NCBI GenBank assembly: GCA_016218825.1
Contig: JACRCV010000104.1
Location: 1 to 64,000, forward strand
DNA length: 64,000 nt
Direction: 5' to 3'
Origin: Deltaproteobacteria bacterium
GTDB taxonomy: Bacteria; Myxococcota; XYA12-FULL-58-9
The notes beneath the pieces are model-generated. The model saw nothing but the letters and a program-made list of their open reading frames with translations. It did no database searches and was not told the origin of the DNA. Shown piece after piece: positions 1 to 64,000 of this stretch (positions are counted from its first letter, which is position 1; each line of letters opens with the position of its first letter). Made by a program: the position numbers and the translations under genes.

Positions 1-39
1 GGGAGCGCGGCCGCGGCGGCCGCGCGGGAATCAAAAAAA
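1..39. repeat. Structured intergenic repeat, copy 1 (partial, cut by window edge)
   Basis: This is the right-hand part of a repeat seen complete at three other places in the window. It has a perfect 10-bp inverted repeat at 5-14 and 16-25 (GCGCGGCCGC with its complement, 1-nt loop), followed by the conserved tail GGGAATCAAAAA. The first hairpin and the G-tract would lie left of the window. It ends about 25 bp from the stop codon of the minus-strand lipoprotein gene at 64, the same arrangement as the other copies. Confidence 0.75.
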
Positions 40-63
40 CGAGAGCTCGTTTGCCCTGGGGAA

Positions 64-1608
64 TCAAGGAGAGGGTGACAGCGCGCAGCTGTAGGCCGTC
101 AGGTCGATGCTCTCCCAGGTGAACACCAGGCTGGTGTGAGCGCTGTTCCAGACCATGCTCGCGATCTGGCTCTGGTCGCCGTGGTTCACGAGCACACAGC
201 CGCTGCCGAGCGCCAGCGCCCCGATCACGTCGACGCTCGTCGGGCAGCTCGTCGACCCCGGCGGACACACCACCTGGGCCACGGTGAGCGGCGTCGCCGA
301 CCAGCCCGAGGACGGGACGTAGTAGCGGAACTCGCTGCCGAAGCGCGCGTAGAGGACGTCCTCGGGGAGCGCCAGGCCGGGGAAGTCCTGGACCCGCAAG
401 AGCGTCATGGTGTCGACCTCGGGCGTCGGGAAGAAGTCGGTCACCGGCTCGCTGACCCACGTCTGCGCGCCGCTGTCATAGAGGTACAACACCCCGCCGA
501 CGGTCACCGCGATCGAGTCGCCGGCGAACGCCATCCCGAGCGTCTGCCCGGGCGGCAGGATCACCAGCGAGTCGATCCCGGAGGTGGGCGGCCGCGTCCC
601 GGTCTTGCTGAAGTGTTCCCAGAGGGCCGCGAGGCTGAACACCATGGTGATCTTGCCCGCCGGGGCGTCGTAGAACGCGCCCATCTTGTCCCAGGTGAGC
701 AGCACCCCGCCCGAGAGGCCGGCGAAGCCCGGCGGCACCCAGGAGATCGAGCTGAAGCGCGCAGGCAAGAACGTGCCCTCGTCGATGCTGCCGTCACAGT
801 CGTTGTCGAGGCCGTCGCAGGCCTCGGCCTGGTACGGATGAAGCGCCGGGTCGGCGTCGGCGCAGTCGTTGCCGCCGCAGGCGGCGTCCTTGAAGCCGTC
901 CTGGTCGGCGTCGGGACACAGGCACTTGCCGTTGCCGCCGCAGGCGACGCCGCCGGCGCAGGTGCCGCAGCTCAAGGTGCCGCCGCAGGGGTTCGGGTGC
1001 GAGCCGCACTCGAAGCCCAGCGTTTGACAGGTGGGGTCGACGCAGCCGTCACAGATCCCGTTGGCGCAGCCGCCGGGGCACGGGGTGTCGATCGAGCCGT
1101 AGTCGCAGCTGCCAAGAGCGCAGCTGCCGAGCGAGGCGTACGAGCGCAAGGTGTTGGCGTTCTGGCACTTCGCGGCCGGCGGCTGGTTGCAGACCACGCC
1201 GGCACAAGGGCCGGTCGGCGCCGGCGCCGATCCTTCCGGCAGACACGCGCCGCCGCTGCAGCCGAACGCGCAGCTGCCGTCGCTGTACGGGTAGGCGCAC
1301 GCCCCGTCGCTGCAGCTACCGCCGGTGGTGTAGGTGCGCAGCGTGTTGGCGTCGGCGCAGGTCGGGGCCGGCGGCTTGTCGCACACCATCCGACTGCAAG
1401 GGTTGCACTCGCGGCTGCATTGGCCGGTGTCGCAACAGCCAAAGCCCGGGCCGCAGTCTTCGTGGCGCAGACACACGCCGCAACAACCCTCGACGCAGGC
1501 CACCGTTCCGGATGGACAACTGCCGCTGTCAGCCAACGCCGGCGGCGCGCCGCAGGCACAAAGCCCCCCGAGGGCGACAACGGCGAGGATGCGACGGGCT
1601 GTGGTCAT
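64..1608 (-). CDS. Cys-rich MopE-like lipoprotein (paralog A)
   Basis: The product is 514 aa and probably an exported lipoprotein: a basic N-terminus, a hydrophobic stretch and a lipobox-like L-C-A-C at residues 16-19. Residues about 30-230 are Cys-rich, built from repeated modules with a C-x4-C-x2-PPA-x2-C pattern followed by NTLR(T/S)Y. Around residues 230-278 is a D-x-D-x-D-G-rich segment ending in CDGLDNDCDG, the putative metal-binding (MopE-type) motif common in myxobacterial lipoproteins. The last 235 residues are predicted beta-rich and hold few cysteines. The start is supported by AAGGAG 8 nt upstream. The next gene upstream (1869-3416) is a full-length paralog in the same orientation, so the pair arose by tandem duplication. 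Metal binding is inferred from the motif only; the biological role is unknown. Confidence 0.85.
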   Translation of the reverse strand: MTTARRILAVVALGGLCACGAPPALADSGSCPSGTVACVEGCCGVCLRHEDCGPGFGCCDTGQCSRECNPCSRMVCDKPPAPTCADANTLRTYTTGGSCSDGACAYPYSDGSCAFGCSGGACLPEGSAPAPTGPCAGVVCNQPPAAKCQNANTLRSYASLGSCALGSCDYGSIDTPCPGGCANGICDGCVDPTCQTLGFECGSHPNPCGGTLSCGTCAGGVACGGNGKCLCPDADQDGFKDAACGGNDCADADPALHPYQAEACDGLDNDCDGSIDEGTFLPARFSSISWVPPGFAGLSGGVLLTWDKMGAFYDAPAGKITMVFSLAALWEHFSKTGTRPPTSGIDSLVILPPGQTLGMAFAGDSIAVTVGGVLYLYDSGAQTWVSEPVTDFFPTPEVDTMTLLRVQDFPGLALPEDVLYARFGSEFRYYVPSSGWSATPLTVAQVVCPPGSTSCPTSVDVIGALALGSGCVLVNHGDQSQIASMVWNSAHTSLVFTWESIDLTAYSCALSPSP

Positions 1609-1868
1609 CGTGGGTCTCCTTCAACGGGGTCAATAGCGACAAGAAATGCAACAGCCGCGCCAGCGCCCCGGCGCCGATCTCTCTACCCGTCGAGCCGGAT
1701 TTGCTGATGAATCGCGGCACGCCCGGGGCGCGCCGGCTCGCCAGGGGGGACGTGGTATCCCCTTGGCTGGTCACCGGAGTGCCTACGGCCGCGAGTCGAG
1801 CGAGGGAACCGCACAGGCGATCGAGCTCTCGAGTTGGACCGATGTTGCCTGCCCTGGGACCGTGACGC

Positions 1869-3416
1869 TCACGGCTTGCAGCTGATGGTGTTCATCGCTA
1901 CGTCGACCCAAGAGAACACGAACGAGGCGTTGAACGCCGAGCCCTTGGTGACGCTGCCGGAGTTGACGAGCAGAAGCGGCCCGCCGTCGATCATCAGGAC
2001 CGTCATCGTCGAATAGCTCCCGGGGCATCCGGTCGAGGCGCCGGCGCAGAAGATCGAGCTCGTCGAGATGTCGCTCGCGGACCACCCGGTCGAGGCGGCG
2101 AAGACGCTGAGGACGTTGCCGGAGCCGGCGACCAACCAGTCTTCAGTCATCGCCAGGCCCGCCACGTCGCCCGGGTGCAGCAAGATGATCCAATCGACCC
2201 TCGCGTACGGGAACGCGGCGGTCACCGGCATGCTCGACCAGGTGCGCTGTACGACGTCGACGAGGTACAGGTTGGCGCCGGCGGTCACCAGCAGGGTCTC
2301 GGCGGCGAAGTCGGCCCCCAGGGTCTTCCCCTTCGGCACCAGAACCATCGAGTCGATCGCGGTCGTCGGCGGCTGCGTGCCCGCGGTGCCGAAGGCGTCC
2401 CAGAGCTGCTTCAGCGTGAACACGAGGCTGATCTTGCCGCTGGTCTTGTCCCAGAGAGCGCCGTAGCCGTCCCAGGTCAGGAGCGCGCCGCCCCCGAGCC
2501 CGAGGTACCCGGCCGGCACCCAGGCGAGCGAGTTGAAGCTCGACGGCAGGACCGCGCCCTCGTCCACCTGGCCGTCGCAGTTGTTGTCGATGCCGTCGCA
2601 CTTTTCGCCCTGGCCGCCGTGCAGCGCCGGATCGGCGTCGTTGCAGTCGTTGCCGCCGCAAGCGGCGTCGCGGTAGCCGTCGCCGTCCTTGTCGGGGCAG
2701 ATGCACTTGTAGGCGTTGCAGACCTTGCCGCCGGAGCAGCTGCCGCAGCTCAGGGTTCCGCCGCAGGGGTTCGGGGGCGCACCGCACTCGTAGCCCGACG
2801 CCTGGCAGGTCGGATCGACGCAGGTGTCACAGACGTTGCCGCTGCAGCCGCCCACGCACGCGGTGTCGATGGACGCGTAGGTGCAGGTGCCGCTCCCGCA
2901 GGTGCCGGTGGCGGCGTAGGTGCGCAGGCTGGTGGCGCTCGCGCAGTGGCTCGCGGGGGGCTGATTGCAGACGACGCCGGCGCACAGGTCCGTCGGACCG
3001 GGGCCGGGGCCGGGGCCCGGACCGGGGTCACCGCCGGGCTTGCAGGCGTGGGTCGCGGCGTCGCAGCCCGCGGCGCAGTTGCTGTCCACCGAGGCGTACT
3101 GGCACTCGCCCGCCACGCACAGACCGCTCGCGCCGTAGGTCCGCAAGGTGTTGGCGTCGACGCAGGCGGCGGCCGGAGGATCATCACACGCGATCCGACC
3201 GCACGGGTCGCAGTCGCGACTACATTGCCCGCTGCCACAACATCCGAAGCCCTTGCCGCAGTCCTCGTCCAACTGACACACCGCGCAACAGCCCTCGGCG
3301 CAGGCGCTGGTGCCCGGGGGACAACCGCCGCTCGCCGGGGTTCCGTCCGGTGCAGCGCCACAGCCTTCGAGGACCAAGCCGGCGACGACAACAAACAGCG
3401 CAGGGGTCTTTGACAT
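1869..3416 (-). CDS. Cys-rich MopE-like lipoprotein (paralog B)
   Basis: The product is 515 aa and collinear with the protein encoded at 64-1608: signal peptide with lipobox L-E-G-C, Cys-rich modules, the MopE-like Asp-rich motif ending CDGIDNNCDG, and a beta-rich C-terminal half. A (GP)n linker between two Cys modules is encoded by a GGGGCC-type hexamer run near 3000-3028; paralog A has a shorter Pro/Ala linker there. AAGGAG precedes the ATG at a good distance. The gap to paralog A is about 260 bp, so each copy may have its own promoter. The protein probably sits on the outer membrane or cell surface. The function is not known. Confidence 0.85.
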   Translation of the reverse strand: MSKTPALFVVVAGLVLEGCGAAPDGTPASGGCPPGTSACAEGCCAVCQLDEDCGKGFGCCGSGQCSRDCDPCGRIACDDPPAAACVDANTLRTYGASGLCVAGECQYASVDSNCAAGCDAATHACKPGGDPGPGPGPGPGPTDLCAGVVCNQPPASHCASATSLRTYAATGTCGSGTCTYASIDTACVGGCSGNVCDTCVDPTCQASGYECGAPPNPCGGTLSCGSCSGGKVCNAYKCICPDKDGDGYRDAACGGNDCNDADPALHGGQGEKCDGIDNNCDGQVDEGAVLPSSFNSLAWVPAGYLGLGGGALLTWDGYGALWDKTSGKISLVFTLKQLWDAFGTAGTQPPTTAIDSMVLVPKGKTLGADFAAETLLVTAGANLYLVDVVQRTWSSMPVTAAFPYARVDWIILLHPGDVAGLAMTEDWLVAGSGNVLSVFAASTGWSASDISTSSIFCAGASTGCPGSYSTMTVLMIDGGPLLLVNSGSVTKGSAFNASFVFSWVDVAMNTISCKP

Positions 3417-3639
3417 CCGGGGGCTCCTTGTGGTTGTCGACCCCCACCCGGTGCAACCCCCGGGCCACCGCCGAACAGTCGGGACCGCCCCTACCCCACC
3501 GTTGTCTCGACGCTTTTTCTCAACACCTTTCCCTACATCGTCGCTCTGCCGACGGCGCTGGATCCAGCTGCTGGTGACTCCAGTTCCAGGCGCCGCGAAG
3601 GCGAGAAGGCCGGGCGCGACGACTGGGGCGGCGTCCCGC

Positions 3640-5214
3640 TCAACCGTCGGCGAAGCGCCGCAGGCGTGCCACCAGCTCCTCGACGGTCGCGAAGCGATCG
3701 GCGGGCTTCAGGGCCATCGCGGCGTTGATCACCCCGGTGAGCAGCGGCGGCAGCTTCGGGTTCACCCGCTCCGGGCGGCGGTACATCCCGGAGGCCACGG
3801 CGCGCTCCGCCTGCAAGGTCGCCGAGCTCTCGAACGGCGGTCGGCCGAGCACCAAGAAGTAGAGCACCGCCCCGAGCGAGTAGACGTCGGTGCGCGGGTC
3901 GGCGCGCTCGCCCATCACCGCTTCGGGCGCCTGGTAGGTCGGCGGGAAGATCGGCGTGCGCAAGGCGTCGCCCACCTGCCGCGGCAGCGTCGCGACGCAG
4001 AAGTCGGTGACCACCGGATGCGAATCGGAGCGCACCAGGATGTTCTCCGGCTTCAGGTTGCCGTGGACGACGCCGTGGCGGTGCGCGTAGGCGACGGTCT
4101 CGGCGACCTGGGCGACGATGCGCGCCGCTCGCCTAGAGCTCGGACAGCCGTGGCGCAGCACCCAACCGTTCAGATCCGGCGCGTCGATCCGCTCGGTGAT
4201 GTAGTAGGGCTCGCGGGTCCAGTCGGCGGAGCAGTCGAGCACCCGGACGATGTGACGGCTGAGCAGCGACGCCATCGTCTGCACCCGCTCGAGGAAGCCC
4301 TCGCCGAAGCGCGGGTCGCGGCGCACGAAGTCGTGCAGCACCTTGACCGCGACCGGCACCCGCAAGCGCAGGTCCTCGGCGGCGTACACCACGCCGAGCG
4401 GCCCGCGGCCGATGGCCCGGCCCAAGCGGTAGCGGGTCGCGAGGGTGCGCGGCACGTCGGTCGCGTGCGGCGCGCTGTCGTCGTGCCAGCGGAGATGCAA
4501 CAGCGCCACCGGCTCGGCCTTGCCCCGGAGCGCCACCTTGCCGAGCGGCTCGAAGTGCCCCGACGGCGCCTCGGTCGCCACCGCCTCGGTCACCAACACC
4601 TCGCCGGCGCGCGCCTCGGCCTGCACCCGCGCCGCGACGTTCACCGCGTCGCCGTGCAGATCGCCGTCTTCGGCGATCGCCGGGCCGTGGTTGATGCCGA
4701 TCCGGATTTGAATCTCGTCGTCCGGGCGGCGAACGCTGGCGTTGTAGCTCTCGAGGGTCAACATCATGTTCAGCGCCGCGGCGACCGCGTTGGCGGCGCT
4801 CGGGAAACAGATCATGATGCCGTCGCCGATGGTCTTGACGATGGTGCCGTCGTGGGTGCGAACCACGGGGAACAAGAGCGCGTTGTGCGACAGCATCTTC
4901 TGCCGGCCGGCGATGTCGCCGTACTTCTCGTAGTACGCCGTGCTCCCCGAGAGGTCGGTGAACATCACCGTCGTCTGCCCGGACACCGTCTGCTTCAGGC
5001 TCTTGTCCTGCTCGGCCCGCAGCTGCATCCACTTGTCCTGCTGGTCGCGATCCAGGGTGACGGTGTCCTCGCGCTCGCCCTCGACGCGCTCGAGCCTCGA
5101 CCCCGGGTCGGTCGGCCGCGGCCCGAGCGGCGCCACCGCCGGCGAGGTCTGATCGAGCCGATCCGCCGGGGTGCAGGTCAGCGCCGTCTCGGCTGCGTTT
5201 TGCGATGGGCTCAC
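3640..5214 (-). CDS. Class III adenylate cyclase fused to a degenerate Ser/Thr kinase domain
   Basis: The product is 524 aa. Residues about 78-215 form a class III nucleotidyl cyclase domain with apparently intact catalytic residues: D87 (FTDLSG) and D131 (GDG) for metal, K127 and D189 for base selection, and N192/R196 (NVAAR) for the transition state. Residues about 260-520 are a protein-kinase fold with a glycine loop (GRGPLG), the ATP lysine K291 (VAVK) and an APE-like segment. Its catalytic loop reads HGN (384-386) instead of HRD, so the catalytic Asp is Asn, and DFG is DFC (404-406). I therefore read it as an active cyclase with a pseudokinase regulatory domain. No membrane segment is seen, so it is probably cytoplasmic. 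The GTG start at 5214 has no clear ribosome site, so the exact start is uncertain. It stands alone between a cytochrome gene and the lipoprotein pair. Confidence 0.85.
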   Translation of the reverse strand: MSPSQNAAETALTCTPADRLDQTSPAVAPLGPRPTDPGSRLERVEGEREDTVTLDRDQQDKWMQLRAEQDKSLKQTVSGQTTVMFTDLSGSTAYYEKYGDIAGRQKMLSHNALLFPVVRTHDGTIVKTIGDGIMICFPSAANAVAAALNMMLTLESYNASVRRPDDEIQIRIGINHGPAIAEDGDLHGDAVNVAARVQAEARAGEVLVTEAVATEAPSGHFEPLGKVALRGKAEPVALLHLRWHDDSAPHATDVPRTLATRYRLGRAIGRGPLGVVYAAEDLRLRVPVAVKVLHDFVRRDPRFGEGFLERVQTMASLLSRHIVRVLDCSADWTREPYYITERIDAPDLNGWVLRHGCPSSRRAARIVAQVAETVAYAHRHGVVHGNLKPENILVRSDSHPVVTDFCVATLPRQVGDALRTPIFPPTYQAPEAVMGERADPRTDVYSLGAVLYFLVLGRPPFESSATLQAERAVASGMYRRPERVNPKLPPLLTGVINAAMALKPADRFATVEELVARLRRFADG

Positions 5215-5291
5215 GGTGAACCACTATACGACGGTTGCAGGGCGACGGCCACGGACTACTCGGGGCGGGTCACCGTAGGTCGTGCTCGGCG

Positions 5292-5960
5292 TCACGGCGC
5301 GGCGTCGGGCGCGTTGTCGATGCGCAACAGTCGACGTTTGTTGCCGCCGTGCGGCGCGTGACAGGTCAGGCAATCGACCGCCGCCGGGCCGTGCGGCCTC
5401 TCCTTGGGATCGTGGCAGCGCGCACACAGCTCCCGACCTACCCGCGCCAGCAAGGAACGGTTGTCGGAGAAGTGCGGCGTGTGGCACGACAGGCAGGCGT
5501 CGGCGGCCACCGGGCTGTGCACGAACTTGTAGTCCGGGAGCGCGTGGCACTGGCTGCAGGCCTCGGCGTCGGTCGCGACCCGCAGCAGGTGCGGCCGGAG
5601 GGTGGAGTGGGGAGCGTGACACGCGAGACAGGCCTCGGCGGTCAGCGCGCCGTGCACCATCCTCGCGGTCTTCATGCCGTGCACGATCGTGCCGTGACAG
5701 CCGCGACACGGCCCGGCGTTCTTCACCATCCAGACGTTCTGCGGGTGGCCCGCGGCCTTGACCTCCGGCCCCGGCCCGCGGTGGCAGGCCTTGCACTTGC
5801 CCATCCGGGTGGGCTTGTGCAGGGTCTGCAGGGCGCCGGTCAGGATAACGTCGTGACAGCCACGATCGGCGCAGTTGGTCTGCAGCGGCTCGGGCGTCAG
5901 CGCGGGGCCGGCGGCGCCGCCAGCCATCAGAACCGCGAAGCAAGCCGGCGCGAACATCAT
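5292..5960 (-). CDS. Periplasmic octaheme c-type cytochrome
   Basis: The product is 222 aa from the ATG at 5960, chosen because GGAGGA lies about 8 nt upstream and the protein then begins with a proper signal peptide ending in an Ala-Gly-rich cleavage region. It has eight heme-attachment motifs: one CX4CH (CADRGCH) and seven CXXCH (CKACH, CRGCH, CLACH, CSQCH, CLSCH, CARCH, CLTCH). Several are followed by APH or TPH, the pattern of doubled-CXXCH cytochromes. It probably carries electrons in the periplasm. It is divergent from the gene at 6123, with a palindrome in the shared upstream region. It could pair with the larger multiheme proteins at 24423-32493, but nothing here proves a partner. Confidence 0.85.
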   Translation of the reverse strand: MMFAPACFAVLMAGGAAGPALTPEPLQTNCADRGCHDVILTGALQTLHKPTRMGKCKACHRGPGPEVKAAGHPQNVWMVKNAGPCRGCHGTIVHGMKTARMVHGALTAEACLACHAPHSTLRPHLLRVATDAEACSQCHALPDYKFVHSPVAADACLSCHTPHFSDNRSLLARVGRELCARCHDPKERPHGPAAVDCLTCHAPHGGNKRRLLRIDNAPDAAP

Positions 5961-6025
5961 CGGCGGTTCCTCCAGGAGCCAATGGCCCGAAGTCGGTTGG
6001 GCATACGTGCCACAGTTCGGCATGG

Positions 6026-6051
6026 GTCACAACCGCGCAAGAAATTGTGAC
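6026..6051. promoter_or_regulatory. Inverted repeat in divergent promoter region (possible operator)
   Basis: GTCACAA (6026-6032) and TTGTGAC (6045-6051) form a perfect 7-bp inverted repeat with a 12-nt spacer, between the octaheme cytochrome gene (minus strand) and the gene at 6123 (plus strand). The right arm overlaps the proposed -35 element of the plus-strand promoter. Half-site orientation is TCACA..TGTGA, the reverse of a canonical CRP site, so I do not assign a regulator. Confidence 0.4.
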
Positions 6052-6077
6052 AACCAACGGGCGCGATCTGCGATAAT
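6047..6077 (+). promoter_or_regulatory. Predicted sigma70-type promoter for the 6123 gene
   Basis: GTGACA (6047-6052, 5/6 match to the -35 consensus) is followed after 19 bp by GATAAT (6072-6077, 5/6) with an extended -10 TGC just before it. Expected transcription start is near 6084, giving a leader of about 39 nt to the ATG at 6123. Confidence 0.4.
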
Positions 6078-6122
6078 GTCGTTGATCCTGGGCGTGGCGT
6101 AACCGCAAATCAGGCAGGCCCC

Positions 6123-6899
6123 ATGGTGACAAAAGCTCAAGAGATCCAGCACCGCATCGACCAGATCGCCGACCTGCTCGACCGGATGCGCGAAGCACAC
6201 GGCGAGGGCAGGGTCGGGCCGAGCCAAGCCACCCAAGACGTCATCGAGACCGAGCCCGCCAGGGTGGCGATCGACGGGCCGGCGCACCGGCGCCTGGTGG
6301 ATCCGCAACGCCAGTACACCGACAACATGGCGATCTCGGCCTACGCCAACCCCGAGGTCTTCGGCCGCAACCGCGACGGAGCCCAGGTGGTGGTCAAGTC
6401 GTCGGAGTCGCAAGGCGACTTCGGCAGGCCGCCACCGCAAGGCTCGACCGGGGTCGGCCAGGGCACCGGACCGCAGGGCTCCGGCCCGACGCCGCAAGCG
6501 CTGACCGGCGACGAGAGCGCGCTGCCGCCCTGGGAGAAGCACGGCGTGACCGGGAAGACGGTGGCCGCGGCGCTGTCGTTCATCGACCAGGCCCGCGACG
6601 CCGCGAACAACCCGATCACCACCGGCGCGGTCGACGAGCTCGGGCGCGGTGGCGCCGACAAAGGCACGAGCAGCGTGCCCACCGAGCAACAGTACTTCGA
6701 CGCCGCCGCCGCCAAGGGCACGGCGCCCGACATGACGAACCCGAGCTTCGCCTACGTGGAAGGGGCGACGGCGCACGACGAGTGGGTGCAGCAGCACACG
6801 CCGGGCCTGCAGGTCGAGGCCGGCGCCGGCAAGGAGATCGACGACGGCAAGTACGGGGTCACGGTCACGATGGCGCAGCCGCGAAAGACCAAAGCCTGA
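6123..6899 (+). CDS. Hypothetical hydrophilic protein
   Basis: The product is 258 aa with no recognised family. It has no signal peptide, membrane segment or cysteine. Residues 1-30 look like an amphipathic, possibly coiled-coil helix (KAQEIQHRIDQIADLLDRM). The middle (about residues 95-145) is rich in Gly, Pro, Gln and Ser and is probably disordered. The C-terminal part mixes short helices and a basic tail. A possible promoter with a palindrome lies upstream. The next gene on the same strand starts 54 bp downstream but appears to have its own promoter. The function is unknown. Confidence 0.7.
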   Translation: MVTKAQEIQHRIDQIADLLDRMREAHGEGRVGPSQATQDVIETEPARVAIDGPAHRRLVDPQRQYTDNMAISAYANPEVFGRNRDGAQVVVKSSESQGDFGRPPPQGSTGVGQGTGPQGSGPTPQALTGDESALPPWEKHGVTGKTVAAALSFIDQARDAANNPITTGAVDELGRGGADKGTSSVPTEQQYFDAAAAKGTAPDMTNPSFAYVEGATAHDEWVQQHTPGLQVEAGAGKEIDDGKYGVTVTMAQPRKTKA

Positions 6900-6916
6900 G
6901 AGGCCCCGGCGGCAAT

Positions 6917-6946
6917 TTGGTGTTTTCCCTAGACGCCTGCTAGAGT
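6917..6946 (+). promoter_or_regulatory. Predicted promoter giving a leaderless transcript for the 6954 gene
   Basis: TTGGTG (6917-6922) and TAGAGT (6941-6946) are spaced 18 bp. The -10 ends only 7 nt before the ATG at 6954, so transcription would start at or next to the initiation codon. No ribosome site could then be used. Both hexamers are partial matches. Confidence 0.35.
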
Positions 6947-6953
6947 TAGGGCG

Positions 6954-7838
6954 ATGCGCGCCCCTAAGTCAGGGCTCTCCAAGAAACTCCCGCTGCTCGT
7001 GGGCCTGTCGCTGCTCGTGGCGCGTGTAGGGCTCGCGGACACACTCGCCTACGTGCGCGCCTCGAGCCAGTACCTCGCGGAGAAGGCGCCGGCCGCGTAC
7101 CACCCGCTGAACCTCCTCGACGACGACCCGGCCACGGTCTGGTGCGAGGGCATCGACGGCACCGGCGAAGGCGAGGAGATCCGCTTCTACTTCAAAGAGG
7201 CGCAGAAGGTCGACCGCGTCGTCGTGACCCCGACCCCGGAGACCGGCCGCCGGGTCTCGATCGTCCGGCTCTCCGACGGCACCAACAACGTCAACATCGA
7301 GCTCGCCGACAGCATCGAGCAGCAGCCGCTGAAGCGACCGCTGTCGGGCACGACCTACACCCTCACCGTCGTCCAGGTCGCCGAGCCCCAACGGGAGTCC
7401 AAGCTCGACAAGTCGGTCGCCTGCCTCGCCGACGTTCTCCTCTACTTCAAGAACAAGCCCTTCGGCGGCAAGACCTCGCCCGACAAGCTGAAGTACGACG
7501 CCCGCCGCGACCAGATCCTGGGCCGCTGGTCGGGCGAGCCGCTCGGCGCGCCGGAGCGCTTCATGATCTTCGCGATCGACGGCACCTGGGACTGGACCTT
7601 CGTGCCGATGCTCGGCGGCAAGAGCTCGCGGGTGACCGGCGAGTACCGCTTCCGCGGCGATCGGCTGCTGATGCGCAAGGGCGAGACCGGACGCTGGGCC
7701 GACGTCAACTTCAAGCACAAGCACGTCAAGGTCGACCCGTCCGACATCGGCGCGCCGCTCGGCGACTACGACGTCGTCGCGATCAACAGCGCCCTCGGTG
7801 AAGACTTCGCCGGCGAATACAACAACGCCGCGTTCTGA
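6954..7838 (+). CDS. Secreted protein with discoidin-like (NADase-type glycan-binding) domain
   Basis: The product is 294 aa. A signal peptide (basic start, LLVGLSLLVARVGLA) precedes residues about 30-170, which resemble the F5/8 type C-like domain annotated as NADase-type glycan-binding: an ASS..L...YHP.NLLDDD...WCEG opening and a VDRVVVTP strand. Residues about 180-280 are a second beta-rich domain (LGRWSGEP...GEYRFRGDRLLMR) that looks lipocalin-like. It is probably periplasmic or at the cell surface, where it may bind carbohydrate; the ligand is not inferable. No NADase catalytic domain is present. It converges with the lipoprotein gene at 7876 with a 37-bp gap. Confidence 0.75.
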   Translation: MRAPKSGLSKKLPLLVGLSLLVARVGLADTLAYVRASSQYLAEKAPAAYHPLNLLDDDPATVWCEGIDGTGEGEEIRFYFKEAQKVDRVVVTPTPETGRRVSIVRLSDGTNNVNIELADSIEQQPLKRPLSGTTYTLTVVQVAEPQRESKLDKSVACLADVLLYFKNKPFGGKTSPDKLKYDARRDQILGRWSGEPLGAPERFMIFAIDGTWDWTFVPMLGGKSSRVTGEYRFRGDRLLMRKGETGRWADVNFKHKHVKVDPSDIGAPLGDYDVVAINSALGEDFAGEYNNAAF

Positions 7839-7875
7839 CCCTGCCTCGCGAAGCGACCGCCGGACGAGCCGCGAC

Positions 7876-9381
7876 CTACGGGCACGCGGGGTTCACCGCG
7901 CCCGGAGTGCCGATGCCGACAAAGGCAGGCGCGGTTCCAGCCACACCGGGGGCCGCGCACCACGCCGACGCGACATCGTTGGCGGCGGCGTCCTGCTGGT
8001 CGGGCGCGAGCTGATAGCTGCGGCCGACCAGGCTCGACGTCGAGGGTGGAACGGCCGCGGTCGTCGGCAGCGGATAGCTGACGGCGTCGACCACCGTGCT
8101 CCCGAGGTTGATGCTCAGCGGCGCGGCGGTGTGGCCGGTCCACGAGTTCGGCAGCGCGAAGCCGGTGATGACGGCGGCGGCAGCGACGTTGTCGGTCGCC
8201 GCCCCCTGCCCGGCGACGACGGCGTAGGTCCCCGGCGCCGCCGCGATGCAGTCGGCGGCGCTGATCGTGTCGGTCGAGGTGCTGCTGGTGACGACGACGA
8301 TCGACAGGCCGTTCAGATCGACCGGTCCGGTCGCGACGTAGAGCTCCACCCACTCGCGGTTGCCGTCGGTCGTCGGCGGGTTCGGATCCGGATAGATCTC
8401 GGTCACGACCAGGCCTCCCGCCGCGGGGGTCCGCACCGCGCGCCAGGTCGCGGCCTCGCGGCACGCCGGCGCGCAGACGTCGTTCGCGAGGCCGGGCGAG
8501 CCGATGCCGCTAAACGGCGGGTTCGGGACCCCGGCCAGGCACCAGCTCTGCGGATCGTCGTTCAAGGCGGCGTCGACGATGCCGGCTTTGAGCATGTAGG
8601 AGGTCCCCTCGGTCGCCGGCAGCGGGTAGCTCATCTGGTCGATGGTGACCGGCCCGGCCTGGAGCGCCAGCGCCGCGCGCTGCACCGTGGACGAGTTCGG
8701 CAGCGTGAAGTTGTTGATCGGCAGGCCGGCGCCGACACCGTCGGTCGCCGTGCTCTGGCCGCCGACGACCACGTAGGCGCCGGTCGCGGCCGAGAGGCAG
8801 TCGGCGCTCGCGAGCTGCTTCGTCGTCGGGCTGCCGGTGGTGGTGATCATGATCTTGAGGTCGTTCAAGTCGACCGGGCCGCGCGCCACGTAGATCTCGA
8901 TCCACTCGCGGTAGCTCGAGGTGTCGGCGCCCACGGGGTCCGGATAGACCTCGGTGATCACCAGATCCCCGGGGCTCGGGACCTTGCGGGCCCGGGGCAC
9001 GCCGGCGTCCAGGCAAGTCAGGCCGGAGATCGCATCGGCGGGGGGGGTGATCGGATCGCCGGGGCCGGCGTCGCTGCGGCGTGGATCGGACGGCCGCGGG
9101 TCGCCGGGCCGCGGATCGCCGCCCGTTGGATCGCCGGGCGGTGGATCGCCGTAGCCGTAGCTCGAGAGGCAGAAGTCGTTGACGCACACCAGGCCGCGCT
9201 GACAGGAGCCGTCCTTGTTGCAGCGCTCGCCCAACGCGCCGGTCGTCTGCACCCCGCCGTCGGCGCCGCAACCAACGGTCGCGATCACGACGACGGCGAG
9301 CGTGGTCGCAAAGAGCGGCCGCGACCGTGCGGTGGACAACCTCAGACTCCGCCCGCGCCGGCTAGTCGCCGTCCGGATCAC
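7876..9381 (-). CDS. Lipoprotein with two lamin-tail-like domains
   Basis: The product is 501 aa. The N-terminal signal ends in a lipobox (VIATVGC). A Cys-containing segment is followed by a low-complexity run of GDPxx pentapeptides (residues about 77-100). Two copies of a beta-rich domain follow (about 125-265 and 330-500), each opening with (G)DLVITEVYPDP or GLVVTEIYPDP and containing REW(I/V)E(I/L)YVA.GPVDLN.L, typical of lamin-tail (LTD) domains of secreted bacterial proteins. It is probably exposed on the cell surface; LTD domains are linked to surface or nuclease-associated proteins, but no nuclease is fused here. The GTG start overlaps the end of the upstream membrane-protein gene by 20 bp, so the two are probably co-transcribed. 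A later TTG in the leader is an alternative start. Confidence 0.75.
   Translation of the reverse strand: MIRTATSRRGRSLRLSTARSRPLFATTLAVVVIATVGCGADGGVQTTGALGERCNKDGSCQRGLVCVNDFCLSSYGYGDPPPGDPTGGDPRPGDPRPSDPRRSDAGPGDPITPPADAISGLTCLDAGVPRARKVPSPGDLVITEVYPDPVGADTSSYREWIEIYVARGPVDLNDLKIMITTTGSPTTKQLASADCLSAATGAYVVVGGQSTATDGVGAGLPINNFTLPNSSTVQRAALALQAGPVTIDQMSYPLPATEGTSYMLKAGIVDAALNDDPQSWCLAGVPNPPFSGIGSPGLANDVCAPACREAATWRAVRTPAAGGLVVTEIYPDPNPPTTDGNREWVELYVATGPVDLNGLSIVVVTSSTSTDTISAADCIAAAPGTYAVVAGQGAATDNVAAAAVITGFALPNSWTGHTAAPLSINLGSTVVDAVSYPLPTTAAVPPSTSSLVGRSYQLAPDQQDAAANDVASAWCAAPGVAGTAPAFVGIGTPGAVNPACP
9083..9151. repeat. 15-bp tandem repeat inside the lamin-tail lipoprotein gene
   Basis: About 4.5 units of a GGATCGCCG-based 15-mer run in tandem at 9083-9151. 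On the minus strand they encode the GDPxx pentapeptide repeat that separates the N-terminal segment from the first lamin-tail domain. The unit length keeps the frame, so copy-number changes would lengthen or shorten the linker without disrupting the protein. Confidence 0.75.
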
Positions 9382-9988
9382 CGGTGCCCACGCCTTCGGC
9401 GAGCATGTCCCGGTTGCGTTGCAGGACCTTGGCGATCGACTCCAGCCCGTGCTTGGCGTCGCCCTCGAGCCCCTTCTTGGCGTCGGCGAGCGCGGCGTCC
9501 ATCTCGCGCATCATCACCACGTCGCGATTGCGCATCGCGTTGACGGCCTCTTCGAAGGTGGAGAAGAACTCCTGCAGCTCGTCGCGCTTGCGCAACGGCC
9601 GCACGTCCGGATACCGACCGCTGGCGATCGCCGCCAGGTGCCGAGCGACGACGTAGAGCGGGCCGCTCACCCGGTGGGTCACGATCAGACCCCAGAAGCC
9701 CAGGCCGACGCCCATCAAGATCACGAGGACGATCAGGTACAACAGGAAGATCTGGTCGCCCCGCATCACCTCCGCCTGCAACAGCTGGTTGCCGGCGAGA
9801 TCCAGGAGACGGGTGTTGTCGACGTGCGCCTTGTAGAGGAAGCCCCCCATGATCGCGGTCAGGCCGACGCCGAGCGCCATGATCAGCAGGGTATACTTCC
9901 ACTGGAACCGGGCGTCGACGATCGGGATCACGCGCCGGCGCGGACGAGCGTCATTGGCCAACAGAGGGGAGGTCTGAGCGTTCTCCAT
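9362..9988 (-). CDS. Two-TM membrane protein with HAMP-like region and no output domain
   Basis: The product is 208 aa from the ATG at 9988, which has AGGAG upstream; an in-frame upstream start would add 17 residues without a ribosome site. Two hydrophobic segments (about 29-48 and 76-98) flank a short loop of about 25 residues. After the second come a HAMP-like linker (HRVSGPL..VARHLAAIASG) and a long helical tail with a DELQEFFSTFEEAVNAMR motif. This is the layout of chemoreceptor or histidine-kinase N-termini, but no methyl-accepting, kinase or cyclase domain follows. It may act with a separate partner. Its 3' end overlaps the lipoprotein gene at 7876-9381. Confidence 0.75.
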   Translation of the reverse strand: MENAQTSPLLANDARPRRRVIPIVDARFQWKYTLLIMALGVGLTAIMGGFLYKAHVDNTRLLDLAGNQLLQAEVMRGDQIFLLYLIVLVILMGVGLGFWGLIVTHRVSGPLYVVARHLAAIASGRYPDVRPLRKRDELQEFFSTFEEAVNAMRNRDVVMMREMDAALADAKKGLEGDAKHGLESIAKVLQRNRDMLAEGVGTGDPDGD

Positions 9989-10170
9989 CGCGAGCTCTCC
10001 TGATGGGACAGGGTGCGATCGACCCCGGTCACGGGTCACCCGCGACAGCGATCAACACCATCCCACGAAACCGGGGGCATCCTAGCCAAGACCCCAACGC
10101 CGCGCAATGCCGGTTTGACGCTTGACCTCCGCCGCGAAAAGGTCTTGTTTAGCCGCCACAAGGAGTCACC

Positions 10171-10980
10171 ATGGCACCAGGCCCCGGCAGCAATCCCCCC
10201 AAGAGCCCTCGACCCCCTCCGCCGCCCCAAGGCGCGGCGCCCGGCGCCGGGACCCCGTGGTGGGCGAACCCGGGAGCCGCACCGCCTGGAGCCCAACCCC
10301 AGCAGCCGATGCCGCCGCAAGGCTACCCGCAAGCCCCCTACGGCCAGCAGCCCCAATACGCCCAGCCCCAGTACGCGCCGCAGCCCGGGATGCCGCAGCC
10401 ACCGCCCGGAGCCTACCCCCCGGCGCCACCTCCCGGCGCGTATCCACCCGCCCCGCCCCAAGCGGCCTACCCGCAGTATCCGGCCCCGCCCGGAGTCGCG
10501 CCGCAAGACGGCGCGCCGGTCCCCGGCGGCGAAGCGTTTGGCTTCACCGCGAAACCCGGCGAGGAGCACTACAACACCGAGTACCTCGCGACCAGCATGA
10601 TCAAGGAGCGGCGGCGCTCGCAGTACGTCATCCTCGGCATCGTCGTCGCGGTGATGGCGGTGCTCGCCTGGGTGGCGATGCGACCCCACGCGCCCGCCCC
10701 CGCCCCCGGCACCGGCGAGGCCGAAAAGACCGAGGCGGCCAAGGCCGAGCCCGCGAAGACCGAGGCCGCGGCCCCCGAGGCCCCGAAGGCGGATGCCGCG
10801 AAGCCCGCGGAGCCGGCGGCGGCGGCAGCTCCAGCGGCGGCGACACCGGCGGCGACCGCACCGGCGGCGCCAGCCACGGCAGCCCCGGCGGCCAAGGCGC
10901 CGGCAGCAAAGGCGGCGGCCGCGGCCCCGGCGCTGCCGCCCGAGCTCAAGACCCCGGACGACGCCGACGACAAGAACTAG
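10171..10980 (+). CDS. Pro-rich, single-TM, Ala/Lys-rich low-complexity protein
   Basis: The product is 269 aa. Residues 1-115 are almost wholly Pro, Gly, Ala, Gln and Tyr, with repeated AYPPAPP-type motifs. A short conserved-looking segment (about 118-150: FGFTAKPGEEHYNTEYLATSM) precedes one membrane helix (about 151-170). The C-terminal 100 residues are Ala, Pro, Lys and Glu repeats ending ELKTPDDADDKN. An AAGGAG lies 8 nt before the ATG. There is no N-terminal signal, so the Pro-rich part is probably cytoplasmic and the Ala/Pro/Lys part periplasmic, perhaps spanning to the cell wall. The family is not recognised. Its stop codon abuts that of the convergent flippase gene. Confidence 0.7.
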   Translation: MAPGPGSNPPKSPRPPPPPQGAAPGAGTPWWANPGAAPPGAQPQQPMPPQGYPQAPYGQQPQYAQPQYAPQPGMPQPPPGAYPPAPPPGAYPPAPPQAAYPQYPAPPGVAPQDGAPVPGGEAFGFTAKPGEEHYNTEYLATSMIKERRRSQYVILGIVVAVMAVLAWVAMRPHAPAPAPGTGEAEKTEAAKAEPAKTEAAAPEAPKADAAKPAEPAAAAAPAAATPAATAPAAPATAAPAAKAPAAKAAAAAPALPPELKTPDDADDKN

Positions 10981-12405
10981 CTAGGTCGCGGCGCGGCCGA
11001 GCCGGGTTTTCAAGAGCGCCGCGAGCTCTCGCGCCGGCGCCACCAAGAGCGGCACGACCGCCACGGCGTAGAGGCCGGCGAGCAACCAGCCGTGCGGCCA
11101 GAAGGTCGCGGCGGCGAGGACCGCGAGGGTCAGGGTCAAGAGCAGCGCCAGGCGGCCCGGCGCCCGCGTCGGCCGGGCCTCGAGATCGCGCCACGCGTAC
11201 CAGATCGACACGCCGCCCTTGATGATCGAGTTCACCACCATACCGAGCGCGAGCCCGACGAGCCCGAGCTCGCCCTTGGCCAACACCCAGATCGCCGCGG
11301 TCACCACCAGCGCCACGATCGCGGCGTAGTTCGGCGCCTTGACGTGACCGGCGCCGGGCAGCGCGTTCGCGGCCGGCGTCGCCAGCACCTCCATCAGCGC
11401 CGCCACGGTCAGCAGGCGAAACACCAGCAGGCGCTCGGGGGTAGCGACCCCGCCCATCACCTCGATGAGCGGCGCGCCGAGCACCCCGACCAGGCCGCAC
11501 GCCGGCACCGCGACGAGCGCCAGCCAATGGTTGGCCTCGGTCAGGCTGCGCCCGAGCTCGTCCTGCCGCCCCGAGCCGTCCAGCGCCGCCGAGTGCGAGA
11601 AGATCACGGTGCGCAGCATGCGCGGGAACATCTGCAGCGGCGCGAGCAACGACATCGACAGGCCGAGGTGCGCGGCCGCCCCCAAGTCCGCGATCCGCGG
11701 CGCCGCGAACACCGCGAGCTCGCGCACCGAGAGCGAGGCCGCGGTGCCGATCGAGGCGATGGTCGAGAACTGCAACAGCGGCAACAGGCGCGGCCGCCGG
11801 TCCGCGGGGCAACCGAGCACGAGCAGCGACCGTGTGCTGACGAGCGTCGCGAGCCCGAAGCCGACGTAGGCGACCATGAACGCGACGAGCAGGTGCGAGC
11901 CGGCGCCGGCGAAGACCAGTGCCACGACCGCCAGCAGGAACAACAGCGCCCCGCCGACCTCGAAGACCGCGTAGGCCGACACCCGATCGGCCGCGTACAG
12001 CACGTTGCGCAGGAACAGATAGAGCGCGTAGCCGACCGCGACCATCGCCGCCTCGAGGACCAAGGGCGGCGTGATCTGTTGCGCCGGCGCGATGGCGTCG
12101 CGCGCCGCGGCCGCGACCGCCGCCACCCCCAGCGCGACGACCAGGGTCGCGAGCAGCGTGGCGCGATAGATCCACGCGGCGCGCTCCCGCTCCCCGGCCG
12201 CCAGCGCCTGGCCCATGAAGCGCATCACGGTGCTGCCGAAGGCGGTCGTCGCCGGTAGTGACAACAGCACCGCCAGGGACAAGGCGACGTTCAGCTGCCC
12301 GGCGGCCCCCTCGCCGAGCGCCCGCAGCGCGACGAAGTTGAACCCGAGCCGCATCAGGCCGATGACGGCCAACCCGACCCCGGTGAGCATGACCTTCTTC
12401 AGCAC
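10981..12405 (-). CDS. Polysaccharide flippase (MATE/MVF-like, Wzx type)
   Basis: The product is about 474 aa with a dozen or more hydrophobic helices across its length and few charged residues. It opens with a LTGVGLAVIGLMRLGFNFVALRALGEGAAGQLNVA segment typical of oligosaccharide flippases of the polysaccharide biosynthesis family. The GTG at 12405 is chosen because AAAGG lies 7 nt upstream and translation beyond it would enter the divergent promoter region. It probably moves undecaprenyl-linked glycan units across the inner membrane. The surrounding glycosyltransferase, O-antigen ligase-like and Wzz-like genes support a surface polysaccharide role. The substrate is unknown. Confidence 0.8.
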   Translation of the reverse strand: MLKKVMLTGVGLAVIGLMRLGFNFVALRALGEGAAGQLNVALSLAVLLSLPATTAFGSTVMRFMGQALAAGERERAAWIYRATLLATLVVALGVAAVAAAARDAIAPAQQITPPLVLEAAMVAVGYALYLFLRNVLYAADRVSAYAVFEVGGALLFLLAVVALVFAGAGSHLLVAFMVAYVGFGLATLVSTRSLLVLGCPADRRPRLLPLLQFSTIASIGTAASLSVRELAVFAAPRIADLGAAAHLGLSMSLLAPLQMFPRMLRTVIFSHSAALDGSGRQDELGRSLTEANHWLALVAVPACGLVGVLGAPLIEVMGGVATPERLLVFRLLTVAALMEVLATPAANALPGAGHVKAPNYAAIVALVVTAAIWVLAKGELGLVGLALGMVVNSIIKGGVSIWYAWRDLEARPTRAPGRLALLLTLTLAVLAAATFWPHGWLLAGLYAVAVVPLLVAPARELAALLKTRLGRAAT

Positions 12406-12480
12406 CCGCGCGCCTTTCGCTGCCGTCCGGCGGCGATAACCCGTGTCGCCACGAGACGCAATAAGATAGGCTCGGCGCCG

Positions 12481-13554
12481 ATGGCCCCGACGCGCGTCCT
12501 GGTGGTCTCCAACATGATCCCCGGCAAGGGCGCTCCTTACTATGGCGCCTTCGTCGCCGCGCACGTCCGCGAGCTGCAACGCGATCCACGCCTGCAGGTG
12601 GAGTTCGTAGGGATCGACGACCCGCAGAAAGGGCGGGCGCGCGCGCTCGTCAAGTACGGCCGGTTGTTCGCCGCGCTCGCCGAACGGCTCTGCGCCTTTC
12701 GACCCGAGGTCGTGCACTATCACTACGCGCTGCCGACCGCGTTGCCGGCGCCGCTCGTCTCGCGGCTCTGCGGCACGCCCTACGTCGTCACCCTGCACGG
12801 CGGCGACTTCTACCAGATGCGGGCGCGGCTGGTCGGCGGCCGAATGCTCCTGACCCGGGTGTTGTGCGACGCGACCGAGATCATCGCGGTGAGCGAGGCG
12901 CTCGCCAGGGACGTCGCGGCGAGCCTGCCCCACGCTCACCCGCCGGTGACCGTCGTCAACATGGGCGTCGACCTGGCGCGCTTCGCCGCGGTCCGGGCCG
13001 GGCCGCTGCACCGCCTCGCCTACGTCGGCCAGCTGATCCGTCGCAAAGGGGTCGACATCGCGCTGCAGGCGCTCGCCGAGCTGCGCCGCACCGCCCCGGC
13101 GTGCACCCTCACGGTGATCGGCGACGGCCCCGAGGCCCGGGCGCTCGAAGCGCTGGCGGCGCGGCTCGGCATCGCGCCGGCGGTGACCTTCACGGGCGGA
13201 TTGCCGCCGGAGCGCGTCGCCGCCGCCCTGGACGGCCACGGGGTGCTGTTGGTGCCGTCGCGCGCGGAGCCGCTCGGCCTCGTGGCCCTCGAGGGCATGG
13301 CCGCGGGCCTGATCGTGGTGACGAGCGGCGCCGGCGGCCTCGCGGAGCTGGTGCGCGCCGACAACGGCGTCACCGTCGGCGACCACAACGGCGCCGCCTG
13401 GGCGCGGTGTCTCGCGGGCCTGCAGTCGATGCCCGCCTCAGACCAAGAGCGCTTGCGGGCGGCGGCCCGACGCACGGCGGCGGCGCACGCCGTCAGTGAG
13501 AAGGTGGCGGCGGTGTCTCGGATCCTGCGGGCGGCCGCAGGCCGGGGGGACTGA
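12481..13554 (+). CDS. GT4-family glycosyltransferase
   Basis: The product is 357 aa with the two-domain layout of GT-B, family 4 enzymes. The N-terminal half has VLVVSNMIPGKGAPYYGAF and VVHYHYALPTA..VVTLHGGDFY. The C-terminal half has LAYVGQLIRRKGVD, LTVIGDGPE, and the nucleotide-binding E..GLVALEGMAAG (an E-x7-E-like motif). It transfers a sugar from an NDP-sugar to a growing glycan, presumably on the cytoplasmic face and for the polysaccharide handled by the neighbouring flippase. There is no good ribosome site before the ATG; a TAAGAT -10-like hexamer (12462-12467) lies so close that the leader would be very short. Its last 62 bp overlap the convergent O-antigen ligase-like gene. Confidence 0.88.
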   Translation: MAPTRVLVVSNMIPGKGAPYYGAFVAAHVRELQRDPRLQVEFVGIDDPQKGRARALVKYGRLFAALAERLCAFRPEVVHYHYALPTALPAPLVSRLCGTPYVVTLHGGDFYQMRARLVGGRMLLTRVLCDATEIIAVSEALARDVAASLPHAHPPVTVVNMGVDLARFAAVRAGPLHRLAYVGQLIRRKGVDIALQALAELRRTAPACTLTVIGDGPEARALEALAARLGIAPAVTFTGGLPPERVAAALDGHGVLLVPSRAEPLGLVALEGMAAGLIVVTSGAGGLAELVRADNGVTVGDHNGAAWARCLAGLQSMPASDQERLRAAARRTAAAHAVSEKVAAVSRILRAAAGRGD

Positions 13555-14848
13555 CGCCGCGGGCGAGGACGACCGACAGGGCGACCAAGAGCCAGAACCA
13601 GGCCGCGGTCTTCGGCACGAACAGCAGGCTGTTGACCTGATCCTGGAGGAAGAACGCGGTCGCGGCGCCGCTGATCCCGGCGGCCAGGAGTCGCGCCTCG
13701 CGATCGACGGACCAGAGGCTCACGAGCCACATCCGCCCGAGCGCCAACAACACCAAGCCCAGGAGCACGAGCCCGGCCGGTAGTCCGGCGTGCGCCGCGG
13801 CGAGCAGCGTCGAGTTGTGCGGCGTCGCGAGGGCGACGCCGTAAGGCGTGTACTGGTAGCGGGCCGAGCCGCGCAGCAGCCGGCCGTAGTTGCCGTCGCC
13901 GACGCCGAAGAGGGGATGATCGCTGACGACGCGGACCCCGGCGGCGTAGAGCGCGGTGCGGTTCGACTCGAGGGAGGTCAAACGATCTTTGAGGCGCGGC
14001 ACGAGCACGACGCTGCCGGCGGCGACGAGCGCGAACACCAGCACCAGCCAACCGCGGCGCGTGAGGAGCGCGACCACCACGAGGCCGACGCCCAGACCGA
14101 CGAAGCTCGCCCGCGAATAGGACACCCCGATCCCGGCGACGCACGCCCCGAGCGCCGCCAGATACAGCGCCCGCCCCCAGAGACGGCGGGCCTGGAGCGC
14201 CATGGCGCCGCACAGCACCCCGGCGCACATCAAGTACGCCGACAGGAAGTTGGCGGCGACCGGCGTGCCCCCTTCCCACGAGCCGCCGGCGGCGAAGGTG
14301 CCGTGGACGCGCTTCAACGTGCTCCACATCGGCGTCGGCGCCATGCCGATGCCGAACGGCCCGGTGTAGTCGGTCGCGTAGGCGAACAGACAAAACGCGC
14401 TCTGTACGACCGCGGCGACGATCACCACGCGCAGCAAACGGCGGACGTCGTCACGCCCGTCGAGCACCCCGGCGACGGTGGTCAGCATCGCGGCGTGGAA
14501 CAAGAACCGGCCGAAGCCGCGCGCGGTGGAGCGCAGCAGCTCGGCGTCGGTGCCGCCGCTGCCGAGCGTGGCGCCGAGGTTCAACAGGGCCACGATCATG
14601 AGCCCGTAGGTGACGACCTCGAAGCGCGGCCGGCCGCCAAACAGGCGCCAGACGAGCCCGAGGCCGACGACCACCACCGGGAGCAGGTCGTCGAGAGACA
14701 GCGGCGTGTGCGGCAGCTCGACGAAGGGCACGAACACGAACCACGGAAACAGCCAAATCACCGCGGCCCGGACCAGCGGCCGCAGGCGGGCGCCGATCGC
14801 CGGCGGCGCGCCTGGGTGCTCGAGACCGACCGCGGCGAGGGTCCTCAT
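13493..14848 (-). CDS. O-antigen ligase/polymerase-like membrane protein
   Basis: The product is 451 aa and polytopic, with about 10-12 hydrophobic helices. It has the features of the O-antigen ligase/Wzy family: a large hydrophilic loop with RTALYAAGVRVVSDHPLFGVGDGNYG followed by ATPHNSTLLAAAHAGLPAG, where the loop Arg and His residues are characteristic. It probably joins or polymerises lipid-linked glycan on the periplasmic side. It lies 14 bp after the Wzz-like gene in the same direction, which fits a polymerase and chain-length pair. Whether it is a ligase (WaaL) or polymerase (Wzy) cannot be told from sequence alone. Confidence 0.83.
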   Translation of the reverse strand: MRTLAAVGLEHPGAPPAIGARLRPLVRAAVIWLFPWFVFVPFVELPHTPLSLDDLLPVVVVGLGLVWRLFGGRPRFEVVTYGLMIVALLNLGATLGSGGTDAELLRSTARGFGRFLFHAAMLTTVAGVLDGRDDVRRLLRVVIVAAVVQSAFCLFAYATDYTGPFGIGMAPTPMWSTLKRVHGTFAAGGSWEGGTPVAANFLSAYLMCAGVLCGAMALQARRLWGRALYLAALGACVAGIGVSYSRASFVGLGVGLVVVALLTRRGWLVLVFALVAAGSVVLVPRLKDRLTSLESNRTALYAAGVRVVSDHPLFGVGDGNYGRLLRGSARYQYTPYGVALATPHNSTLLAAAHAGLPAGLVLLGLVLLALGRMWLVSLWSVDREARLLAAGISGAATAFFLQDQVNSLLFVPKTAAWFWLLVALSVVLARGVSPPGLRPPAGSETPPPPSH

Positions 14849-14862
14849 CGTGGCGCTCGGGC

Positions 14863-15597
14863 TCAGCGAGGCGGGGGCGCGTGGCCGGCTTCCCGGACCT
14901 GGAGCAGCGCGGCGAAGAGCACGCCGAGCGCGAGGCCCGCCGCGGCGCCGAGCAGCAAGAGCAGCAACGCCGGACGCGTCGGCGTGGTCGCCGGCACCGG
15001 CGTCTTCAACAGCACGGTCGGGCGGCTGAGCCCCCGGTCGGCCTCGAGGCGCGCGTCGAAGAGCTCGCGCGACAGCTCCCGCGCCAGGAGCACCCGGGAG
15101 AAGCGGTCGCCGTCGTTGCCGGCGTCAGCGGCGTCGAGCTTCGTGAGCTGCCGCTCGAGGAACGCCTGATAGTCGGCGTTCGGGCCCACAATCCGATCCC
15201 AGGTCGCGGCGTGTTGCTCCAGGACCGGCGCGACCGCAGTCGACACCAGCTTCGCGGCGGTCTCGGCGACGCGACACTCGAGCGTCAGGGTCACCAGCGC
15301 GTCGGGCGGCTCCACGAAGGAGGTCTCGAGGGTGCAGTCGGCGGCGGCCGCCGCCTCCCGGTACTTCGCCTCGAGCTCCGCGGCCACGGCGCGCGGGCCG
15401 TCAAACACGCCGACCCCGTAGGCGGTGCCGATCCGCACCAACGCGGTGGAGGCATAGCGTGGCGGGGTCCACAGGACGACCACCGCCGCCACGACGAACC
15501 CGGCGACGACGGCGGCGAGGATCAGCGGCCAGCGCCGCCGCCATAACAACGCCAGCCAGAGGCTCAGCAGATCGGGTGGGAGGGCGGTTGGGTCCAC
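14863..15597 (-). CDS. Wzz-like chain-length/polysaccharide co-polymerase protein
   Basis: The product is 244 aa with one membrane helix near each end (about 24-44 and 209-231), and a periplasmic middle rich in helices. An opening LWLALLWRRRWPLILAAVVAGF.. followed by a PPRYASTALVRIG strand matches the Wzz/PCP pattern. No tyrosine-kinase domain follows. It probably sets the chain length of the polymer made by the neighbouring Wzy-like protein. The gene begins 23 bp past the 3' end of the tRNA-Met gene, on the same strand, so read-through from the tRNA promoter is possible. Confidence 0.75.
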   Translation of the reverse strand: MDPTALPPDLLSLWLALLWRRRWPLILAAVVAGFVVAAVVVLWTPPRYASTALVRIGTAYGVGVFDGPRAVAAELEAKYREAAAAADCTLETSFVEPPDALVTLTLECRVAETAAKLVSTAVAPVLEQHAATWDRIVGPNADYQAFLERQLTKLDAADAGNDGDRFSRVLLARELSRELFDARLEADRGLSRPTVLLKTPVPATTPTRPALLLLLLGAAAGLALGVLFAALLQVREAGHAPPPR

Positions 15598-15620
15598 GGT
15601 GTTGGCGCCGGGAGCTCTCG

Positions 15621-15697
15621 TGGTGGCGAAGCGGGGAGTCGAACCCCGGACACTGCGGTTATGAGCCGCATGCTCTAGCCAACTGAGCTACTTCGCC
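15621..15697 (-). tRNA. tRNA-Met (anticodon CAU)
   Basis: On the minus strand the gene runs from GGCGAAG to CTTCGCC plus ACCA, so CCA is encoded. It folds into a 7-bp acceptor stem, a D arm (GCTC/GAGC), an anticodon stem TGCGG/CCGCA with loop CTCATAA, and a T arm CGGGG/CCCCG around TTCGACT. The anticodon is CAT. The paired 5' end rules out an initiator tRNA, so it is elongator Met; a lysidine-modified Ile2 tRNA also reads CAT and cannot be excluded without a specificity model. Confidence 0.95.
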
Positions 15698-15713
15698 CCG
15701 AAAGTCCTGCGGT

Positions 15714-15742
15714 TGATTACGAGAGAGCGCTGGAACTGTCAA
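15714..15742 (-). promoter_or_regulatory. Predicted promoter of tRNA-Met
   Basis: On the minus strand a perfect TTGACA (15742-15737) is followed after 17 bp by TAATCA (15719-15714). The -10 is poor, but the -35 and spacing are ideal and the tRNA begins 16 nt downstream. The region also contains the upstream side of the divergent regulator gene at 15824. Confidence 0.5.
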
Positions 15743-15823
15743 GCGACCACTATTTCCCTCGCCGCCGTTCTGGGGGATAACGGGCGGCACCGCCCCCCAC
15801 CCGTGGCGGGCCCGCGAGCGTCC

Positions 15824-18800
15824 ATGAGCATCGAGATCAGCCGCCGCTACCGCATCGACGCGCTCCTGGGCGAGGGGGCGACCTGCCGGGTCTACGCCGC
15901 GGTGGACCACGAGCGCGACGACGCCCCGGTGGCGGTGAAGGTCGCGAAGGACGCCCTGGCCACCACCGACCGCCTGCTGGCGTCCGAGTTTGCGCTGCTG
16001 TTTCGCATCCGCCACCCTCACCTGCCGCGCGCCTTCGACATCGGCCGGCTGCCGCGCCCCCAACCGCTGCCGGAGCACCTGCCGGCGGCGCGCTTCCTGG
16101 TCCTGGAGCGCGCGCCCGGCGTCCGGTCCGCGACCTGGGCCGCCGGCAAAGCCCCCGAGCTCATCGCCGCGGTGGGCGCGCAGATCGCCGCCGCGGTGGC
16201 GGGGCTGCACGCCCGCGGCATCTGTCACGGCGACATCAAGCCCGACAATATCCTCGTCGACGGCGGCGCGCTGCCGCACGCGACGCTCTTGGACTTCAAC
16301 CTCGCGACCCAAGGAACGCAGAGCGGCGTATCGGGCACGCTGCGCTACATGGCCCCGGAGGCGCTCGCCGGAGCCCGCAGCAGCGCCGCCGACATCTACA
16401 GCCTCGCGGCGTCTTTGGTCGAGATGCTGAGCGGGGCGCCGCCCGGCGGCCACCACGGCGCCGAGCTCGTCGCGCCGCACTTCGCGGACCTGATCGCCGC
16501 GATGAGCCACCCCGACCCCTCCAAGCGCGCCGACGCCGCGACCGCGTTCGCGCTCTTGGCCGCGGTGGCCGCGCCGCCGACTCGCGCCCACCTCGACCGG
16601 CTGCAGAACGGCGTCGAGCTCGTGGGGCCGTTCGGGCTGGCGCCGAGCGTCACCGCCGCCATCGACCACGGCCTCGCCGCCCGGACCGCCGGCTGCCGGG
16701 TCGTGAAGCTCTCGGGCCCGAAGGGCTCGGGCAAGACCGCCGCCCTCGAGCAGGCGACGGTGAGCGCCGCGCTCGCCGGCTACGAGGTCGCCGGCGGCGT
16801 GCGCCCGGGGCAGCTCGGACGGCTGGCGGCGATCGAGGACCTGTGCGCCGAGCTCGAGGGCCGACCGCGACCGCAGGAGACACCGCCGGCGGCCGCGGCC
16901 TTGACCGGGGACTGGGACCAGATTTCGGCGCTGGCCGACCGGCTCACCGCCCTGACGACCAACGCCGGCTTGGCGCTGATCTTCGACGACGTCGCACCTG
17001 ACGCGCCGCTCGTCCGTCTCGCCACCTTCCTCGAGCGGATGGGAGAGGCCGGCCCGAAGATCACCTGGTTCGTCGCCACCACGGCCGGCGGCGACGACGG
17101 CGTGCGCCTGCCGCCGCTCGACCCGGAGGGCGTGCGCCGGTTGTTGACGATCGCGCGCCCGTTGCGACCGCACGATCTCGAGGCCGCCGAAGCGCTCGCC
17201 GCCGCGTCCGGCGGCAGCCCCGGGACGGTCACCGCCCTCCTCGAAGCGTTCAAGGGCGACCTGTTGCTCGCCGCGGCCCGCGACGGCCGCCTGCGGCGCG
17301 CCGACGTCCTCACAGCGAGCGCCAGGTCTCGCCTCGCCGAGCTCCCGGCCGCGGTCCGGCGCGCGGTGTTGGCGGTGGCGTTGCTCGATCCGCCGGTGCC
17401 GATCGAGGTCCTCAAGAAGATCCCGAGTGTTCGCACCGCGCTGACGCCCGCCGCGCTCGACCGGGCCGTCGACCTCGGCCTGCTGACGAGACGAACGGTT
17501 CGCGGCATCGCCACCCTCGCCGTCCCCGGGGAGGTGCTGCGCCAGGCGCTGCTCGAGACCGCCGACACCGAGCTCGTGCGCCAGGTGGCGTCGTCGCTTG
17601 CCGGCGCCGATGACCTGACGGCCCGAGCCGCGGAGATCGGGCGCCTCTGGGTGCGGCTCTCCGAGCCAACGAAGGCGGCGCTGCCCCTGGTCGCCGGCGC
17701 CCGCCAGGCGGCGGCCGAGCGCCGCACGCTGGACGCCCTCGAGCTGTACGCCGCGGCCGTCGCCACCCACGCGCTCGATCCGCAAACCGACGCCGCGGCC
17801 GCGCTCGAGTCGGGCCGCCTGCTGCATCTCCTCGGGCGCTACGACGAAGCGGTGGCCCACTTCGATCGGGCCGCCTCGCATCCGGAGTCGCGCACCGGAA
17901 AAGCCGAGGCGCTGATCGCGAGGGGTCGTTACCGCGACGCGGCGGCGCTCCTGACGACCGGCCGCGGTGTCGAGGGCGAAGATCGGGGTCTGGTCGAGGC
18001 GATGCTCGCCCGCGCGCAGCTGCTCGCCGGCGACGATGCCGCCGCCACCGCCGCGGTCCGCGCCGCGCGCGCTCGCGAGCTCCCGCACCCGCGCGCCGTC
18101 GAGCTCGCGACCGTCGAGGCCCTCGCCGCCTCGCACGCCGGCGACCACGCGCGGGCGAAGGACCTGCTCGAAGAGGCCCTGGGCACGGCCGAGCGCCACG
18201 GCGACGCGGCGCTCGTCGACACGACCCGCGCCAACCTGGCGCTGGCGCTGCACAAGATGGGGGACCAGGCGGGCGCCCTGCAGTGCTACGCCGCGAGCCT
18301 CGACGCGGCCCGCGCCCGTCGCGATCTGCCGCGGCAGCTCCTGCGGCTGGTCAACCTCGCGGCGCTGCGCCAGGAGCAGGGGTCGTTCGCCGCCGCGCTC
18401 CAGGGCTATGACGAGGCCTGGACGCTGTCGCTTCTCATCGACGGCCGCCGGGAGATGGCGCGCATCGGCCTGAACTGGGCCAACCTCCTCTGCTGGCTCG
18501 GGGACACCGACGCCGCCCTCAAGGCCTGCGAACAGGCGCAGGCGGTCGCCGCCGCCGCCGGCCTCGGCACCGAGACCGCGTACCTGCGGCTGGTGCAGGC
18601 GGAGATCCTGCTGGCGCGCGGCGACAGCGGCGGCGCCGAGACCGCGCTCGCGGCCGCGGTGGCGCTCCTCACCGAGCAACACGACCGCGCCGGGCAGGCC
18701 GAGGCCGCCGCGGTCAAAGCCGAGATCGCTCTCTACCGGCGCGACGCCGCTCGCACCCGCGCCGCCGCCGACGAAGCGGTCAGCGCCGCCCGCGCCGTCG

Positions 18801-20731
18801 GCCGCGACCGCATCGAGGCCTACGCCCTGTTGTGGCGGGCGATGGCCGATCTCGAGGAGCCGACCGCGAGCGCGGCGCTGGCGGTGCAGGCCGCGGTGCA
18901 GGCCGGCAACATCGCCGACAAACGCCGCGACTTCGACCTCGGCTGGCTGGCGCACGCGACCGCCAGCCGACTCCACGCCCGCGTCGGCCGCGGCGACGAG
19001 GCGCAGTTCCACGCGGTTCGCGCCCGCCAGCTGGTCCAGAAGGCCAAGGAGCGCCTGAGCGCGCGCTTCGAGAAGAGCTACGGCGCGGTGTGGTATCGGC
19101 GCGAGCTCTGGGCGCTGACACAGCAGGCGGCGGGCGCGCCGCCGGACCAGCTCGGCCGCGACGTCGACCGGCTGTTGGCCATCAACCGCGAGCTCGCCCA
19201 GGACCACGATCCCGAGCGGCTGCTGGAGCGGGTGATCGACGCCGCGATCGCGCTCTCCGGCGCCGAGCGCGGCTTCATCGTCTTGAAGACCGACGGCGGC
19301 ACCGACCTCGCGGTGCGCGCCGCGCGCAACATCGATCGCGAGACCCTGGAGACCGGCGCCTTGAACATCAGCCGCTCGATCGCCGGCGAGGCGATGGCGA
19401 CCGGGGCCCCGGTGACCAGCATCAACGCCGCCGACGACGACCGGTTCCGCGAGTTCCTCTCGGTGCACAACCTGCGGCTGCGCAGCGTCTTGTGCCTGCC
19501 GCTCAACTCGCAGCGCGGCGCGCTCGGCGCCCTCTACCTCGACAACCGCTACCGGGTGAACGCCTTCTCCGCCGCCGACGTCGCGATCCTGAGCGCCCTC
19601 GGCGATCAGGCCGCGATCGCGCTCGACAACGCCCGGCTGGTCTCCGAGCTCTCGGCGCGCTCCCGCGAGCTCGAGCAGAGCCGCGCCGAGATCGAGGCGT
19701 TGAACCAGACGCTGCAGGGCGAGCTGCAAGCGCGCGCCCTCGAGCTCGCGCACGCCCGGCTGCAGGCGCACCTGCCGGCGGCCGACAAGGGCCGCCACGG
19801 CATGATTGGCCGCAGCGCCCAGATGCGGGAGGTGTTCCGCGTCATCGACCGGGTCGCCGACAAGATCGTCCCGGTCACCATCCTCGGCGAGTCGGGGACC
19901 GGCAAGGAGCTCGTGGCGCGCGCCATCCACCAGGCGTCGCCGCGCGCCGCCGCGCCGCTGGTGTCGGTGAACTGCGCCGCGATCCCTGCCGAGCTCGTGG
20001 AGAGCGAGCTGTTCGGCCACGAGCGCGGCGCCTTCACCGGCGCGGTGCGGACCAAGCCCGGCCTGTTCGAGATCGCGAGCACCGGCACGATCTTCCTCGA
20101 CGAGATCGGCGACATGCCGCTCACGATGCAGGTGAAGCTGCTCCGGGTCATCCAGCAGCGCGAGTTCCGCCGGGTCGGCGGCACCGAGCACATCAAGACC
20201 GACGCCCGGGTGCTGTCGGCGTCGAATCGCGATCTCGAGGCAATGGTCAAGGCCAACACCTTCCGCGAGGACCTCTGGTATCGGTTGAACGTCGTCGAGG
20301 TGAAGCTGCCGCCGCTGCGCGCCCGCCGCGAAGATCTGCCGCTCCTGGTCGACGAGCTCTTGACCCGCCACGGCGGCGACCCCAAGCCCCGGTTCTCGAG
20401 GGCGGCGCTCGCGCTCCTCATCGATCACGAGTGGCCGGGAAACGTCCGCGAGCTGGAGAACGAGATCCAGCGCGCCGTCGCGCTCGCCGAGGGCCAAGAG
20501 ATCACCGTCGACAACCTCTCCGCCAAAGTGCGCGGCGCCGCCGGCGGCGCCGCCGACGCCGACGACCTGAGCCTCAAGGCCCGCGTCGACCGCTTCGAGC
20601 GCGAGGTCATCAAGAGCACCCTCGCCCTCCACGACGGCCGCGTCGCCGCCGCCGCCGACGCCATGGGCCTCACCCGCGCCGGCCTCTATAAGAAGCTCCA
20701 TAAATACTCGCTCAAAGCAGACAAAGATTGA
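15824..20731 (+). CDS. Ser/Thr kinase-ATPase-TPR-GAF-sigma54 activator fusion
   Basis: The product is 1635 aa. Residues about 10-255 are a Ser/Thr kinase (glycine loop GEGATC, VAVK, catalytic HGD at 135-137 with the Asp kept, DFN in place of DFG, APE kept). About 290-560 is an AAA/STAND-like ATPase (Walker A GPKGSGKT near 297, Walker B IFDD). About 620-1020 is TPR-type helical repeats. About 1120-1280 is a GAF domain. About 1328-1560 is a sigma54-interacting AAA+ domain (Walker A GESGTGKE near 1356, GAFTGA near 1403, Walker B FLDEIGD). A Fis-type helix-turn-helix ends the protein (about 1594-1630). It should sense a signal and activate sigma54-RNA polymerase at target promoters. The start at 15824 fits the kinase opening; a longer in-frame start at 15713 would fall at the tRNA promoter and is less likely. 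Confidence 0.9.
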   Translation: MSIEISRRYRIDALLGEGATCRVYAAVDHERDDAPVAVKVAKDALATTDRLLASEFALLFRIRHPHLPRAFDIGRLPRPQPLPEHLPAARFLVLERAPGVRSATWAAGKAPELIAAVGAQIAAAVAGLHARGICHGDIKPDNILVDGGALPHATLLDFNLATQGTQSGVSGTLRYMAPEALAGARSSAADIYSLAASLVEMLSGAPPGGHHGAELVAPHFADLIAAMSHPDPSKRADAATAFALLAAVAAPPTRAHLDRLQNGVELVGPFGLAPSVTAAIDHGLAARTAGCRVVKLSGPKGSGKTAALEQATVSAALAGYEVAGGVRPGQLGRLAAIEDLCAELEGRPRPQETPPAAAALTGDWDQISALADRLTALTTNAGLALIFDDVAPDAPLVRLATFLERMGEAGPKITWFVATTAGGDDGVRLPPLDPEGVRRLLTIARPLRPHDLEAAEALAAASGGSPGTVTALLEAFKGDLLLAAARDGRLRRADVLTASARSRLAELPAAVRRAVLAVALLDPPVPIEVLKKIPSVRTALTPAALDRAVDLGLLTRRTVRGIATLAVPGEVLRQALLETADTELVRQVASSLAGADDLTARAAEIGRLWVRLSEPTKAALPLVAGARQAAAERRTLDALELYAAAVATHALDPQTDAAAALESGRLLHLLGRYDEAVAHFDRAASHPESRTGKAEALIARGRYRDAAALLTTGRGVEGEDRGLVEAMLARAQLLAGDDAAATAAVRAARARELPHPRAVELATVEALAASHAGDHARAKDLLEEALGTAERHGDAALVDTTRANLALALHKMGDQAGALQCYAASLDAARARRDLPRQLLRLVNLAALRQEQGSFAAALQGYDEAWTLSLLIDGRREMARIGLNWANLLCWLGDTDAALKACEQAQAVAAAAGLGTETAYLRLVQAEILLARGDSGGAETALAAAVALLTEQHDRAGQAEAAAVKAEIALYRRDAARTRAAADEAVSAARAVGRDRIEAYALLWRAMADLEEPTASAALAVQAAVQAGNIADKRRDFDLGWLAHATASRLHARVGRGDEAQFHAVRARQLVQKAKERLSARFEKSYGAVWYRRELWALTQQAAGAPPDQLGRDVDRLLAINRELAQDHDPERLLERVIDAAIALSGAERGFIVLKTDGGTDLAVRAARNIDRETLETGALNISRSIAGEAMATGAPVTSINAADDDRFREFLSVHNLRLRSVLCLPLNSQRGALGALYLDNRYRVNAFSAADVAILSALGDQAAIALDNARLVSELSARSRELEQSRAEIEALNQTLQGELQARALELAHARLQAHLPAADKGRHGMIGRSAQMREVFRVIDRVADKIVPVTILGESGTGKELVARAIHQASPRAAAPLVSVNCAAIPAELVESELFGHERGAFTGAVRTKPGLFEIASTGTIFLDEIGDMPLTMQVKLLRVIQQREFRRVGGTEHIKTDARVLSASNRDLEAMVKANTFREDLWYRLNVVEVKLPPLRARREDLPLLVDELLTRHGGDPKPRFSRAALALLIDHEWPGNVRELENEIQRAVALAEGQEITVDNLSAKVRGAAGGAADADDLSLKARVDRFEREVIKSTLALHDGRVAAAADAMGLTRAGLYKKLHKYSLKADKD

Positions 20732-20753
20732 CACGAGTCAACCAACGTTGACA
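20728..20753. promoter_or_regulatory. Triple alternating half-site (TTGAC/GTCAA), possible operator
   Basis: Three half-sites alternate in orientation: TTGAC (20728-20732), GTCAAC (20737-20742) and GTTGAC (20747-20752), each separated by 4 nt. The first pair is a 5-bp and the second a 6-bp perfect inverted repeat. The array starts at the stop codon of the big regulator and lies just upstream of the 20815 lipoprotein gene. It looks like a regulator-binding site. The right-hand TTGACA could also serve as a -35 element. Confidence 0.45.
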
Positions 20754-20814
20754 TCGTGGCGGCGTCGGTAGAACATATGTGCATAGTTATCATATAGTTA
20801 CGTCGTTGGCCCGG

Positions 20815-21597
20815 ATGGCATCGGATCTGCATTCCAGTCTCACCGTGAGTAGACGGCTCGTCATAGGTTTGGGGTTCGTCGGTCTGTGTCTGGCGGGGTG
20901 CATCATCGACACCGTGCCGTTGCCGGAGCTCCAGAACGAGGGGGATGACAAGAATGGCGGGGCAGTTCCCGGCGTTGACGGCGGGGTCGGGATCGACGTC
21001 AACGCGATCTTCTATACGGAGAGCCCGGGGCTGTTGGTCGGCACCGAGAGCGCCGTCGGCGCCCGCGCGTTGGTGCGGGTGAAGAACGAGACCAACCCCG
21101 CCCACTGGCAGAGCCAAGTCCTCGCATCGGTCAACGGCTCGTTCAACCTGCCGCTCTCGGCCGCGATCGGCGATCAAATCTCGATCGCGACCTTCGTCGG
21201 CGGCGTCGAGGTGGACGCGGTGCTGATCGCGCTGTTGCCGCCGTCCGCGGACGCCTCGAGAGCCAACGACGACCTGGACGCCGCCTGGGGGGAATGTGCC
21301 AACGGCTACTGCGGCGCCGCGCCGCCCCCGAGCGGCACTGGCATCATCTTCGGTGTGTCGCCGCCGGACGCCGACGGCATCGTGACGATCCTCGCGCCGC
21401 CGGGATCGGTGGCCGACGGCATCGTCGTGATCGTCGCCAACCTCACCGGCGGCACCTCCACCGCCGCGACCCGCTTCGCGGACGGCAGCTTCGTGGCGCA
21501 GCTCTTGGGCCGGAGCGGCGACCAGCTGACGATCTTCGCGGTGGAGCCGGCGGCGTCCAACGCCGGCTCGACCCCCGCCGTCGTCAGCGTCCCGTAG
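20815..21597 (+). CDS. Putative lipoprotein of unknown function
   Basis: The product is 260 aa from the ATG at 20815. A signal peptide ends in lipobox LCLAGC. The mature part has a short acidic linker (NEGDDKNGG), then beta-rich sequence with two similar stretches (VNGSFNLPLSAAIGDQISIA and FADGSFVAQLLGRSGDQLTIFA), suggesting two copies of an Ig-like or carboxypeptidase-regulatory-like fold. Two cysteines (CANGYC) lie between them. Start choice is weak: no ribosome site is visible, and GTG at 20844 would give a shorter, more typical leader. It sits 83 bp after the sigma54-activator gene, with an operator-like array in the gap, so it could be a target of that regulator. Confidence 0.7.
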   Translation: MASDLHSSLTVSRRLVIGLGFVGLCLAGCIIDTVPLPELQNEGDDKNGGAVPGVDGGVGIDVNAIFYTESPGLLVGTESAVGARALVRVKNETNPAHWQSQVLASVNGSFNLPLSAAIGDQISIATFVGGVEVDAVLIALLPPSADASRANDDLDAAWGECANGYCGAAPPPSGTGIIFGVSPPDADGIVTILAPPGSVADGIVVIVANLTGGTSTAATRFADGSFVAQLLGRSGDQLTIFAVEPAASNAGSTPAVVSVP

Positions 21598-21653
21598 CCG
21601 TAGCCGAGCGCCGGCTGCGGTCCGACCCGCTCTCGCGACGGCGCGACCTTCGC

Positions 21654-21748
21654 GCCCGCCCCACCCGGGGGCGGGCCCTCGCGGTGCTCGAGCGTATTCA
21701 GGGGTGGGGGTGGGGAGCGCGGGCGCATCGTCCGCGCGGGAATCAAAA
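21654..21748. repeat. Structured intergenic repeat, copy 2
   Basis: This complete copy lies between convergent genes (20815-21597 and 21768-22064). Hairpin 1 is GCCCGCCCC / GGGGCGGGC (21654-21662 and 21668-21676) around ACCCG. A G-tract GGGG-T-GGGGG-T-GGGG spans 21701-21715. Hairpin 2 is GCGCGGGCG / CGTCCGCGC (21717-21725 and 21729-21737). The tail GGGAATCAAAAG follows. Compared with the copy at 62986, the outer pair of hairpin 1 changes on both sides, so pairing is kept. Confidence 0.8.
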
Positions 21749-21767
21749 GCAGGAGACCAAAACGGTC

Positions 21768-22064
21768 CTACGGTTTCTTGAACAGCGCCTCGAGCTTGGC
21801 CTTCGCGGCGTTGACGTCGACGCCCGCGGCGCGCTCACCGGAGAACGGCTTGAACATGCCGCAGAGGTTGGAGCGCTCCTTGTCGGGGACGTACTCGGCG
21901 ATGGTCTCGCGACAGTCGGCGTGCGCCCCCGGCTCGTAGTACTCGCAGTTCTTGCACGAGCGCATGTCGGTGTGACAGTGCGGGCACTCGTCGGCGCGCA
22001 GCACCTTGTCTTCCATCTCGGTCGGCTGCCGACAGGACCAACAGGTAAACACCCACTTCGACAT
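21768..22064 (-). CDS. Small zinc-ribbon protein
   Basis: The product is 98 aa with C-x2-C at residues 8/11, 27/30 and 37/40, plus C51 and C68. It opens MSKWVFTCWSCRQ and contains ECPHCHTDMRSCKNCEYYEPG, a pattern of small conserved zinc-ribbon proteins of unknown role. A metal (Zn or Fe-S) is probably bound by two or three Cys pairs. It starts 7 bp after the stop of the nuoB-like gene, so the two are almost surely co-transcribed. It could help assemble or stabilise an Fe-S enzyme, but that is a guess from position only. Confidence 0.8.
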   Translation of the reverse strand: MSKWVFTCWSCRQPTEMEDKVLRADECPHCHTDMRSCKNCEYYEPGAHADCRETIAEYVPDKERSNLCGMFKPFSGERAAGVDVNAAKAKLEALFKKP

Positions 22065-22071
22065 CGGTCAC

Positions 22072-22617
<546 letters not shown>

Positions 22618-22741
22618 CAAGACTCCGCGCCGGCCGAGCCCGTCAAACGAGCACCCGCCCGGCTGCGCTGTAAGATGCCCGCGGCCACCGGGGGAGTCAA
22701 GAAACCCCGGGCCGGCGGGCGCGGGCGCGCCCATTCTCGGC

Positions 22742-22769
22742 TTGCGCTCGGCAAACGCTGAGGTATCTT
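22742..22769 (+). promoter_or_regulatory. Predicted promoter for the cytochrome b gene (near-leaderless)
   Basis: TTGCGC (22742-22747) and TATCTT (22764-22769) are 16 bp apart. The -10 ends 6 nt before the ATG at 22776, so the transcript would begin at or next to that codon. This favours the ATG at 22776 over the GTG at 22770. Each hexamer matches only 4/6. Confidence 0.35.
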
Positions 22770-22775
22770 GTGGCG

Positions 22776-24251
22776 ATGCGCCGTGCGCGCCTCGACCCCC
22801 AACAACCGCAGGCCACGATGACGCCCGACGCCGAGAACGTTTCGCCCGCCGCCGCTGCCAACACCGGCCTGCCGCCGCTCGAGAGCGACGAGGCGCTCTT
22901 CAAGACCGACGCCGATCACCCCCCGGAGGCGAAGGACCTCGCCGCGAGCCCGTCGAAACGCATCGTTCGCTTCCTGGCCTCGGAGCGGGCGATGCACTGG
23001 GCGATCGCCGTCCCGTTCCTCATCTTGATGGCCTCGGCCGCGGTCTTGGTCCTCGTCTACAACCCGCACCCGCACCGGCCGTATCGCGAGATCGTCTCCT
23101 TGGTGCATCGGATCGCCGGCGTGTTGCTCATCAGCCTGCCGCTCGTGACCCTGATCGCCGGCTTCCGTCAGATCGGCATGCACCTGCGCAACGTCAAGGA
23201 GGCGTGGTTCTGGACCTTCGACGACATCAAGTGGCTGATGCTGATGCCGTTCGCGGTGCTCAGCAAGAAGGTCAAGCTCCCGGAGGAAGGGAAGTTCAAC
23301 GCCGGCGAGAAGCTCAACTTCATGATGGTCACGGCGACCTACCCGCTCTTCAGCCTGACCGGCGTCGCGATCTGGGGCGGCTACTTCGGCGCCATCCCGT
23401 GGCTGGCGCACATCGCCCTCGCGGTGATGGCGACGCCGTTGGTCTTCGGGCACATGTACATGGCGATGATCAACCCGGCGAGCCGCAAGGGCCTGTCGGG
23501 GGTGTTCTCCGGCATGGTGGATCGCGCCTGGGCCAGCCACCACTACCGCCGCTGGTTCCGCGAGAACTTCGCACACGAGACCGTGGCGGCACGCGCGGAC
23601 AACTGGCGCCGCAAGACGCTGGGCGACTGGGTCCTGGACGGTGGCGAGACCGTTCGCCACCAGACCGGGCCCGGACTCAGCCCGACGCCGATGGGCGACG
23701 GCAAGCGCGAACGGTCGATCACCAAGTCCACCGCCCGCGCGGTGGTGAAGACCGGCCTGTCCCTGACCCCGGCCACCGGCTTCTTCGCCGGCGTCTTCGG
23801 CGCCGCGCTGTTCGCGGCCGGTGCCTATCTCGCCTCGCCGTCCCGGCACTCGACCGCGTACGTGGTCGGTGAGCAAGCGTTACGCCTCAGACCCGCGCCG
23901 GACGCGGCGTCGATCGCCGGCGCGCCCCTCACCGACGGCACGGCGGTGATCCTGATCGAGCAGCTCGGCGACTTCGGTCTGGTCCGGGACGCCTCCGGCC
24001 GCGTCGGCTACCTGGCGAAGAGCGTCATGTCGGATGAAGAGCCCGCGCCGCCGGCCGCTCCGGTGCCACCGGCGGTCGAGCCGGCGGCGGTGACGCCTCC
24101 CGTACCGGCGCCGGCGGTCGCCGACACCAAACCCGGCCCCGCGGCGACCACCGACAGCCCGAAACCGGCGGCCAAGGTCGCCGAGCCGCCGAAGCCCGCA
24201 CCCAAGCCGAAGCGCGGCCACTCCGGCCGCAAACCGCGGCGCGGCCGCTAG
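22776..24251 (+). CDS. Membrane cytochrome b (FdnI/b561-like) with C-terminal SH3-like domain
   Basis: The product is about 491 aa. Four membrane helices at about 70-240 carry histidines placed as heme b ligands ([40 protein letters not shown]), the pattern of formate dehydrogenase gamma subunits and related quinol-linked cytochromes b. A fifth helix (about residues 330-350) is followed by an SH3-like beta domain (about 368-425, [14 protein letters not shown]) and a Pro/Ala/Lys-rich tail. It probably exchanges electrons between the quinone pool and periplasmic cytochromes. No formate dehydrogenase catalytic subunit is nearby. The next gene downstream on the same strand encodes a 36-heme lipoprotein, an apt electron acceptor. 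The tail and SH3 domain are unusual for the family. Confidence 0.8.
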
Positions 24252-24422
24252 CCGTCTGCACCCGGGAGAGCACGCCGCCCCACACGCGCACACACCGATC
24301 CTGTCGGCCTCGCGGGCGCCGCTGCGCCTGCAAGACAGTGTGGACGGCGAGCTGGGAATCGCGCACAATCAGGGGCATCACGATCGCCGCGAGCGGTCCC
24401 ACATCGGCCGAGGAGAAGCCGC

Positions 24423-27400
24423 GTGACCATGGTTCGGATCCGTGTGCTCGTGATCGCGACGCTCTTCGCGACCGGCGCCTGCAGCAAGCTGGTGGAGGTT
24501 CCGGGCTCCAGCTGCGCGGCGAACGACGACTGCTCCGCGTATCCGTCTTGCGCCCGCCGCCTCGACGCCTGCGTCTGCAAGGACAGGGCGTGCTACTTTG
24601 ACCCCGACGCCCCGGTGGTCGACGAAGCCACGAACGATCAGTTGATCGGCTGCCGCGAGTGTCACGGGAGCACCCGCAACGCTGCGCCGCCGGTGTCGAC
24701 GGCCGGCGACCTCGACACCGCCGCGCTCGGGGTCGGCGCCCATCAGACCCACCTCATCGGCGGCAACCACTCCCGGTCGGTGTCGTGTACCGAGTGCCAC
24801 GTCGTGCCGCGCGCCACGAACGCTGCCGGTCACATCGACTCGCCGCTCCCCGCCGAGGTCACGTTCGGCGACCTCGCCAACGGCGGCGGCCGAACCGTCG
24901 CCGCTTGGGACCGTTTGAGCGGGACGTGCTCGGGGTACTGCCACGGCGCGGCGATGCGCTTCGGGCCGACCTACGGCCGGCCGATCTGGACGGTCGTCGA
25001 CGGCACCCAGGCCCAGTGCGGCACCTGCCACGACGTGCCGCCGCCGACGCCGCACCCGTCGTCCACCGAGTGCTCGCTGTGCCACCTGCCGACCGCAGGC
25101 CCGAACCAGACGATCGCCAACCGCGACACCCACGTAGACGGCGTGCTCCAGGTGACCGGCGGTAGCTGCAACACCTGCCACGGCAACGCGCAGAACGCCG
25201 CGCCACCCGCCGATCTGGACCCCGACCCGAACGACGTCACGACCGAGATCGGCGTCGGCGCCCACCAGACCCACCTCGCCGGCGGCGCCGCGTCGCGACC
25301 GACCGGGTGCTCGGAGTGTCACGTGGTGCCGCAGCAGGTCGACGAGCCGGAGCACATCGACAGCGCGACGCCGGACCGGGCCGAGATGAGCTTCGGCCCG
25401 ACCGCGACCGCCGGGCTGATGAGCCCCGTTTGGGATCGCGGCAGCGCCACGTGCAGCAACACCTACTGCCACGCCGGCCGGGACCGGAACGGCACCGCGA
25501 CGGGCCGCAAGCCGACGCCGGTGTGGACCGAGGTCGGCGCCGGCGAGGCGGCCTGCGGCGCTTGCCACGGCCTGCCCCCGAACACGCCGACCCACGCGGG
25601 GATCGGCGCCACCGATTGCTCCGTCTGTCACTTGCCGAGCGCCGGGCCCAACAGCACGATCGCGGCGCGCGAGCACCACGTCGACGGGATCCTGGACGCG
25701 AGCAGTGAGCCGTGCAACGCCTGCCACGGCGACGCCACCGGCGCCGCGCCCCCGAAGGACCTGAACGGCGACAGCGCGCCCACCGATCCCGAGGTCGGGG
25801 CGCACCAGCGCCACATGGCGGGCGGCGACGTCTCGTCGCCGGTGCCCTGCGACACCTGCCACCTGGTGCCGCAGAACGTCGGCGATCCGAACCACAACGA
25901 CACGCCGACGCCGGCGGAGATCACCTTCAGCGGCCGCGCGGTGGCGATGAACGACAGCCCGAGCTGGGATCACGCGACCCGCACCTGCGCCGGCACCCAC
26001 TGCCACGGCGCGAACTCTTCGATCGGCCTGCAGCCGGTGCTGGACGCCACGGGCGCCCAACTCTGGAACCCGGCGCCGGTCTGGAACGAGCCCGCCGCGG
26101 TCGCTTGCGGCTCCTGCCACGGCCTGCCGCCGAGCCCGCCGCACCCGCAGACCAAGCGCTGCGGGATCTGCCACCAACCGACGGTCGCCTCTACCTTCGA
26201 CTACGGCAACCCGACCACCGCCGCGAGCCCGGGTGTCGGCGATCGCACCCGTCACGTCGACGGCGTCGTCGACGTCGATCGCACCGTCGTCTGCACTGCA
26301 TGCCACGGCACCGCCGGCGTCAACGCCGCGCCGCCCTCGAGCCTGACCGGCAACACCGGCAGCGCCGATCCGAAGGTCGGCGCCCACCAGGCGCACCTCG
26401 CGGGCGGCCAGCACTCGAAGGCGGTCGACTGCGCCGAGTGCCACATCGTCCCGACCCAGTACACCGACGCCGGGCACATGACCGACGGCGACGACGTCGC
26501 CGAGCTGACCTGGGGCGCGCTGGCGTCCACCGGCGTCTCGCCGACGCGGACCGGGGCGCAGTGCAGGAACTACTGCCACGGCGCGACGCTGACCGGCGGC
26601 AACCCGCAGTCCCCGAGCTTCAACAGCGGTCCGATCACGAGCTGCAGCAACTGCCACGGCGCCCCGCCGACGACGCCCTATCACGCGAGCGCCACCGCGA
26701 CGACCTGCGACAAATGCCACGAGACCGCCGGGCCGGGCGGCACGGTCGCCGATCGCAGCCGCCACGTCGACGGCGTCGTCCAGGCGGCCGCGGCGTGCTC
26801 CGCGTGTCACGGTGACGCATCGCGGCCGAGCAGCACCGCCAACGCGCCGCCCATGGACCTCCAGGGCTTGGCCGCGTCGTCCAAGGTCGGCGCGCACCTC
26901 GCGCACCTGAGCCCGACCAACTCGGCGCCGGCCGCTTGCGACGCCTGCCACGTCGTGCCGCTGACGATGGATGATTCCGGCCACCGGGACAGCGACAACG
27001 TCGCCGAGGTCACCTTCCACGGCCGCGCCATCGCCGCCAGCGGGCCGGCGATCGGCTACACCGCGGCGACCCTCACCTGCGCCAACACCTATTGTCACGG
27101 CGTCATCACCGCCGGCGGCACCAACAACGATCTCGCGGTCTGGGACGCAGGCGGCGCCGCCTCGGCCTGTGACGCCTGCCACGGCGTGCCGCCGCCGACC
27201 TCCGGGCACGGCGCCGTCATCGCGGCGACGCCTTGCGGGGGTTGTCACACCGACACCGCGAGCTCCACCGCCGCGACCACCATCAAGGCACCGCAGTACC
27301 ACGTCGACGGCGTGGTGCAGGTGAGCGCCTGCGGCGCCGCCTGCCACGAGGTCCCACCGACGACCGGCGCCCACGGGATGCACGCCCAGACGCTGGGCTT

Positions 27401-28631
27401 CGCCTGCGCCACCTGCCACGGCCACAACGGCAGCGGCCCGACCCACAACCAGACCGGCTGCACGGCTGCCGGGTGCGCGATACCGTCGGCGAACGTCGAC
27501 ATGGTCTTCGACCTGACGCGCACCTTCCCCGGCGGGACCTCGATGCGAAACGGCGGCACGCCCGCCTACGCCCGGAGCACGAAGACCTGTCAGGTGGGCT
27601 GCCACAACCCGGTGCCCGGGAAGCCCCCCGAGACCCCGAACTTGAGCCGCCAGGTCACCTGGACCACGACCGGGCTGAGCTGCACCGGCTGCCACGACGA
27701 GATCGGCACCGCGTTGCCGCGGAGCCACGCGCTCGGCACCCCGATCGCGAGCTCGTGCAGTGGTTGTCACGCGCCGACCGGCCACACCGCCGGCGCCGTG
27801 GTGCTGAAAGATCCGGATCCGAGTGACGCCCACACGCCGTCGCTCGCCGACAAGGAGGCGCTCTGCAAGACCTGCCACGACGGCGGCGCCGGGACCTACT
27901 TCGGCGGCCAGACCGCGGTCAACGTGCTCGTCGGCTGGACCTCGTCGTCGCACGCGAGCCAGGGGCTCAAGTGCCTGACCTGCCACATCACCCACGTGTC
28001 GACGCCCAACACCACGGCGAAGATGGTCGACCGCACCAAGACCGGCTGCAACGCGACCGCGTGTCACGCCGACAAGACCAACGCCGGCGGCCCGTTCACG
28101 CTCGCCGGCTCCCACCACAAGGTCGACGAAGGGGTCGCCGGGGTGTCCTTGACCTGCAGCAACTGCCACAACCCCCACCTGTCGCAAGCGCCGCCGCTCG
28201 CCGCCGTCAACCCCGACAACAGGTGGCAGCTCTTCAACCTGCCGGCCACCGCCGCCACGCGGAAGATCAACTCCGGCGGCAACTACTCCGGGTTCTGCCT
28301 CTCGTGCCACGACGCCAGCCCGCCGGCCGGCGTCACCGGCGCGCTCGATCTGCGATCGACGATGAACGGCGGCGCCGAGGTCACGCAATTCAAAGACGGC
28401 GGCGCCGCCTTGCACCGGGAGCAGCACGGCGGCTGGAACTGCGTCAGCTGCCACGACTGGCACGGATCGACGGGCACCTCCGGGACCAACCGCGGCCGAC
28501 TGCTGTTACCGTTCCTGACCGTGAACGCCTTCCCGTACAACGGCAAGAACAACTGCAGCATGCCGTCGGCGTCTTTCGGGCGTACGTTCATCGGCACGTT
28601 TTACAGCTACACCAGCTTCAGCTGTCACTAG
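24423..28631 (+). CDS. Giant multiheme c-type cytochrome lipoprotein (about 36 hemes)
   Basis: The product is 1402 aa. A signal peptide ends in lipobox ATGAC, so it is a lipoprotein, probably on the outer membrane. I count 36 heme motifs: 28 CXXCH, 4 CX3CH and 4 CX4CH. The first 25 fall into five repeats of 168-193 aa starting near residues 77, 249, 431, 624 and 792. Each repeat has five motifs in fixed order: CHG, CHVVP, a CX3CH or CX4CH, CHG.PP and CH(L/E/Q/T). This is the Geobacter-type CxxxxCH/CXXCH layout. One further site (CTAAGCA) lacks the His. Ribosome site AGGAG lies 7 nt before the GTG start; ATG six nt later is the alternative. Its stop codon overlaps that of the convergent porin gene in a CTAG palindrome. 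Confidence 0.92.
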   Translation: MTMVRIRVLVIATLFATGACSKLVEVPGSSCAANDDCSAYPSCARRLDACVCKDRACYFDPDAPVVDEATNDQLIGCRECHGSTRNAAPPVSTAGDLDTAALGVGAHQTHLIGGNHSRSVSCTECHVVPRATNAAGHIDSPLPAEVTFGDLANGGGRTVAAWDRLSGTCSGYCHGAAMRFGPTYGRPIWTVVDGTQAQCGTCHDVPPPTPHPSSTECSLCHLPTAGPNQTIANRDTHVDGVLQVTGGSCNTCHGNAQNAAPPADLDPDPNDVTTEIGVGAHQTHLAGGAASRPTGCSECHVVPQQVDEPEHIDSATPDRAEMSFGPTATAGLMSPVWDRGSATCSNTYCHAGRDRNGTATGRKPTPVWTEVGAGEAACGACHGLPPNTPTHAGIGATDCSVCHLPSAGPNSTIAAREHHVDGILDASSEPCNACHGDATGAAPPKDLNGDSAPTDPEVGAHQRHMAGGDVSSPVPCDTCHLVPQNVGDPNHNDTPTPAEITFSGRAVAMNDSPSWDHATRTCAGTHCHGANSSIGLQPVLDATGAQLWNPAPVWNEPAAVACGSCHGLPPSPPHPQTKRCGICHQPTVASTFDYGNPTTAASPGVGDRTRHVDGVVDVDRTVVCTACHGTAGVNAAPPSSLTGNTGSADPKVGAHQAHLAGGQHSKAVDCAECHIVPTQYTDAGHMTDGDDVAELTWGALASTGVSPTRTGAQCRNYCHGATLTGGNPQSPSFNSGPITSCSNCHGAPPTTPYHASATATTCDKCHETAGPGGTVADRSRHVDGVVQAAAACSACHGDASRPSSTANAPPMDLQGLAASSKVGAHLAHLSPTNSAPAACDACHVVPLTMDDSGHRDSDNVAEVTFHGRAIAASGPAIGYTAATLTCANTYCHGVITAGGTNNDLAVWDAGGAASACDACHGVPPPTSGHGAVIAATPCGGCHTDTASSTAATTIKAPQYHVDGVVQVSACGAACHEVPPTTGAHGMHAQTLGFACATCHGHNGSGPTHNQTGCTAAGCAIPSANVDMVFDLTRTFPGGTSMRNGGTPAYARSTKTCQVGCHNPVPGKPPETPNLSRQVTWTTTGLSCTGCHDEIGTALPRSHALGTPIASSCSGCHAPTGHTAGAVVLKDPDPSDAHTPSLADKEALCKTCHDGGAGTYFGGQTAVNVLVGWTSSSHASQGLKCLTCHITHVSTPNTTAKMVDRTKTGCNATACHADKTNAGGPFTLAGSHHKVDEGVAGVSLTCSNCHNPHLSQAPPLAAVNPDNRWQLFNLPATAATRKINSGGNYSGFCLSCHDASPPAGVTGALDLRSTMNGGAEVTQFKDGGAALHREQHGGWNCVSCHDWHGSTGTSGTNRGRLLLPFLTVNAFPYNGKNNCSMPSASFGRTFIGTFYSYTSFSCH

Positions 28632-29980
28632 CGGCGATAGCCGAGCTGCACGAAGCCGGCGTGGATGACGGCGCCGGGCTCCAGCACCCCGTCGTACTCC
28701 GCCAGCAGGTGCACACCCTTCAGGGTCTCCAAGAGCTCGCCCAACGCCAACCACAGCCCGCCGCGCAGGTCGATGCTCTGCACCTTCTGCCCGCCGGCGC
28801 GCCGCACGCTCCGCAACAGGATGGCACCGGCGTCGCCGCCCCACACCTGGTGGTCCATGCCGACACCGAGCGCCGCCATCTGCACGTCGTCGTTGAACGC
28901 GCGTCGATGGGTGTAGTTGAGATCGGCGTACCCGAAGCGCGGCGCCCACTTGAAGCCGACGACACCTTGGGCGGCGTTCGCGGCCGCGGTGTGACGACGG
29001 TCGTAGCGAACCCGCACGTAGGGAGTCAGGCCGGCGCCGACCGGCACGTTGTTCGTGAAGCGCATGCTCGTCACCCGGGTGCCCAAGGGCTCGGCGCCGT
29101 CGAGGACGTAGCCCAGCTGGCGCCGGCGCTCGTTCAGGAAGTCCGTCCACCAGCGGTTCGGGACCACGGTGTGGGTGTGGGTCACGCTCAGGTTGCTGTC
29201 GACCGGCGCGACGCCGCGGTAGCGCACCACGCCGATGAAGCTCGTCAAGTCAGGGCCGTTCTTGGTCCCGGTGTCAAACAGGCCGCGCGGCGCCAACAGG
29301 TCGACGATCGCGAAGCCGGAGACCACGAGGTCCTGGCTCAGACGCGCGTAGCTCCGCTGGGTCAGGAAGGCGCGATCGGTCGTGCCGCGATAGAACGACA
29401 GCACCGCGCCACCGGCGTGATTGCTCGCCTCCGAGCGGTGGTCGTAGCCGATGCCGCCACCGACGAACTGGGTGTTCACCGCGCCGGTGAACGGGTGCGG
29501 CAACAACCCGCCAAAGGCCAGCGCGGTCGTCTGACTGCTGACCTTGAGATCGATCTCGCCGCCGTCCACCTCGACCATGCCCAGCGGCCGCACCACCTGA
29601 CGGCCGAGACTCAAACGCCAAGACTCCGCCGAGCCCAACGCCGCATAGGCCTCGCTGACGGTCTGGCGCCGCGGCGTGGTGGTGTCCGACGGCAGCCGCA
29701 GACGCGCGTCGGCTTGGAGCGCCAACGGCGCGCCGAGGAGCCGCGACCCACCGCCCACGAACCGGAGATCCGAGAACGACACGTAGCCCGGCATGTCCAG
29801 GTCCTGGGCGTAGGTGTGCGCCAGATCGAGCTGCAGGCGGAGCTGGTTGTCGGGAGCGACGCCGGCTTCCGGCTGTGGCGCCGCCACCTGCGGCGCCGCG
29901 TCTGCCGCCCACGCCGGGGCCGCGCCCCGGAAGATCACCACCGCGGCGGCGATCGCGATCCTGACGCCAGCCGAACTCAT
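28628..29980 (-). CDS. Porin-like outer-membrane beta-barrel next to cytochromes
   Basis: The product is 450 aa with a signal peptide (about residues 1-26, ending PAWA) and alternating hydrophobic/polar strands throughout, as in a large beta-barrel. Examples are LRLQLDLAHTYAQ, WRLSLGRQVVRP, SMRFTNNVPVG and VQMAALGVGMDH. The ATG overlaps the stop of the 33-heme cytochrome gene (ATGA), so the two are translationally coupled. It is best read as the barrel of a porin-cytochrome conduit, by analogy with MtrB or OmbB, but no diagnostic motif (such as the N-terminal CXXC of MtrB) is visible. A plain porin or an unrelated barrel is possible. There is no terminal Phe; it ends GYRR. Confidence 0.7.
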   Translation of the reverse strand: MSSAGVRIAIAAAVVIFRGAAPAWAADAAPQVAAPQPEAGVAPDNQLRLQLDLAHTYAQDLDMPGYVSFSDLRFVGGGSRLLGAPLALQADARLRLPSDTTTPRRQTVSEAYAALGSAESWRLSLGRQVVRPLGMVEVDGGEIDLKVSSQTTALAFGGLLPHPFTGAVNTQFVGGGIGYDHRSEASNHAGGAVLSFYRGTTDRAFLTQRSYARLSQDLVVSGFAIVDLLAPRGLFDTGTKNGPDLTSFIGVVRYRGVAPVDSNLSVTHTHTVVPNRWWTDFLNERRRQLGYVLDGAEPLGTRVTSMRFTNNVPVGAGLTPYVRVRYDRRHTAAANAAQGVVGFKWAPRFGYADLNYTHRRAFNDDVQMAALGVGMDHQVWGGDAGAILLRSVRRAGGQKVQSIDLRGGLWLALGELLETLKGVHLLAEYDGVLEPGAVIHAGFVQLGYRR

Positions 29981-32493
29981 GGCGGCACCGCGCCGTGGAT
30001 GACGCTCCAACCGACCGGGGAATGGCAGTCTTCGCAGGTGGCGGGATAACCCGAGCTGACGTGGTTCGGTACCGTGGCTGGATCGAGATAGGCGGCCATG
30101 TGGCAGCCGGCGCAGGTGTCAGGCGTGCCGAGGTACACACCCTGGCCGTGGCAGTTCTTGCAGCGCACGAAGTTGTGCCGCCCGACCAACGGGAACTCCA
30201 AGTGCGAGCGCCGTGCCGGTACGAAGGCGGTCTCGGTGTGACAACGATCGCAGGGCCGAAGCTCCGCGGTGTGCAGCGGGTCGGCCACCCGGGCGGCGTC
30301 GGCGGCGTGACAGATCTCGCAGTCGGTCGGCGTCCCCTGGTAGGTGCCGATCCCGTGGCAGCTGTCGCACTCCAGGCGGCGGTGCCGGCCCTTCAGCGGG
30401 AAGCCGGTCGCGGTGTGCGAGAAGCGCGTCTGCTTCCACTCGATCTGCAGGTGACAATCGCCACAGAACGGGCCGAGACCATTGTGGTGCCGGTCGTCGT
30501 CGATGTGACAGGTTGCGCAGACCTCACCTAGGCCCGCGAGGAGGCGCTGCGCCGTATGGCAGCGATTGCAGGGCAGCGTCCTGTGAACGCCATAGAGACG
30601 GAAGATACCGGTGTCGTGCGTGGTCGCGCTGACGTCCTTGAACGCCGAGGTCCGGTGGCAGGTCTGACAGGCGGCGCCGTAGCGGCCCTGGTGGTTGTCG
30701 GCGTGGCACTCGGCGCACTTCTTGCCGATCACCGGGAAGGTCCGATCGAGCGGCGGCGGTGCGACGCCCTTGGTCCACCCGACCTTCGGCGGCGCCGCCG
30801 GCGGCGCCTGGTGACAGAACGGACACGGCACGGTCAGGTGCGTACCCTCGCGCGCGAACTTCGTGTGACTCTCGTGCACGAAGGCCGGCGCGCCTTTGGC
30901 GGCGGTCGGATGGCAGCGTTCGCACGTCGGCCCGAGCTTGCCCTTGTGCGGTTCCTTCTCCGCGTGGCAGTCGACACACTTCAGCCGCCCGGTCTTGTAG
31001 GCCTTCGCGGGATGGCACTTCTGGCACTCCACCTTGGCGTGCTCGCCGTCGATCTTGAAGGCGGCGATGGCGTTGTGGTTGAACTGGATGAGCGCGAACT
31101 TGACCGCGGTGTTGTGGCAGCGGTCGCAGCGGTCGCCGAGCGTGCCCTTGTGCTTGTCCTCGTGACAGGCGTTGCAGGTGAGCTTGCCGGAGCGGTAGTT
31201 GCCCTTGCCGTGGCACTTCTTGCAGTCGCCCTCGAGCGCCAGGGTCGCGTGCGCGCCGGTCAGCGGGAAGCGGGAGTCCTTGTCGTGGTTGAACTTCAGC
31301 TTCTTTGACCCACCCTCGATGTGACAGTCGGTGCAGGCCTTGGCATCGAACTGGTGCTTGTGGGCGTCGGTGTGCGCGTGACAAGCCCGGCAGTCGGTCG
31401 ACTCGTGGCGCTCGAAGTCGGTCGGGCCCTTGCCGCGGTGGCACTGGCGACAGCTGAGCCGGGCGTGACGGGCGTGCAGCGCCAGCTTGGTCTGCTTGCC
31501 GTGCTCGAAGCCGATCACCCTGGTGTCGGCGGTGTCGTGGCAGTCGCCGCAACGAAACTTCGCGAACCGCTTGCGGTGCGGATCCTGGTGGCACGACTCG
31601 CAGGCTCGCCCGGGCTTCTGGTCCTTGTCCTTGTGACACTTGTTGCAGCGCACGTCGTCGTGCTTGCCCGCGAGCGCGAAGGTGGTCTTCGCCGCGTGGT
31701 TGAAGTCCACCTGCGCCATCGCTCGAACGGGGTCGTGGCACTCCGGACAGGTCAGCTTGACGTAGACCTTGCCGTGCGAGCTCTTGTGGCAATCGACGCA
31801 ACGGCGGCGCTTGTCGAGGGACATCTTGCCCTTGAGGTGGCACTTGCCGCAGGCGATCTTGCCGTGCTTGCCCACGAGCGGAATCCCGGCCGCCGCGGCG
31901 TGATCAAAGGGGATCTGCGCCGCGGTCATCTCCTTCGCGGTCAGGCCACCGGCGACGTGACAGCGCGTGCACTCGGCGCGCAGCTTGGCGTCGGTGAACT
32001 GGTGCGGGTTCTTGTGACAGTGGTCGCAGTCGGCGTCGAGGCCGACGTAGCTCACGTGCTTGGCGCCGGGGCTCTGCTTGTGACAATTGATGCACTTGGT
32101 CTTGGCGTGCAGGCCGGTGAGCTCGAACCCGGTTCGCTTGTGCTCGAAATTGGTCTGGCCGCCGACCTTCACCCAAATCACGACCTCACCGGCGCGTCCC
32201 TTGTGCTCCTGATGACAGGTCAGGCAGGACTCGTCGGTCTTGGCGTGCAAACCGTGGCCTTCGCTGATCGCTCTCTTCAGATCGTCGTGCTCGTGACAGC
32301 CGAAGCAGCTCAGGCTCTTCCGGCCACCGCGCGCGTCGTGGCACTTGAGGCAACCGAGCGGTGACTCCCACTCGGCGTGCGCGTCCGAGAGTGGGCCCGG
32401 CGCCAGGTGCAGAAAATCCGTCTGCGCCCACGCCCACGCCGGCGCCCACAGGATCACGAGCGCCCCCACCGCAGCGGGCCAAGTGCGTGCCAT
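29977..32493 (-). CDS. Soluble 33-heme c-type cytochrome
   Basis: The product is 838 aa from the ATG at 32493; this start gives a clean signal peptide (ARTWPAAVGALVILWAPAWAWA) and a GAGGG ribosome site. An ATG at 32511 would add six residues. I count 33 CXXCH motifs at intervals of roughly 20-30 residues, all canonical, and there is no lipobox, so it is probably a periplasmic soluble protein. Many motifs follow H.KV.C..CH or G.H..L.C..CH, which fits distal His ligation and a chain of short cytochrome modules. It precedes the porin gene with an ATGA overlap. It could bridge the periplasm to an outer-membrane barrel. The heme density (one per 25 aa) is very high. Confidence 0.92.
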   Translation of the reverse strand: MARTWPAAVGALVILWAPAWAWAQTDFLHLAPGPLSDAHAEWESPLGCLKCHDARGGRKSLSCFGCHEHDDLKRAISEGHGLHAKTDESCLTCHQEHKGRAGEVVIWVKVGGQTNFEHKRTGFELTGLHAKTKCINCHKQSPGAKHVSYVGLDADCDHCHKNPHQFTDAKLRAECTRCHVAGGLTAKEMTAAQIPFDHAAAAGIPLVGKHGKIACGKCHLKGKMSLDKRRRCVDCHKSSHGKVYVKLTCPECHDPVRAMAQVDFNHAAKTTFALAGKHDDVRCNKCHKDKDQKPGRACESCHQDPHRKRFAKFRCGDCHDTADTRVIGFEHGKQTKLALHARHARLSCRQCHRGKGPTDFERHESTDCRACHAHTDAHKHQFDAKACTDCHIEGGSKKLKFNHDKDSRFPLTGAHATLALEGDCKKCHGKGNYRSGKLTCNACHEDKHKGTLGDRCDRCHNTAVKFALIQFNHNAIAAFKIDGEHAKVECQKCHPAKAYKTGRLKCVDCHAEKEPHKGKLGPTCERCHPTAAKGAPAFVHESHTKFAREGTHLTVPCPFCHQAPPAAPPKVGWTKGVAPPPLDRTFPVIGKKCAECHADNHQGRYGAACQTCHRTSAFKDVSATTHDTGIFRLYGVHRTLPCNRCHTAQRLLAGLGEVCATCHIDDDRHHNGLGPFCGDCHLQIEWKQTRFSHTATGFPLKGRHRRLECDSCHGIGTYQGTPTDCEICHAADAARVADPLHTAELRPCDRCHTETAFVPARRSHLEFPLVGRHNFVRCKNCHGQGVYLGTPDTCAGCHMAAYLDPATVPNHVSSGYPATCEDCHSPVGWSVIHGAVPP

Positions 32494-32609
32494 CCTACCC
32501 TCGCGCTTCATCGCTTGCTGACACAACTCATCATCGTGATGACGCCACTGATCGTCGCAAACACTGGCACGGATTCGTGATGCGCGGCAAGGCAGCGGCA
32601 CGCTCTGCG

Positions 32610-33578
32610 TCAGCCGCGCTCCACCCCGGTCGCAGACGCCGCGGCGCCCACCCACACGAGATCGGTGCCGGTCAAGCGCAGGATCTGGTCCGCGACCCTG
32701 ACCTTGCGCCAGGCGAATCCCGACAACAGCTCGCGCGGCGAGGTCGCGGTCGCATGCTCCGAGAGGCCGGCGGCGGCCGCGATCACGCCGCACAGCTCGG
32801 CGGCGGAATAGCGCGCCCGTAGCTGCCGTGCACCAACAGCGCCATGGAGCTTGGCGAGCTTGGCGCGGTTCTCCTCCAGGAACAGCAAGTGATGGCGATA
32901 GCTGGGCTGCGGCAGGCCCAACAGGCGCTGCAGCGCCACCTGCGTCGCCGTCGACAGGGCGATGTCCCGACCGCGGACCACCCGGGTGACCCCGAGGTCG
33001 GCGTCATCGACCACGACCGCGAGATTGTAGGCCACCGCGCCGTCCCGACGGCGCACCACCGGATCACCGAGGGCGGTGGCCGGCGTCTGGCTGAGGTCGA
33101 GGCCGCTTTCGTCGGCGAGCGCCAGTCGGGCGTCGTCGAGGCGGGCGCGAATGACGCCGGTCACCGACCGCCAGTCGCCGCCGACCACCTGTGCCCGGCA
33201 GGTGTTCGGGTAGACCCAGCCGCCATCGGCGCCGCGCACGCCATGCGCCTTGATCTTGCTGCGGCTGCAATCACACCGGTACAGGCGCCCCGCCGCCGCC
33301 AGCCGGTCGAGCGCCGCCCGGTGGCGCTCGTCCTGCCGGCTCTGCAGCACGACCTCGTCCCACTCGAGGCCGAACCAACCGAGGTCGCCCTGCATCGCGG
33401 CCTCCCACTCCGGCCGCGACCGCTCGGGATCGAGGTTCTCGAGACGCAGTGACAGGCGGGCGCCGCGAGCGCGCGCGTCGAGCCAACACAACAGCGCCGC
33501 GAGCAGCGTTCCGGGGTGCGCGAGTCCAGTCGTCGAGGGCGCGAAACGACAGCGGTCTACTAGCGTGCCACGATCCAT
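32610..33578 (-). CDS. gluQ: Glutamyl-Q tRNA(Asp) synthetase
   Basis: The product is 322 aa, the usual length. It has the class I HIGH-like signature ([22 protein letters not shown] at 21-24), zinc-ligand-like residues (RCDCS and YPNTC) and a KLAKL motif in the KMSKS position ([10 protein letters not shown]). It lacks the C-terminal anticodon-binding domain of GluRS. It glutamylates queuosine in tRNA(Asp). The start overlaps the end of a 54-aa membrane-protein gene, so it belongs to the addB-addA operon. No strong ribosome site precedes the ATG, which fits translational coupling. Confidence 0.88.
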
Positions 33579-33724
33579 GCAGCGACGATGACCCCCACCA
33601 TCACCACCATCGCGATGAGGAGGCGGCCCGGACGCCACTGCCCGTACTCGGTGGTCGGACCCTGCGGCGCCGCCGCCCGGTTCCCGGGGGTCCCTTGCTC
33701 TTGGCCTTGTCGCGTTGTCTCCAT
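33560..33724 (-). CDS. 54-aa single-TM protein between addA and gluQ
   Basis: The product is 54 aa. An ATG at 33724 has GAGGAG 5-6 nt upstream, the strongest ribosome site in this operon. Residues 1-33 are hydrophilic (Gln, Gly, Pro, Arg); residues about 35-52 form one membrane helix ([16 protein letters not shown]) and the protein ends VAR. It starts 24 bp after the addA stop, and its last 19 bp overlap the gluQ start in another frame. I recognise no family. It may be a real small membrane protein or a leader that couples translation of gluQ. Confidence 0.6.
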
Positions 33725-33748
33725 GGCTCTCCTCACTCAGGTGACCCG

Positions 33749-36700
33749 CTATGACACAACCTCGGCGTGCACCGCAATCCCCTCGCGCGGAAAGCACCGC
33801 GCGATGAAGCCGCAGCCGAGCTCGACGCAAGACTCACGCGCCAGCCCCGGCCAGCGGCCGCCGCTGGTGCGCGCCCGCGCCACGACCGCCGCCGTCGCCA
33901 GGATCTCGGCGCGCGTCGTCTCGCGCTCGCGCTGACTCGCCCGCCGCAGCAAAGGCGCGCCGCCGCCGCGGAGAAACACCAGCGCGGTGCGAAGCTCGCC
34001 GACGTCGCCGCACAGCTGCGCCACCGCGAGCGCGTACATGTCGACCTGCGCCTGGTAACCCCGCAGGCGCTCGCTGTCCTGGCTGCCATGCTTGTAGTCG
34101 ACAATCAGCAGCCCCTGACGGTCGGCGACCAGGAGATCGATCTGGCCGTGGACCACGAGCCGCACGGCGTCGGTCGCGAGCGCCAGGCTGAAGGGCAGCT
34201 CCACCCGCCGATCGGCGGCCGGCACCGCGCAGAGAGTGCGCCCGAAGTCGCCGCTCAAGAAGGCGACCAGATCCCGTTGCAGCTCCGTCAGACCGGTGTC
34301 CGCCGGATCGTAACCCCGACCCCTGAGCTCAGCGGCCACGAACGCCGCAACGTCGGCGCCGCATCGATGCAGCGCGCCGAGCACCTCGTGTGCCAGGCGG
34401 CCCCGGGCCCGGGGTGACAGCGCCGGCGCACCGAGCGCTGTTGCGTCGTTGCCCGCCGCCCGTGCAGGGTGGATGGCCTCATAGAGGCCGAGCTCCTGGC
34501 GAAAGAAGCCGCGTCGCGGGCACGCCAAGTAGCTCTCGAGGGCGGTCACCGGCATCGTCAGCGTCGTCGGTCCCAAACAGGGCGCCGCGATGGCGCCGGC
34601 ATAGGCCGCTCTTGCCCAGGCGCGGTCCGCCTCCGTGACCGTCGCCCTGTCGGCGCTGGCGTGCGGCGGCCGAGCCGCGGGCGCCGCCGCCGCCCCGAGG
34701 ACCGCAGCCGCGCTCGCCGACTCCCGCCAGGGCTCCAAGAGACTCGCGATGCCAGCGCTCTTCCCCGGCGTGCCCGGCGGCACGCCGAACAGGATCACCT
34801 CGCGCTCGGCGCGCGTCACCGCCACGTAGAGCAAGCGCCGTTGCTCCGCCTCGGCCGCCTGCCGCAGGGCCTGCTGCACCGAGCGGCAACGGCTGGAGGT
34901 GACGGCGGTGCCGGACGCCACCGGTCGAAACGCCAGGCCGATGTCCCGCGCGTAGAGCACCGCGCCGTGGTCCCGCTGCGGCGCGTGCCGCAGGTCGCAG
35001 AGCAACACCGTCGGAAACTGCAGCCCCTTGGCCTGGTGCACGCTGCTGACGACCACGGCGTGTCTGAGCGCCGCCGGCACCGCGGCCACGGGCTCCTGAT
35101 GGCCCCGCGAGATCCGCGCCGCCTGCTGGCGCGCGAAGCTCCACAGGCTCATGCGCCGCTCCGCCTCCGCGGCCTGCGCCAGGTCGCACAAGCGGTCGAA
35201 GTTCGCGAGGCGCTGCTCACCGGCGTCCAACCCCAGGAGGACCGACCGCAGGTCCAACAGCGCATCGAGCGCCTCGAGCACCGCCGCCGGCCCGAGGCTG
35301 CGCCCGGCGTCGACCAGCTCCGGCAGCGCGGTGCCCAGACGCCGCAGCGCCAGCTGGTCCCCGACCACGCCGCTCTCGAGGTCCCCCGCCTCGCCGTGAC
35401 GGAGACGGGAGAGTCGGTCGCCGCCCCGCTCCGAATGGCCGAGGAGCGCGAGCAACGCCGATTCCGACAGCCCGACGATCGGGGATCGCAGCGCCACGGC
35501 CGCCGACAGGCGATCCCCCGGATCGGCGAGCCAGCTCAAGAACGCGACGACGTCGATGATCTCGGGCCGGGAGTACAACGTCGCGCCGCCGCCGAACACC
35601 GCCGGGATGCCCGCCGCCGCCAGGGCGCTCGCGAACAGCTTGGCGCGGGTGGTCACCGCCAGGAGGATCGCGAACTCGCCCGCCGGCGCGCCGGCGTCGA
35701 TCTGCGCCCCGATCCACGCGGCCACCGCCCCTGCTTCACGTGCCACCTGGGCGATGTTGCCGCCGGTCCCCTGCTCCACGTCCAGCCAGGTCATCCCCGG
35801 CCGGCGGATCGAGACGCGACCCCGGCTGACATCGACGTCGGCGACCAACCGATCGTAGTCGGCTCCGAACAGATGCTCACCAAGGTGGTTGATGCTCGCC
35901 ACGAGCTCCGGCGACGACCGCCGGCTGACCTCCAGGACCTCCTCGACCCCGCCCGCGGCCTTCACGTCTTCGCTGAAGGCCGCGAAGCTCGCCGGGTCGC
36001 CGCCCCGAAAGCCGTAGATCGCCTGCTTCTTGTCACCGACGACGAACAACCGCGCGGGCTCGGTGGCATCCCTCCCCGGCCCGAGCGTGCCGGCCAACAG
36101 CCGCACCATCTCGCGCTGCAAACGGTTGGCGTCCTGGGCCTCGTCCACCAGCACCACCTTCACCTGTTCGCGCACCGCGCGGTGCAGGCCGGCGTCGCGC
36201 TGCATCAGCGACACGAAGCGCTCCACCAAGTCACCGAAGTCGGCGACCGCGAGCCCGGCCTTGTTGCCCTGGTATTGGCGCCACGCCGACCTCACCAAGG
36301 TCGCGAGATGCGGCGCCAGGCGCGCGCACAGCTCGTCGGCCGCGGGCTCTTTGACGCCCTCTTTCAACAGCTCCAGGTCCGCGCCGCTGATGAGCTCGCC
36401 GAGCTTGCCCCGCCGATCGAGGCCGCGCGTCGCCTCGTGCCAGCAGGTGGCCCATCGCTCTGGAGGCTCGTCCACGGCCGGAGGCGGCCGGGCCAGAGCC
36501 GCGGCCACCCGCGGTGCCACCGTCTTCGACAACATCGGCAACGCCGCTTTGAGGCGCTCGCGCAGCGCCACCAACACCCCGTGCTGCCGCGCCTGCAGCG
36601 CCCGCCAATCGTCGACGCCGAACAGCGCCTCGCCGACTCGGAACGCACCATCCTCGCGCGCCTGCGCCAGCGCATGCCAGAGAGCGTCGGGGAGCGAGAC

Positions 36701-37129
36701 ATCGAGCGCCAGAAACGGCGCCACTGCCGCCACCGCGGCCGCGGTGTCGTCGTCGCCACCGAACCACGCTTCGAGACAGGACTCCGCGAACAGGATCGCG
36801 TCGTCGCCGCCCTCGCCCATGACCTCGGTCGAGATCGGCCACGCCTCCGCGTCCCTCGCCATCCGCAACCAGCGCAACGCCAGCCCGTGGAAGTTGCCGA
36901 TCGGCGCCTCGGCGAGCCCGGCCACCGTGGCTCGCGGCGTCCCGGTGGCCAACAGCCGCGCCCGGATCCGGGCGCACAGCTCCGCCGCCGCCTTGCGGGT
37001 GAACGTGATCGCGACGATCTCACTCGGCTGCCGCCCTTCGGCGATCGCGCCGACGTAGGCGTCCACGAGCGCGTAGGTCTTGCCGGTCCCGGCGCTGGCC
37101 CGCAGGACCCGATGCGGCGCTGGGCTCAC
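33749..37129 (-). CDS. addA: AddA-like helicase-nuclease (UvrD superfamily)
   Basis: The product is 1126 aa from the GTG at 37129, which overlaps the addB stop (GTGA). It has superfamily 1A helicase motifs in order: I (ASAGTGKT at 11-18), Ia ([12 protein letters not shown]), II (VDEAQD), III ([16 protein letters not shown]), V ([14 protein letters not shown]) and VI (VAVTRAERE). The C-terminal PD-(D/E)XK nuclease has HGQIDLLV...LLIVDYKHG with a conserved downstream Gln/Tyr. With the adjacent addB gene it should form a helicase-nuclease that resects double-strand breaks for RecA. A RecB-type name would be possible, but no recC or recD gene lies nearby. Confidence 0.88.
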
Positions 37130-40100
37130 GACTCCGCCTCGCGCTCCGGATCGAGCTCGACCTCGTAGCGACACAACGGCCGAAACTCACACCGCGCGCA
37201 CTGCGCGGCGCTCTCCGGATCCGGGCTCACGTCCCCCGCCTGAAGCCTCGCGACCCGCTGCCAGACGTCCCGCGCCACCACCGCGCCACAATCCGCGCCC
37301 CGCTCCGGGAGCCCGGGCGCGGCCTTCGCCTTGCCGTCTTTCAGCCCCACCCACGCCGCCTCGATCCGCGTGTCCGCGCCGCCGAGCTCGCGCAGCGCCA
37401 CCAGGGCGTAGAGCGGCAGCTGGAAGTGCCGCCCGGCCACCCGCGCGATGATCCGGCGCTTGTAGTCCAACACCCGCAGGGTGTCGCCCGCGCGATCGAC
37501 ACGGTCGATGCTGCCGCGCACCCGGATCGCCCGTGAGCCGTCGGGCGCCGTGACCGCGAGCGGCGGGTTGCCGGCGTCACCGTCCAGGCCGAAGCGCCAC
37601 TCGACCGCCACCGGCTCGCGCTCGTCCGCGGCCGCCAGATCGTGGCGCAGGACCGTCCGCACCATGGTCCACGCCCCTTCCAGGGTGCTGGCCCGCAGGG
37701 CGTCGTGCACCCGGACCTCTCGGAGGACGTGGCCGGCGTTGGCGAGAAACAGCTCCCGGGCCCAGGCGACGCAGGCATCCGGGTCACGCCGCGCCTCCCG
37801 CAGCCCGCCCTTCTTGATCAGGTCGCGGTAGATGAGCTCGAGCCCGGCGTGCGCGGCGCTCCCTTGTTCGCGCGGATCCGGGCCCAAGGTCGGCAGCTCC
37901 TCGCGTTTCAGACCGAGGAGATCGGCGGCGAAGAACTTGAACGCACACACCCCGAGGCGGTCGAACGCCGATGCGCCGTGCACCTCGCCGGCGAAGTAGC
38001 TCGCGACCCGCTCACCTTGTGCCCCGCCGATGCGCGCCTGGCAGCGCGCCGGCCCCTGCAGGCGTCGTTCTCCCGCCACCCGTGCCTCGATGCTCTCGAG
38101 CCGCTCGCGCTCGGCGTCGCGCAACACCGCGTCGAGCGCCGCGCTCGCCCCGGGCGCGAGCCGGCGCCGGACCGCGGCGGCCCCGCCGTGCCGCGCCAGG
38201 CTCCAGGCCTGCAGCAGCCCGTCCTTCCCCACCCCGTCGTGCTCGCCGTCCTGCGCCCCTCCGGGGGAGTCGACGCTGCCGGCGGTGCTCCGGTAGAGCT
38301 CCTCCACCACCTCGCTCAGGGCCGGCTCGCCCGGCGTCATCCGAAACGAGACGACGATCTCGTGGCTGGCGGCGCCGAGAGCCTCGAGCCACAACCAAAG
38401 ATCGCGCGACGACGCCCGCAACGCCCCCTTGCCGACCCCCGGGGCCGCCTGGACCAGACGGGTCCCGAGGCGGCGGTTGATCTCGAAGCGCAGCTCCTCG
38501 CTCAAGAACGGGTCCGACGCGCGCGGACGGGGGAAGCCGTCGGCGTCGATGCCCGTCAGCACGACGCGCTCGAAACGCGTCTCCACCAGATCCGACAGCC
38601 CGAGCACCGTGACCGCGGCCCCGAGCGACTCCGACTCGACGCGCCGTTCGAAGAGCGCGGCGTTTGCCAGCTGGCAGAGCTCCCGCCGCGTCCAGGTGCC
38701 GCCGACGCTCGCATGCTGATGGTCGAGGGCTGCCAACTCGGCGCGCAGCTCGGCCACCGCTTCGCGCGCGGCGCGTTCAGCCGCCGACACCTGCAGCCGG
38801 TCACGTCGCCCGTGCAGGGCGCCGTCCGGATCGTCCGGCCAGACGTGGGCGTGCGCCGCCGGGCCTGTCGCCGCCGCGACCAGCGGCGCCAACGCCCTCG
38901 CGTGCTCGGCGAGTGACGCGGCCGCGGGAACCGCGTCGACGAGCGCCGACAACCGGTCGACGGCATCGGCGACCGCGGTGGCGGTGGCGGCGTGCATCCC
39001 GTCGCGCTCGTTGCCCAGCTCGACGAGCGCGCGCCGATAGCCCCCGAGGCGCGCCGAGCGCGCCCCCGAGCGCCGCACCCACCGGGCGACCTCGGCCGAC
39101 GCCAGACGATGCCTCCCGACCGCGACGCTCTCCCCGAGGTCACAGAACAGATCGAGCAGCGCCTCCCGGGGATAGCCCTGCTCCGGCAGCCGCAACGCCA
39201 GGTCGAGGATCCGCGCCACCCGGGTCGTCGTCAGCCGGACGCCGCGGCAGAGCGCCGCATACACCCCGTTGGCTCTGAGCGCCCGGACCAGGCTCGGCCC
39301 GTACCGATCCAGGTCCGGGGTGGCGACCGCGATCTTCTCGGGCGCCGCGCCCCGCTGCAGGAAGCGCCGGACCTCGAGCGCCACGAGGCGCGCCTCCTCC
39401 TCGCCGCTGCCGACCGGCCGCAACCGCAACGGCGCACCGCCGACCACCGCGGCGGTGAACTGCGCCGCCCTCAAGGCCGCGAGCGGTCCATCACCGACAC
39501 GCGGGTCCGGCTGCACCTCCAACGTGACCCGGGTCTCGGCCTCGACCGCGGCGAGGCTCGCCTCCGGCCAGGCGAAGGCGTGCGGCCGACGCGGATCCCA
39601 GGGCATTCGCACCCGCACCGCGGCCCCGCGCGCCGCGAGCGCCGTGAGCAGATGCAGCGGCGCGCCGACCAGATCGCCACCACCTTCGACGGTGATCTCG
39701 CGGACCTGCCGCCAAATCGGCGGCAGCTCGCCCTGTGCCGCCTTGAGCACCGCCTGGCGCTGCAGGTCCGCCTCGTCGCACAGCCGCGCGGCGTCGAGCG
39801 CCGCCTCGTAACGGCCGAGGAGATCGCCGAGCCCGGTCAACGCCGGCGACGCGCCTGCGAGATCCAAGTGCGCCTCGGTGATCCCGGCGTTGCGCAGCTC
39901 AGCGACCGCCGCGGTCGCCACCCGCACCTGGCCGAGGTCGCTGCCGACCTCCCGAAGCCAGCCGGACGAGCGACAGAGCAGGTGCCGCAGGAGAACGAGG
40001 CGGTGAACCGACGAGATCAGGTGCCGGCCGATCAGGTCACCAAGGCCGCGGTAGAGATCGGCGAACGTCGTCAACCCGGCGGTCTCGATGCAGTCGCCGC

Positions 40101-40182
40101 TCCCGAGCGTCAGGGCGTGCGCCGCCGCCCTGCGACTGGGAAAGATCCGCAGCTGTCGCGGGCACGGGGGCAAGGTCGGCAT
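37126..40182 (-). CDS. addB: AddB-like nuclease subunit
   Basis: The product is about 1018 aa. The N-terminal two thirds is a divergent, probably inactive helicase-like region (no clear P-loop). The C-terminal part has a PD-(D/E)XK nuclease core (RVRGSIDRVDRAG...LRVLDYKRR) framed by Cys residues (GVCAFKFFA, and CARCEFRPLC near the end) that match the AddB [4Fe-4S] staple. It pairs with AddA for break resection. The start is uncertain: ATG at 40182 gives a leader of a typical look, whereas GTG at 40200 would add six residues. It is the first gene of the operon addB-addA-small protein-gluQ. Confidence 0.85.
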   Translation of the reverse strand: MPTLPPCPRQLRIFPSRRAAAHALTLGSGDCIETAGLTTFADLYRGLGDLIGRHLISSVHRLVLLRHLLCRSSGWLREVGSDLGQVRVATAAVAELRNAGITEAHLDLAGASPALTGLGDLLGRYEAALDAARLCDEADLQRQAVLKAAQGELPPIWRQVREITVEGGGDLVGAPLHLLTALAARGAAVRVRMPWDPRRPHAFAWPEASLAAVEAETRVTLEVQPDPRVGDGPLAALRAAQFTAAVVGGAPLRLRPVGSGEEEARLVALEVRRFLQRGAAPEKIAVATPDLDRYGPSLVRALRANGVYAALCRGVRLTTTRVARILDLALRLPEQGYPREALLDLFCDLGESVAVGRHRLASAEVARWVRRSGARSARLGGYRRALVELGNERDGMHAATATAVADAVDRLSALVDAVPAAASLAEHARALAPLVAAATGPAAHAHVWPDDPDGALHGRRDRLQVSAAERAAREAVAELRAELAALDHQHASVGGTWTRRELCQLANAALFERRVESESLGAAVTVLGLSDLVETRFERVVLTGIDADGFPRPRASDPFLSEELRFEINRRLGTRLVQAAPGVGKGALRASSRDLWLWLEALGAASHEIVVSFRMTPGEPALSEVVEELYRSTAGSVDSPGGAQDGEHDGVGKDGLLQAWSLARHGGAAAVRRRLAPGASAALDAVLRDAERERLESIEARVAGERRLQGPARCQARIGGAQGERVASYFAGEVHGASAFDRLGVCAFKFFAADLLGLKREELPTLGPDPREQGSAAHAGLELIYRDLIKKGGLREARRDPDACVAWARELFLANAGHVLREVRVHDALRASTLEGAWTMVRTVLRHDLAAADEREPVAVEWRFGLDGDAGNPPLAVTAPDGSRAIRVRGSIDRVDRAGDTLRVLDYKRRIIARVAGRHFQLPLYALVALRELGGADTRIEAAWVGLKDGKAKAAPGLPERGADCGAVVARDVWQRVARLQAGDVSPDPESAAQCARCEFRPLCRYEVELDPEREAES

Positions 40183-40253
40183 GCTCGGGGAGAATAGCAC
40201 GCCCCCCGGACAGCCGGAGGGCGGTCAGAAGCGGCGGCGACCGACGGGTCTTG

Positions 40254-41867
40254 CTAACGACCCTTCATGGCGTCGTCGATCTTGGCGCCGACCTTGTCGA
40301 CGATCTTCTTGCCGATGTTGCGCACCGCCTTGCGCTCGGCCTCGTCCATGCTCTTGTGGCCTTCCTTGTGGCGCTCGGTCAGAGAGGTGATGACCTTGCC
40401 GGCGGCGAGGTTCTTGACCTCGACGACCGCCACGGCGCGCGCGAACTGCAGGCCCTTGGCGGCGCCGGCCCCCTCTTCGGCCTCGAACTTGATGGTCACC
40501 GCGACCAGGACGTCCAGCCCCGCGCTCTCGCCCCCCGAGAGGTCGGTGATCTCGTAGCCGCGTTTCTTCAGCCCCTCGATGAAGGCGCTCTTGAACTCGT
40601 CCTCGTACTTGCCGTCGACCTCGACGCCGACCTTCAACGCCGCCACTGCGCTCTCGAGAGCGGCGGCGACATCGGCGTGCGAGTATGGACTGCCCACCCC
40701 GACGCCGTCGGCGTCCACCAGACGGAGCTCGACGTTCAGACCCTCGCGCTCGAGGATGCCGTCCATCGCGATCGCCAGGTACTTGAGCTTGCCGGCCTTG
40801 TCGTCGGTGTTGGCCTTCTCGAGCTGGTGGCCGACCTTGGTGTCGGCCTCGGCGATCTGCTCGCGCAGCTTGCGACCCTCTTTGGCGCGGTCGAGGCACG
40901 CCAACGCATAGGTAGTCTTCGCGCCTTTGTCCTCCCAGATCTCGCGCAGCTCGACGCCGGAGAAGACCTTGCTGGTCGACACCTTCGTCAGCGTCTCCGA
41001 GGACTGCACCTCGAGGCTCGGGGCACCGGTCTTGGAATACGCGCCCATGAAGTCCTTGCTCATCGAGCTGACGTTGGCGACGAAGATCCGCGACAGCGCG
41101 GCGTACGAGCCGTTCTCCGCCGTGGTCCGATCCGGACCGAAGCCGACGCCACAGAGGTAGCTCATCCGCGGGTAGCTGACGTCCTCGCCCTCGACCCAAG
41201 CCGGCCGCTTGCCGCTCGAGGTCTTGGCGCTACCGGTGTTCGCGGGTGGCGGTGCGACCGCCGCCGGCCCTGCAGCGCCCGCGGTCGGCCGGACCGCGGG
41301 AGGCGCCGCCGGCTTCTGCGAGCCCTTGTCGAACATGTCGTCGACCGAGACCTTCTCGACGTAGCTCTTGAACGCCCCGAGCTCCTTGGCGCGCTTCACC
41401 GCCTGCATCATCTCCTCGAGATCGAGCTTGGCGAGCGAGTACATCGTCCCGTCCTGGTCGACGTAGCGGTCGGCGATCTCGACCCCCTGCAACGACACCG
41501 ACGCGAAGGTCTTGACCGCCTGCTCGACGTTTTGCTCGCCGGCGGAGTTCATGTAGTCCTTCATCAGCGACGCCGAGAACACCTCGAAGATCTTGCCGAG
41601 CTCGTTGCGAGCGCGGTTGTCGGCGGTCGACCGCAACAGCGGCGGATTCTTGATGCCCGAAGCCAGCCCGACGCCGTAGAACGCCCGCCGGCCGTCCTTG
41701 GTGACCGCGGCGCTGCCGCGATTGATCCAGCCGGGGAGCCCACCCTCGGTCGTGCCAAAGTCTGCCGCCGCCGCCCCTGGCGCCGCCGGCGCCCCACCCT
41801 TCTTGCCGCCACCGCAGGCGCCGAACGCCACCAGCACCAAACACATCGTCGATCGCTTGAAACGCAT
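40254..41867 (-). CDS. LPP20-like lipoprotein with two related domains
   Basis: The product is 537 aa. Lipobox VAFGACG is followed by a Gly/Ala/Lys spacer. Two related segments (about 45-185 and 225-345) share a pattern of PxWI or PAWVEG, a GVG motif, an alternating helix of small residues and ADRY- or AYAL-type strands, as in LPP20 lipoproteins. The C-terminal 180 residues are helical and beta mixed and end in a basic helix. GGAGGA is 6 nt before the ATG. It probably stays on a membrane facing the periplasm. The biochemical role of LPP20 proteins is unknown, and neighbours do not narrow it. Confidence 0.75.
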   Translation of the reverse strand: MRFKRSTMCLVLVAFGACGGGKKGGAPAAPGAAAADFGTTEGGLPGWINRGSAAVTKDGRRAFYGVGLASGIKNPPLLRSTADNRARNELGKIFEVFSASLMKDYMNSAGEQNVEQAVKTFASVSLQGVEIADRYVDQDGTMYSLAKLDLEEMMQAVKRAKELGAFKSYVEKVSVDDMFDKGSQKPAAPPAVRPTAGAAGPAAVAPPPANTGSAKTSSGKRPAWVEGEDVSYPRMSYLCGVGFGPDRTTAENGSYAALSRIFVANVSSMSKDFMGAYSKTGAPSLEVQSSETLTKVSTSKVFSGVELREIWEDKGAKTTYALACLDRAKEGRKLREQIAEADTKVGHQLEKANTDDKAGKLKYLAIAMDGILEREGLNVELRLVDADGVGVGSPYSHADVAAALESAVAALKVGVEVDGKYEDEFKSAFIEGLKKRGYEITDLSGGESAGLDVLVAVTIKFEAEEGAGAAKGLQFARAVAVVEVKNLAAGKVITSLTERHKEGHKSMDEAERKAVRNIGKKIVDKVGAKIDDAMKGR

Positions 41868-42039
41868 GGTTCCTCCATTCGAGAGCGGCCACAGCGATGC
41901 AGCCGGCGCCGGCCCTAGCCCACCCGCAGCCCAGTTTCGTCTAAGACGCCCGCGACTGCTCCGGAATTCTAGACGGGCGATTGACGCCTATTTATCAGAT
42001 CCGGGCGTTCACGCCAGCGCCCGGAGCCGGTCGCGCGCT

Positions 42040-42120
42040 CCCCGCGCCCCACCCGGGGGCGAGGGGCCGGGGATTGGGGGTCACACCGCGCCGCGGCAAC
42101 CGCGGCGCGGGAATCAAAGA
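42040..42120. repeat. Structured intergenic repeat, copy 3
   Basis: This copy lies between the start of the LPP20 gene and the stop of the beta-propeller gene. Hairpin 1 (42040-42050 and 42056-42066) has one mismatch (CCCCGCGCCCC against GGGGCGAGGGG). G-tracts continue to 42080. Hairpin 2 is CCGCGCCGCGG / CCGCGGCGCGG (42086-42096 and 42100-42110) with loop CAA, then the tail GGGAATCAAAG. Hairpin 2 has a different sequence from copies 1 and 4 yet pairs perfectly. Confidence 0.8.
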
Positions 42121-42137
42121 ACGGAATGCAACGCGCC

Positions 42138-44285
42138 CTAGCGCACCGTGAAGACCGTTTGGCCGATGCCTTCGTTCTCGGCCTCGTCCAACACCCGTAC
42201 CGTCACGGTGTGCGACCCAACCGCGAGCTCGGCGAAGCGCAGCGCGAAGGTCTCCGCCGGACCGTCCAGCACCCCGTCCTCGGGGACGACCGGCTTGAAC
42301 TCTTGCCCGTCCAAGGAGCTGTGCGCCGCGATCAGCGGCCCGACGGCGTCCTGGACCCCGAGGCGCATCGTCGCCACCTTGCCGTTGACGGTCACCTGGA
42401 ACAAGTCGAGCTTCGGCGGCGTATTGTCGACCAGGATGTCGTGGCTCTCGCGGGTGTCCTGCAGCTCGGCGCCGACCGGGTTCGACGGGGCGTCGGTCGC
42501 CCGCACCTTGAACTGGTAATGACCGTCGGGGAGCTGCGCCGCGTTGATGGTGTAGAACGGGTCGTCGAGCTTCTCCTTCATCACCTGCCAGGTGCCGCCG
42601 CCGTTCTTGAACGACAAGTCGTACGACAGCTCGTCGCCGTTCGGGTCCTCGGCCGTCCACTTCACGGTGAGCGCGCCGCGCCGCTCCACCTGGCGCGCCC
42701 GACCCGTCCGCCCCGCCCCCTTGTCGTCGTCGCCACGGCGCATCTCCTCGTTGGCCTTCTCGCCGAGCGAGATCGTCTTCGACTTGGGCTCGTCCACCGG
42801 GATCGCGATCAGCGCCAACCCCTTCTTCAGCGCCACCACCTCGCGCACGAACGGCGGCAAGTTCTGACGCAGGTACGCCAGCCGCACCCGATGGACCTCC
42901 GGGCTGACGCCGGCCGAAGCGTTCAGGCTGATCCGGATCTGCATGTAGCGGCCGTTTTGCACCTCGGGCCGCGCCCCGGGCGCTTTGATCTCCTTCGACC
43001 AGTCGGACCAGCTGCTGTCGGGTTTCGCGGTCTGACCGGTGCGCACCGCCGCCGTGACCCCGGTGGACAACGGCCAGGCGCCGAAGATCTGCAACAGACC
43101 AAAGCGGGAGTTGACGCCGGTGTCGAAGGGCTGGGTCACGAACTCGCCGTGGGGCGCGACGCCGCCGGCCAAGTGGACGATCCGACCGCCGTCGGCCGCC
43201 ACCGCCGCGAGCGCGCCGCGCGGCAGGTTCACGAGGTGCGTGATCCGCCGCGACGGCGACTGGTAGATCATCGCGATCTCACGGCGCTTGGGCTCGACGG
43301 TGTACAGCCGACCGCGCGGGTCGTCGCGGCCGGTCGCCCCGGTCGCCACCACGATCCGCTCGCGGTCGTCGATCGCCATACTGAAGATCGCCTCGTCGCT
43401 CGACCCGGCGACGATCTCGGAGCTACCGTCCATCGCCACCTGCGCCAGCTGCGAGTTGACCTCGGGCCCGTCTTTGCCCTTGCGGCTGCCCTTTTCCTCG
43501 GTCGACGCCGTCGCCAGCGCCTCGGCGCCGGTGACCCCGGCGGCGTAAACATAATCGCCGCGGGTGACGATCGCGGCCACCTCCGGGTGGCCGGTGTCGT
43601 ACAACGCCCTGAAGACCTTGCCGGTCTCGGAGCGGTACAGGACGCCGCGCTCGCCGCCGCCGACGAAGATCCCGAGGCGCTTGTCGTAGGTGATGCTCTT
43701 CAGGTGCTCTTGGTCCGGCTTGAAGAGGATCTCGCCGTTGCCGTGTCTGTCGATCTTCAGCACCGTGCCCGGCTCGCCGGTCGCCGCGAGCAACGAGTCC
43801 CCAGGTCCCTCGACCATGGCCCAGACGTAGCCGGCGTCCGGGGTGTGAAACACCGCGGCCTTGCCGTCGTCGCCGATGCGGTAGATCTTGGCCGGCGATC
43901 CGGTCGCCGCGAACAACCCGAGCGGCGTCGCCGCCAGCGTGGTCACCACCGTGCCTTCGGCCTTGAACAGGCTCTTGGTCTTTCCTGCCCGGTCGACCGC
44001 GATCACCTCGCCGTCGTCGACCTTCGCGACGATGACGTCGTCACCTCGCACCGTCGCCGCCGAGAAGTTGGTGGCGGTGTCGGCGAGGCGCTCGCGCGCC
44101 GTCGGTGGCAGCGAGATCAGCCCCTCCTCGGTGATCGCCGTGCTCTCCGGGTTGCCGTCCAGGAACTGACCGAACCCTTCCAGGTTGTAGAACCGGGGAT
44201 TCTCCGCCGTCGCCGTCGCCGCCGTCAGCGCCACCGCGCCATACGCCCCCGTGACCGCCGCCACTCGCAACCAGGTCTTCGCCAT
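42138..44285 (-). CDS. Secreted beta-propeller protein with C-terminal Ig/Fn3-like domain
   Basis: The product is 715 aa. A signal peptide ends near residue 27 (ATATAE). The middle part contains many repeated beta strands of the form GDDVIVAKVDDGEVIAVD, GVLYRSETGKVFRAL and GDYVYAAGV, as in a beta-propeller. A Fn3- or Ig-like part follows (about 510-640: LTVKWTAEDPNGDELSYDLSF..DGHYQFKVRATD), then a last beta domain. ATG at 44285 has GAGGA upstream; a GTG at 44342 that overlaps the stop of the previous gene would add 19 residues. It follows the S55-like gene, and the two are probably co-transcribed. The function is unknown. Confidence 0.75.
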   Translation of the reverse strand: MAKTWLRVAAVTGAYGAVALTAATATAENPRFYNLEGFGQFLDGNPESTAITEEGLISLPPTARERLADTATNFSAATVRGDDVIVAKVDDGEVIAVDRAGKTKSLFKAEGTVVTTLAATPLGLFAATGSPAKIYRIGDDGKAAVFHTPDAGYVWAMVEGPGDSLLAATGEPGTVLKIDRHGNGEILFKPDQEHLKSITYDKRLGIFVGGGERGVLYRSETGKVFRALYDTGHPEVAAIVTRGDYVYAAGVTGAEALATASTEEKGSRKGKDGPEVNSQLAQVAMDGSSEIVAGSSDEAIFSMAIDDRERIVVATGATGRDDPRGRLYTVEPKRREIAMIYQSPSRRITHLVNLPRGALAAVAADGGRIVHLAGGVAPHGEFVTQPFDTGVNSRFGLLQIFGAWPLSTGVTAAVRTGQTAKPDSSWSDWSKEIKAPGARPEVQNGRYMQIRISLNASAGVSPEVHRVRLAYLRQNLPPFVREVVALKKGLALIAIPVDEPKSKTISLGEKANEEMRRGDDDKGAGRTGRARQVERRGALTVKWTAEDPNGDELSYDLSFKNGGGTWQVMKEKLDDPFYTINAAQLPDGHYQFKVRATDAPSNPVGAELQDTRESHDILVDNTPPKLDLFQVTVNGKVATMRLGVQDAVGPLIAAHSSLDGQEFKPVVPEDGVLDGPAETFALRFAELAVGSHTVTVRVLDEAENEGIGQTVFTVR

Positions 44286-44338
44286 CACCGCGCCTTCCTC
44301 AATCGCCACCGCCAGCGAGGGCGCCGTGGCGCTCCTAC

Positions 44339-46060
44339 TCACATCGGTAGAACCCGCACCGCGATCCGCGCCTTGCCGCTGACCACCCCGGGCCGAGCGC
44401 GCTGCTCCTCCCAGGCCACGCCACGCGAGCGCCGCGCTTTGCTCGGATCCCCGGAGAGCACCGCGACCGCCGAGCCCGGCAGGAAGGACATCGCCTCGGC
44501 CCCGGCCATGAGCCCGGCGCCCGGGCGCACCACCATCAGGTAGAGCCGGCCGTCCGGACGGCGGCCCGACAACCAGGCGCCGATCCCCTTCAGATCGATT
44601 GGCCGGGGCTCACCGTCGACGTCGCCGGCCAGATCCTCCGCCGCCACCGCACCGGCGGCGACGATCTCGACGGTCTGATCGGCCCAGCTGTGGGGCACCG
44701 CCAACAAGAACTTCTCGGTGCTGGTGCCGCCCTGTGCGCGCCGCAACCGCACCGCGACCTCGGCGGTATTGCCGGGGCGGAGCTCACCGCGGTCGACGTG
44801 CAGACCTTCGATCCACTCGCTCGTCGGTTTCGGATCGTAGGCGGCGTCGAGGCTCAGCTGCATCCGCGGCGGCGGACCGAAGGGCGTGTCCCACAACGTC
44901 GCCAGCGTCATCGCCATGTCGATCGCCGCGTTGATGAACAGGCCGCCGTCGCGCTCCGCGGCGTAGACGTTCTCGACCCGCACCGGCGCCATGCCGTCGA
45001 TGTCGATGCGGCCCGCGAGGCGAACCGTGCCGCGCTCCGCGGACTCGACCCGACCGACGAGGGCGCCGGCGGTGCCGATCGCCACGAAGCGCGGGGTCAG
45101 CATCACGTCGCGGGCGACGTCGAAGGAGAAGCGCGACTCGGTGGCGCCGACCTTGACCTTGCCGCGCACCGGCAGCATCGCCGCCCTCACCCCGGTGCGA
45201 CCGCCGATCGCGGTGAGCCGATCTTGGATGACCTCGCCGACCAGGGCGCCGGTGACCGCCATCTTGTAGGAGCGCTGCGCCGAGACCATCGTGTTGACGA
45301 TGGTCGCGTTCGCCATCGGCAGCGACACCATCCCCGCGCCCAAGAACGGATGGCCGAACGCCAGCACCCGGTCGCCGTCCACCGTCGTCACCGTGCCGGT
45401 CGCGGCGACGTCGACGTCACCGGTCACCAGCACCGCCGCCACCGCGCCGCCGGGCACGAGAGGCCGGGCCGCCGTACCTTTGGCCATCGCCCCACCGACG
45501 ACCGGCTCGAAGCCGATGGCCCGCAGCCACGGGCCGAAGTGCTCGGCGACCGCGGCCGGCACCCCCGCCATCGCCAGCGGCGTCGCGATCGCTCTGACCT
45601 CGGACGACGCCGAGTCCGACGGCGGCGCCGCGCCGCGCTTGAACGCACCCCAGTCTTGACCGATCGACGCCGTCGCCCGCCACGGGCGCTCGGTCTCGGG
45701 GAGGTTCTGCACCTCGAGCATGTCGGCGATCGGCGTGATCCCGGCGATCGGCTCCTTGGCGAAGGCGGCGAACGAATAGGCGAGCGCGCCGACGAGCTTG
45801 CCGTCGATCGAGCACGGGCTGCCGCTCATGCCGGCCACGACCCCGCTCCACTCCGGCTTGTCGCCGAGCAGGCGGATCACCACGACGTTCTTGTTCGGGC
45901 CGAGGAAGTTGCGCATCACGCCTTTGACGACGAAGGCCATCGGCTCCGGCTGGTCGCCCTCGAACACCGTCTGGCACTCGCCCCGCTGCCCGGGCACGAG
46001 GTCATCCACCCCGATCGCCGGCGGCGCGGCCGTCAACATCAACGTCAGGAGAAGATCCAT
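44339..46060 (-). CDS. SpoIVB/S55 peptidase-like protein
   Basis: The product is 573 aa. A short signal-like N-terminus precedes an S55-type domain: GMSGSP near residues 77-82, followed by SIDGKLVGALAYSF, and FGHPF with His near 237. These are the catalytic Ser region and His region of the SpoIVB family. The C-terminal half has beta-rich sequence and no PDZ domain is evident. S55 enzymes act in sporulation signalling in Firmicutes, but homologous domains occur widely in other phyla with unknown roles. It lies between plsC and the beta-propeller gene; the stop overlaps a GTG of that gene. Activity is inferred from motifs. Confidence 0.8.
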   Translation of the reverse strand: MDLLLTLMLTAAPPAIGVDDLVPGQRGECQTVFEGDQPEPMAFVVKGVMRNFLGPNKNVVVIRLLGDKPEWSGVVAGMSGSPCSIDGKLVGALAYSFAAFAKEPIAGITPIADMLEVQNLPETERPWRATASIGQDWGAFKRGAAPPSDSASSEVRAIATPLAMAGVPAAVAEHFGPWLRAIGFEPVVGGAMAKGTAARPLVPGGAVAAVLVTGDVDVAATGTVTTVDGDRVLAFGHPFLGAGMVSLPMANATIVNTMVSAQRSYKMAVTGALVGEVIQDRLTAIGGRTGVRAAMLPVRGKVKVGATESRFSFDVARDVMLTPRFVAIGTAGALVGRVESAERGTVRLAGRIDIDGMAPVRVENVYAAERDGGLFINAAIDMAMTLATLWDTPFGPPPRMQLSLDAAYDPKPTSEWIEGLHVDRGELRPGNTAEVAVRLRRAQGGTSTEKFLLAVPHSWADQTVEIVAAGAVAAEDLAGDVDGEPRPIDLKGIGAWLSGRRPDGRLYLMVVRPGAGLMAGAEAMSFLPGSAVAVLSGDPSKARRSRGVAWEEQRARPGVVSGKARIAVRVLPM

Positions 46061-46139
46061 GGCCGGCCCACTCTACTCGAAGGAAGTGTCGCTCACCAGG
46101 AGATCGAAACGGCGGCGCGCGAGCGGACAGTCATGCCGC

Positions 46140-46901
46140 CTAGGGCAGGCGCCTTTCGCCCGTCGCCCGGGCGAGGATCTGCCCGGCGCTCCGGCGCTCG
46201 TCGCTCGCCGCGATGCAGGCACGCACCGCCTCGCGCACCTCGGCGACGTGCGCGTCGATGGTCGCGAGCTGCCAATCGCCGGTCGGGATCGGCGCCCCGA
46301 TGGTCAGGTAGACCGTCCCCGGCCGCAGCAGGCGACTGTACTTCGGCATCACGTCTTTGGCACCGGCGATGCCAATCGGCACCATCGGCAGGCCGGCGTG
46401 CATCGCGATGTGAAACGCGCCCTTCTTGAACGGCTGCAGGGTACCGTCTTGGCTGCGGGTCCCCTCGGGGAACACCGCCACCGACCAGCCCGCGGGCAGC
46501 TTCTTCAGGCCCTCCTGAATGCTGTGGACCGCGCCTTGGGGGTCCTTGCGGTCGATCATGATCGCGCCGCCCGAGGCCAGCGCCCAGCCCCACAGCGGAA
46601 CGCGGTTCAGCTCCTTCTTCGCCAGAAAGCGCACGGTGCGCGGCAGCACCGCGGGCAGGAAGACGACGTCGATGGTGCTCTGATGATTGCTGACGAACAC
46701 CGCCGGGCCGGCCAGGTGATCGCCGCCGACGACGTCGATGCGGATGCCGCCGAGCGCCAGCGTGCCCCGCGCCCACGGCCGACAGCAGGTCAGCCACATC
46801 CGCCGCGGGTCGAACAACATCGCGCAGGCGACCACCGCCACGGCACCGCTGAAGATCGTCGCCGCCGCCGTCCGCAGCGCGCGCACCACCAGGCAAATCA
46901 T
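46140..46901 (-). CDS. plsC: 1-acyl-glycerol-3-phosphate acyltransferase (PlsC-like)
   Basis: The product is 253 aa. It has the acyltransferase signatures NHQSTID (72-78, the NHX4D catalytic motif) and FPEGTRS (144-150), plus an N-terminal hydrophobic helix (about 12-30). It transfers an acyl group to lysophosphatidic acid for phospholipid synthesis at the inner membrane. No in-frame start with a good ribosome site is evident other than the ATG at 46901. It is divergent from the M23 peptidase gene across a 100-bp region and lies 79 bp upstream of the S55-like gene, probably co-transcribed. Confidence 0.88.
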   Translation of the reverse strand: MICLVVRALRTAAATIFSGAVAVVACAMLFDPRRMWLTCCRPWARGTLALGGIRIDVVGGDHLAGPAVFVSNHQSTIDVVFLPAVLPRTVRFLAKKELNRVPLWGWALASGGAIMIDRKDPQGAVHSIQEGLKKLPAGWSVAVFPEGTRSQDGTLQPFKKGAFHIAMHAGLPMVPIGIAGAKDVMPKYSRLLRPGTVYLTIGAPIPTGDWQLATIDAHVAEVREAVRACIAASDERRSAGQILARATGERRLP

Positions 46902-47001
46902 GGCCGTCGCCCATACAAGAAACCCGGACGCGTGAACAGATGCAGGGCACCAATCGCCCGGATATGGCGCTGATCCGCGTTTCTTAGTAAGGGAGCAGAC
47001 G

Positions 47002-47886
47002 ATGTTGTTGTGGTTCTCGATCCTCTCCTCGGTGGCGGCGCCGACGCCGGTCGACGTCAGCATCCGTGACTCCATCGAGGCGAGCCTCGGGCGGGTGATC
47101 GGCGCCGACGCCCCGGCCATCGGCAATCAGGTCGCGAGGTTGCTGCGCTGGAAAGGCGACGTGATCAAGAACGTCCACCCCGGCGACAAGCTCAAGCTCC
47201 TCTTCGAGCGCGCCCCCGAGCCCGAGCTCGTCGCCCTCGTCTACAGCGGCAGCGAGATCGACCTGCGCGCCTATCGCTTCGACGACGCCGACGGCATCAG
47301 CCGCTATTACGACGAGAGCGGCACCCTCATCGAGCCTTGGCTCCTCCACTCCCCGGTCGACGGCTACGTCCAGATCACCGAGACCGTGCAGACCGGCCGC
47401 GGCAAGCGGCGCCACCACGGCCTGGATCTCAAGGCCCCGGAGGGCACGCCGGTGCTGACACCCTTCGACGGCGTCGTGGCACGCGTCAACTGGGGCTCAG
47501 GACGCGCCAACGGCAAGTGCCTCGAGGTCACCTACGAGAACGGCACCGTCGGGCGCTTCCTGCACCTGTCGACAGTGGAGCCGGTGGCGGTGCCGGGCGC
47601 CAAGCTCGAGGCCGGCACCCGCATCGGCGCCGTCGGCTCGACCGGCCACTCGCTGGCGCCGCACCTGCACTACGAGATCCGCGCCCCGGCGGGGGATGCC
47701 CTAGACCCGCTCGAAGAGCACGGCACCGAGCGCGCCGTGGTCGCGGCCGAGAAACGCCAGGCGTTCGACGTCGCCCGCCGCGCCTTCGAGGTCGCGCTCA
47801 CCGGCGTCAGCGCCACGACCGCCGTCGCCGTGCCCGGGCCCGCCGACCTCATGGGCCCGGTGCAGACCCTGCAGACCATTCAATAG
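47002..47886 (+). CDS. M23 (LytM-type) peptidoglycan endopeptidase
   Basis: The product is 294 aa. A short signal peptide is followed by a region of about 100 residues before the LytM domain. The M23 metal-binding motifs are present: HxxxD (H138-D142) and HLH (H221-H223), with a further His in FLHL (188). The domain has the Zn-dependent endopeptidase pattern of GLDLKAPEGTPVLTPFDGVV and GSTGHSLAPHLHYEIR. It probably cuts peptidoglycan cross-bridges in the periplasm. Residues after about 230 are an extra helical tail. The ribosome site AGGGAG is 7 nt before the ATG. It stands alone and is divergent from plsC. Confidence 0.88.
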   Translation: MLLWFSILSSVAAPTPVDVSIRDSIEASLGRVIGADAPAIGNQVARLLRWKGDVIKNVHPGDKLKLLFERAPEPELVALVYSGSEIDLRAYRFDDADGISRYYDESGTLIEPWLLHSPVDGYVQITETVQTGRGKRRHHGLDLKAPEGTPVLTPFDGVVARVNWGSGRANGKCLEVTYENGTVGRFLHLSTVEPVAVPGAKLEAGTRIGAVGSTGHSLAPHLHYEIRAPAGDALDPLEEHGTERAVVAAEKRQAFDVARRAFEVALTGVSATTAVAVPGPADLMGPVQTLQTIQ

Positions 47887-47938
47887 CCCGACGCCGCGGG
47901 CTCGACCCCGAGGTGCGTCCTCGAGCGACACCACCCGC

Positions 47939-48685
47939 CTACGAGCGCTCCAAGAGCAAGAGCCGCTGCGCCGCGAGCCGCAGCGTCGCGGTCAGCGCCG
48001 CGTCGTCCTTGACGGCCTGCAAGTCGCGGCGGCTCAGGAACGGCAGCAGGTTCACCGCGAGCCGCGGCGCGAGATAGGGGTTGTTGGCGAGCGCCAGGCG
48101 CACCGGGTAGCGCCGGCCCCACTTCGGCGATCGCAACACCGCCTCGAGGGCACGACTGACCGTCGGCCGGCGCGACGCGATCCGCAGCACCAGCTGCTCG
48201 GTCGTGTGCGGATTGGCGAGCAGGTTCGTGACCACCGCGAAGTCCGGATCGCGCGCCAAGCGGTTGCTGGCCTCACCGCGCGCGGTGCGCGCCAGCGCCC
48301 GCCTCCTGCCGAGCGGCACGTCCTTGAGGCTGCTGTCGATGAGCGCCTCGCTCTCGACCTGCGTCGCCGACGCCGGCGCCTGCGGGCTCAGCAACCACTG
48401 CGCGGCCACGACGTGGCCCGCGGCTCGCCCGGCGACGAGCATCGCGTCGAGGTGCGCCGCCGGCAGCAGGCACACGAGGTCGTTCGCATCGATGAGGCAG
48501 GTGTAGACCGCGACGCAGCCGGCGCGCCGGCTGATGACGCCGCGGATCAGGGTCTCGAGCGCCGACACCGCGCCGCCAGCGTCCATCGCCCGCAGCGCCG
48601 CCGCCAGCGCCGCGCGTCGCATCGTCACCTCCGGCAGCGCCGCGAGGCGACGGATCAGACCGAGGGCGGGGTCGCGCTGCCCCAC
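47939..48685 (-). CDS. HEAT-like repeat protein
   Basis: The product is 248 aa, all helical, with repeated patterns such as LAANPHTTEQLVLRIASR, LALANNPYLAPRLAVNLL and RLARDPDFAVVTNLLA. These alternate LA.(N/D)P.. and helix pairs as in HEAT-like or DUF2336-like proteins. No signal peptide or catalytic motif is seen. The GTG start lies 2 bp past the stop of the outer-membrane protein gene, so it is the last gene of the topA operon. It may be a protein-binding scaffold. The function is unknown. Confidence 0.65.
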   Translation of the reverse strand: MGQRDPALGLIRRLAALPEVTMRRAALAAALRAMDAGGAVSALETLIRGVISRRAGCVAVYTCLIDANDLVCLLPAAHLDAMLVAGRAAGHVVAAQWLLSPQAPASATQVESEALIDSSLKDVPLGRRRALARTARGEASNRLARDPDFAVVTNLLANPHTTEQLVLRIASRRPTVSRALEAVLRSPKWGRRYPVRLALANNPYLAPRLAVNLLPFLSRRDLQAVKDDAALTATLRLAAQRLLLLERS

Positions 48686-48687
48686 CG

Positions 48688-49665
48688 CTAGAACGCCCAG
48701 ATCAGATCAGCCTGCGGCAGCACCCAGGTCAAGGATCCGAACGGCAGCTCGCTGTAGGCGACCTTGACGCCGGCCTGGACCCTGAAGTCCGCCGACACCA
48801 CAAAGCCCACGACGCCCGAGCTCTCGACCGCGAAAGTGCTCGTGCCGCTGTTCATCATGAAGAGATCCAGATCGAAGCCGTAGGTGAAGGAGCGCCCCAA
48901 CGGCCCCTCCAGATCGAAGCCGAAGGCGCCGCTGACGTGCTCGGTGTAGGCGGCGGTCCGCGGCAACACCAGCGGCAGGTCGATGGTGGTGAGCGTCGAG
49001 CGCCCGACGCTCATCGCCAGCATCAGCCCGACCTTCGCCGTCAGGCGGTGGCGGCGCGCCACCGGCAGCGTCAGGTAGACCTCGTTGTTGAGCGCCAAGA
49101 TGTGCGGCACCCGGGTGTCGTGCGCGATGATGCCGCCGGTCCCCTCGCGTGACAGCGCCAACAACAACCCGGTCGGGTACATCAGGTTGTGGCGGGTCGC
49201 GACCACCGCGCCGCCGAAGCCCAACCACGCCTTCTTGACCGCCAAGCTCGGCATCAGGAGGTCCAGCAGCGGCCGGGTCGACAGCTCGAGGTTGTGACCC
49301 AGGCCGTAGCACAGGGGCTGGAACACACCGACCTCGAGACGCCCCTGCGGCAGCACGTACGCCGTGCTGCTCGACCACGGCGCGGTTAGCGCCACGGGCC
49401 GCGCGACCTCGGTGTCCACCGGCTCCGGGACCTCCGCCAAGAGCGGCGGCACCACCTCCTGGGCCGGAGGCGGCACCTCGGCCTCGGGACCGGCGCCATC
49501 GACCGGCGGCGCCGGCGCCGGCTCGTCGACCGGCGACTCGTCGACCGGCGACTCGGTGACCAGCGGCTCGACGGCGGCGGCGGCGGGCGGCGCGGACACC
49601 TCGAGCGGCGCCTCCGGCGACAGGAGCACGAGGGCCTGGAACAACATCGCCACGCTGCCGCTCAT
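48688..49665 (-). CDS. Outer-membrane beta-barrel protein
   Basis: The product is 325 aa. A short N-terminal hydrophobic region is followed by an acidic Pro/Glu/Val linker (about residues 20-90) that may lie in the periplasm. The rest is rich in alternating strands and ends in Phe (DLIWAF), the signature of BamA-recognised barrels. The start (ATG) overlaps the stop of the exo/endonuclease gene (ATGA). A porin-like or adhesin-like surface role is possible; there is nothing to choose between them. Confidence 0.7.
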   Translation of the reverse strand: MSGSVAMLFQALVLLSPEAPLEVSAPPAAAAVEPLVTESPVDESPVDEPAPAPPVDGAGPEAEVPPPAQEVVPPLLAEVPEPVDTEVARPVALTAPWSSSTAYVLPQGRLEVGVFQPLCYGLGHNLELSTRPLLDLLMPSLAVKKAWLGFGGAVVATRHNLMYPTGLLLALSREGTGGIIAHDTRVPHILALNNEVYLTLPVARRHRLTAKVGLMLAMSVGRSTLTTIDLPLVLPRTAAYTEHVSGAFGFDLEGPLGRSFTYGFDLDLFMMNSGTSTFAVESSGVVGFVVSADFRVQAGVKVAYSELPFGSLTWVLPQADLIWAF

Positions 49666-50753
49666 CGCTGCACCGTCAGCCGCGCCGAGACCGGGGCGTG
49701 ATCGGACAACGGCAGGGTGTCGAAGCCGCCTCGCGCCTCGCTCTGGTGCACCAGGCCGGAGCCGGGGTCGAAGGTGCCGCTGGTGAACAGATAGTCCAGA
49801 CGGCGGTTCCAGCCGACCGCCGCGTCGCCGGTGAACGAGAAGTACGGGGTGTTGTCGTCGGCGTAGTCTCCGAGCGGGATCGCCTCTTGGAAGGAGGCGT
49901 AGAGCGCGTCGAGGTAGTGCTCCTCGCCGGTGTAGTCGTCGTTCTCGAAGCGCGCGTCGCTGCAGTCGTCGGCAAAGCCCGCCACCTGGGTCGAGGCCGG
50001 CGGGACGGTGTTGAAGTCGCCGCCCCCGACCACCCAGTAGCCCTGGTCCGCGAGCTCCGTCATCACGCTGCCGAAGGTGCGGATGTGCTCCACGCGGATG
50101 TCATCTTTGGAGAACGCCTCGGCGTGCATGTTGGCGAGCCAGAGGTCGGCGGCCTCCGGGAGCTCCACCCGGGCGCGGAGGATGTTGCGCTTCAGGTAGA
50201 AGTAGCGGGTCGCGGCGCCGTCCTCCTTGGAGAGCGCCAGGGCCAGGCGCTCGGCGTGGTCGATCGGGTAGCGCGACAAGATGGCGTTGCCGGAGTCGAT
50301 GCGGCCGAGGCCGTCGGAGGGCACGAAGTCGGCCTTCCACTGCGAGGCGTAGGCGCCGTAGTTGAAGGAGGTGTGATCGAGGAGCCACTGCACCTCGTCG
50401 ACGTAGGCGCTGCGCTTCGCCTCGACGTCGGCCTCCTGGAGCAAGAGGATGTCGGGATCGACCTGGTTGATCTTCGCGGCGAGCCCCTCGAGGTGGCGGT
50501 GGACCTCGTCCTCGGTCATCAGGCCGCGGTCGCCGTTGCACTCGTAGAAGAAGCGCAGCCGCGCCCCGGCGAACTCGATGTTGTAGGTCATCACCAACAG
50601 CTCGGTGACCGCCGTCGGCGCCGGCTTCGGCGCCGCGGCCCGATACAACACCGCGTCCTCGACCGCCTCGAAGTTGGTGTCGAAGGGATCGGTGAGGCTA
50701 CAGGCCGAGGCCGCGAGCGCCAGCGCAAACGCGACGCGGCCGCGCTCGATCAG
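49662..50753 (-). CDS. Exo/endonuclease/phosphatase-family lipoprotein
   Basis: The product is about 363 aa. A leader with a lipobox (LALAASAC) is followed by the EEP fold: MTYNIEF, LLLQEADV (catalytic Glu), GDFNTVP (Asp/Asn) and SDHAPV (Asp/His). These are the residues of Mg-dependent nucleases and phosphodiesterases. The lipobox implies a periplasmic or surface enzyme. No ATG or GTG lies at a fitting place: the best start is CTG at 50753, overlapping the TGA of topA (CTGA). A GTG further into topA (near 50820) would give a long basic leader. The substrate (DNA, phosphoinositide, sphingomyelin or other) is unknown. Confidence 0.8.
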   Translation of the reverse strand: MIERGRVAFALALAASACSLTDPFDTNFEAVEDAVLYRAAAPKPAPTAVTELLVMTYNIEFAGARLRFFYECNGDRGLMTEDEVHRHLEGLAAKINQVDPDILLLQEADVEAKRSAYVDEVQWLLDHTSFNYGAYASQWKADFVPSDGLGRIDSGNAILSRYPIDHAERLALALSKEDGAATRYFYLKRNILRARVELPEAADLWLANMHAEAFSKDDIRVEHIRTFGSVMTELADQGYWVVGGGDFNTVPPASTQVAGFADDCSDARFENDDYTGEEHYLDALYASFQEAIPLGDYADDNTPYFSFTGDAAVGWNRRLDYLFTSGTFDPGSGLVHQSEARGGFDTLPLSDHAPVSARLTVQR

Positions 50754-53188
50754 GCGTCGCCCGCCGCGATCCGCGCATCCTCGTCGTCGAGCGACGGGTC
50801 GCGCTGGTAGGCGCACTCCTTCTTCGGGCACCGGATGATCGCTCCGTCCTTCTTGGTCCATCGCCGCACCAGGTACTTGTTGCCACACGTCGGGCAGCGG
50901 CCCTCGACCGGCCGGTCCCAGCTCGCGAACGTGCAGTCAGGATAGCGCGAGCAGCCGTAGAAGCTCCGGCCCCGTTTCGAGCGGCGCTCGACGACGTAGC
51001 CGCCGCACTCGGTGGGACAGGTGACACCGATCGGCATCGGCCGCGTCCCCTTGCACTCGGGGTAGAGCTTGCAGGCCAAGAACTGCCCGTAGCGGCCGCG
51101 CTTGACCACCATCGCGCCGCCGCACTTCGGGCAGATCTCGGTGGTGGTCTGCTCCGGCATGATCTCGATGCTACCGTCCAGGCGGCGCTTGTACTCGCGG
51201 GTGTTGCGGCACGCGGGGTAGCCCTGGCAGGCCAGGAAAGTGCCGTTGCGGCCCCACTTGATGACCATCGGCTTGCCGCACCGGCCGCAGGTGTGCTCGG
51301 TCGGGATCTCCTCGCGCTTGACGTCGCGCATCTCGTCCTTGGCGCGCTCCAGCGACTCCTTGAAGCCGCCGTGGTAGAAGTCGCCGAGCAGCTTGTGCCA
51401 GTCGACCTTGCCTTCCTCGACCTCGTCGAGCAGCTCCTCCATCTGCGCGGTGAACTCGACGTCGAGGATCTTCGGGAACGAGATCACCAGGAGGTCGGTG
51501 ACCAGCGAGCCGAGCTCGCTCGGCGTGAAGCGCCCCTCGATCTTCTGGACGTAGCCGCGGGCGACGATGGTCGAGAGGATCGCGGCGTAGGTCGACGGCC
51601 GGCCGATGCCCTTCTCCTCGAGCTCCTTGACGAGCGAGCTCTCGGAGAAGCGCGGCGGCGGCTCGGTGAAGTGCTGCTCCGGCGACACCTTCTCCAGACG
51701 CAGCGGGTCGTTCACCGCCAACACCGGCAGCGCCCCGCCCCGGGCCTCGGCGCCCGCCTCCTCTTCGGCGGCCGCCGGCTCTTCCTCGATCTCCTCGACG
51801 CCGAACGCGGCGAGGAAGCCCCGGAACTTCATCACCGAGCCGGTGGCGCGCAGGGTGTACTTGTCGGCGGCGATGTCGATCGTCGTCTGGTCGTAGACCG
51901 CGGGCACCATCTGGCTCGCCATGAACGAGCGCCAGATCAGGGTGTAGAGCTTCAGCTGCTCGCCGGTCAGGAACGCCGCCACCTTCTCCGGCGGATAGTC
52001 CATCGAGGTCGGGCGGATGGCCTCGTGCGCGTCCTGCGCGCCCTTCTTGCTCTTGTAGACGTTCGGCTCCGCGGGCACGTAGCTGTCGCCGAACTGGGTC
52101 TTGATGGTGTCGCGCACCGCGGTGAGCGCGTCGTTCGACACCCGGGTCGAGTCGGTGCGCATGTAGGTGATGAGCGCCACCGAGCCCTCGTCGCCGAGCT
52201 CGACGCCTTCGTAGAGCTGCTGCGCCACCATCATCGTGCGCTTCGCGGTGAACTTCAGGCGGTTCGCCGCTTCCTGCTGCAGCTTCGAGGTGATGAGAGG
52301 CGCGTTCGGTCGCCGCCGGCGCTCCCGGGTGGTGACCGTCGCCACCTTATAAGTAGCGGTCTCGAGGGCGCGCACCACCTCGGTGGCCTGAGCTTCGCTC
52401 ACGAGCTGCAGCTTGTCGGCGCCGACCTTGATGACCCGCGCCACGAACGACGGCGGCGCCGCCGCCCCGAGGGTGCAATCGACGGTCCAGTACTCGTCGG
52501 GCTTGAAGGCCGCGATCTCGCGCTCGCGCTCCACGACCATGCGCACCGCGACCGACTGCACCCGGCCGGCCGACAGCCCGCGCCGGACCTTCTCCCAGAG
52601 GATGGGGCTGATCTGATAGCCGACGATGCGGTCGAGGATGCGGCGCGCCTGCTGCGACTCGACCAGCGCCAGGTTCAACGCCTGCGGGTTCTTGATCGCC
52701 TCCTGCACCGCGCGCTTGGTGATCTCGTTGAAGGTGATCCGCCGCGTCCGCAGCGCCAGGCGCTTGCCGAGCTCCTCGGTGATGTGCCAGGCGATGGCCT
52801 CCCCTTCGCGATCCGGGTCGGGCGCCAGGAAGATGGTGTCGACGTCTTTCGCCGCGTCCTTGATTTCTTTGATGATTTTCGACTTGCCGCGGATCAGCTC
52901 ATAGGTCGGGGCGAAGCCGTTGTCGATGTCGACGGCGAGCTTGCTCTTCGGCAGGTCGCGGATGTGACCGACCGACGCCTTCACCGTGTAGCCGGGGCCG
53001 AGATACTTCTTGATGGTCTTGGCCTTCGCCGGCGACTCGACGATGACCAGGTGCTTGCCGGAGGCCTTCCTCGGCGCGGCCGCTTCGACCTTGGCGCTCC
53101 CCGACGCCCGCCGCTTGGACTTGGCGCGTTTCTTCGGGGTCTTCTTCTTGGCCGGGACGGGTTCAGTCTCGGCGGCACTAGATGTCAT
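50750..53188 (-). CDS. topA: DNA topoisomerase I
   Basis: The product is 812 aa. The TOPRIM domain has the ESPAKAKTIKKYLG and DPDREGEAIAWH motifs, the catalytic tyrosine Y342 lies in ITYMRTDSTR, and four C-terminal Cys4 zinc fingers follow (from CGRCGKP to CPTCGNK). An N-terminal Lys/Ala-rich tail of about 45 residues precedes the TOPRIM domain. It relaxes negative supercoils. GAGG lies 6 nt before the ATG. It heads an operon of four genes with overlapping stops and starts (exo/endonuclease lipoprotein, outer-membrane protein, HEAT-like protein), an unusual set of companions for topA. Confidence 0.95.
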   Translation of the reverse strand: MTSSAAETEPVPAKKKTPKKRAKSKRRASGSAKVEAAAPRKASGKHLVIVESPAKAKTIKKYLGPGYTVKASVGHIRDLPKSKLAVDIDNGFAPTYELIRGKSKIIKEIKDAAKDVDTIFLAPDPDREGEAIAWHITEELGKRLALRTRRITFNEITKRAVQEAIKNPQALNLALVESQQARRILDRIVGYQISPILWEKVRRGLSAGRVQSVAVRMVVEREREIAAFKPDEYWTVDCTLGAAAPPSFVARVIKVGADKLQLVSEAQATEVVRALETATYKVATVTTRERRRRPNAPLITSKLQQEAANRLKFTAKRTMMVAQQLYEGVELGDEGSVALITYMRTDSTRVSNDALTAVRDTIKTQFGDSYVPAEPNVYKSKKGAQDAHEAIRPTSMDYPPEKVAAFLTGEQLKLYTLIWRSFMASQMVPAVYDQTTIDIAADKYTLRATGSVMKFRGFLAAFGVEEIEEEPAAAEEEAGAEARGGALPVLAVNDPLRLEKVSPEQHFTEPPPRFSESSLVKELEEKGIGRPSTYAAILSTIVARGYVQKIEGRFTPSELGSLVTDLLVISFPKILDVEFTAQMEELLDEVEEGKVDWHKLLGDFYHGGFKESLERAKDEMRDVKREEIPTEHTCGRCGKPMVIKWGRNGTFLACQGYPACRNTREYKRRLDGSIEIMPEQTTTEICPKCGGAMVVKRGRYGQFLACKLYPECKGTRPMPIGVTCPTECGGYVVERRSKRGRSFYGCSRYPDCTFASWDRPVEGRCPTCGNKYLVRRWTKKDGAIIRCPKKECAYQRDPSLDDEDARIAAGDA

Positions 53189-53318
53189 GCAGGGCCTCGA
53201 GTCAGGGGCTCTACCCCTTAGCAACCGCGCGGCCGGGGCGCAAGATCTCAGTCGTTTGACATCCGCGGGTCGCTCGCCGACAACAAGGTAACGTGAAAAA
53301 CCCGGGCTCGCCACGCGC

Positions 53319-54089
53319 ATGCACCGCCGCCTCGAAACCCTGATCGTTCTCCTGTTGGCGCTCGCCGCAAGGAGCGCGGTCGGGGCCGAGCCACGGGCCA
53401 CCGGCGCCGAGCCCGGCGCCAGGCCGGACTTCCAGTTCGCCCTCCTCAAGTATGCCGGCGGCAATTGGAACCCCCGCCCCCACGGCTTGACCCGCCTGGC
53501 GTGGGAGGTCCGCAAGCGCACCAGCATCGCCGTCGATCTCGAGGTCGCCGCCGCCGATCCGGAGAGCGACTCGCTCTTCGACTACCCGATCCTGGTCTGG
53601 CAGGGCGACGCGGCGTTCGCGCCGTTGTCGGCCGCCGCCATCCTCAACCTGCGCCAGCACCTGATGATGGGCGGGACCTTGCTGGTCGACGTCGCGGACG
53701 GCGTCGTCGGCGGCCCGTTCCACAGCGCCGTCAGCCGCGAGCTGCAGCGCATCCTCCCCGACATGGCGCAGGGTCGCCTGCCCTTCGAGCACGTGCTCTA
53801 CAAGTCGTTCTTCTTGATCGACCGCCACGGCGGCCGGGTGCCGAGCCAACCCTTCCTCGAAGGCATCAGCGTCGAGGGCCGCCTCGCGGTGCTCGTGTCG
53901 ACGAACGACCTGGCCGGAGCGATGAGCAAAGACGACTTCGGCCAGTGGGAGTACGACGTCGGCCTGGGCGGCGACGCGACCCGGGAGATGACCTTCCGCC
54001 TCGGGGTCAACATCGTGATGTACGCGCTCTGCCTGGACTACAAGGACGACCAGGTCCACGTGAGCTACATCCTGAGGCGCCGCCGGTGA
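53319..54089 (+). CDS. DUF4159-domain secreted protein
   Basis: The product is 256 aa. A signal peptide (about residues 1-23) precedes a DUF4159-like domain: DFQFALLKYAGG.WNPRP, DYPILVWQGDAAF and HLMMGGTLLVDVADG, which resembles a class I glutamine amidotransferase fold without the catalytic Cys. The gene ends with a GTGA overlap with the downstream VWA gene. In many bacteria DUF4159 proteins sit with MoxR, DUF58 and Bat-type VWA genes, but MoxR and DUF58 are absent here. A TTGACA lies near 53256 but with no good -10. Biochemical function is unknown. Confidence 0.75.
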   Translation: MHRRLETLIVLLLALAARSAVGAEPRATGAEPGARPDFQFALLKYAGGNWNPRPHGLTRLAWEVRKRTSIAVDLEVAAADPESDSLFDYPILVWQGDAAFAPLSAAAILNLRQHLMMGGTLLVDVADGVVGGPFHSAVSRELQRILPDMAQGRLPFEHVLYKSFFLIDRHGGRVPSQPFLEGISVEGRLAVLVSTNDLAGAMSKDDFGQWEYDVGLGGDATREMTFRLGVNIVMYALCLDYKDDQVHVSYILRRRR

Positions 54090-56359
54090 GCCGGTTCCTG
54101 CCCTCGACCTACAACGACTGGGCGTTGGTGTCGTTGTCGCCGTTCCCGCTCGCGGTGAAGCTCGGCGTCGTCGTGCTCGTGGTCGTCACCGTCGGCCTGG
54201 TGCTGTGGAGCTATGTTCACGCCCGGCGCCGGATCCTGCTCGGGGTGATGCGGGTCGCGGCGGCGGCGCTGGTCATCGCCTTCGTGCTCGAGCCGGCGCT
54301 GCAGCTGCGCGCCGTACGCCGGGTGCGCAACCGCCTGGCGCTGGTCGTCGACCGGTCGCTGTCGATGTCGCTGCCCGACAAGGACGGCGGCAGCCGCTAC
54401 GACCACGTCCTCGCGACCCTGAAGGCCGCCGAGCAGAGCCTGACGAAGCTCGCCGAAGAGCACGTCGTCGAGTGGTTCGATCTCGACGGGCCGAGCTCTG
54501 CAGCGACGCTCGAGAGCGCGCCGCAGGGCACCCGCACCGATCTGCTCACGGCGCTGGAGCGCGCCCGCACCGCCCAGGCCGGCCGCCCCCTCGCGGCCAT
54601 CGTCCTGATCTCCGACGGCGCCGACAACGTCGATCTGCAGGCGAGTGATCGTCAGGGGCTCGCCAAGGAAGGCCTGGAACGACTCGGGCGCCTCGAGGTC
54701 CCGGTCAACACGGTGATGGCCGGCGGCGGCCGGTCGTTCAAAGATCTCGCGGTCGCCGAGGTGTTGGCCGACGAGTTCGCGTTCGTCCACAACACCCTGG
54801 AGATCAGCGTCCGCCTGGAGTCGGTGGGCTTGGGGGCGCTGTCGGTGCCGGTGACGCTGCGGCGCGAGGGCCAGGTGATCTCGACGTTGACCGCCGCGGT
54901 GCCCGAGGGCGGCGGCGCCGAGGTGGTGTTCGCCACCAAACCCGACCAGATCGGCGAGTTCGTCTACAGCGTCGACGTGCCGCAGGTCGCCGGCGACGCG
55001 GTCCTGGCCAACAACCGGCGGACCTTCGTGCTCCGGGTGATCCGCGACAAGGTCCGGGTGCTGCAGGTGGCCGGCCGGCCGAGCTGGGACGAGCGCTTCC
55101 TGCGCCAACACCTGAAGGAGAACCCCAACGTCGATCTGGTGTCGTTCTTCATCCTCCGCACCCAGGCCGACACCCCCGGGGCGCCGGACGAAGAGCTGTC
55201 GCTGATCCCGTTCCCGGTCGACAAGCTGTTCACCACCGAGCTGAAGAGCTTCGACGTCATCATCTTCCAGAACTTCGACTACCGCCCGTACCAGATGAGC
55301 CAGTACCTGCCGAACATCCGCGACGCCGTGAAAGGCGGCCTCGGGTTCGTGATGATTGGCGGCGACCAGAGCTTCGGCGCCGGCGGCTACGGCACGACGC
55401 CGATCGCCGAGATCGTGCCGCTCAACCTCGACTCCGCCGACGTCAGCTGGCAACACGCGGTCCCCGAGATCACGCCCGCCGGCCGCGGCCATCCGGTGAC
55501 CGACCTGACCCGCGGCAACGGCAGCAACGAGCGCCTGTGGAAAGCGCTGCCGGCGTGGCGATCGATCAACATCAGCTCGGGCTTGCGCCCCGAGGCGAGC
55601 GCGCTGGTGGTCGACACCGCGGTCCGAGACCTCACCGGCAACCCGGCGCCCCTCGTCGCCGCGATGGACGTCGGTCAGGGCCGCTCCCTCGCCATCGCCT
55701 CGGACTCGATGTGGCGCTGGCGCTTCGCCTCGCACCGTGACGGCGGCAGCGCCGAGCGCGCCTACCACCGCTTCTGGTCCAACGCCTTGCACTGGCTGGT
55801 GCGCGACCCGGAGCACTCCCGCATCCGGGTGCTGCCGGACAAGCGCCGCTTCGACATCGAGGAGCCGGTGGATCTCACCGTGACCGTCAAGGGGCGCGAC
55901 TACCAGACGGTGGCGCAGGCGAACGTGCGGCTGCAGCTCGAGCTCGCCGAGAAGGGTGTCAACCGCGACGACACCTTGACGACCGGCGAGGCGGGCTCTT
56001 TGCGCCAGCGGTACCTCGACCTCGCCCCGGGCGCCTATCGGGTCAGGGCCAGCGCCACCGCCGGCGGCGAGGATCTGGGCCACGGCAGCGGCGTCTTCGT
56101 GATCGAGAGCCGCCAGCCGGAGCTGGTCCGCGGCGCGCCCCGGCCCGACTTGCTGGAGGCGATCGCCGACGCCACCCACGGCAACGCCCTCGAGCTGACG
56201 CCGGACGCGTTCGCGAAGATCCGGGTCATCGACCCCGAGGTCGTCGAGGTCGACCGCCGCCGCAACATCGAGCTGTGGGACACCACCGCCGCGTTGGTCC
56301 TCGCGACCCTGCTCCTGGCTTCCGAATGGGCGCTGCGGCGCAACAACGGCTACCTGTAG
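54086..56359 (+). CDS. VWA/GATase-like membrane protein
   Basis: The product is 757 aa from the GTG at 54086, which overlaps the stop of the DUF4159 gene (GTGA). Two N-terminal membrane helices (about 25-48 and 55-70) are followed by a von Willebrand A domain (MIDAS D-R-S-L-S in VVDRSLSMS, and LISDGADN), then beta-rich CARDB-like sequence, then a class I glutamine amidotransferase-like segment (IIFQNFDYRPY...GFVMIGGDQSFGAGGY), and a last helix (about 735-752). It is a Bat-type or aerotolerance-related membrane protein. Its interaction partners are unknown. It lies 157 bp upstream of the exbB gene. Confidence 0.8.
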   Translation: MSRFLPSTYNDWALVSLSPFPLAVKLGVVVLVVVTVGLVLWSYVHARRRILLGVMRVAAAALVIAFVLEPALQLRAVRRVRNRLALVVDRSLSMSLPDKDGGSRYDHVLATLKAAEQSLTKLAEEHVVEWFDLDGPSSAATLESAPQGTRTDLLTALERARTAQAGRPLAAIVLISDGADNVDLQASDRQGLAKEGLERLGRLEVPVNTVMAGGGRSFKDLAVAEVLADEFAFVHNTLEISVRLESVGLGALSVPVTLRREGQVISTLTAAVPEGGGAEVVFATKPDQIGEFVYSVDVPQVAGDAVLANNRRTFVLRVIRDKVRVLQVAGRPSWDERFLRQHLKENPNVDLVSFFILRTQADTPGAPDEELSLIPFPVDKLFTTELKSFDVIIFQNFDYRPYQMSQYLPNIRDAVKGGLGFVMIGGDQSFGAGGYGTTPIAEIVPLNLDSADVSWQHAVPEITPAGRGHPVTDLTRGNGSNERLWKALPAWRSINISSGLRPEASALVVDTAVRDLTGNPAPLVAAMDVGQGRSLAIASDSMWRWRFASHRDGGSAERAYHRFWSNALHWLVRDPEHSRIRVLPDKRRFDIEEPVDLTVTVKGRDYQTVAQANVRLQLELAEKGVNRDDTLTTGEAGSLRQRYLDLAPGAYRVRASATAGGEDLGHGSGVFVIESRQPELVRGAPRPDLLEAIADATHGNALELTPDAFAKIRVIDPEVVEVDRRRNIELWDTTAALVLATLLLASEWALRRNNGYL

Positions 56360-56515
56360 AGCGCCCGGCGACGCATGTAGCTCGCTGATATCACCAACAA
56401 ATCCACCGCAGTGCCCGGGGCCCGAGCCCGGCGCCGAATTTTCTTTGCTCCGGAGTGTCACAAACTCGGCGTCGCGGTGTTTCGAGAGTACAGCCGCAAC
56501 CTGGAGGTTCTGATC

Positions 56516-57160
<645 letters not shown>

Positions 57161-57189
57161 GAGCCGGCACCGCACCCGAGGAGATCCCC

Positions 57190-57630
57190 ATGGCAGCAGA
57201 CGTCCAGGCCAACGGCGACAGCGAAGACGACGCGATCGCCCAGATCAACATCATCCCCTTCGTCGACATCGTCCTGGTGCTGCTGATCATCTTCATGCTC
57301 ACCTCGGCGGCCATCGTCAAAGCGAGCTTGAAGGTCGAGCTACCCAAGGCCGCGAGCGCCGGCGACGGCGTCGAGTCGACCCTCAACATCGTCCTCACCA
57401 AAGAAGATCTGCTCTACCTGAACGGCGAGGTGACGACCGCGGAGGCGTTGGCCGGCTTCGTGCGCGGCGAGGCGGCGAAGAACCCGCAGCTCCAGGCGGT
57501 GATCGCCGCCGACAAGATCGCCGCCTACGGCAAGGTGATCGCGATCATCGATTTGGTGAAACAGAACGGCGTCAAGGCGTTCGCCCTGAACCTCGAGCGC
57601 GACCTCGCGGCCGCCGCCACCAAGCTCTAG
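57190..57630 (+). CDS. exbD: ExbD/TolR-type motor protein
   Basis: The product is 146 aa. One membrane helix near the N-terminus contains the essential Asp (NIIPFVDIVLVLLIIFM), and a periplasmic domain with INIVLTKEDLLYLNGEV and VIAADKIAAYGKVI-type strands follows. It partners with ExbB to harness the proton motive force. The ribosome site GAGGAG lies in the 29-bp gap after exbB. Confidence 0.9.
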   Translation: MAADVQANGDSEDDAIAQINIIPFVDIVLVLLIIFMLTSAAIVKASLKVELPKAASAGDGVESTLNIVLTKEDLLYLNGEVTTAEALAGFVRGEAAKNPQLQAVIAADKIAAYGKVIAIIDLVKQNGVKAFALNLERDLAAAATKL

Positions 57631-57640
57631 GAGGAAGAAC

Positions 57641-58591
57641 GTGACCGCGGTGCGCCAAGAAAGCGACCGAGCCCCGGCGTTGATGACCCAGGCGCCGTGC
57701 TATCGACCGCGACGGCTGCGTCACGCCGCGCGGCGCTGCCGGCCGGTGGTGCGCAGCGCCGGGGCGAAGGCGCCCATCGGACGCGACCCGCTGTCCCGAC
57801 CCCCGTCGACCGGACTGCGCAGGGCAGGCATCGCCGGCCTGGTCGTCATCGCCTCGATCGGTGCGCACGCGGCGCTGATCTTCGGCTCGGTGCTGGTCGG
57901 CGAGGCAATCCTGCGCGACCACAGCGACCCCGCGAGGGACCGCGCGCCGCTCGAGGTCGCGATCGTCGAGCCGCCGCCGCCACCCGCGCCGCAACGACCG
58001 CTCCCCAAAGAACAGACGCGCAAGGCGCCGGCGCCGCCAGCGCAGCCGGTGGTCGTGCCCGAGGCCCACGAGCCCGAGCCGCCACCCGATCCGACCCGTC
58101 AGCCCGAAGCACCGACGCCGAAGGGCTCGACGCCGCGGCGCATCGTCGGCCTGAGCCTCGAGTCCACGACCGCGGGCGGCGGCGGACCGTCGTTCGCGGT
58201 CGGCAACACCCGGATGGGCGCGACCGACCAGGTCGCCAAGGATCCGAGCGCCGCTCTTGCCCCGATCACGACCGAAGCGCGGGTCTCGAACCGCGTGCCC
58301 ACCGCGACGGCCGCGTTCAAGCCGCCGCAGAAGACCGCCGAGGTCAAGCCCGAGTTTCCGGCGGCCCTGCGCGCCCGCGGGGCCGAGGCCGACGTGGTGC
58401 TCGCGGTCCTGGTCGCGACCGACGGCAGCGTCGTGAGCGTCGAGGTCGTCAAAGCCCCGTCCGCGCCCGAGTTCGCCGCGGCCGCGGTCGCGGCCGCCAA
58501 GCTCGAGCGCTACGCGCCGGCGACCAAGGACGGGGTCGCGGTCTCGCAGCTCATCACCTTCACCGTGCGTTTCCGTCTGACCGACTACTAG
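57641..58591 (+). CDS. tonB: TonB-type energy transducer
   Basis: The product is 316 aa. A cytoplasmic basic N-terminus (about 60 residues, longer than usual) leads into one membrane helix (about 66-88), then a Pro-rich periplasmic linker (PPPPPAPQRPLP) and a C-terminal TonB domain (about 225-316: KPEFPAALRARGAEADVVLAVLVATDGSV). It passes energy from ExbBD to an outer-membrane receptor, presumably the one encoded downstream. GTG start with GGAGGA 6 nt upstream, 10 bp after exbD. The first 60 residues may carry an unrelated interaction site. Confidence 0.88.
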   Translation: MTAVRQESDRAPALMTQAPCYRPRRLRHAARRCRPVVRSAGAKAPIGRDPLSRPPSTGLRRAGIAGLVVIASIGAHAALIFGSVLVGEAILRDHSDPARDRAPLEVAIVEPPPPPAPQRPLPKEQTRKAPAPPAQPVVVPEAHEPEPPPDPTRQPEAPTPKGSTPRRIVGLSLESTTAGGGGPSFAVGNTRMGATDQVAKDPSAALAPITTEARVSNRVPTATAAFKPPQKTAEVKPEFPAALRARGAEADVVLAVLVATDGSVVSVEVVKAPSAPEFAAAAVAAAKLERYAPATKDGVAVSQLITFTVRFRLTDY

Positions 58592-58599
58592 GAGGGACC

Positions 58600-59580
58600 A
58601 TGAAGCGCGCCCATCCCCCGGCCTTCGCAGCGCTCGCCGTCGGCGTCGCCCTCGCGACCCAAGGCTGCGGCTCGACCTTCGACCCCTACAACCAGCTCGA
58701 GGGCTTCCGGCTGCTCGCGGTGCGCGCCGAGCCGCCGACCGTGGCGCCCGGTGCGACGGCCACGATCGACGCTCTGGTCTACGAGCCCGACGGCCCGGGG
58801 ACGACCTACGCCTGGTCCTGGTGCCCGGTGCGCACCGGCGCCGACGGCGCCTACGAGTGCGCGATGTCGGAGGCCGACTTCAAGGCCGAGCTCGAAGCCG
58901 TCGGGGTGCCGGTCGATTCGCTGACCTTCGACCTCGGCACCAACGAGACCGCGACCTTCGCCTACCCCCTCGACCCGACGATCCTCGCCTTGATCTGCGC
59001 CACCGCGATGGGACCGCCCGGCGCCGGGGCCGCGGGCTTGCTCCACTGCGACCAGGGGTTTCCGGTGAGCGTCGGGCTGACGGTGCGCTACGGCGACAAA
59101 GAGATCTCCGGCTTCAAGACCCTGCGCCTCGCCCTCGACGCCGCGGCGCCCGCCAACGCCAACCCGGTGCTCACCGACTTGAGCGTCGCCGAAGCCAAGG
59201 GCACGCGCGCCGACGCCGCCGTGCTTCCGGCCGGCGAGCCGACCTACACGATGGTGCTCGGCGAGAAGTACGAGCTGTTCGCCGAGGTGCCGGAGGCCGC
59301 GGCCGAGACCTTCTTCGGCACCACGACCACCGGCATCGCCCCGACCGAGCAGCGCGAAGTGCTCTTCATCACCTGGTTCGTCGACGGCGGCAGCACCGCA
59401 CACCAGCGCACGACCTTCTTCGAGGGCACCGCGGGCTTCGACCGCCTGGTGCACAACACCTGGACGCTGCCGCAGCCGGAGGAGCTCGGCCGTGACCGCG
59501 CCCGACTCGTCCTCGTCCTCCGCGACAACCGCGGCGGCGTCGCGTGGCTTCGGCGCGACGTCCTCGTTGGCCGACCGTAG
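58600..59580 (+). CDS. TonB-operon lipoprotein
   Basis: The product is 326 aa. Lipobox LATQGCG is followed by beta-rich sequence with Ig-like strands: YNQLEGFRLLAVRAEPPTVAPGATATIDALVYEP, and a later ITWFVDGGS..HQRTTFFEG. Several cysteines lie in the first half. GGAGGG sits 6 nt before the ATG, 8 bp after tonB. It probably sits on the outer membrane next to the receptor encoded downstream and may help capture a ligand. No binding motif is recognisable. Confidence 0.78.
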   Translation: MKRAHPPAFAALAVGVALATQGCGSTFDPYNQLEGFRLLAVRAEPPTVAPGATATIDALVYEPDGPGTTYAWSWCPVRTGADGAYECAMSEADFKAELEAVGVPVDSLTFDLGTNETATFAYPLDPTILALICATAMGPPGAGAAGLLHCDQGFPVSVGLTVRYGDKEISGFKTLRLALDAAAPANANPVLTDLSVAEAKGTRADAAVLPAGEPTYTMVLGEKYELFAEVPEAAAETFFGTTTTGIAPTEQREVLFITWFVDGGSTAHQRTTFFEGTAGFDRLVHNTWTLPQPEELGRDRARLVLVLRDNRGGVAWLRRDVLVGRP

Positions 59581-59618
59581 GCAACCGCAGGCAACCACAG
59601 CCAACCACGAGGCTCCCC

Positions 59619-62276
59619 GTGAACCACTCCTTCATCACCTTCGGCCTGACGGCGGCGCTCCTGATCGGAAGCCAGGCGCGCGCCCAAGAAGCGGCCCCGA
59701 CCGCCCCGACGCCCGCCCCCGCGCCTACCGACGACGGCCCGGCGATCAGCAAGATGCCGGAGCTCGAGCGCTTCGTCGAGGCCGAGTACCCAGCGCGCGC
59801 CGCCGCAGCGCGAATCGAGGCGATCGTCATCCTCGAGATCGACATCAACGCCGCCGGCGGCGTCGACGCGGTCCGGGTGATCGAGCCCGCCGCGGCGACC
59901 GGCTACGGCTTCGACGAGGCCGCGACCCTCGCCGCCTCCAAGTTCGAGTTCTCCCCCGCCGAGGCGGGGGGCACTCCGATCCCGGTCACGATCTCCTACA
60001 AGTACGGCTTCAAGCTCAAAGACGCCCCGCCGCCCGCCGAGCCCGCGCCCCACGTGCCGGTGCTCTCCTTCTCCGGGCTCCTCCTGGAGCGCGGCACCCG
60101 CGCGCCGCTCGCCGGCGCCACCGTCACCGTGTTTCAGGGCGAAGGCGAGAGCGCCCACGGCCTCGAGACCACGTCGGACAACGAGGGCCGGTTTTCTTTC
60201 TTCGATCTCACGCCCGGCGAGTGGAAGGTGCTCTGCGATCCCGAAGGCTACTTCCCGGTGCGCACCGCCGAGACCGTCGCCGCCGGCGAGGTCGTCGAGG
60301 TGGTCTACCACGTCGAAAAGCGCTCCTACAGCCCGTTCGACGTCATGGTCGAGGCGCGGCGGCCGAAGAAGGAGGTCACCCGCCGCACCGTGACCACCGA
60401 GGAGATCGAGAAGATCCCCGGCACCTTCGGCGATCCGATCGCGGTGGTCACCAACCTGCCGAGCGTCGCGCACACGCCCTTCGGCAGCGGCGCCCTGATC
60501 GTGCGCGGCTCGTCGCCGGCCGACACCATCATCAACGTCGACGGCACCAACGTCCCCTACCTCTACCACTTCGGCGGCATCCGCACCGCGATCCCGGCCG
60601 GCATGTTGCAGTACCTGGACTTCTACCCCGGCAACTTCTCGCCCTACTTCGGGCGCGCCACCGGCGGCGTCCTCGACGTCAAGCTCAAGCGCCTGCAGCC
60701 GGAGAAGGCCAACGGCTACATCGACGCCAGCTTCCTCGACACCGGGGTGTTCTTCTCGATGCCCCTCGGCGACAAGGCCGCGATCGCGATCGGCGGCCGG
60801 CGGAGCTACCTCGACGTCTTGATGCAGCAGGTGATCCCCAAGGACGGCCCGGTGACCCTGACGGCGGCGCCGCGCTACTATGACTATCAGCTGATGGCGT
60901 CCTGGCGGCCGACCCCGGACCAGGAGCTCAGCCTGATCGTCTTCGGCTCCGATGACCGCTTCGCGATCGTCTTCAACAACCCCGCCGACGCCGCCGGCAT
61001 CGCGATCCCCGAGATCAAGACCGCGTCGCGCTTCTATCGCGGCATCCTCAGCCACCGTCTGCAGCTCGCCGGCAAGACCACCAACGAGCTCAAGCTGACC
61101 CTCGGCTGGGACGAGCAGATCGCGGACTTCGGCCCCGGCCGCTACATCCACCAGGACTACTTCAGCCCGCAGCTGCGCGACACCGCGTCGTTCGCGGTCG
61201 CGGACGCGCTGCAGCTCAAGGTCGGCCTCGACTGGCTGCTCTACAACGCCACCTGGGACGTGTCGTTCCGCCGACCGCCGATGGAGGGCGACAGCATCGC
61301 CGACAACAACAGCTTCGACACCGGCGGCATCAGCAAGACCAAGATCGATCGCAAGGTCGTCAGCTTCCCGGCCGCGTTCGTCGAGGCCGAGTGGACGCCG
61401 ATCCCCGAGGTGACGCTGCTCCCGGGCGTCCGCGTCGACTACTTCGACTGGATCCACGAGACCGTCTACGACCCGCGGCTGACCGCCCGCTGGCGCTTGA
61501 GCGCGACCACGGTCTTGAAGGGCGGCGCCGGCGTGTTCCACCAGGCCCCGCAGGCGGACCAGGTCGACCAGGGGTTCGGCAACCCCGACGTCAGGGCGTT
61601 CTGGGCCTACCACTACTCGCTGGGCGCCGAGCACCAACCGCTGTCGTTCTTGAACGTCGACGTCACCGCCTTCTACAAGGACGTTCGCGACGTCGTGGTG
61701 TTGAGCGACGCCTTGATCGAGCGCGGCGGCGTCCAGGTCCCGGAGCGCTACAACAACAACGGTCGGGGTCGGGTCTACGGCATGGACCTGCTCGTCCGCC
61801 ACGAGTTCGCCAACGGCTTCTTCGGCTGGCTGGCGTACACCCTGTCGCGCTCCGAGCGCCGCGACAATCGCAGCAACGGCTTCCGCCGGTTCGACTACGA
61901 TCAGACCCACATCCTCACCGCGCTCGGCTCCTACCGCCTGCCGCACAACTGGGAGGTCGGCGGTCGATGGCGTTACGTCTCCGGCAATCCCTACACTCCG
62001 GTCGTCGGCTCGAAGCTGGACCTCGACGCCGACACCTACCAGCCGGTCACCGGCAAGGTGAACTCCGCCCGCCTGCCGGCCTTTCACCAGCTCGACCTGC
62101 GCATCGACAAGCGCTTCGTCTATGACGCCTGGATGCTCTCGGCCTACATGGACATCCAGAACGTCTACAACCAGCGCCACACCGAAGGCTGGTCCTACAA
62201 CTACGACTACTCGCAGAAGAGCGGCGGCGGCGACCTGTCGTTCCTGACGATCTTCGGTCTCCGGGCCGAGTTTTGA
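59619..62276 (+). CDS. TonB-dependent receptor with N-terminal TonB-C domain
   Basis: The product is 885 aa from the GTG at 59619 (GAGG upstream). A signal peptide ends at ARAQ. Residues about 45-125 form a TonB C-terminal-like domain (ERFVEAEYPARAAAARIEAIVILEIDINAAG). About 150-235 is a carboxypeptidase regulatory-like domain. About 240-370 is the plug (VRGSSPADTIINVDGTNVP and FYPGNFSPYFGRATGGVLDV). The rest is the barrel, ending FGLRAEF with a terminal Phe. It imports or senses a ligand across the outer membrane, powered by ExbBD-TonB from the same operon. The internal TonB-C domain is not part of ordinary receptors. Confidence 0.88.
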   Translation: MNHSFITFGLTAALLIGSQARAQEAAPTAPTPAPAPTDDGPAISKMPELERFVEAEYPARAAAARIEAIVILEIDINAAGGVDAVRVIEPAAATGYGFDEAATLAASKFEFSPAEAGGTPIPVTISYKYGFKLKDAPPPAEPAPHVPVLSFSGLLLERGTRAPLAGATVTVFQGEGESAHGLETTSDNEGRFSFFDLTPGEWKVLCDPEGYFPVRTAETVAAGEVVEVVYHVEKRSYSPFDVMVEARRPKKEVTRRTVTTEEIEKIPGTFGDPIAVVTNLPSVAHTPFGSGALIVRGSSPADTIINVDGTNVPYLYHFGGIRTAIPAGMLQYLDFYPGNFSPYFGRATGGVLDVKLKRLQPEKANGYIDASFLDTGVFFSMPLGDKAAIAIGGRRSYLDVLMQQVIPKDGPVTLTAAPRYYDYQLMASWRPTPDQELSLIVFGSDDRFAIVFNNPADAAGIAIPEIKTASRFYRGILSHRLQLAGKTTNELKLTLGWDEQIADFGPGRYIHQDYFSPQLRDTASFAVADALQLKVGLDWLLYNATWDVSFRRPPMEGDSIADNNSFDTGGISKTKIDRKVVSFPAAFVEAEWTPIPEVTLLPGVRVDYFDWIHETVYDPRLTARWRLSATTVLKGGAGVFHQAPQADQVDQGFGNPDVRAFWAYHYSLGAEHQPLSFLNVDVTAFYKDVRDVVVLSDALIERGGVQVPERYNNNGRGRVYGMDLLVRHEFANGFFGWLAYTLSRSERRDNRSNGFRRFDYDQTHILTALGSYRLPHNWEVGGRWRYVSGNPYTPVVGSKLDLDADTYQPVTGKVNSARLPAFHQLDLRIDKRFVYDAWMLSAYMDIQNVYNQRHTEGWSYNYDYSQKSGGGDLSFLTIFGLRAEF

Positions 62277-62293
62277 CCTCGAGGGAGGCTCCG

Positions 62294-62953
62294 ATGCTGC
62301 ACCGACGTCATCATCATCACTGGTTGGCCACCGGCGCCGCTGTCGTTGCGGCGCTGTCCGTGGCCGCGACCGCCGAAGCGGCCGAGCTCACCGCGCCGGC
62401 CGCGCGCCAGGGGTATTACCTCGGCGGCGGTGTCAACGGCGTGGCGGTCCGAAGCGTCGACCGAGACCTGGGCGCCTTCGCCGCCGCGTACGGCAGCAGC
62501 TATGCGCTGCGGGTCGGCGAGATGCTGACGCCATGGCTCGGCATCGGCCTCGAGGTCGGCTTCGGTCAGGCGCAGAGCTCGCGTTGGCGCTCTCAGTTCG
62601 GCGGCCTGCTCTTGGACGCGCAGGCGAACGTCTGGAAGAACCTGGCGCTGCACGCGATGGCCGGCCTGGGCGCGGTGATGGCCCGCGACAAGCTCGGCCG
62701 GGTCGCGAGCGCCAAGGGCACCGGTGGCGCGCTCTACGGCGCCGGCATCGGCTACGACTTCTTCCCGTTGCACACAGAGGGCAGCGGCGGCTTCGGGATC
62801 ACGCCGAGCCTCCAGGGGCGCTACTGCCCGGGGAGTAGCTTCCACGCCGCGATGGTCTGGGTCGGGCTCGACCTCTACTGGTGGCGCGGGCTCGACAAGC
62901 AGGAGCTCGAGCTGCCGGCCGCCGAGGCCTTCACCGGGAAGAAGCAGGGCTAG
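62294..62953 (+). CDS. Small outer-membrane beta-barrel protein of the TonB operon
   Basis: The product is 219 aa. A signal peptide with a run of His (RRHHHH) near the start ends at AEAAE. Strand-rich sequence follows: GYYLGGGVNGVAVRSVDRD, LGIGLEVGFGQAQSS, LHAMAGLGAVMAR and FHAAMVWVGLDLYWW, as in OmpW/OmpA-like 8-strand barrels. GGGAGG sits 6 nt before the ATG, 17 bp after the receptor gene. The poly-His stretch could bind metal, but it is most likely removed with the signal peptide. Confidence 0.7.
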   Translation: MLHRRHHHHWLATGAAVVAALSVAATAEAAELTAPAARQGYYLGGGVNGVAVRSVDRDLGAFAAAYGSSYALRVGEMLTPWLGIGLEVGFGQAQSSRWRSQFGGLLLDAQANVWKNLALHAMAGLGAVMARDKLGRVASAKGTGGALYGAGIGYDFFPLHTEGSGGFGITPSLQGRYCPGSSFHAAMVWVGLDLYWWRGLDKQELELPAAEAFTGKKQG

Positions 62954-62985
62954 TGTGGATCGGTTTCGCCACGAGGCCATCCTCG

Positions 62986-63063
62986 CCCCCGCCCCACTCG
63001 GGGGCGGGGGACGGGGGGTGGGGGTGGGGAGCGCGGCCGCAGCGGCCGCGCGGGAATCAAAAA
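62986..63063. repeat. Structured intergenic repeat, copy 4
   Basis: This complete copy sits between convergent genes. Hairpin 1 is a perfect 10-bp stem CCCCCGCCCC / GGGGCGGGGG (62986-62995 and 63001-63010) around ACTCG. G-runs at 63006-63010, 63013-63018, 63020-63024 and 63026-63029, with 1-2 nt loops, make a strong G-quadruplex motif. Hairpin 2 is GCGCGGCCGC / GCGGCCGCGC (63031-63040 and 63042-63051). The tail GGGAATCAAAAA reaches the TAG stop of the minus-strand gene at 63064. Confidence 0.85.
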
Positions 63064-64000
63064 CTAGCGCAGCTCGATGATGCCACCGTGGATGAGCTTG
63101 CGCAGGGTCTTCAAGGTCTCGCGCTCGTTCATCGAGCTGACCATGATGAGGCTGCCGATGTCCATCCGCGCCTCGAGGCGATCGAGGAGGAAGTGCTCCT
63201 CGGGCCGCAGGCGGAGCTTGGCGAGCTTCTGATCGGTCGCGACCACGACCGGGACCTTCACCGGCGGCAGCTGCAGGTACAGGTCCTGGATCTGCTCGGC
63301 CAGCACCTCGCGATAGAACACCCGCGCCTCGGAGCGATCCGGCCGCAGGCGCACCGCGACCTCGACCAGGGCGATGGCCTCGTCGAACTGCCCCGCCTGG
63401 CGCATCACCTCGGCCTGCTGCAACAGATGGTCGACGCGGCTGGCGTCCTTCGACTTGACGTCCTCGGCGGCGCGCTGCTCAATCTCGACCGCGCCGCCCT
63501 TCTCGAGCTCGGCGAGGGCCCTGAGCACCGCGGGGATCGGGGCGCGCAGCTCGAGGCAGATGTCGGAGATCGACTGCCCGGCGGCGAGCGAAGCGAGGAT
63601 GCGGCGCTCGCGCACCCCGAGGCTCTCGATCGGCGGCAGGCGCTCGTCGATGATCCGCACGTTGATCTCGTCGTTCGGGAAGCGCTCGCGGATCTGGGTC
63701 CACTCGTCCTGGCGGCGCGCGCCCTCCATCAGCAGGTGGTTGATGTCGAGGTCCATCGGCAGGCGCTCGGCGACGTCCTCGAGCTCCTGGTCGAAGCTGC
63801 CGCGCGCGACGTCGGTGAACACGAACTCGCCGCCCAAGTCGATGAACAGGTCGTAGATCGACTCGCAGGCGAGCTCGGTCAAGCACTCGTGCAGCTGCAC
63901 CTGGGTCAAGAACCCCCGGCCGACGAGCGCGGCGTTCAAGGTGCCGCCGTGCTCGCGCTGGTGCTGATAGGCGGCGCGCAGATCGTCCTCGGTCAACAAG
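63064..64000 (-). CDS. DUF4388-like protein (5' end cut off by window edge)
   Basis: At least 311 aa are visible; the gene continues past the right edge. The visible N-terminal part (LTEDDLRAAYQHQREHGGTLNAALVGRGFLTQVQLHECLTELACESIYDLFIDLGGEFVFTD) resembles the C-terminal half of DUF4388 (PATAN-type) domains, usually found in Myxococcota signalling proteins. Helical segments and a TPR-like part follow (LLQQAEVMRQAGQFDEAIALVEVAVRLRPDRSEARVFY). The C-terminal stretch (LDRLEARMDIGSLIMVSSMNERETLKTLRKLIHGGIIELR) looks like a small winged-helix-type element. DUF4388 proteins are thought to bind other regulators. The true start is not in the window. Confidence 0.65.
   Translation of the reverse strand, partial: LLTEDDLRAAYQHQREHGGTLNAALVGRGFLTQVQLHECLTELACESIYDLFIDLGGEFVFTDVARGSFDQELEDVAERLPMDLDINHLLMEGARRQDEWTQIRERFPNDEINVRIIDERLPPIESLGVRERRILASLAAGQSISDICLELRAPIPAVLRALAELEKGGAVEIEQRAAEDVKSKDASRVDHLLQQAEVMRQAGQFDEAIALVEVAVRLRPDRSEARVFYREVLAEQIQDLYLQLPPVKVPVVVATDQKLAKLRLRPEEHFLLDRLEARMDIGSLIMVSSMNERETLKTLRKLIHGGIIELR

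Follow-up and report, generated by a model that had tools for sequence, protein, structure and literature searches.

A predicted two-part electron conduit pairing a 33-heme cytochrome with a porin-like barrel in a deltaproteobacterial genome

Two overlapping minus-strand genes in the 64,000-nucleotide stretch of DNA analysed here (the window) are predicted, with a probability of roughly 0.7, to encode a two-part trans-outer-membrane electron conduit in which a giant periplasmic cytochrome serves as the wire and a small beta-barrel as its sheath. Work on extracellular respiration has yet to settle by what route electrons traverse a periplasm some 20 nm wide, and conduits of the MtrA type need periplasmic carriers. 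The heme numbers of the family described here, 30, 33 or 36, lie near the published length need for periplasm plus outer membrane, which would make a one-molecule bridge testable. Most likely the pair is an enlarged form of the PCC3 conduits that have been predicted for iron bacteria, rather than a new kind; the idea of a categorically new conduit was dropped in light of earlier work (PMC5566968, PMC10734462, PMC7096707).

Analysis of open reading frames, motifs and starts reproduced the layout of the original prediction exactly, with four genes at the same coordinates and on the same strands (Table 1). The lipoprotein gene is, as had been noted, convergent with the barrel gene and outside its operon, and the stop codons of the two genes overlap. 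The ATGA shared by the cytochrome stop and the barrel start recurs at the paralogous C18 locus in the same genome. All four frames have a high GC3 (0.86-0.94).

Table 1. Features of the candidate conduit locus (positions in the window)
Feature	Position	Strand	Evidence and reading
Cytochrome b561/FdnI-like membrane protein with C-terminal extension	22776..24251	+	PF01292 E=2.5e-12; conduit membership unsupported by conservation
Large lipoprotein multiheme cytochrome, 1402 aa	24423..28631	+	28 CX2CH and 8 CX3-4CH; TIGR01904/PF09698 domains; possible extracellular partner
Predicted outer-membrane beta-barrel (porin-like), 450 aa	28628..29980	-	Signal peptide; strand-rich low-confidence AlphaFold model; Foldseek; paralogues and homologues beside giant cytochromes; proposed wire sheath
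Cytochrome stop codon and barrel start codon overlapping as ATGA	29977..29980	-	Sequence read; translational coupling expected
Exported c-type cytochrome with 33 hemes in 11 triheme c7-like units, 838 aa with signal peptide	29977..32493	-	33 CX2CH in triads; Cytochrome_C7 E=7.6e-35; homologues with 30/33/36 hemes; proposed trans-envelope wire
Proline-rich linker in the 33-heme cytochrome, separating heme motifs 22 and 23	30718..30810	-	13 homologues have a linker at this position

The reading frame of the cytochrome (29977-32793) contains 33 CX2CH motifs against a mean of 0.48 in shuffled sequences. Its best start is the ATG at 32493, where the original prediction had placed it, and the resulting protein begins with a signal peptide (...WAPAWAWAQ) and has no lipobox. 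The grouping of the motifs in threes and the match to PF14522 identify tandem triheme c7 units. Across six homologues of 33-36 hemes, all 33 CX2CH motifs are conserved together with 35 further histidines; because these extra residues number 35 for 33 hemes, bis-His coordination throughout the protein is suggested. AlphaFold gave a meaningless model of this cytochrome (pLDDT 28), and sequence searches of the PDB with the cytochrome, the lipoprotein and the barrel returned no match. Since ~27 hemes span a 200-Å periplasm (PMC7096707), 33 hemes correspond to ~240 Å (~24 nm); on this published scale the protein would be long enough for periplasm and outer membrane together.

The barrel gene lies in a frame at 28628-30010, and the ATG at 29980 is the best start for a protein that carries a signal peptide and no cysteine. 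It matched no Pfam or NCBIfam model, including those for barrels of the MtrB/PioB type. An AlphaFold model built from three sequences was poor (pLDDT 48.6) but strand-rich, with 17 strands from residue 141 onward, and its best Foldseek matches were outer-membrane barrels at a TM score of ~0.3. The assignment as a barrel draws on the signal peptide, the strand-rich model and these Foldseek matches. The protein has two paralogues in the genome, and its homologues adjoin giant cytochromes. By hhalign, the families of small and large barrels show homology along their whole length (99.1%, E=7e-19, against E>=0.3 for reversed and shuffled controls), and weaker relatives of the barrel mostly lie next to 8-20-heme cytochromes. 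A pattern scan of 84,980 species with the barrel found only two further genomes, both of the same phylum, and would have missed distant forms because the pattern was a single 9-residue motif. A plasmid search with the barrel and the lipoprotein gave no match, nor did a search of PHROGs.

Ten genomes of the phylum encode full-length homologues of the cytochrome, which have 30, 33 or 36 hemes (10, 11 or 12 triheme c7-like units); three of them lie in the source genome itself, and a related barrel was found on every contig that is complete around a giant cytochrome gene. The source genome has three paralogous cytochrome-barrel pairs (window, C18 and C103), and homologous pairs are present in G008, G016, G017, G027, G029, G050 and G052. 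Barrel and giant periplasmic cytochrome form a conserved module, and their co-occurrence in relatives supports the porin-cytochrome reading that was first proposed for the locus. It is improbable that the 33-heme protein is instead a periplasmic electron store, with the barrel as an ordinary channel or secretion aid. We know of no barrel partner for GSU1996. Large c7-type polymers of this kind have been discussed as capacitors (PMC10138318), and the window barrel belongs to no known family in Pfam or NCBIfam; however, barrel and cytochrome are tightly linked in many genomes, their genes overlap in the source genome, and related barrels also accompany smaller multiheme proteins. Like the window cytochrome, GSU1996 strings triheme c7-like units together in a single polypeptide, but it has 4 units, each with one His-Met heme, rather than 10-12 units with a conserved histidine for every heme (PMC10138318).

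The original prediction had joined all four genes into one chain, running from quinol through the cytochrome b to the 33-heme protein and barrel, and on to the 36-motif lipoprotein as a dedicated outer terminal. The barrel and the 33-heme cytochrome held up as parts of this chain, the lipoprotein became a weak candidate for the external partner, and conservation did not support the cytochrome b as the quinol partner. The cytochrome b is formate-dehydrogenase-gamma-like, scoring below the curated cut-off, and none of 188 other genomes of the phylum encodes a close relative, the best matches reaching ~30-35% identity over part of the protein. We therefore rejected it, on this distribution, as a conserved partner of the conduit. 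The clusters of relatives use another inner-membrane protein, one with the H-X13-H signature of PCC3 and PCC4, mostly fused to Fe-S and often to FAD/NAD(P)H domains. A gene for a PCC3-type protein (5 TM, two WX3HX13H, SGXXG) is absent beside the window locus; the single such protein in the source genome is encoded at C103 and has both HX13H motifs, one strict W motif and no SGXXG. The NAD(P)H and Fe-S domains of this inner-membrane partner may connect the wire with redox pools of the cytosol as well as with quinones.

The lipoprotein has 36 heme motifs, 28 of them canonical CX2CH (0.26 on average in shuffles), with 4 CX3CH and 4 CX4CH, and is possibly a surface terminal. Its paralogues at C18 and C79 are 36% and 47% identical, and the one at C18 (L026:6252-15587) has 80 motifs and is convergent with a barrel gene as in the window. 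The block of lipoprotein, barrel and 33-heme cytochrome occurs only in the window and at C18 of the same genome, which weakens the case for this lipoprotein as the outer partner. It is kept at both loci despite identities of 36-57%, and the 33-heme cytochromes of the two loci are sisters (support 1.000); at locus L041 of G008, another lipoprotein cytochrome, with 25-27 motifs, lies between cytochrome and barrel. These observations, together with the adjacency of all four genes, favour the four-gene chain. Blastp with the window lipoprotein found no match at E<=1e-10 to the outer cytochrome of G008. Against the chain, the lipoprotein is convergent and not co-transcribed with the pair, is missing beside the barrel at C103 and in every other genome examined, and belongs to a family present in 54 of 189 genomes and widely distributed without the barrel, while the cytochrome b stands without a close relative in the phylum. 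We consider the complete chain a rather doubtful reading, and prefer the two-gene conduit.

The closest described systems are the PCC3 clusters (He et al. 2017, PMC5566968; Gallionellaceae survey, PMC10734462), which likewise combine a barrel with a very large periplasmic cytochrome and a large surface cytochrome (a role that the window lipoprotein may play), have periplasmic hemes in threes (21, 24 and 27, against 30, 33 and 36 here), and share with the relatives of the window locus an inner-membrane protein in which the H-X13-H motif occurs twice (usually as W-X3-H-X13-H), often accompanied by SGXXG. The present pair differs in the larger heme number of its periplasmic protein, in an inner-membrane protein that is mostly Fe-S- and often FAD-fused and is missing from the window locus, in a convergent, possibly surface-located lipoprotein of another family (TIGR01904), in a probably smaller barrel (450 aa; PCC3 barrels can have up to 42 predicted strands), and in its host, those described for PCC3 being mostly Proteobacteria. 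A conduit of this size is not without precedent, as the median heme number in PCC3 clusters is 21 for periplasmic cytochromes and 34 for extracellular ones, the latter reaching 85 (PMC5566968), and a pair of 24- and 49-heme cytochromes beside a porin has been reported (PMC7399161). We found no functional characterisation of either in the literature. An Emticicia plasmid cluster encodes a PCC3-motif inner-membrane protein, an Fe-S/FAD protein, a 23-heme and a 40-heme cytochrome and a barrel, and the window cytochrome aligns with the 23-heme protein at E=9e-51 (local blastp). Through this cluster the sequences point to homology with the very large periplasmic cytochromes of PCC3-type clusters, an indirect link to PCC3 proper. 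The present findings extend PCC3-like conduits to a phylum that is probably Myxococcota and to a Bacteroidota plasmid.

Other systems are more distant. PCC4 lacks an outer cytochrome, as do most loci of the cytochrome-barrel family, and one of its subgroups has an Fe-S protein beside the inner-membrane protein, but its three periplasmic cytochromes are small (4, 5 and 10 hemes; PMC5566968). Pcc (OmbB-OmaB-OmcB) and the two-gene Anaeromyxobacter clusters also place a barrel next to a periplasmic cytochrome, some without an outer cytochrome, and their barrels of 18-22 predicted strands are compatible in size with the window barrel; their periplasmic cytochromes, with 5-14 hemes versus 33, set them apart by description (PMC4245776). 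MtrCAB, MtoAB and PioAB share the principle of a cytochrome within a barrel, but the MtrA family is decaheme, and the MtrA-type model TIGR03508 scored the window cytochrome at 33.5 bits, far below its cut-off of 192.2.

In the mechanism that we propose, the exported 33-heme protein would fold into eleven linked triheme c7-like units whose hemes have bis-histidine ligation; one end would lie close to the inner membrane, and the chain would cross the periplasm and thread into the barrel, which would insulate it through the outer membrane. Electrons would pass from the inner membrane along the wire to an external acceptor, the source in relatives being a b-type protein with two hemes that is fused to Fe-S and, in many cases, FAD/NAD(P)H domains. 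More tentatively, one molecule of 30-36 hemes may span the whole path from inner-membrane oxidoreductase through the barrel to the surface, dispensing with soluble carriers in the periplasm and with a separate cytochrome at the surface, its length matched to the envelope thickness in steps of three hemes. Conversely, the pair might take electrons in, with Fe(II), Mn(II) or a partner cell as the donor, which is the direction put forward for the PCC3, Mto and Pio clusters. In favour of this are the description of PCC3 from Fe(II) oxidisers (PMC5566968), the resemblance of two-part conduits lacking an outer cytochrome to MtoAB and PioAB, and the COX1 encoded in the genome; the genome has no RuBisCO, however, and direction is unreadable from sequence. 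Import is a possible but less favoured reading, and outward flow is more likely in the heterotrophic source organism. With the COX1 oxidase present, external electron transfer would not be this organism's only option.

The four genes that the original prediction assembled into a conduit from the quinone pool to the cell exterior all lie at the positions it gave, as confirmed by an ORF check. Its count of 33 hemes in the soluble cytochrome was exact. Of the 36 it assigned to the lipoprotein, 28 are canonical CX2CH motifs and the remaining eight are non-canonical (four CX3CH, four CX4CH). Covalent heme binding by variant CX3-4CH motifs has been reported, as quoted in PMC4245776, and the lipoprotein cytochrome matches TIGR01904/PF09698, the defining pattern of which is CX4CH...CX2CH. 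Shuffled versions of both cytochromes contained on average fewer than one CX2CH each. The signal peptide and homologue alignment place the best start of the 33-heme ORF at 32493, and its stop codon overlaps the start of the barrel gene in an ATGA that recurs at the paralogue on contig C18 of the same 6.54-Mb draft genome, probably from a member of the Myxococcota, in which the window corresponds to contig C87.

Coordinates of the features in the window and in compared loci
Feature	Location	Coordinates (strand)	Remarks
Lipoprotein-like ORFs	window	64-1608 and 1869-3416 (-)	514 and 515 aa; adjacent; alike Cys-rich N-termini; apparently a tandem duplication
Small cytochrome	window	5292-6023 (-)	7-8 heme motifs; link to conduit genes not evident
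Cytochrome b	window	22776-24251 (+)	
Lipoprotein cytochrome	window	24423-28631 (+)	
Barrel	window	28628-29980 (-)	
33-heme cytochrome	window	29977-32493 (-)	
Lipoprotein cytochrome	C18 (locus L026)	6252-15587	80 motifs (63 CX2CH + 17 variant), 3111 aa; convergent with the C18 barrel, as in the window
Lipoprotein cytochrome	C79		46 motifs
Large frame	C36 (locus L029)	5280-17159	3959 aa; 45 CX2CH, 55 including variants
Small classic-looking conduit	C7 (locus L030)	16131-18448	417-aa barrel and 12-13-motif lipoprotein cytochrome
Two cytochrome genes in a row	C26 (locus L037)	6416-15726	16 and 26 hemes
PCC3-type cluster	Emticicia oligotrophica plasmid pEMTOL02, NC_018749.1 (locus L101)	6742-15438	plasmid-borne; Bacteroidota

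The 33-heme protein is built of eleven units of ~70 residues, with its heme motifs in triads and 24.7 residues per heme. Thirteen homologues have 10, 11 or 12 units; 30 CX2CH and 30 other His are conserved in all thirteen, and 33 CX2CH and 35 other His in the six with 33-36 hemes. A linker separates motifs 22 and 23 in every homologue and is Pro-rich in the 33-36-heme forms. Published lengths rise linearly with heme number, with ~27 hemes per 200-Å periplasm and 86 hemes for 630 Å (PMC7096707), and therefore ~7.3 Å per heme. By this correlation 22 hemes would span ~160 Å and 33 hemes ~240 Å, the latter roughly the periplasm plus the outer membrane. Structure predictions for the barrel and the 33-heme protein, with three sequences per alignment, were of poor quality.

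Strong relatives of the barrel were found in just 2 of 96 other genomes, G008 and G029, and further matches in a profile search of the phylum were weak; the majority of these adjoin 8-20-heme cytochromes and the rest lie at or near contig ends. The draft genome itself has two barrel paralogues, on C18 and C103, each immediately after another 33-heme gene, and three such cytochromes in all. A 33-heme profile search recovered full-length 30-, 33- or 36-heme homologues in G008 (two), G016, G017 (two, one cut by a contig end), G023, G027, G029 (with a truncated second copy), G030, G050 and G052. Wherever the contig runs on, a barrel gene accompanies the 30-36-heme cytochrome, directly after it, after a second cytochrome (G008 C41) or ~4 kb away in a different orientation (G029 C1331). 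The 30-heme forms have longer barrels of 620-745 aa, which are homologous to the small ones (hhalign 99.1%, E=7e-19; reversed and column-shuffled controls 0.3-0.9), and an N-terminal stretch is held in common with the barrels of smaller conduits (E of roughly 1e-7 to 1e-8).

Two genes on C18 and C79 of the draft genome are close paralogues of the lipoprotein gene; no barrel was recognised within the flanks examined at C79. In the cytochrome tree the window copy is sister to that of C18 and C103 falls outside, which makes it most likely that the lipoprotein, barrel and 33-heme genes arose once as a block and were kept through deep divergence. Such retention suggests a joint function. The lipoprotein family is common in the phylum (54 of 189 genomes) and was not found beside the barrel at the other barrel loci examined; in G008, the gene of a different lipoprotein cytochrome separates the 33-heme gene from that of the barrel. 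The proposed role of the cytochrome b gains no support from conservation, its relatives being generic and only ~30% identical. By eye, the C18 lipoprotein gene adjoins genes resembling ResB/CcsA cytochrome c biogenesis genes.

In relatives, the clusters encode a protein that combines 4Fe-4S motifs with a membrane part at its C-terminus; many examples also have an FAD/NAD(P) domain. The membrane part contains two H-X13-H motifs, as a rule in the form W-X3-H-X13-H, and often SGXXG. The inner-membrane proteins of the porin-cytochrome cluster types PCC3 and PCC4 carry the same H-X13-H/SGXXG signature and have been suggested to bind two b hemes (PMC5566968). The draft genome encodes one such fusion protein, on C103, with both H-X13-H motifs and one strict W motif; no inner-membrane protein of PCC3/PCC4 type was found within the window. 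The locus therefore lacks a feature of the strict PCC3 definition, which makes the candidate conduit PCC3-related rather than a PCC3 member. At three loci (L096, L028, L042) a TPR-repeat protein gene shares the cluster with the fusion protein gene. The N-terminal part of this fusion protein resembles a cyclic-nucleotide-binding domain, for which Pfam gave no more than a weak match, at L091.

Large heme number by itself is not new, because the median heme number in PCC3 is 21 for periplasmic cytochromes and 34 for those at the surface, which reach 85 (PMC5566968), Gallionellaceae periplasmic cytochromes have 21, 24 and 27 (PMC10734462), and a 24+49-heme pair lies beside an OmbB-like porin in Burkholderiales (PMC7399161); a 2014 survey gave 5-14 hemes for Pcc periplasmic cytochromes (PMC4245776). 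The present loci differ from known conduits in the 30-36 hemes of the periplasmic cytochrome, the inner-membrane fusion protein of relatives, the small barrel, the three paralogous copies in a single genome and the convergent TIGR01904 lipoprotein. We found no description of the 30-36-heme form in a literature search that covered few subscription journals. The Emticicia cluster comprises a stand-alone inner-membrane protein, an Fe-S/FAD protein, 23-heme and 40-heme cytochromes and a barrel. The 33-heme protein aligns with both of these cytochromes, and the Emticicia barrel aligns weakly with the present barrel family (E=3.5e-4, probability 37%).

Since COX1 is present in the draft genome and RuBisCO was not found in it, autotrophic Fe(II) oxidation by the Calvin cycle would be an unlikely way of life. 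Gene content weakly points to electron export as somewhat more likely than import.

Other multiheme loci were also observed. Two 19-heme proteins are encoded near the small conduit on C7, and on C26 a 735-aa protein lacking a Pfam/NCBIfam match, perhaps of the outer membrane, lies a few genes upstream of the 16- and 26-heme cytochromes. Smaller related conduits (L063, L064, L068, L069) combine a 6-20-heme periplasmic cytochrome, an 8-10-heme cytochrome and a barrel that in most cases carries an extra N-terminal domain, and also encode the Fe-S/FAD/inner-membrane fusion protein; the periplasmic cytochrome of L069 has an N-terminal PGPL motif.
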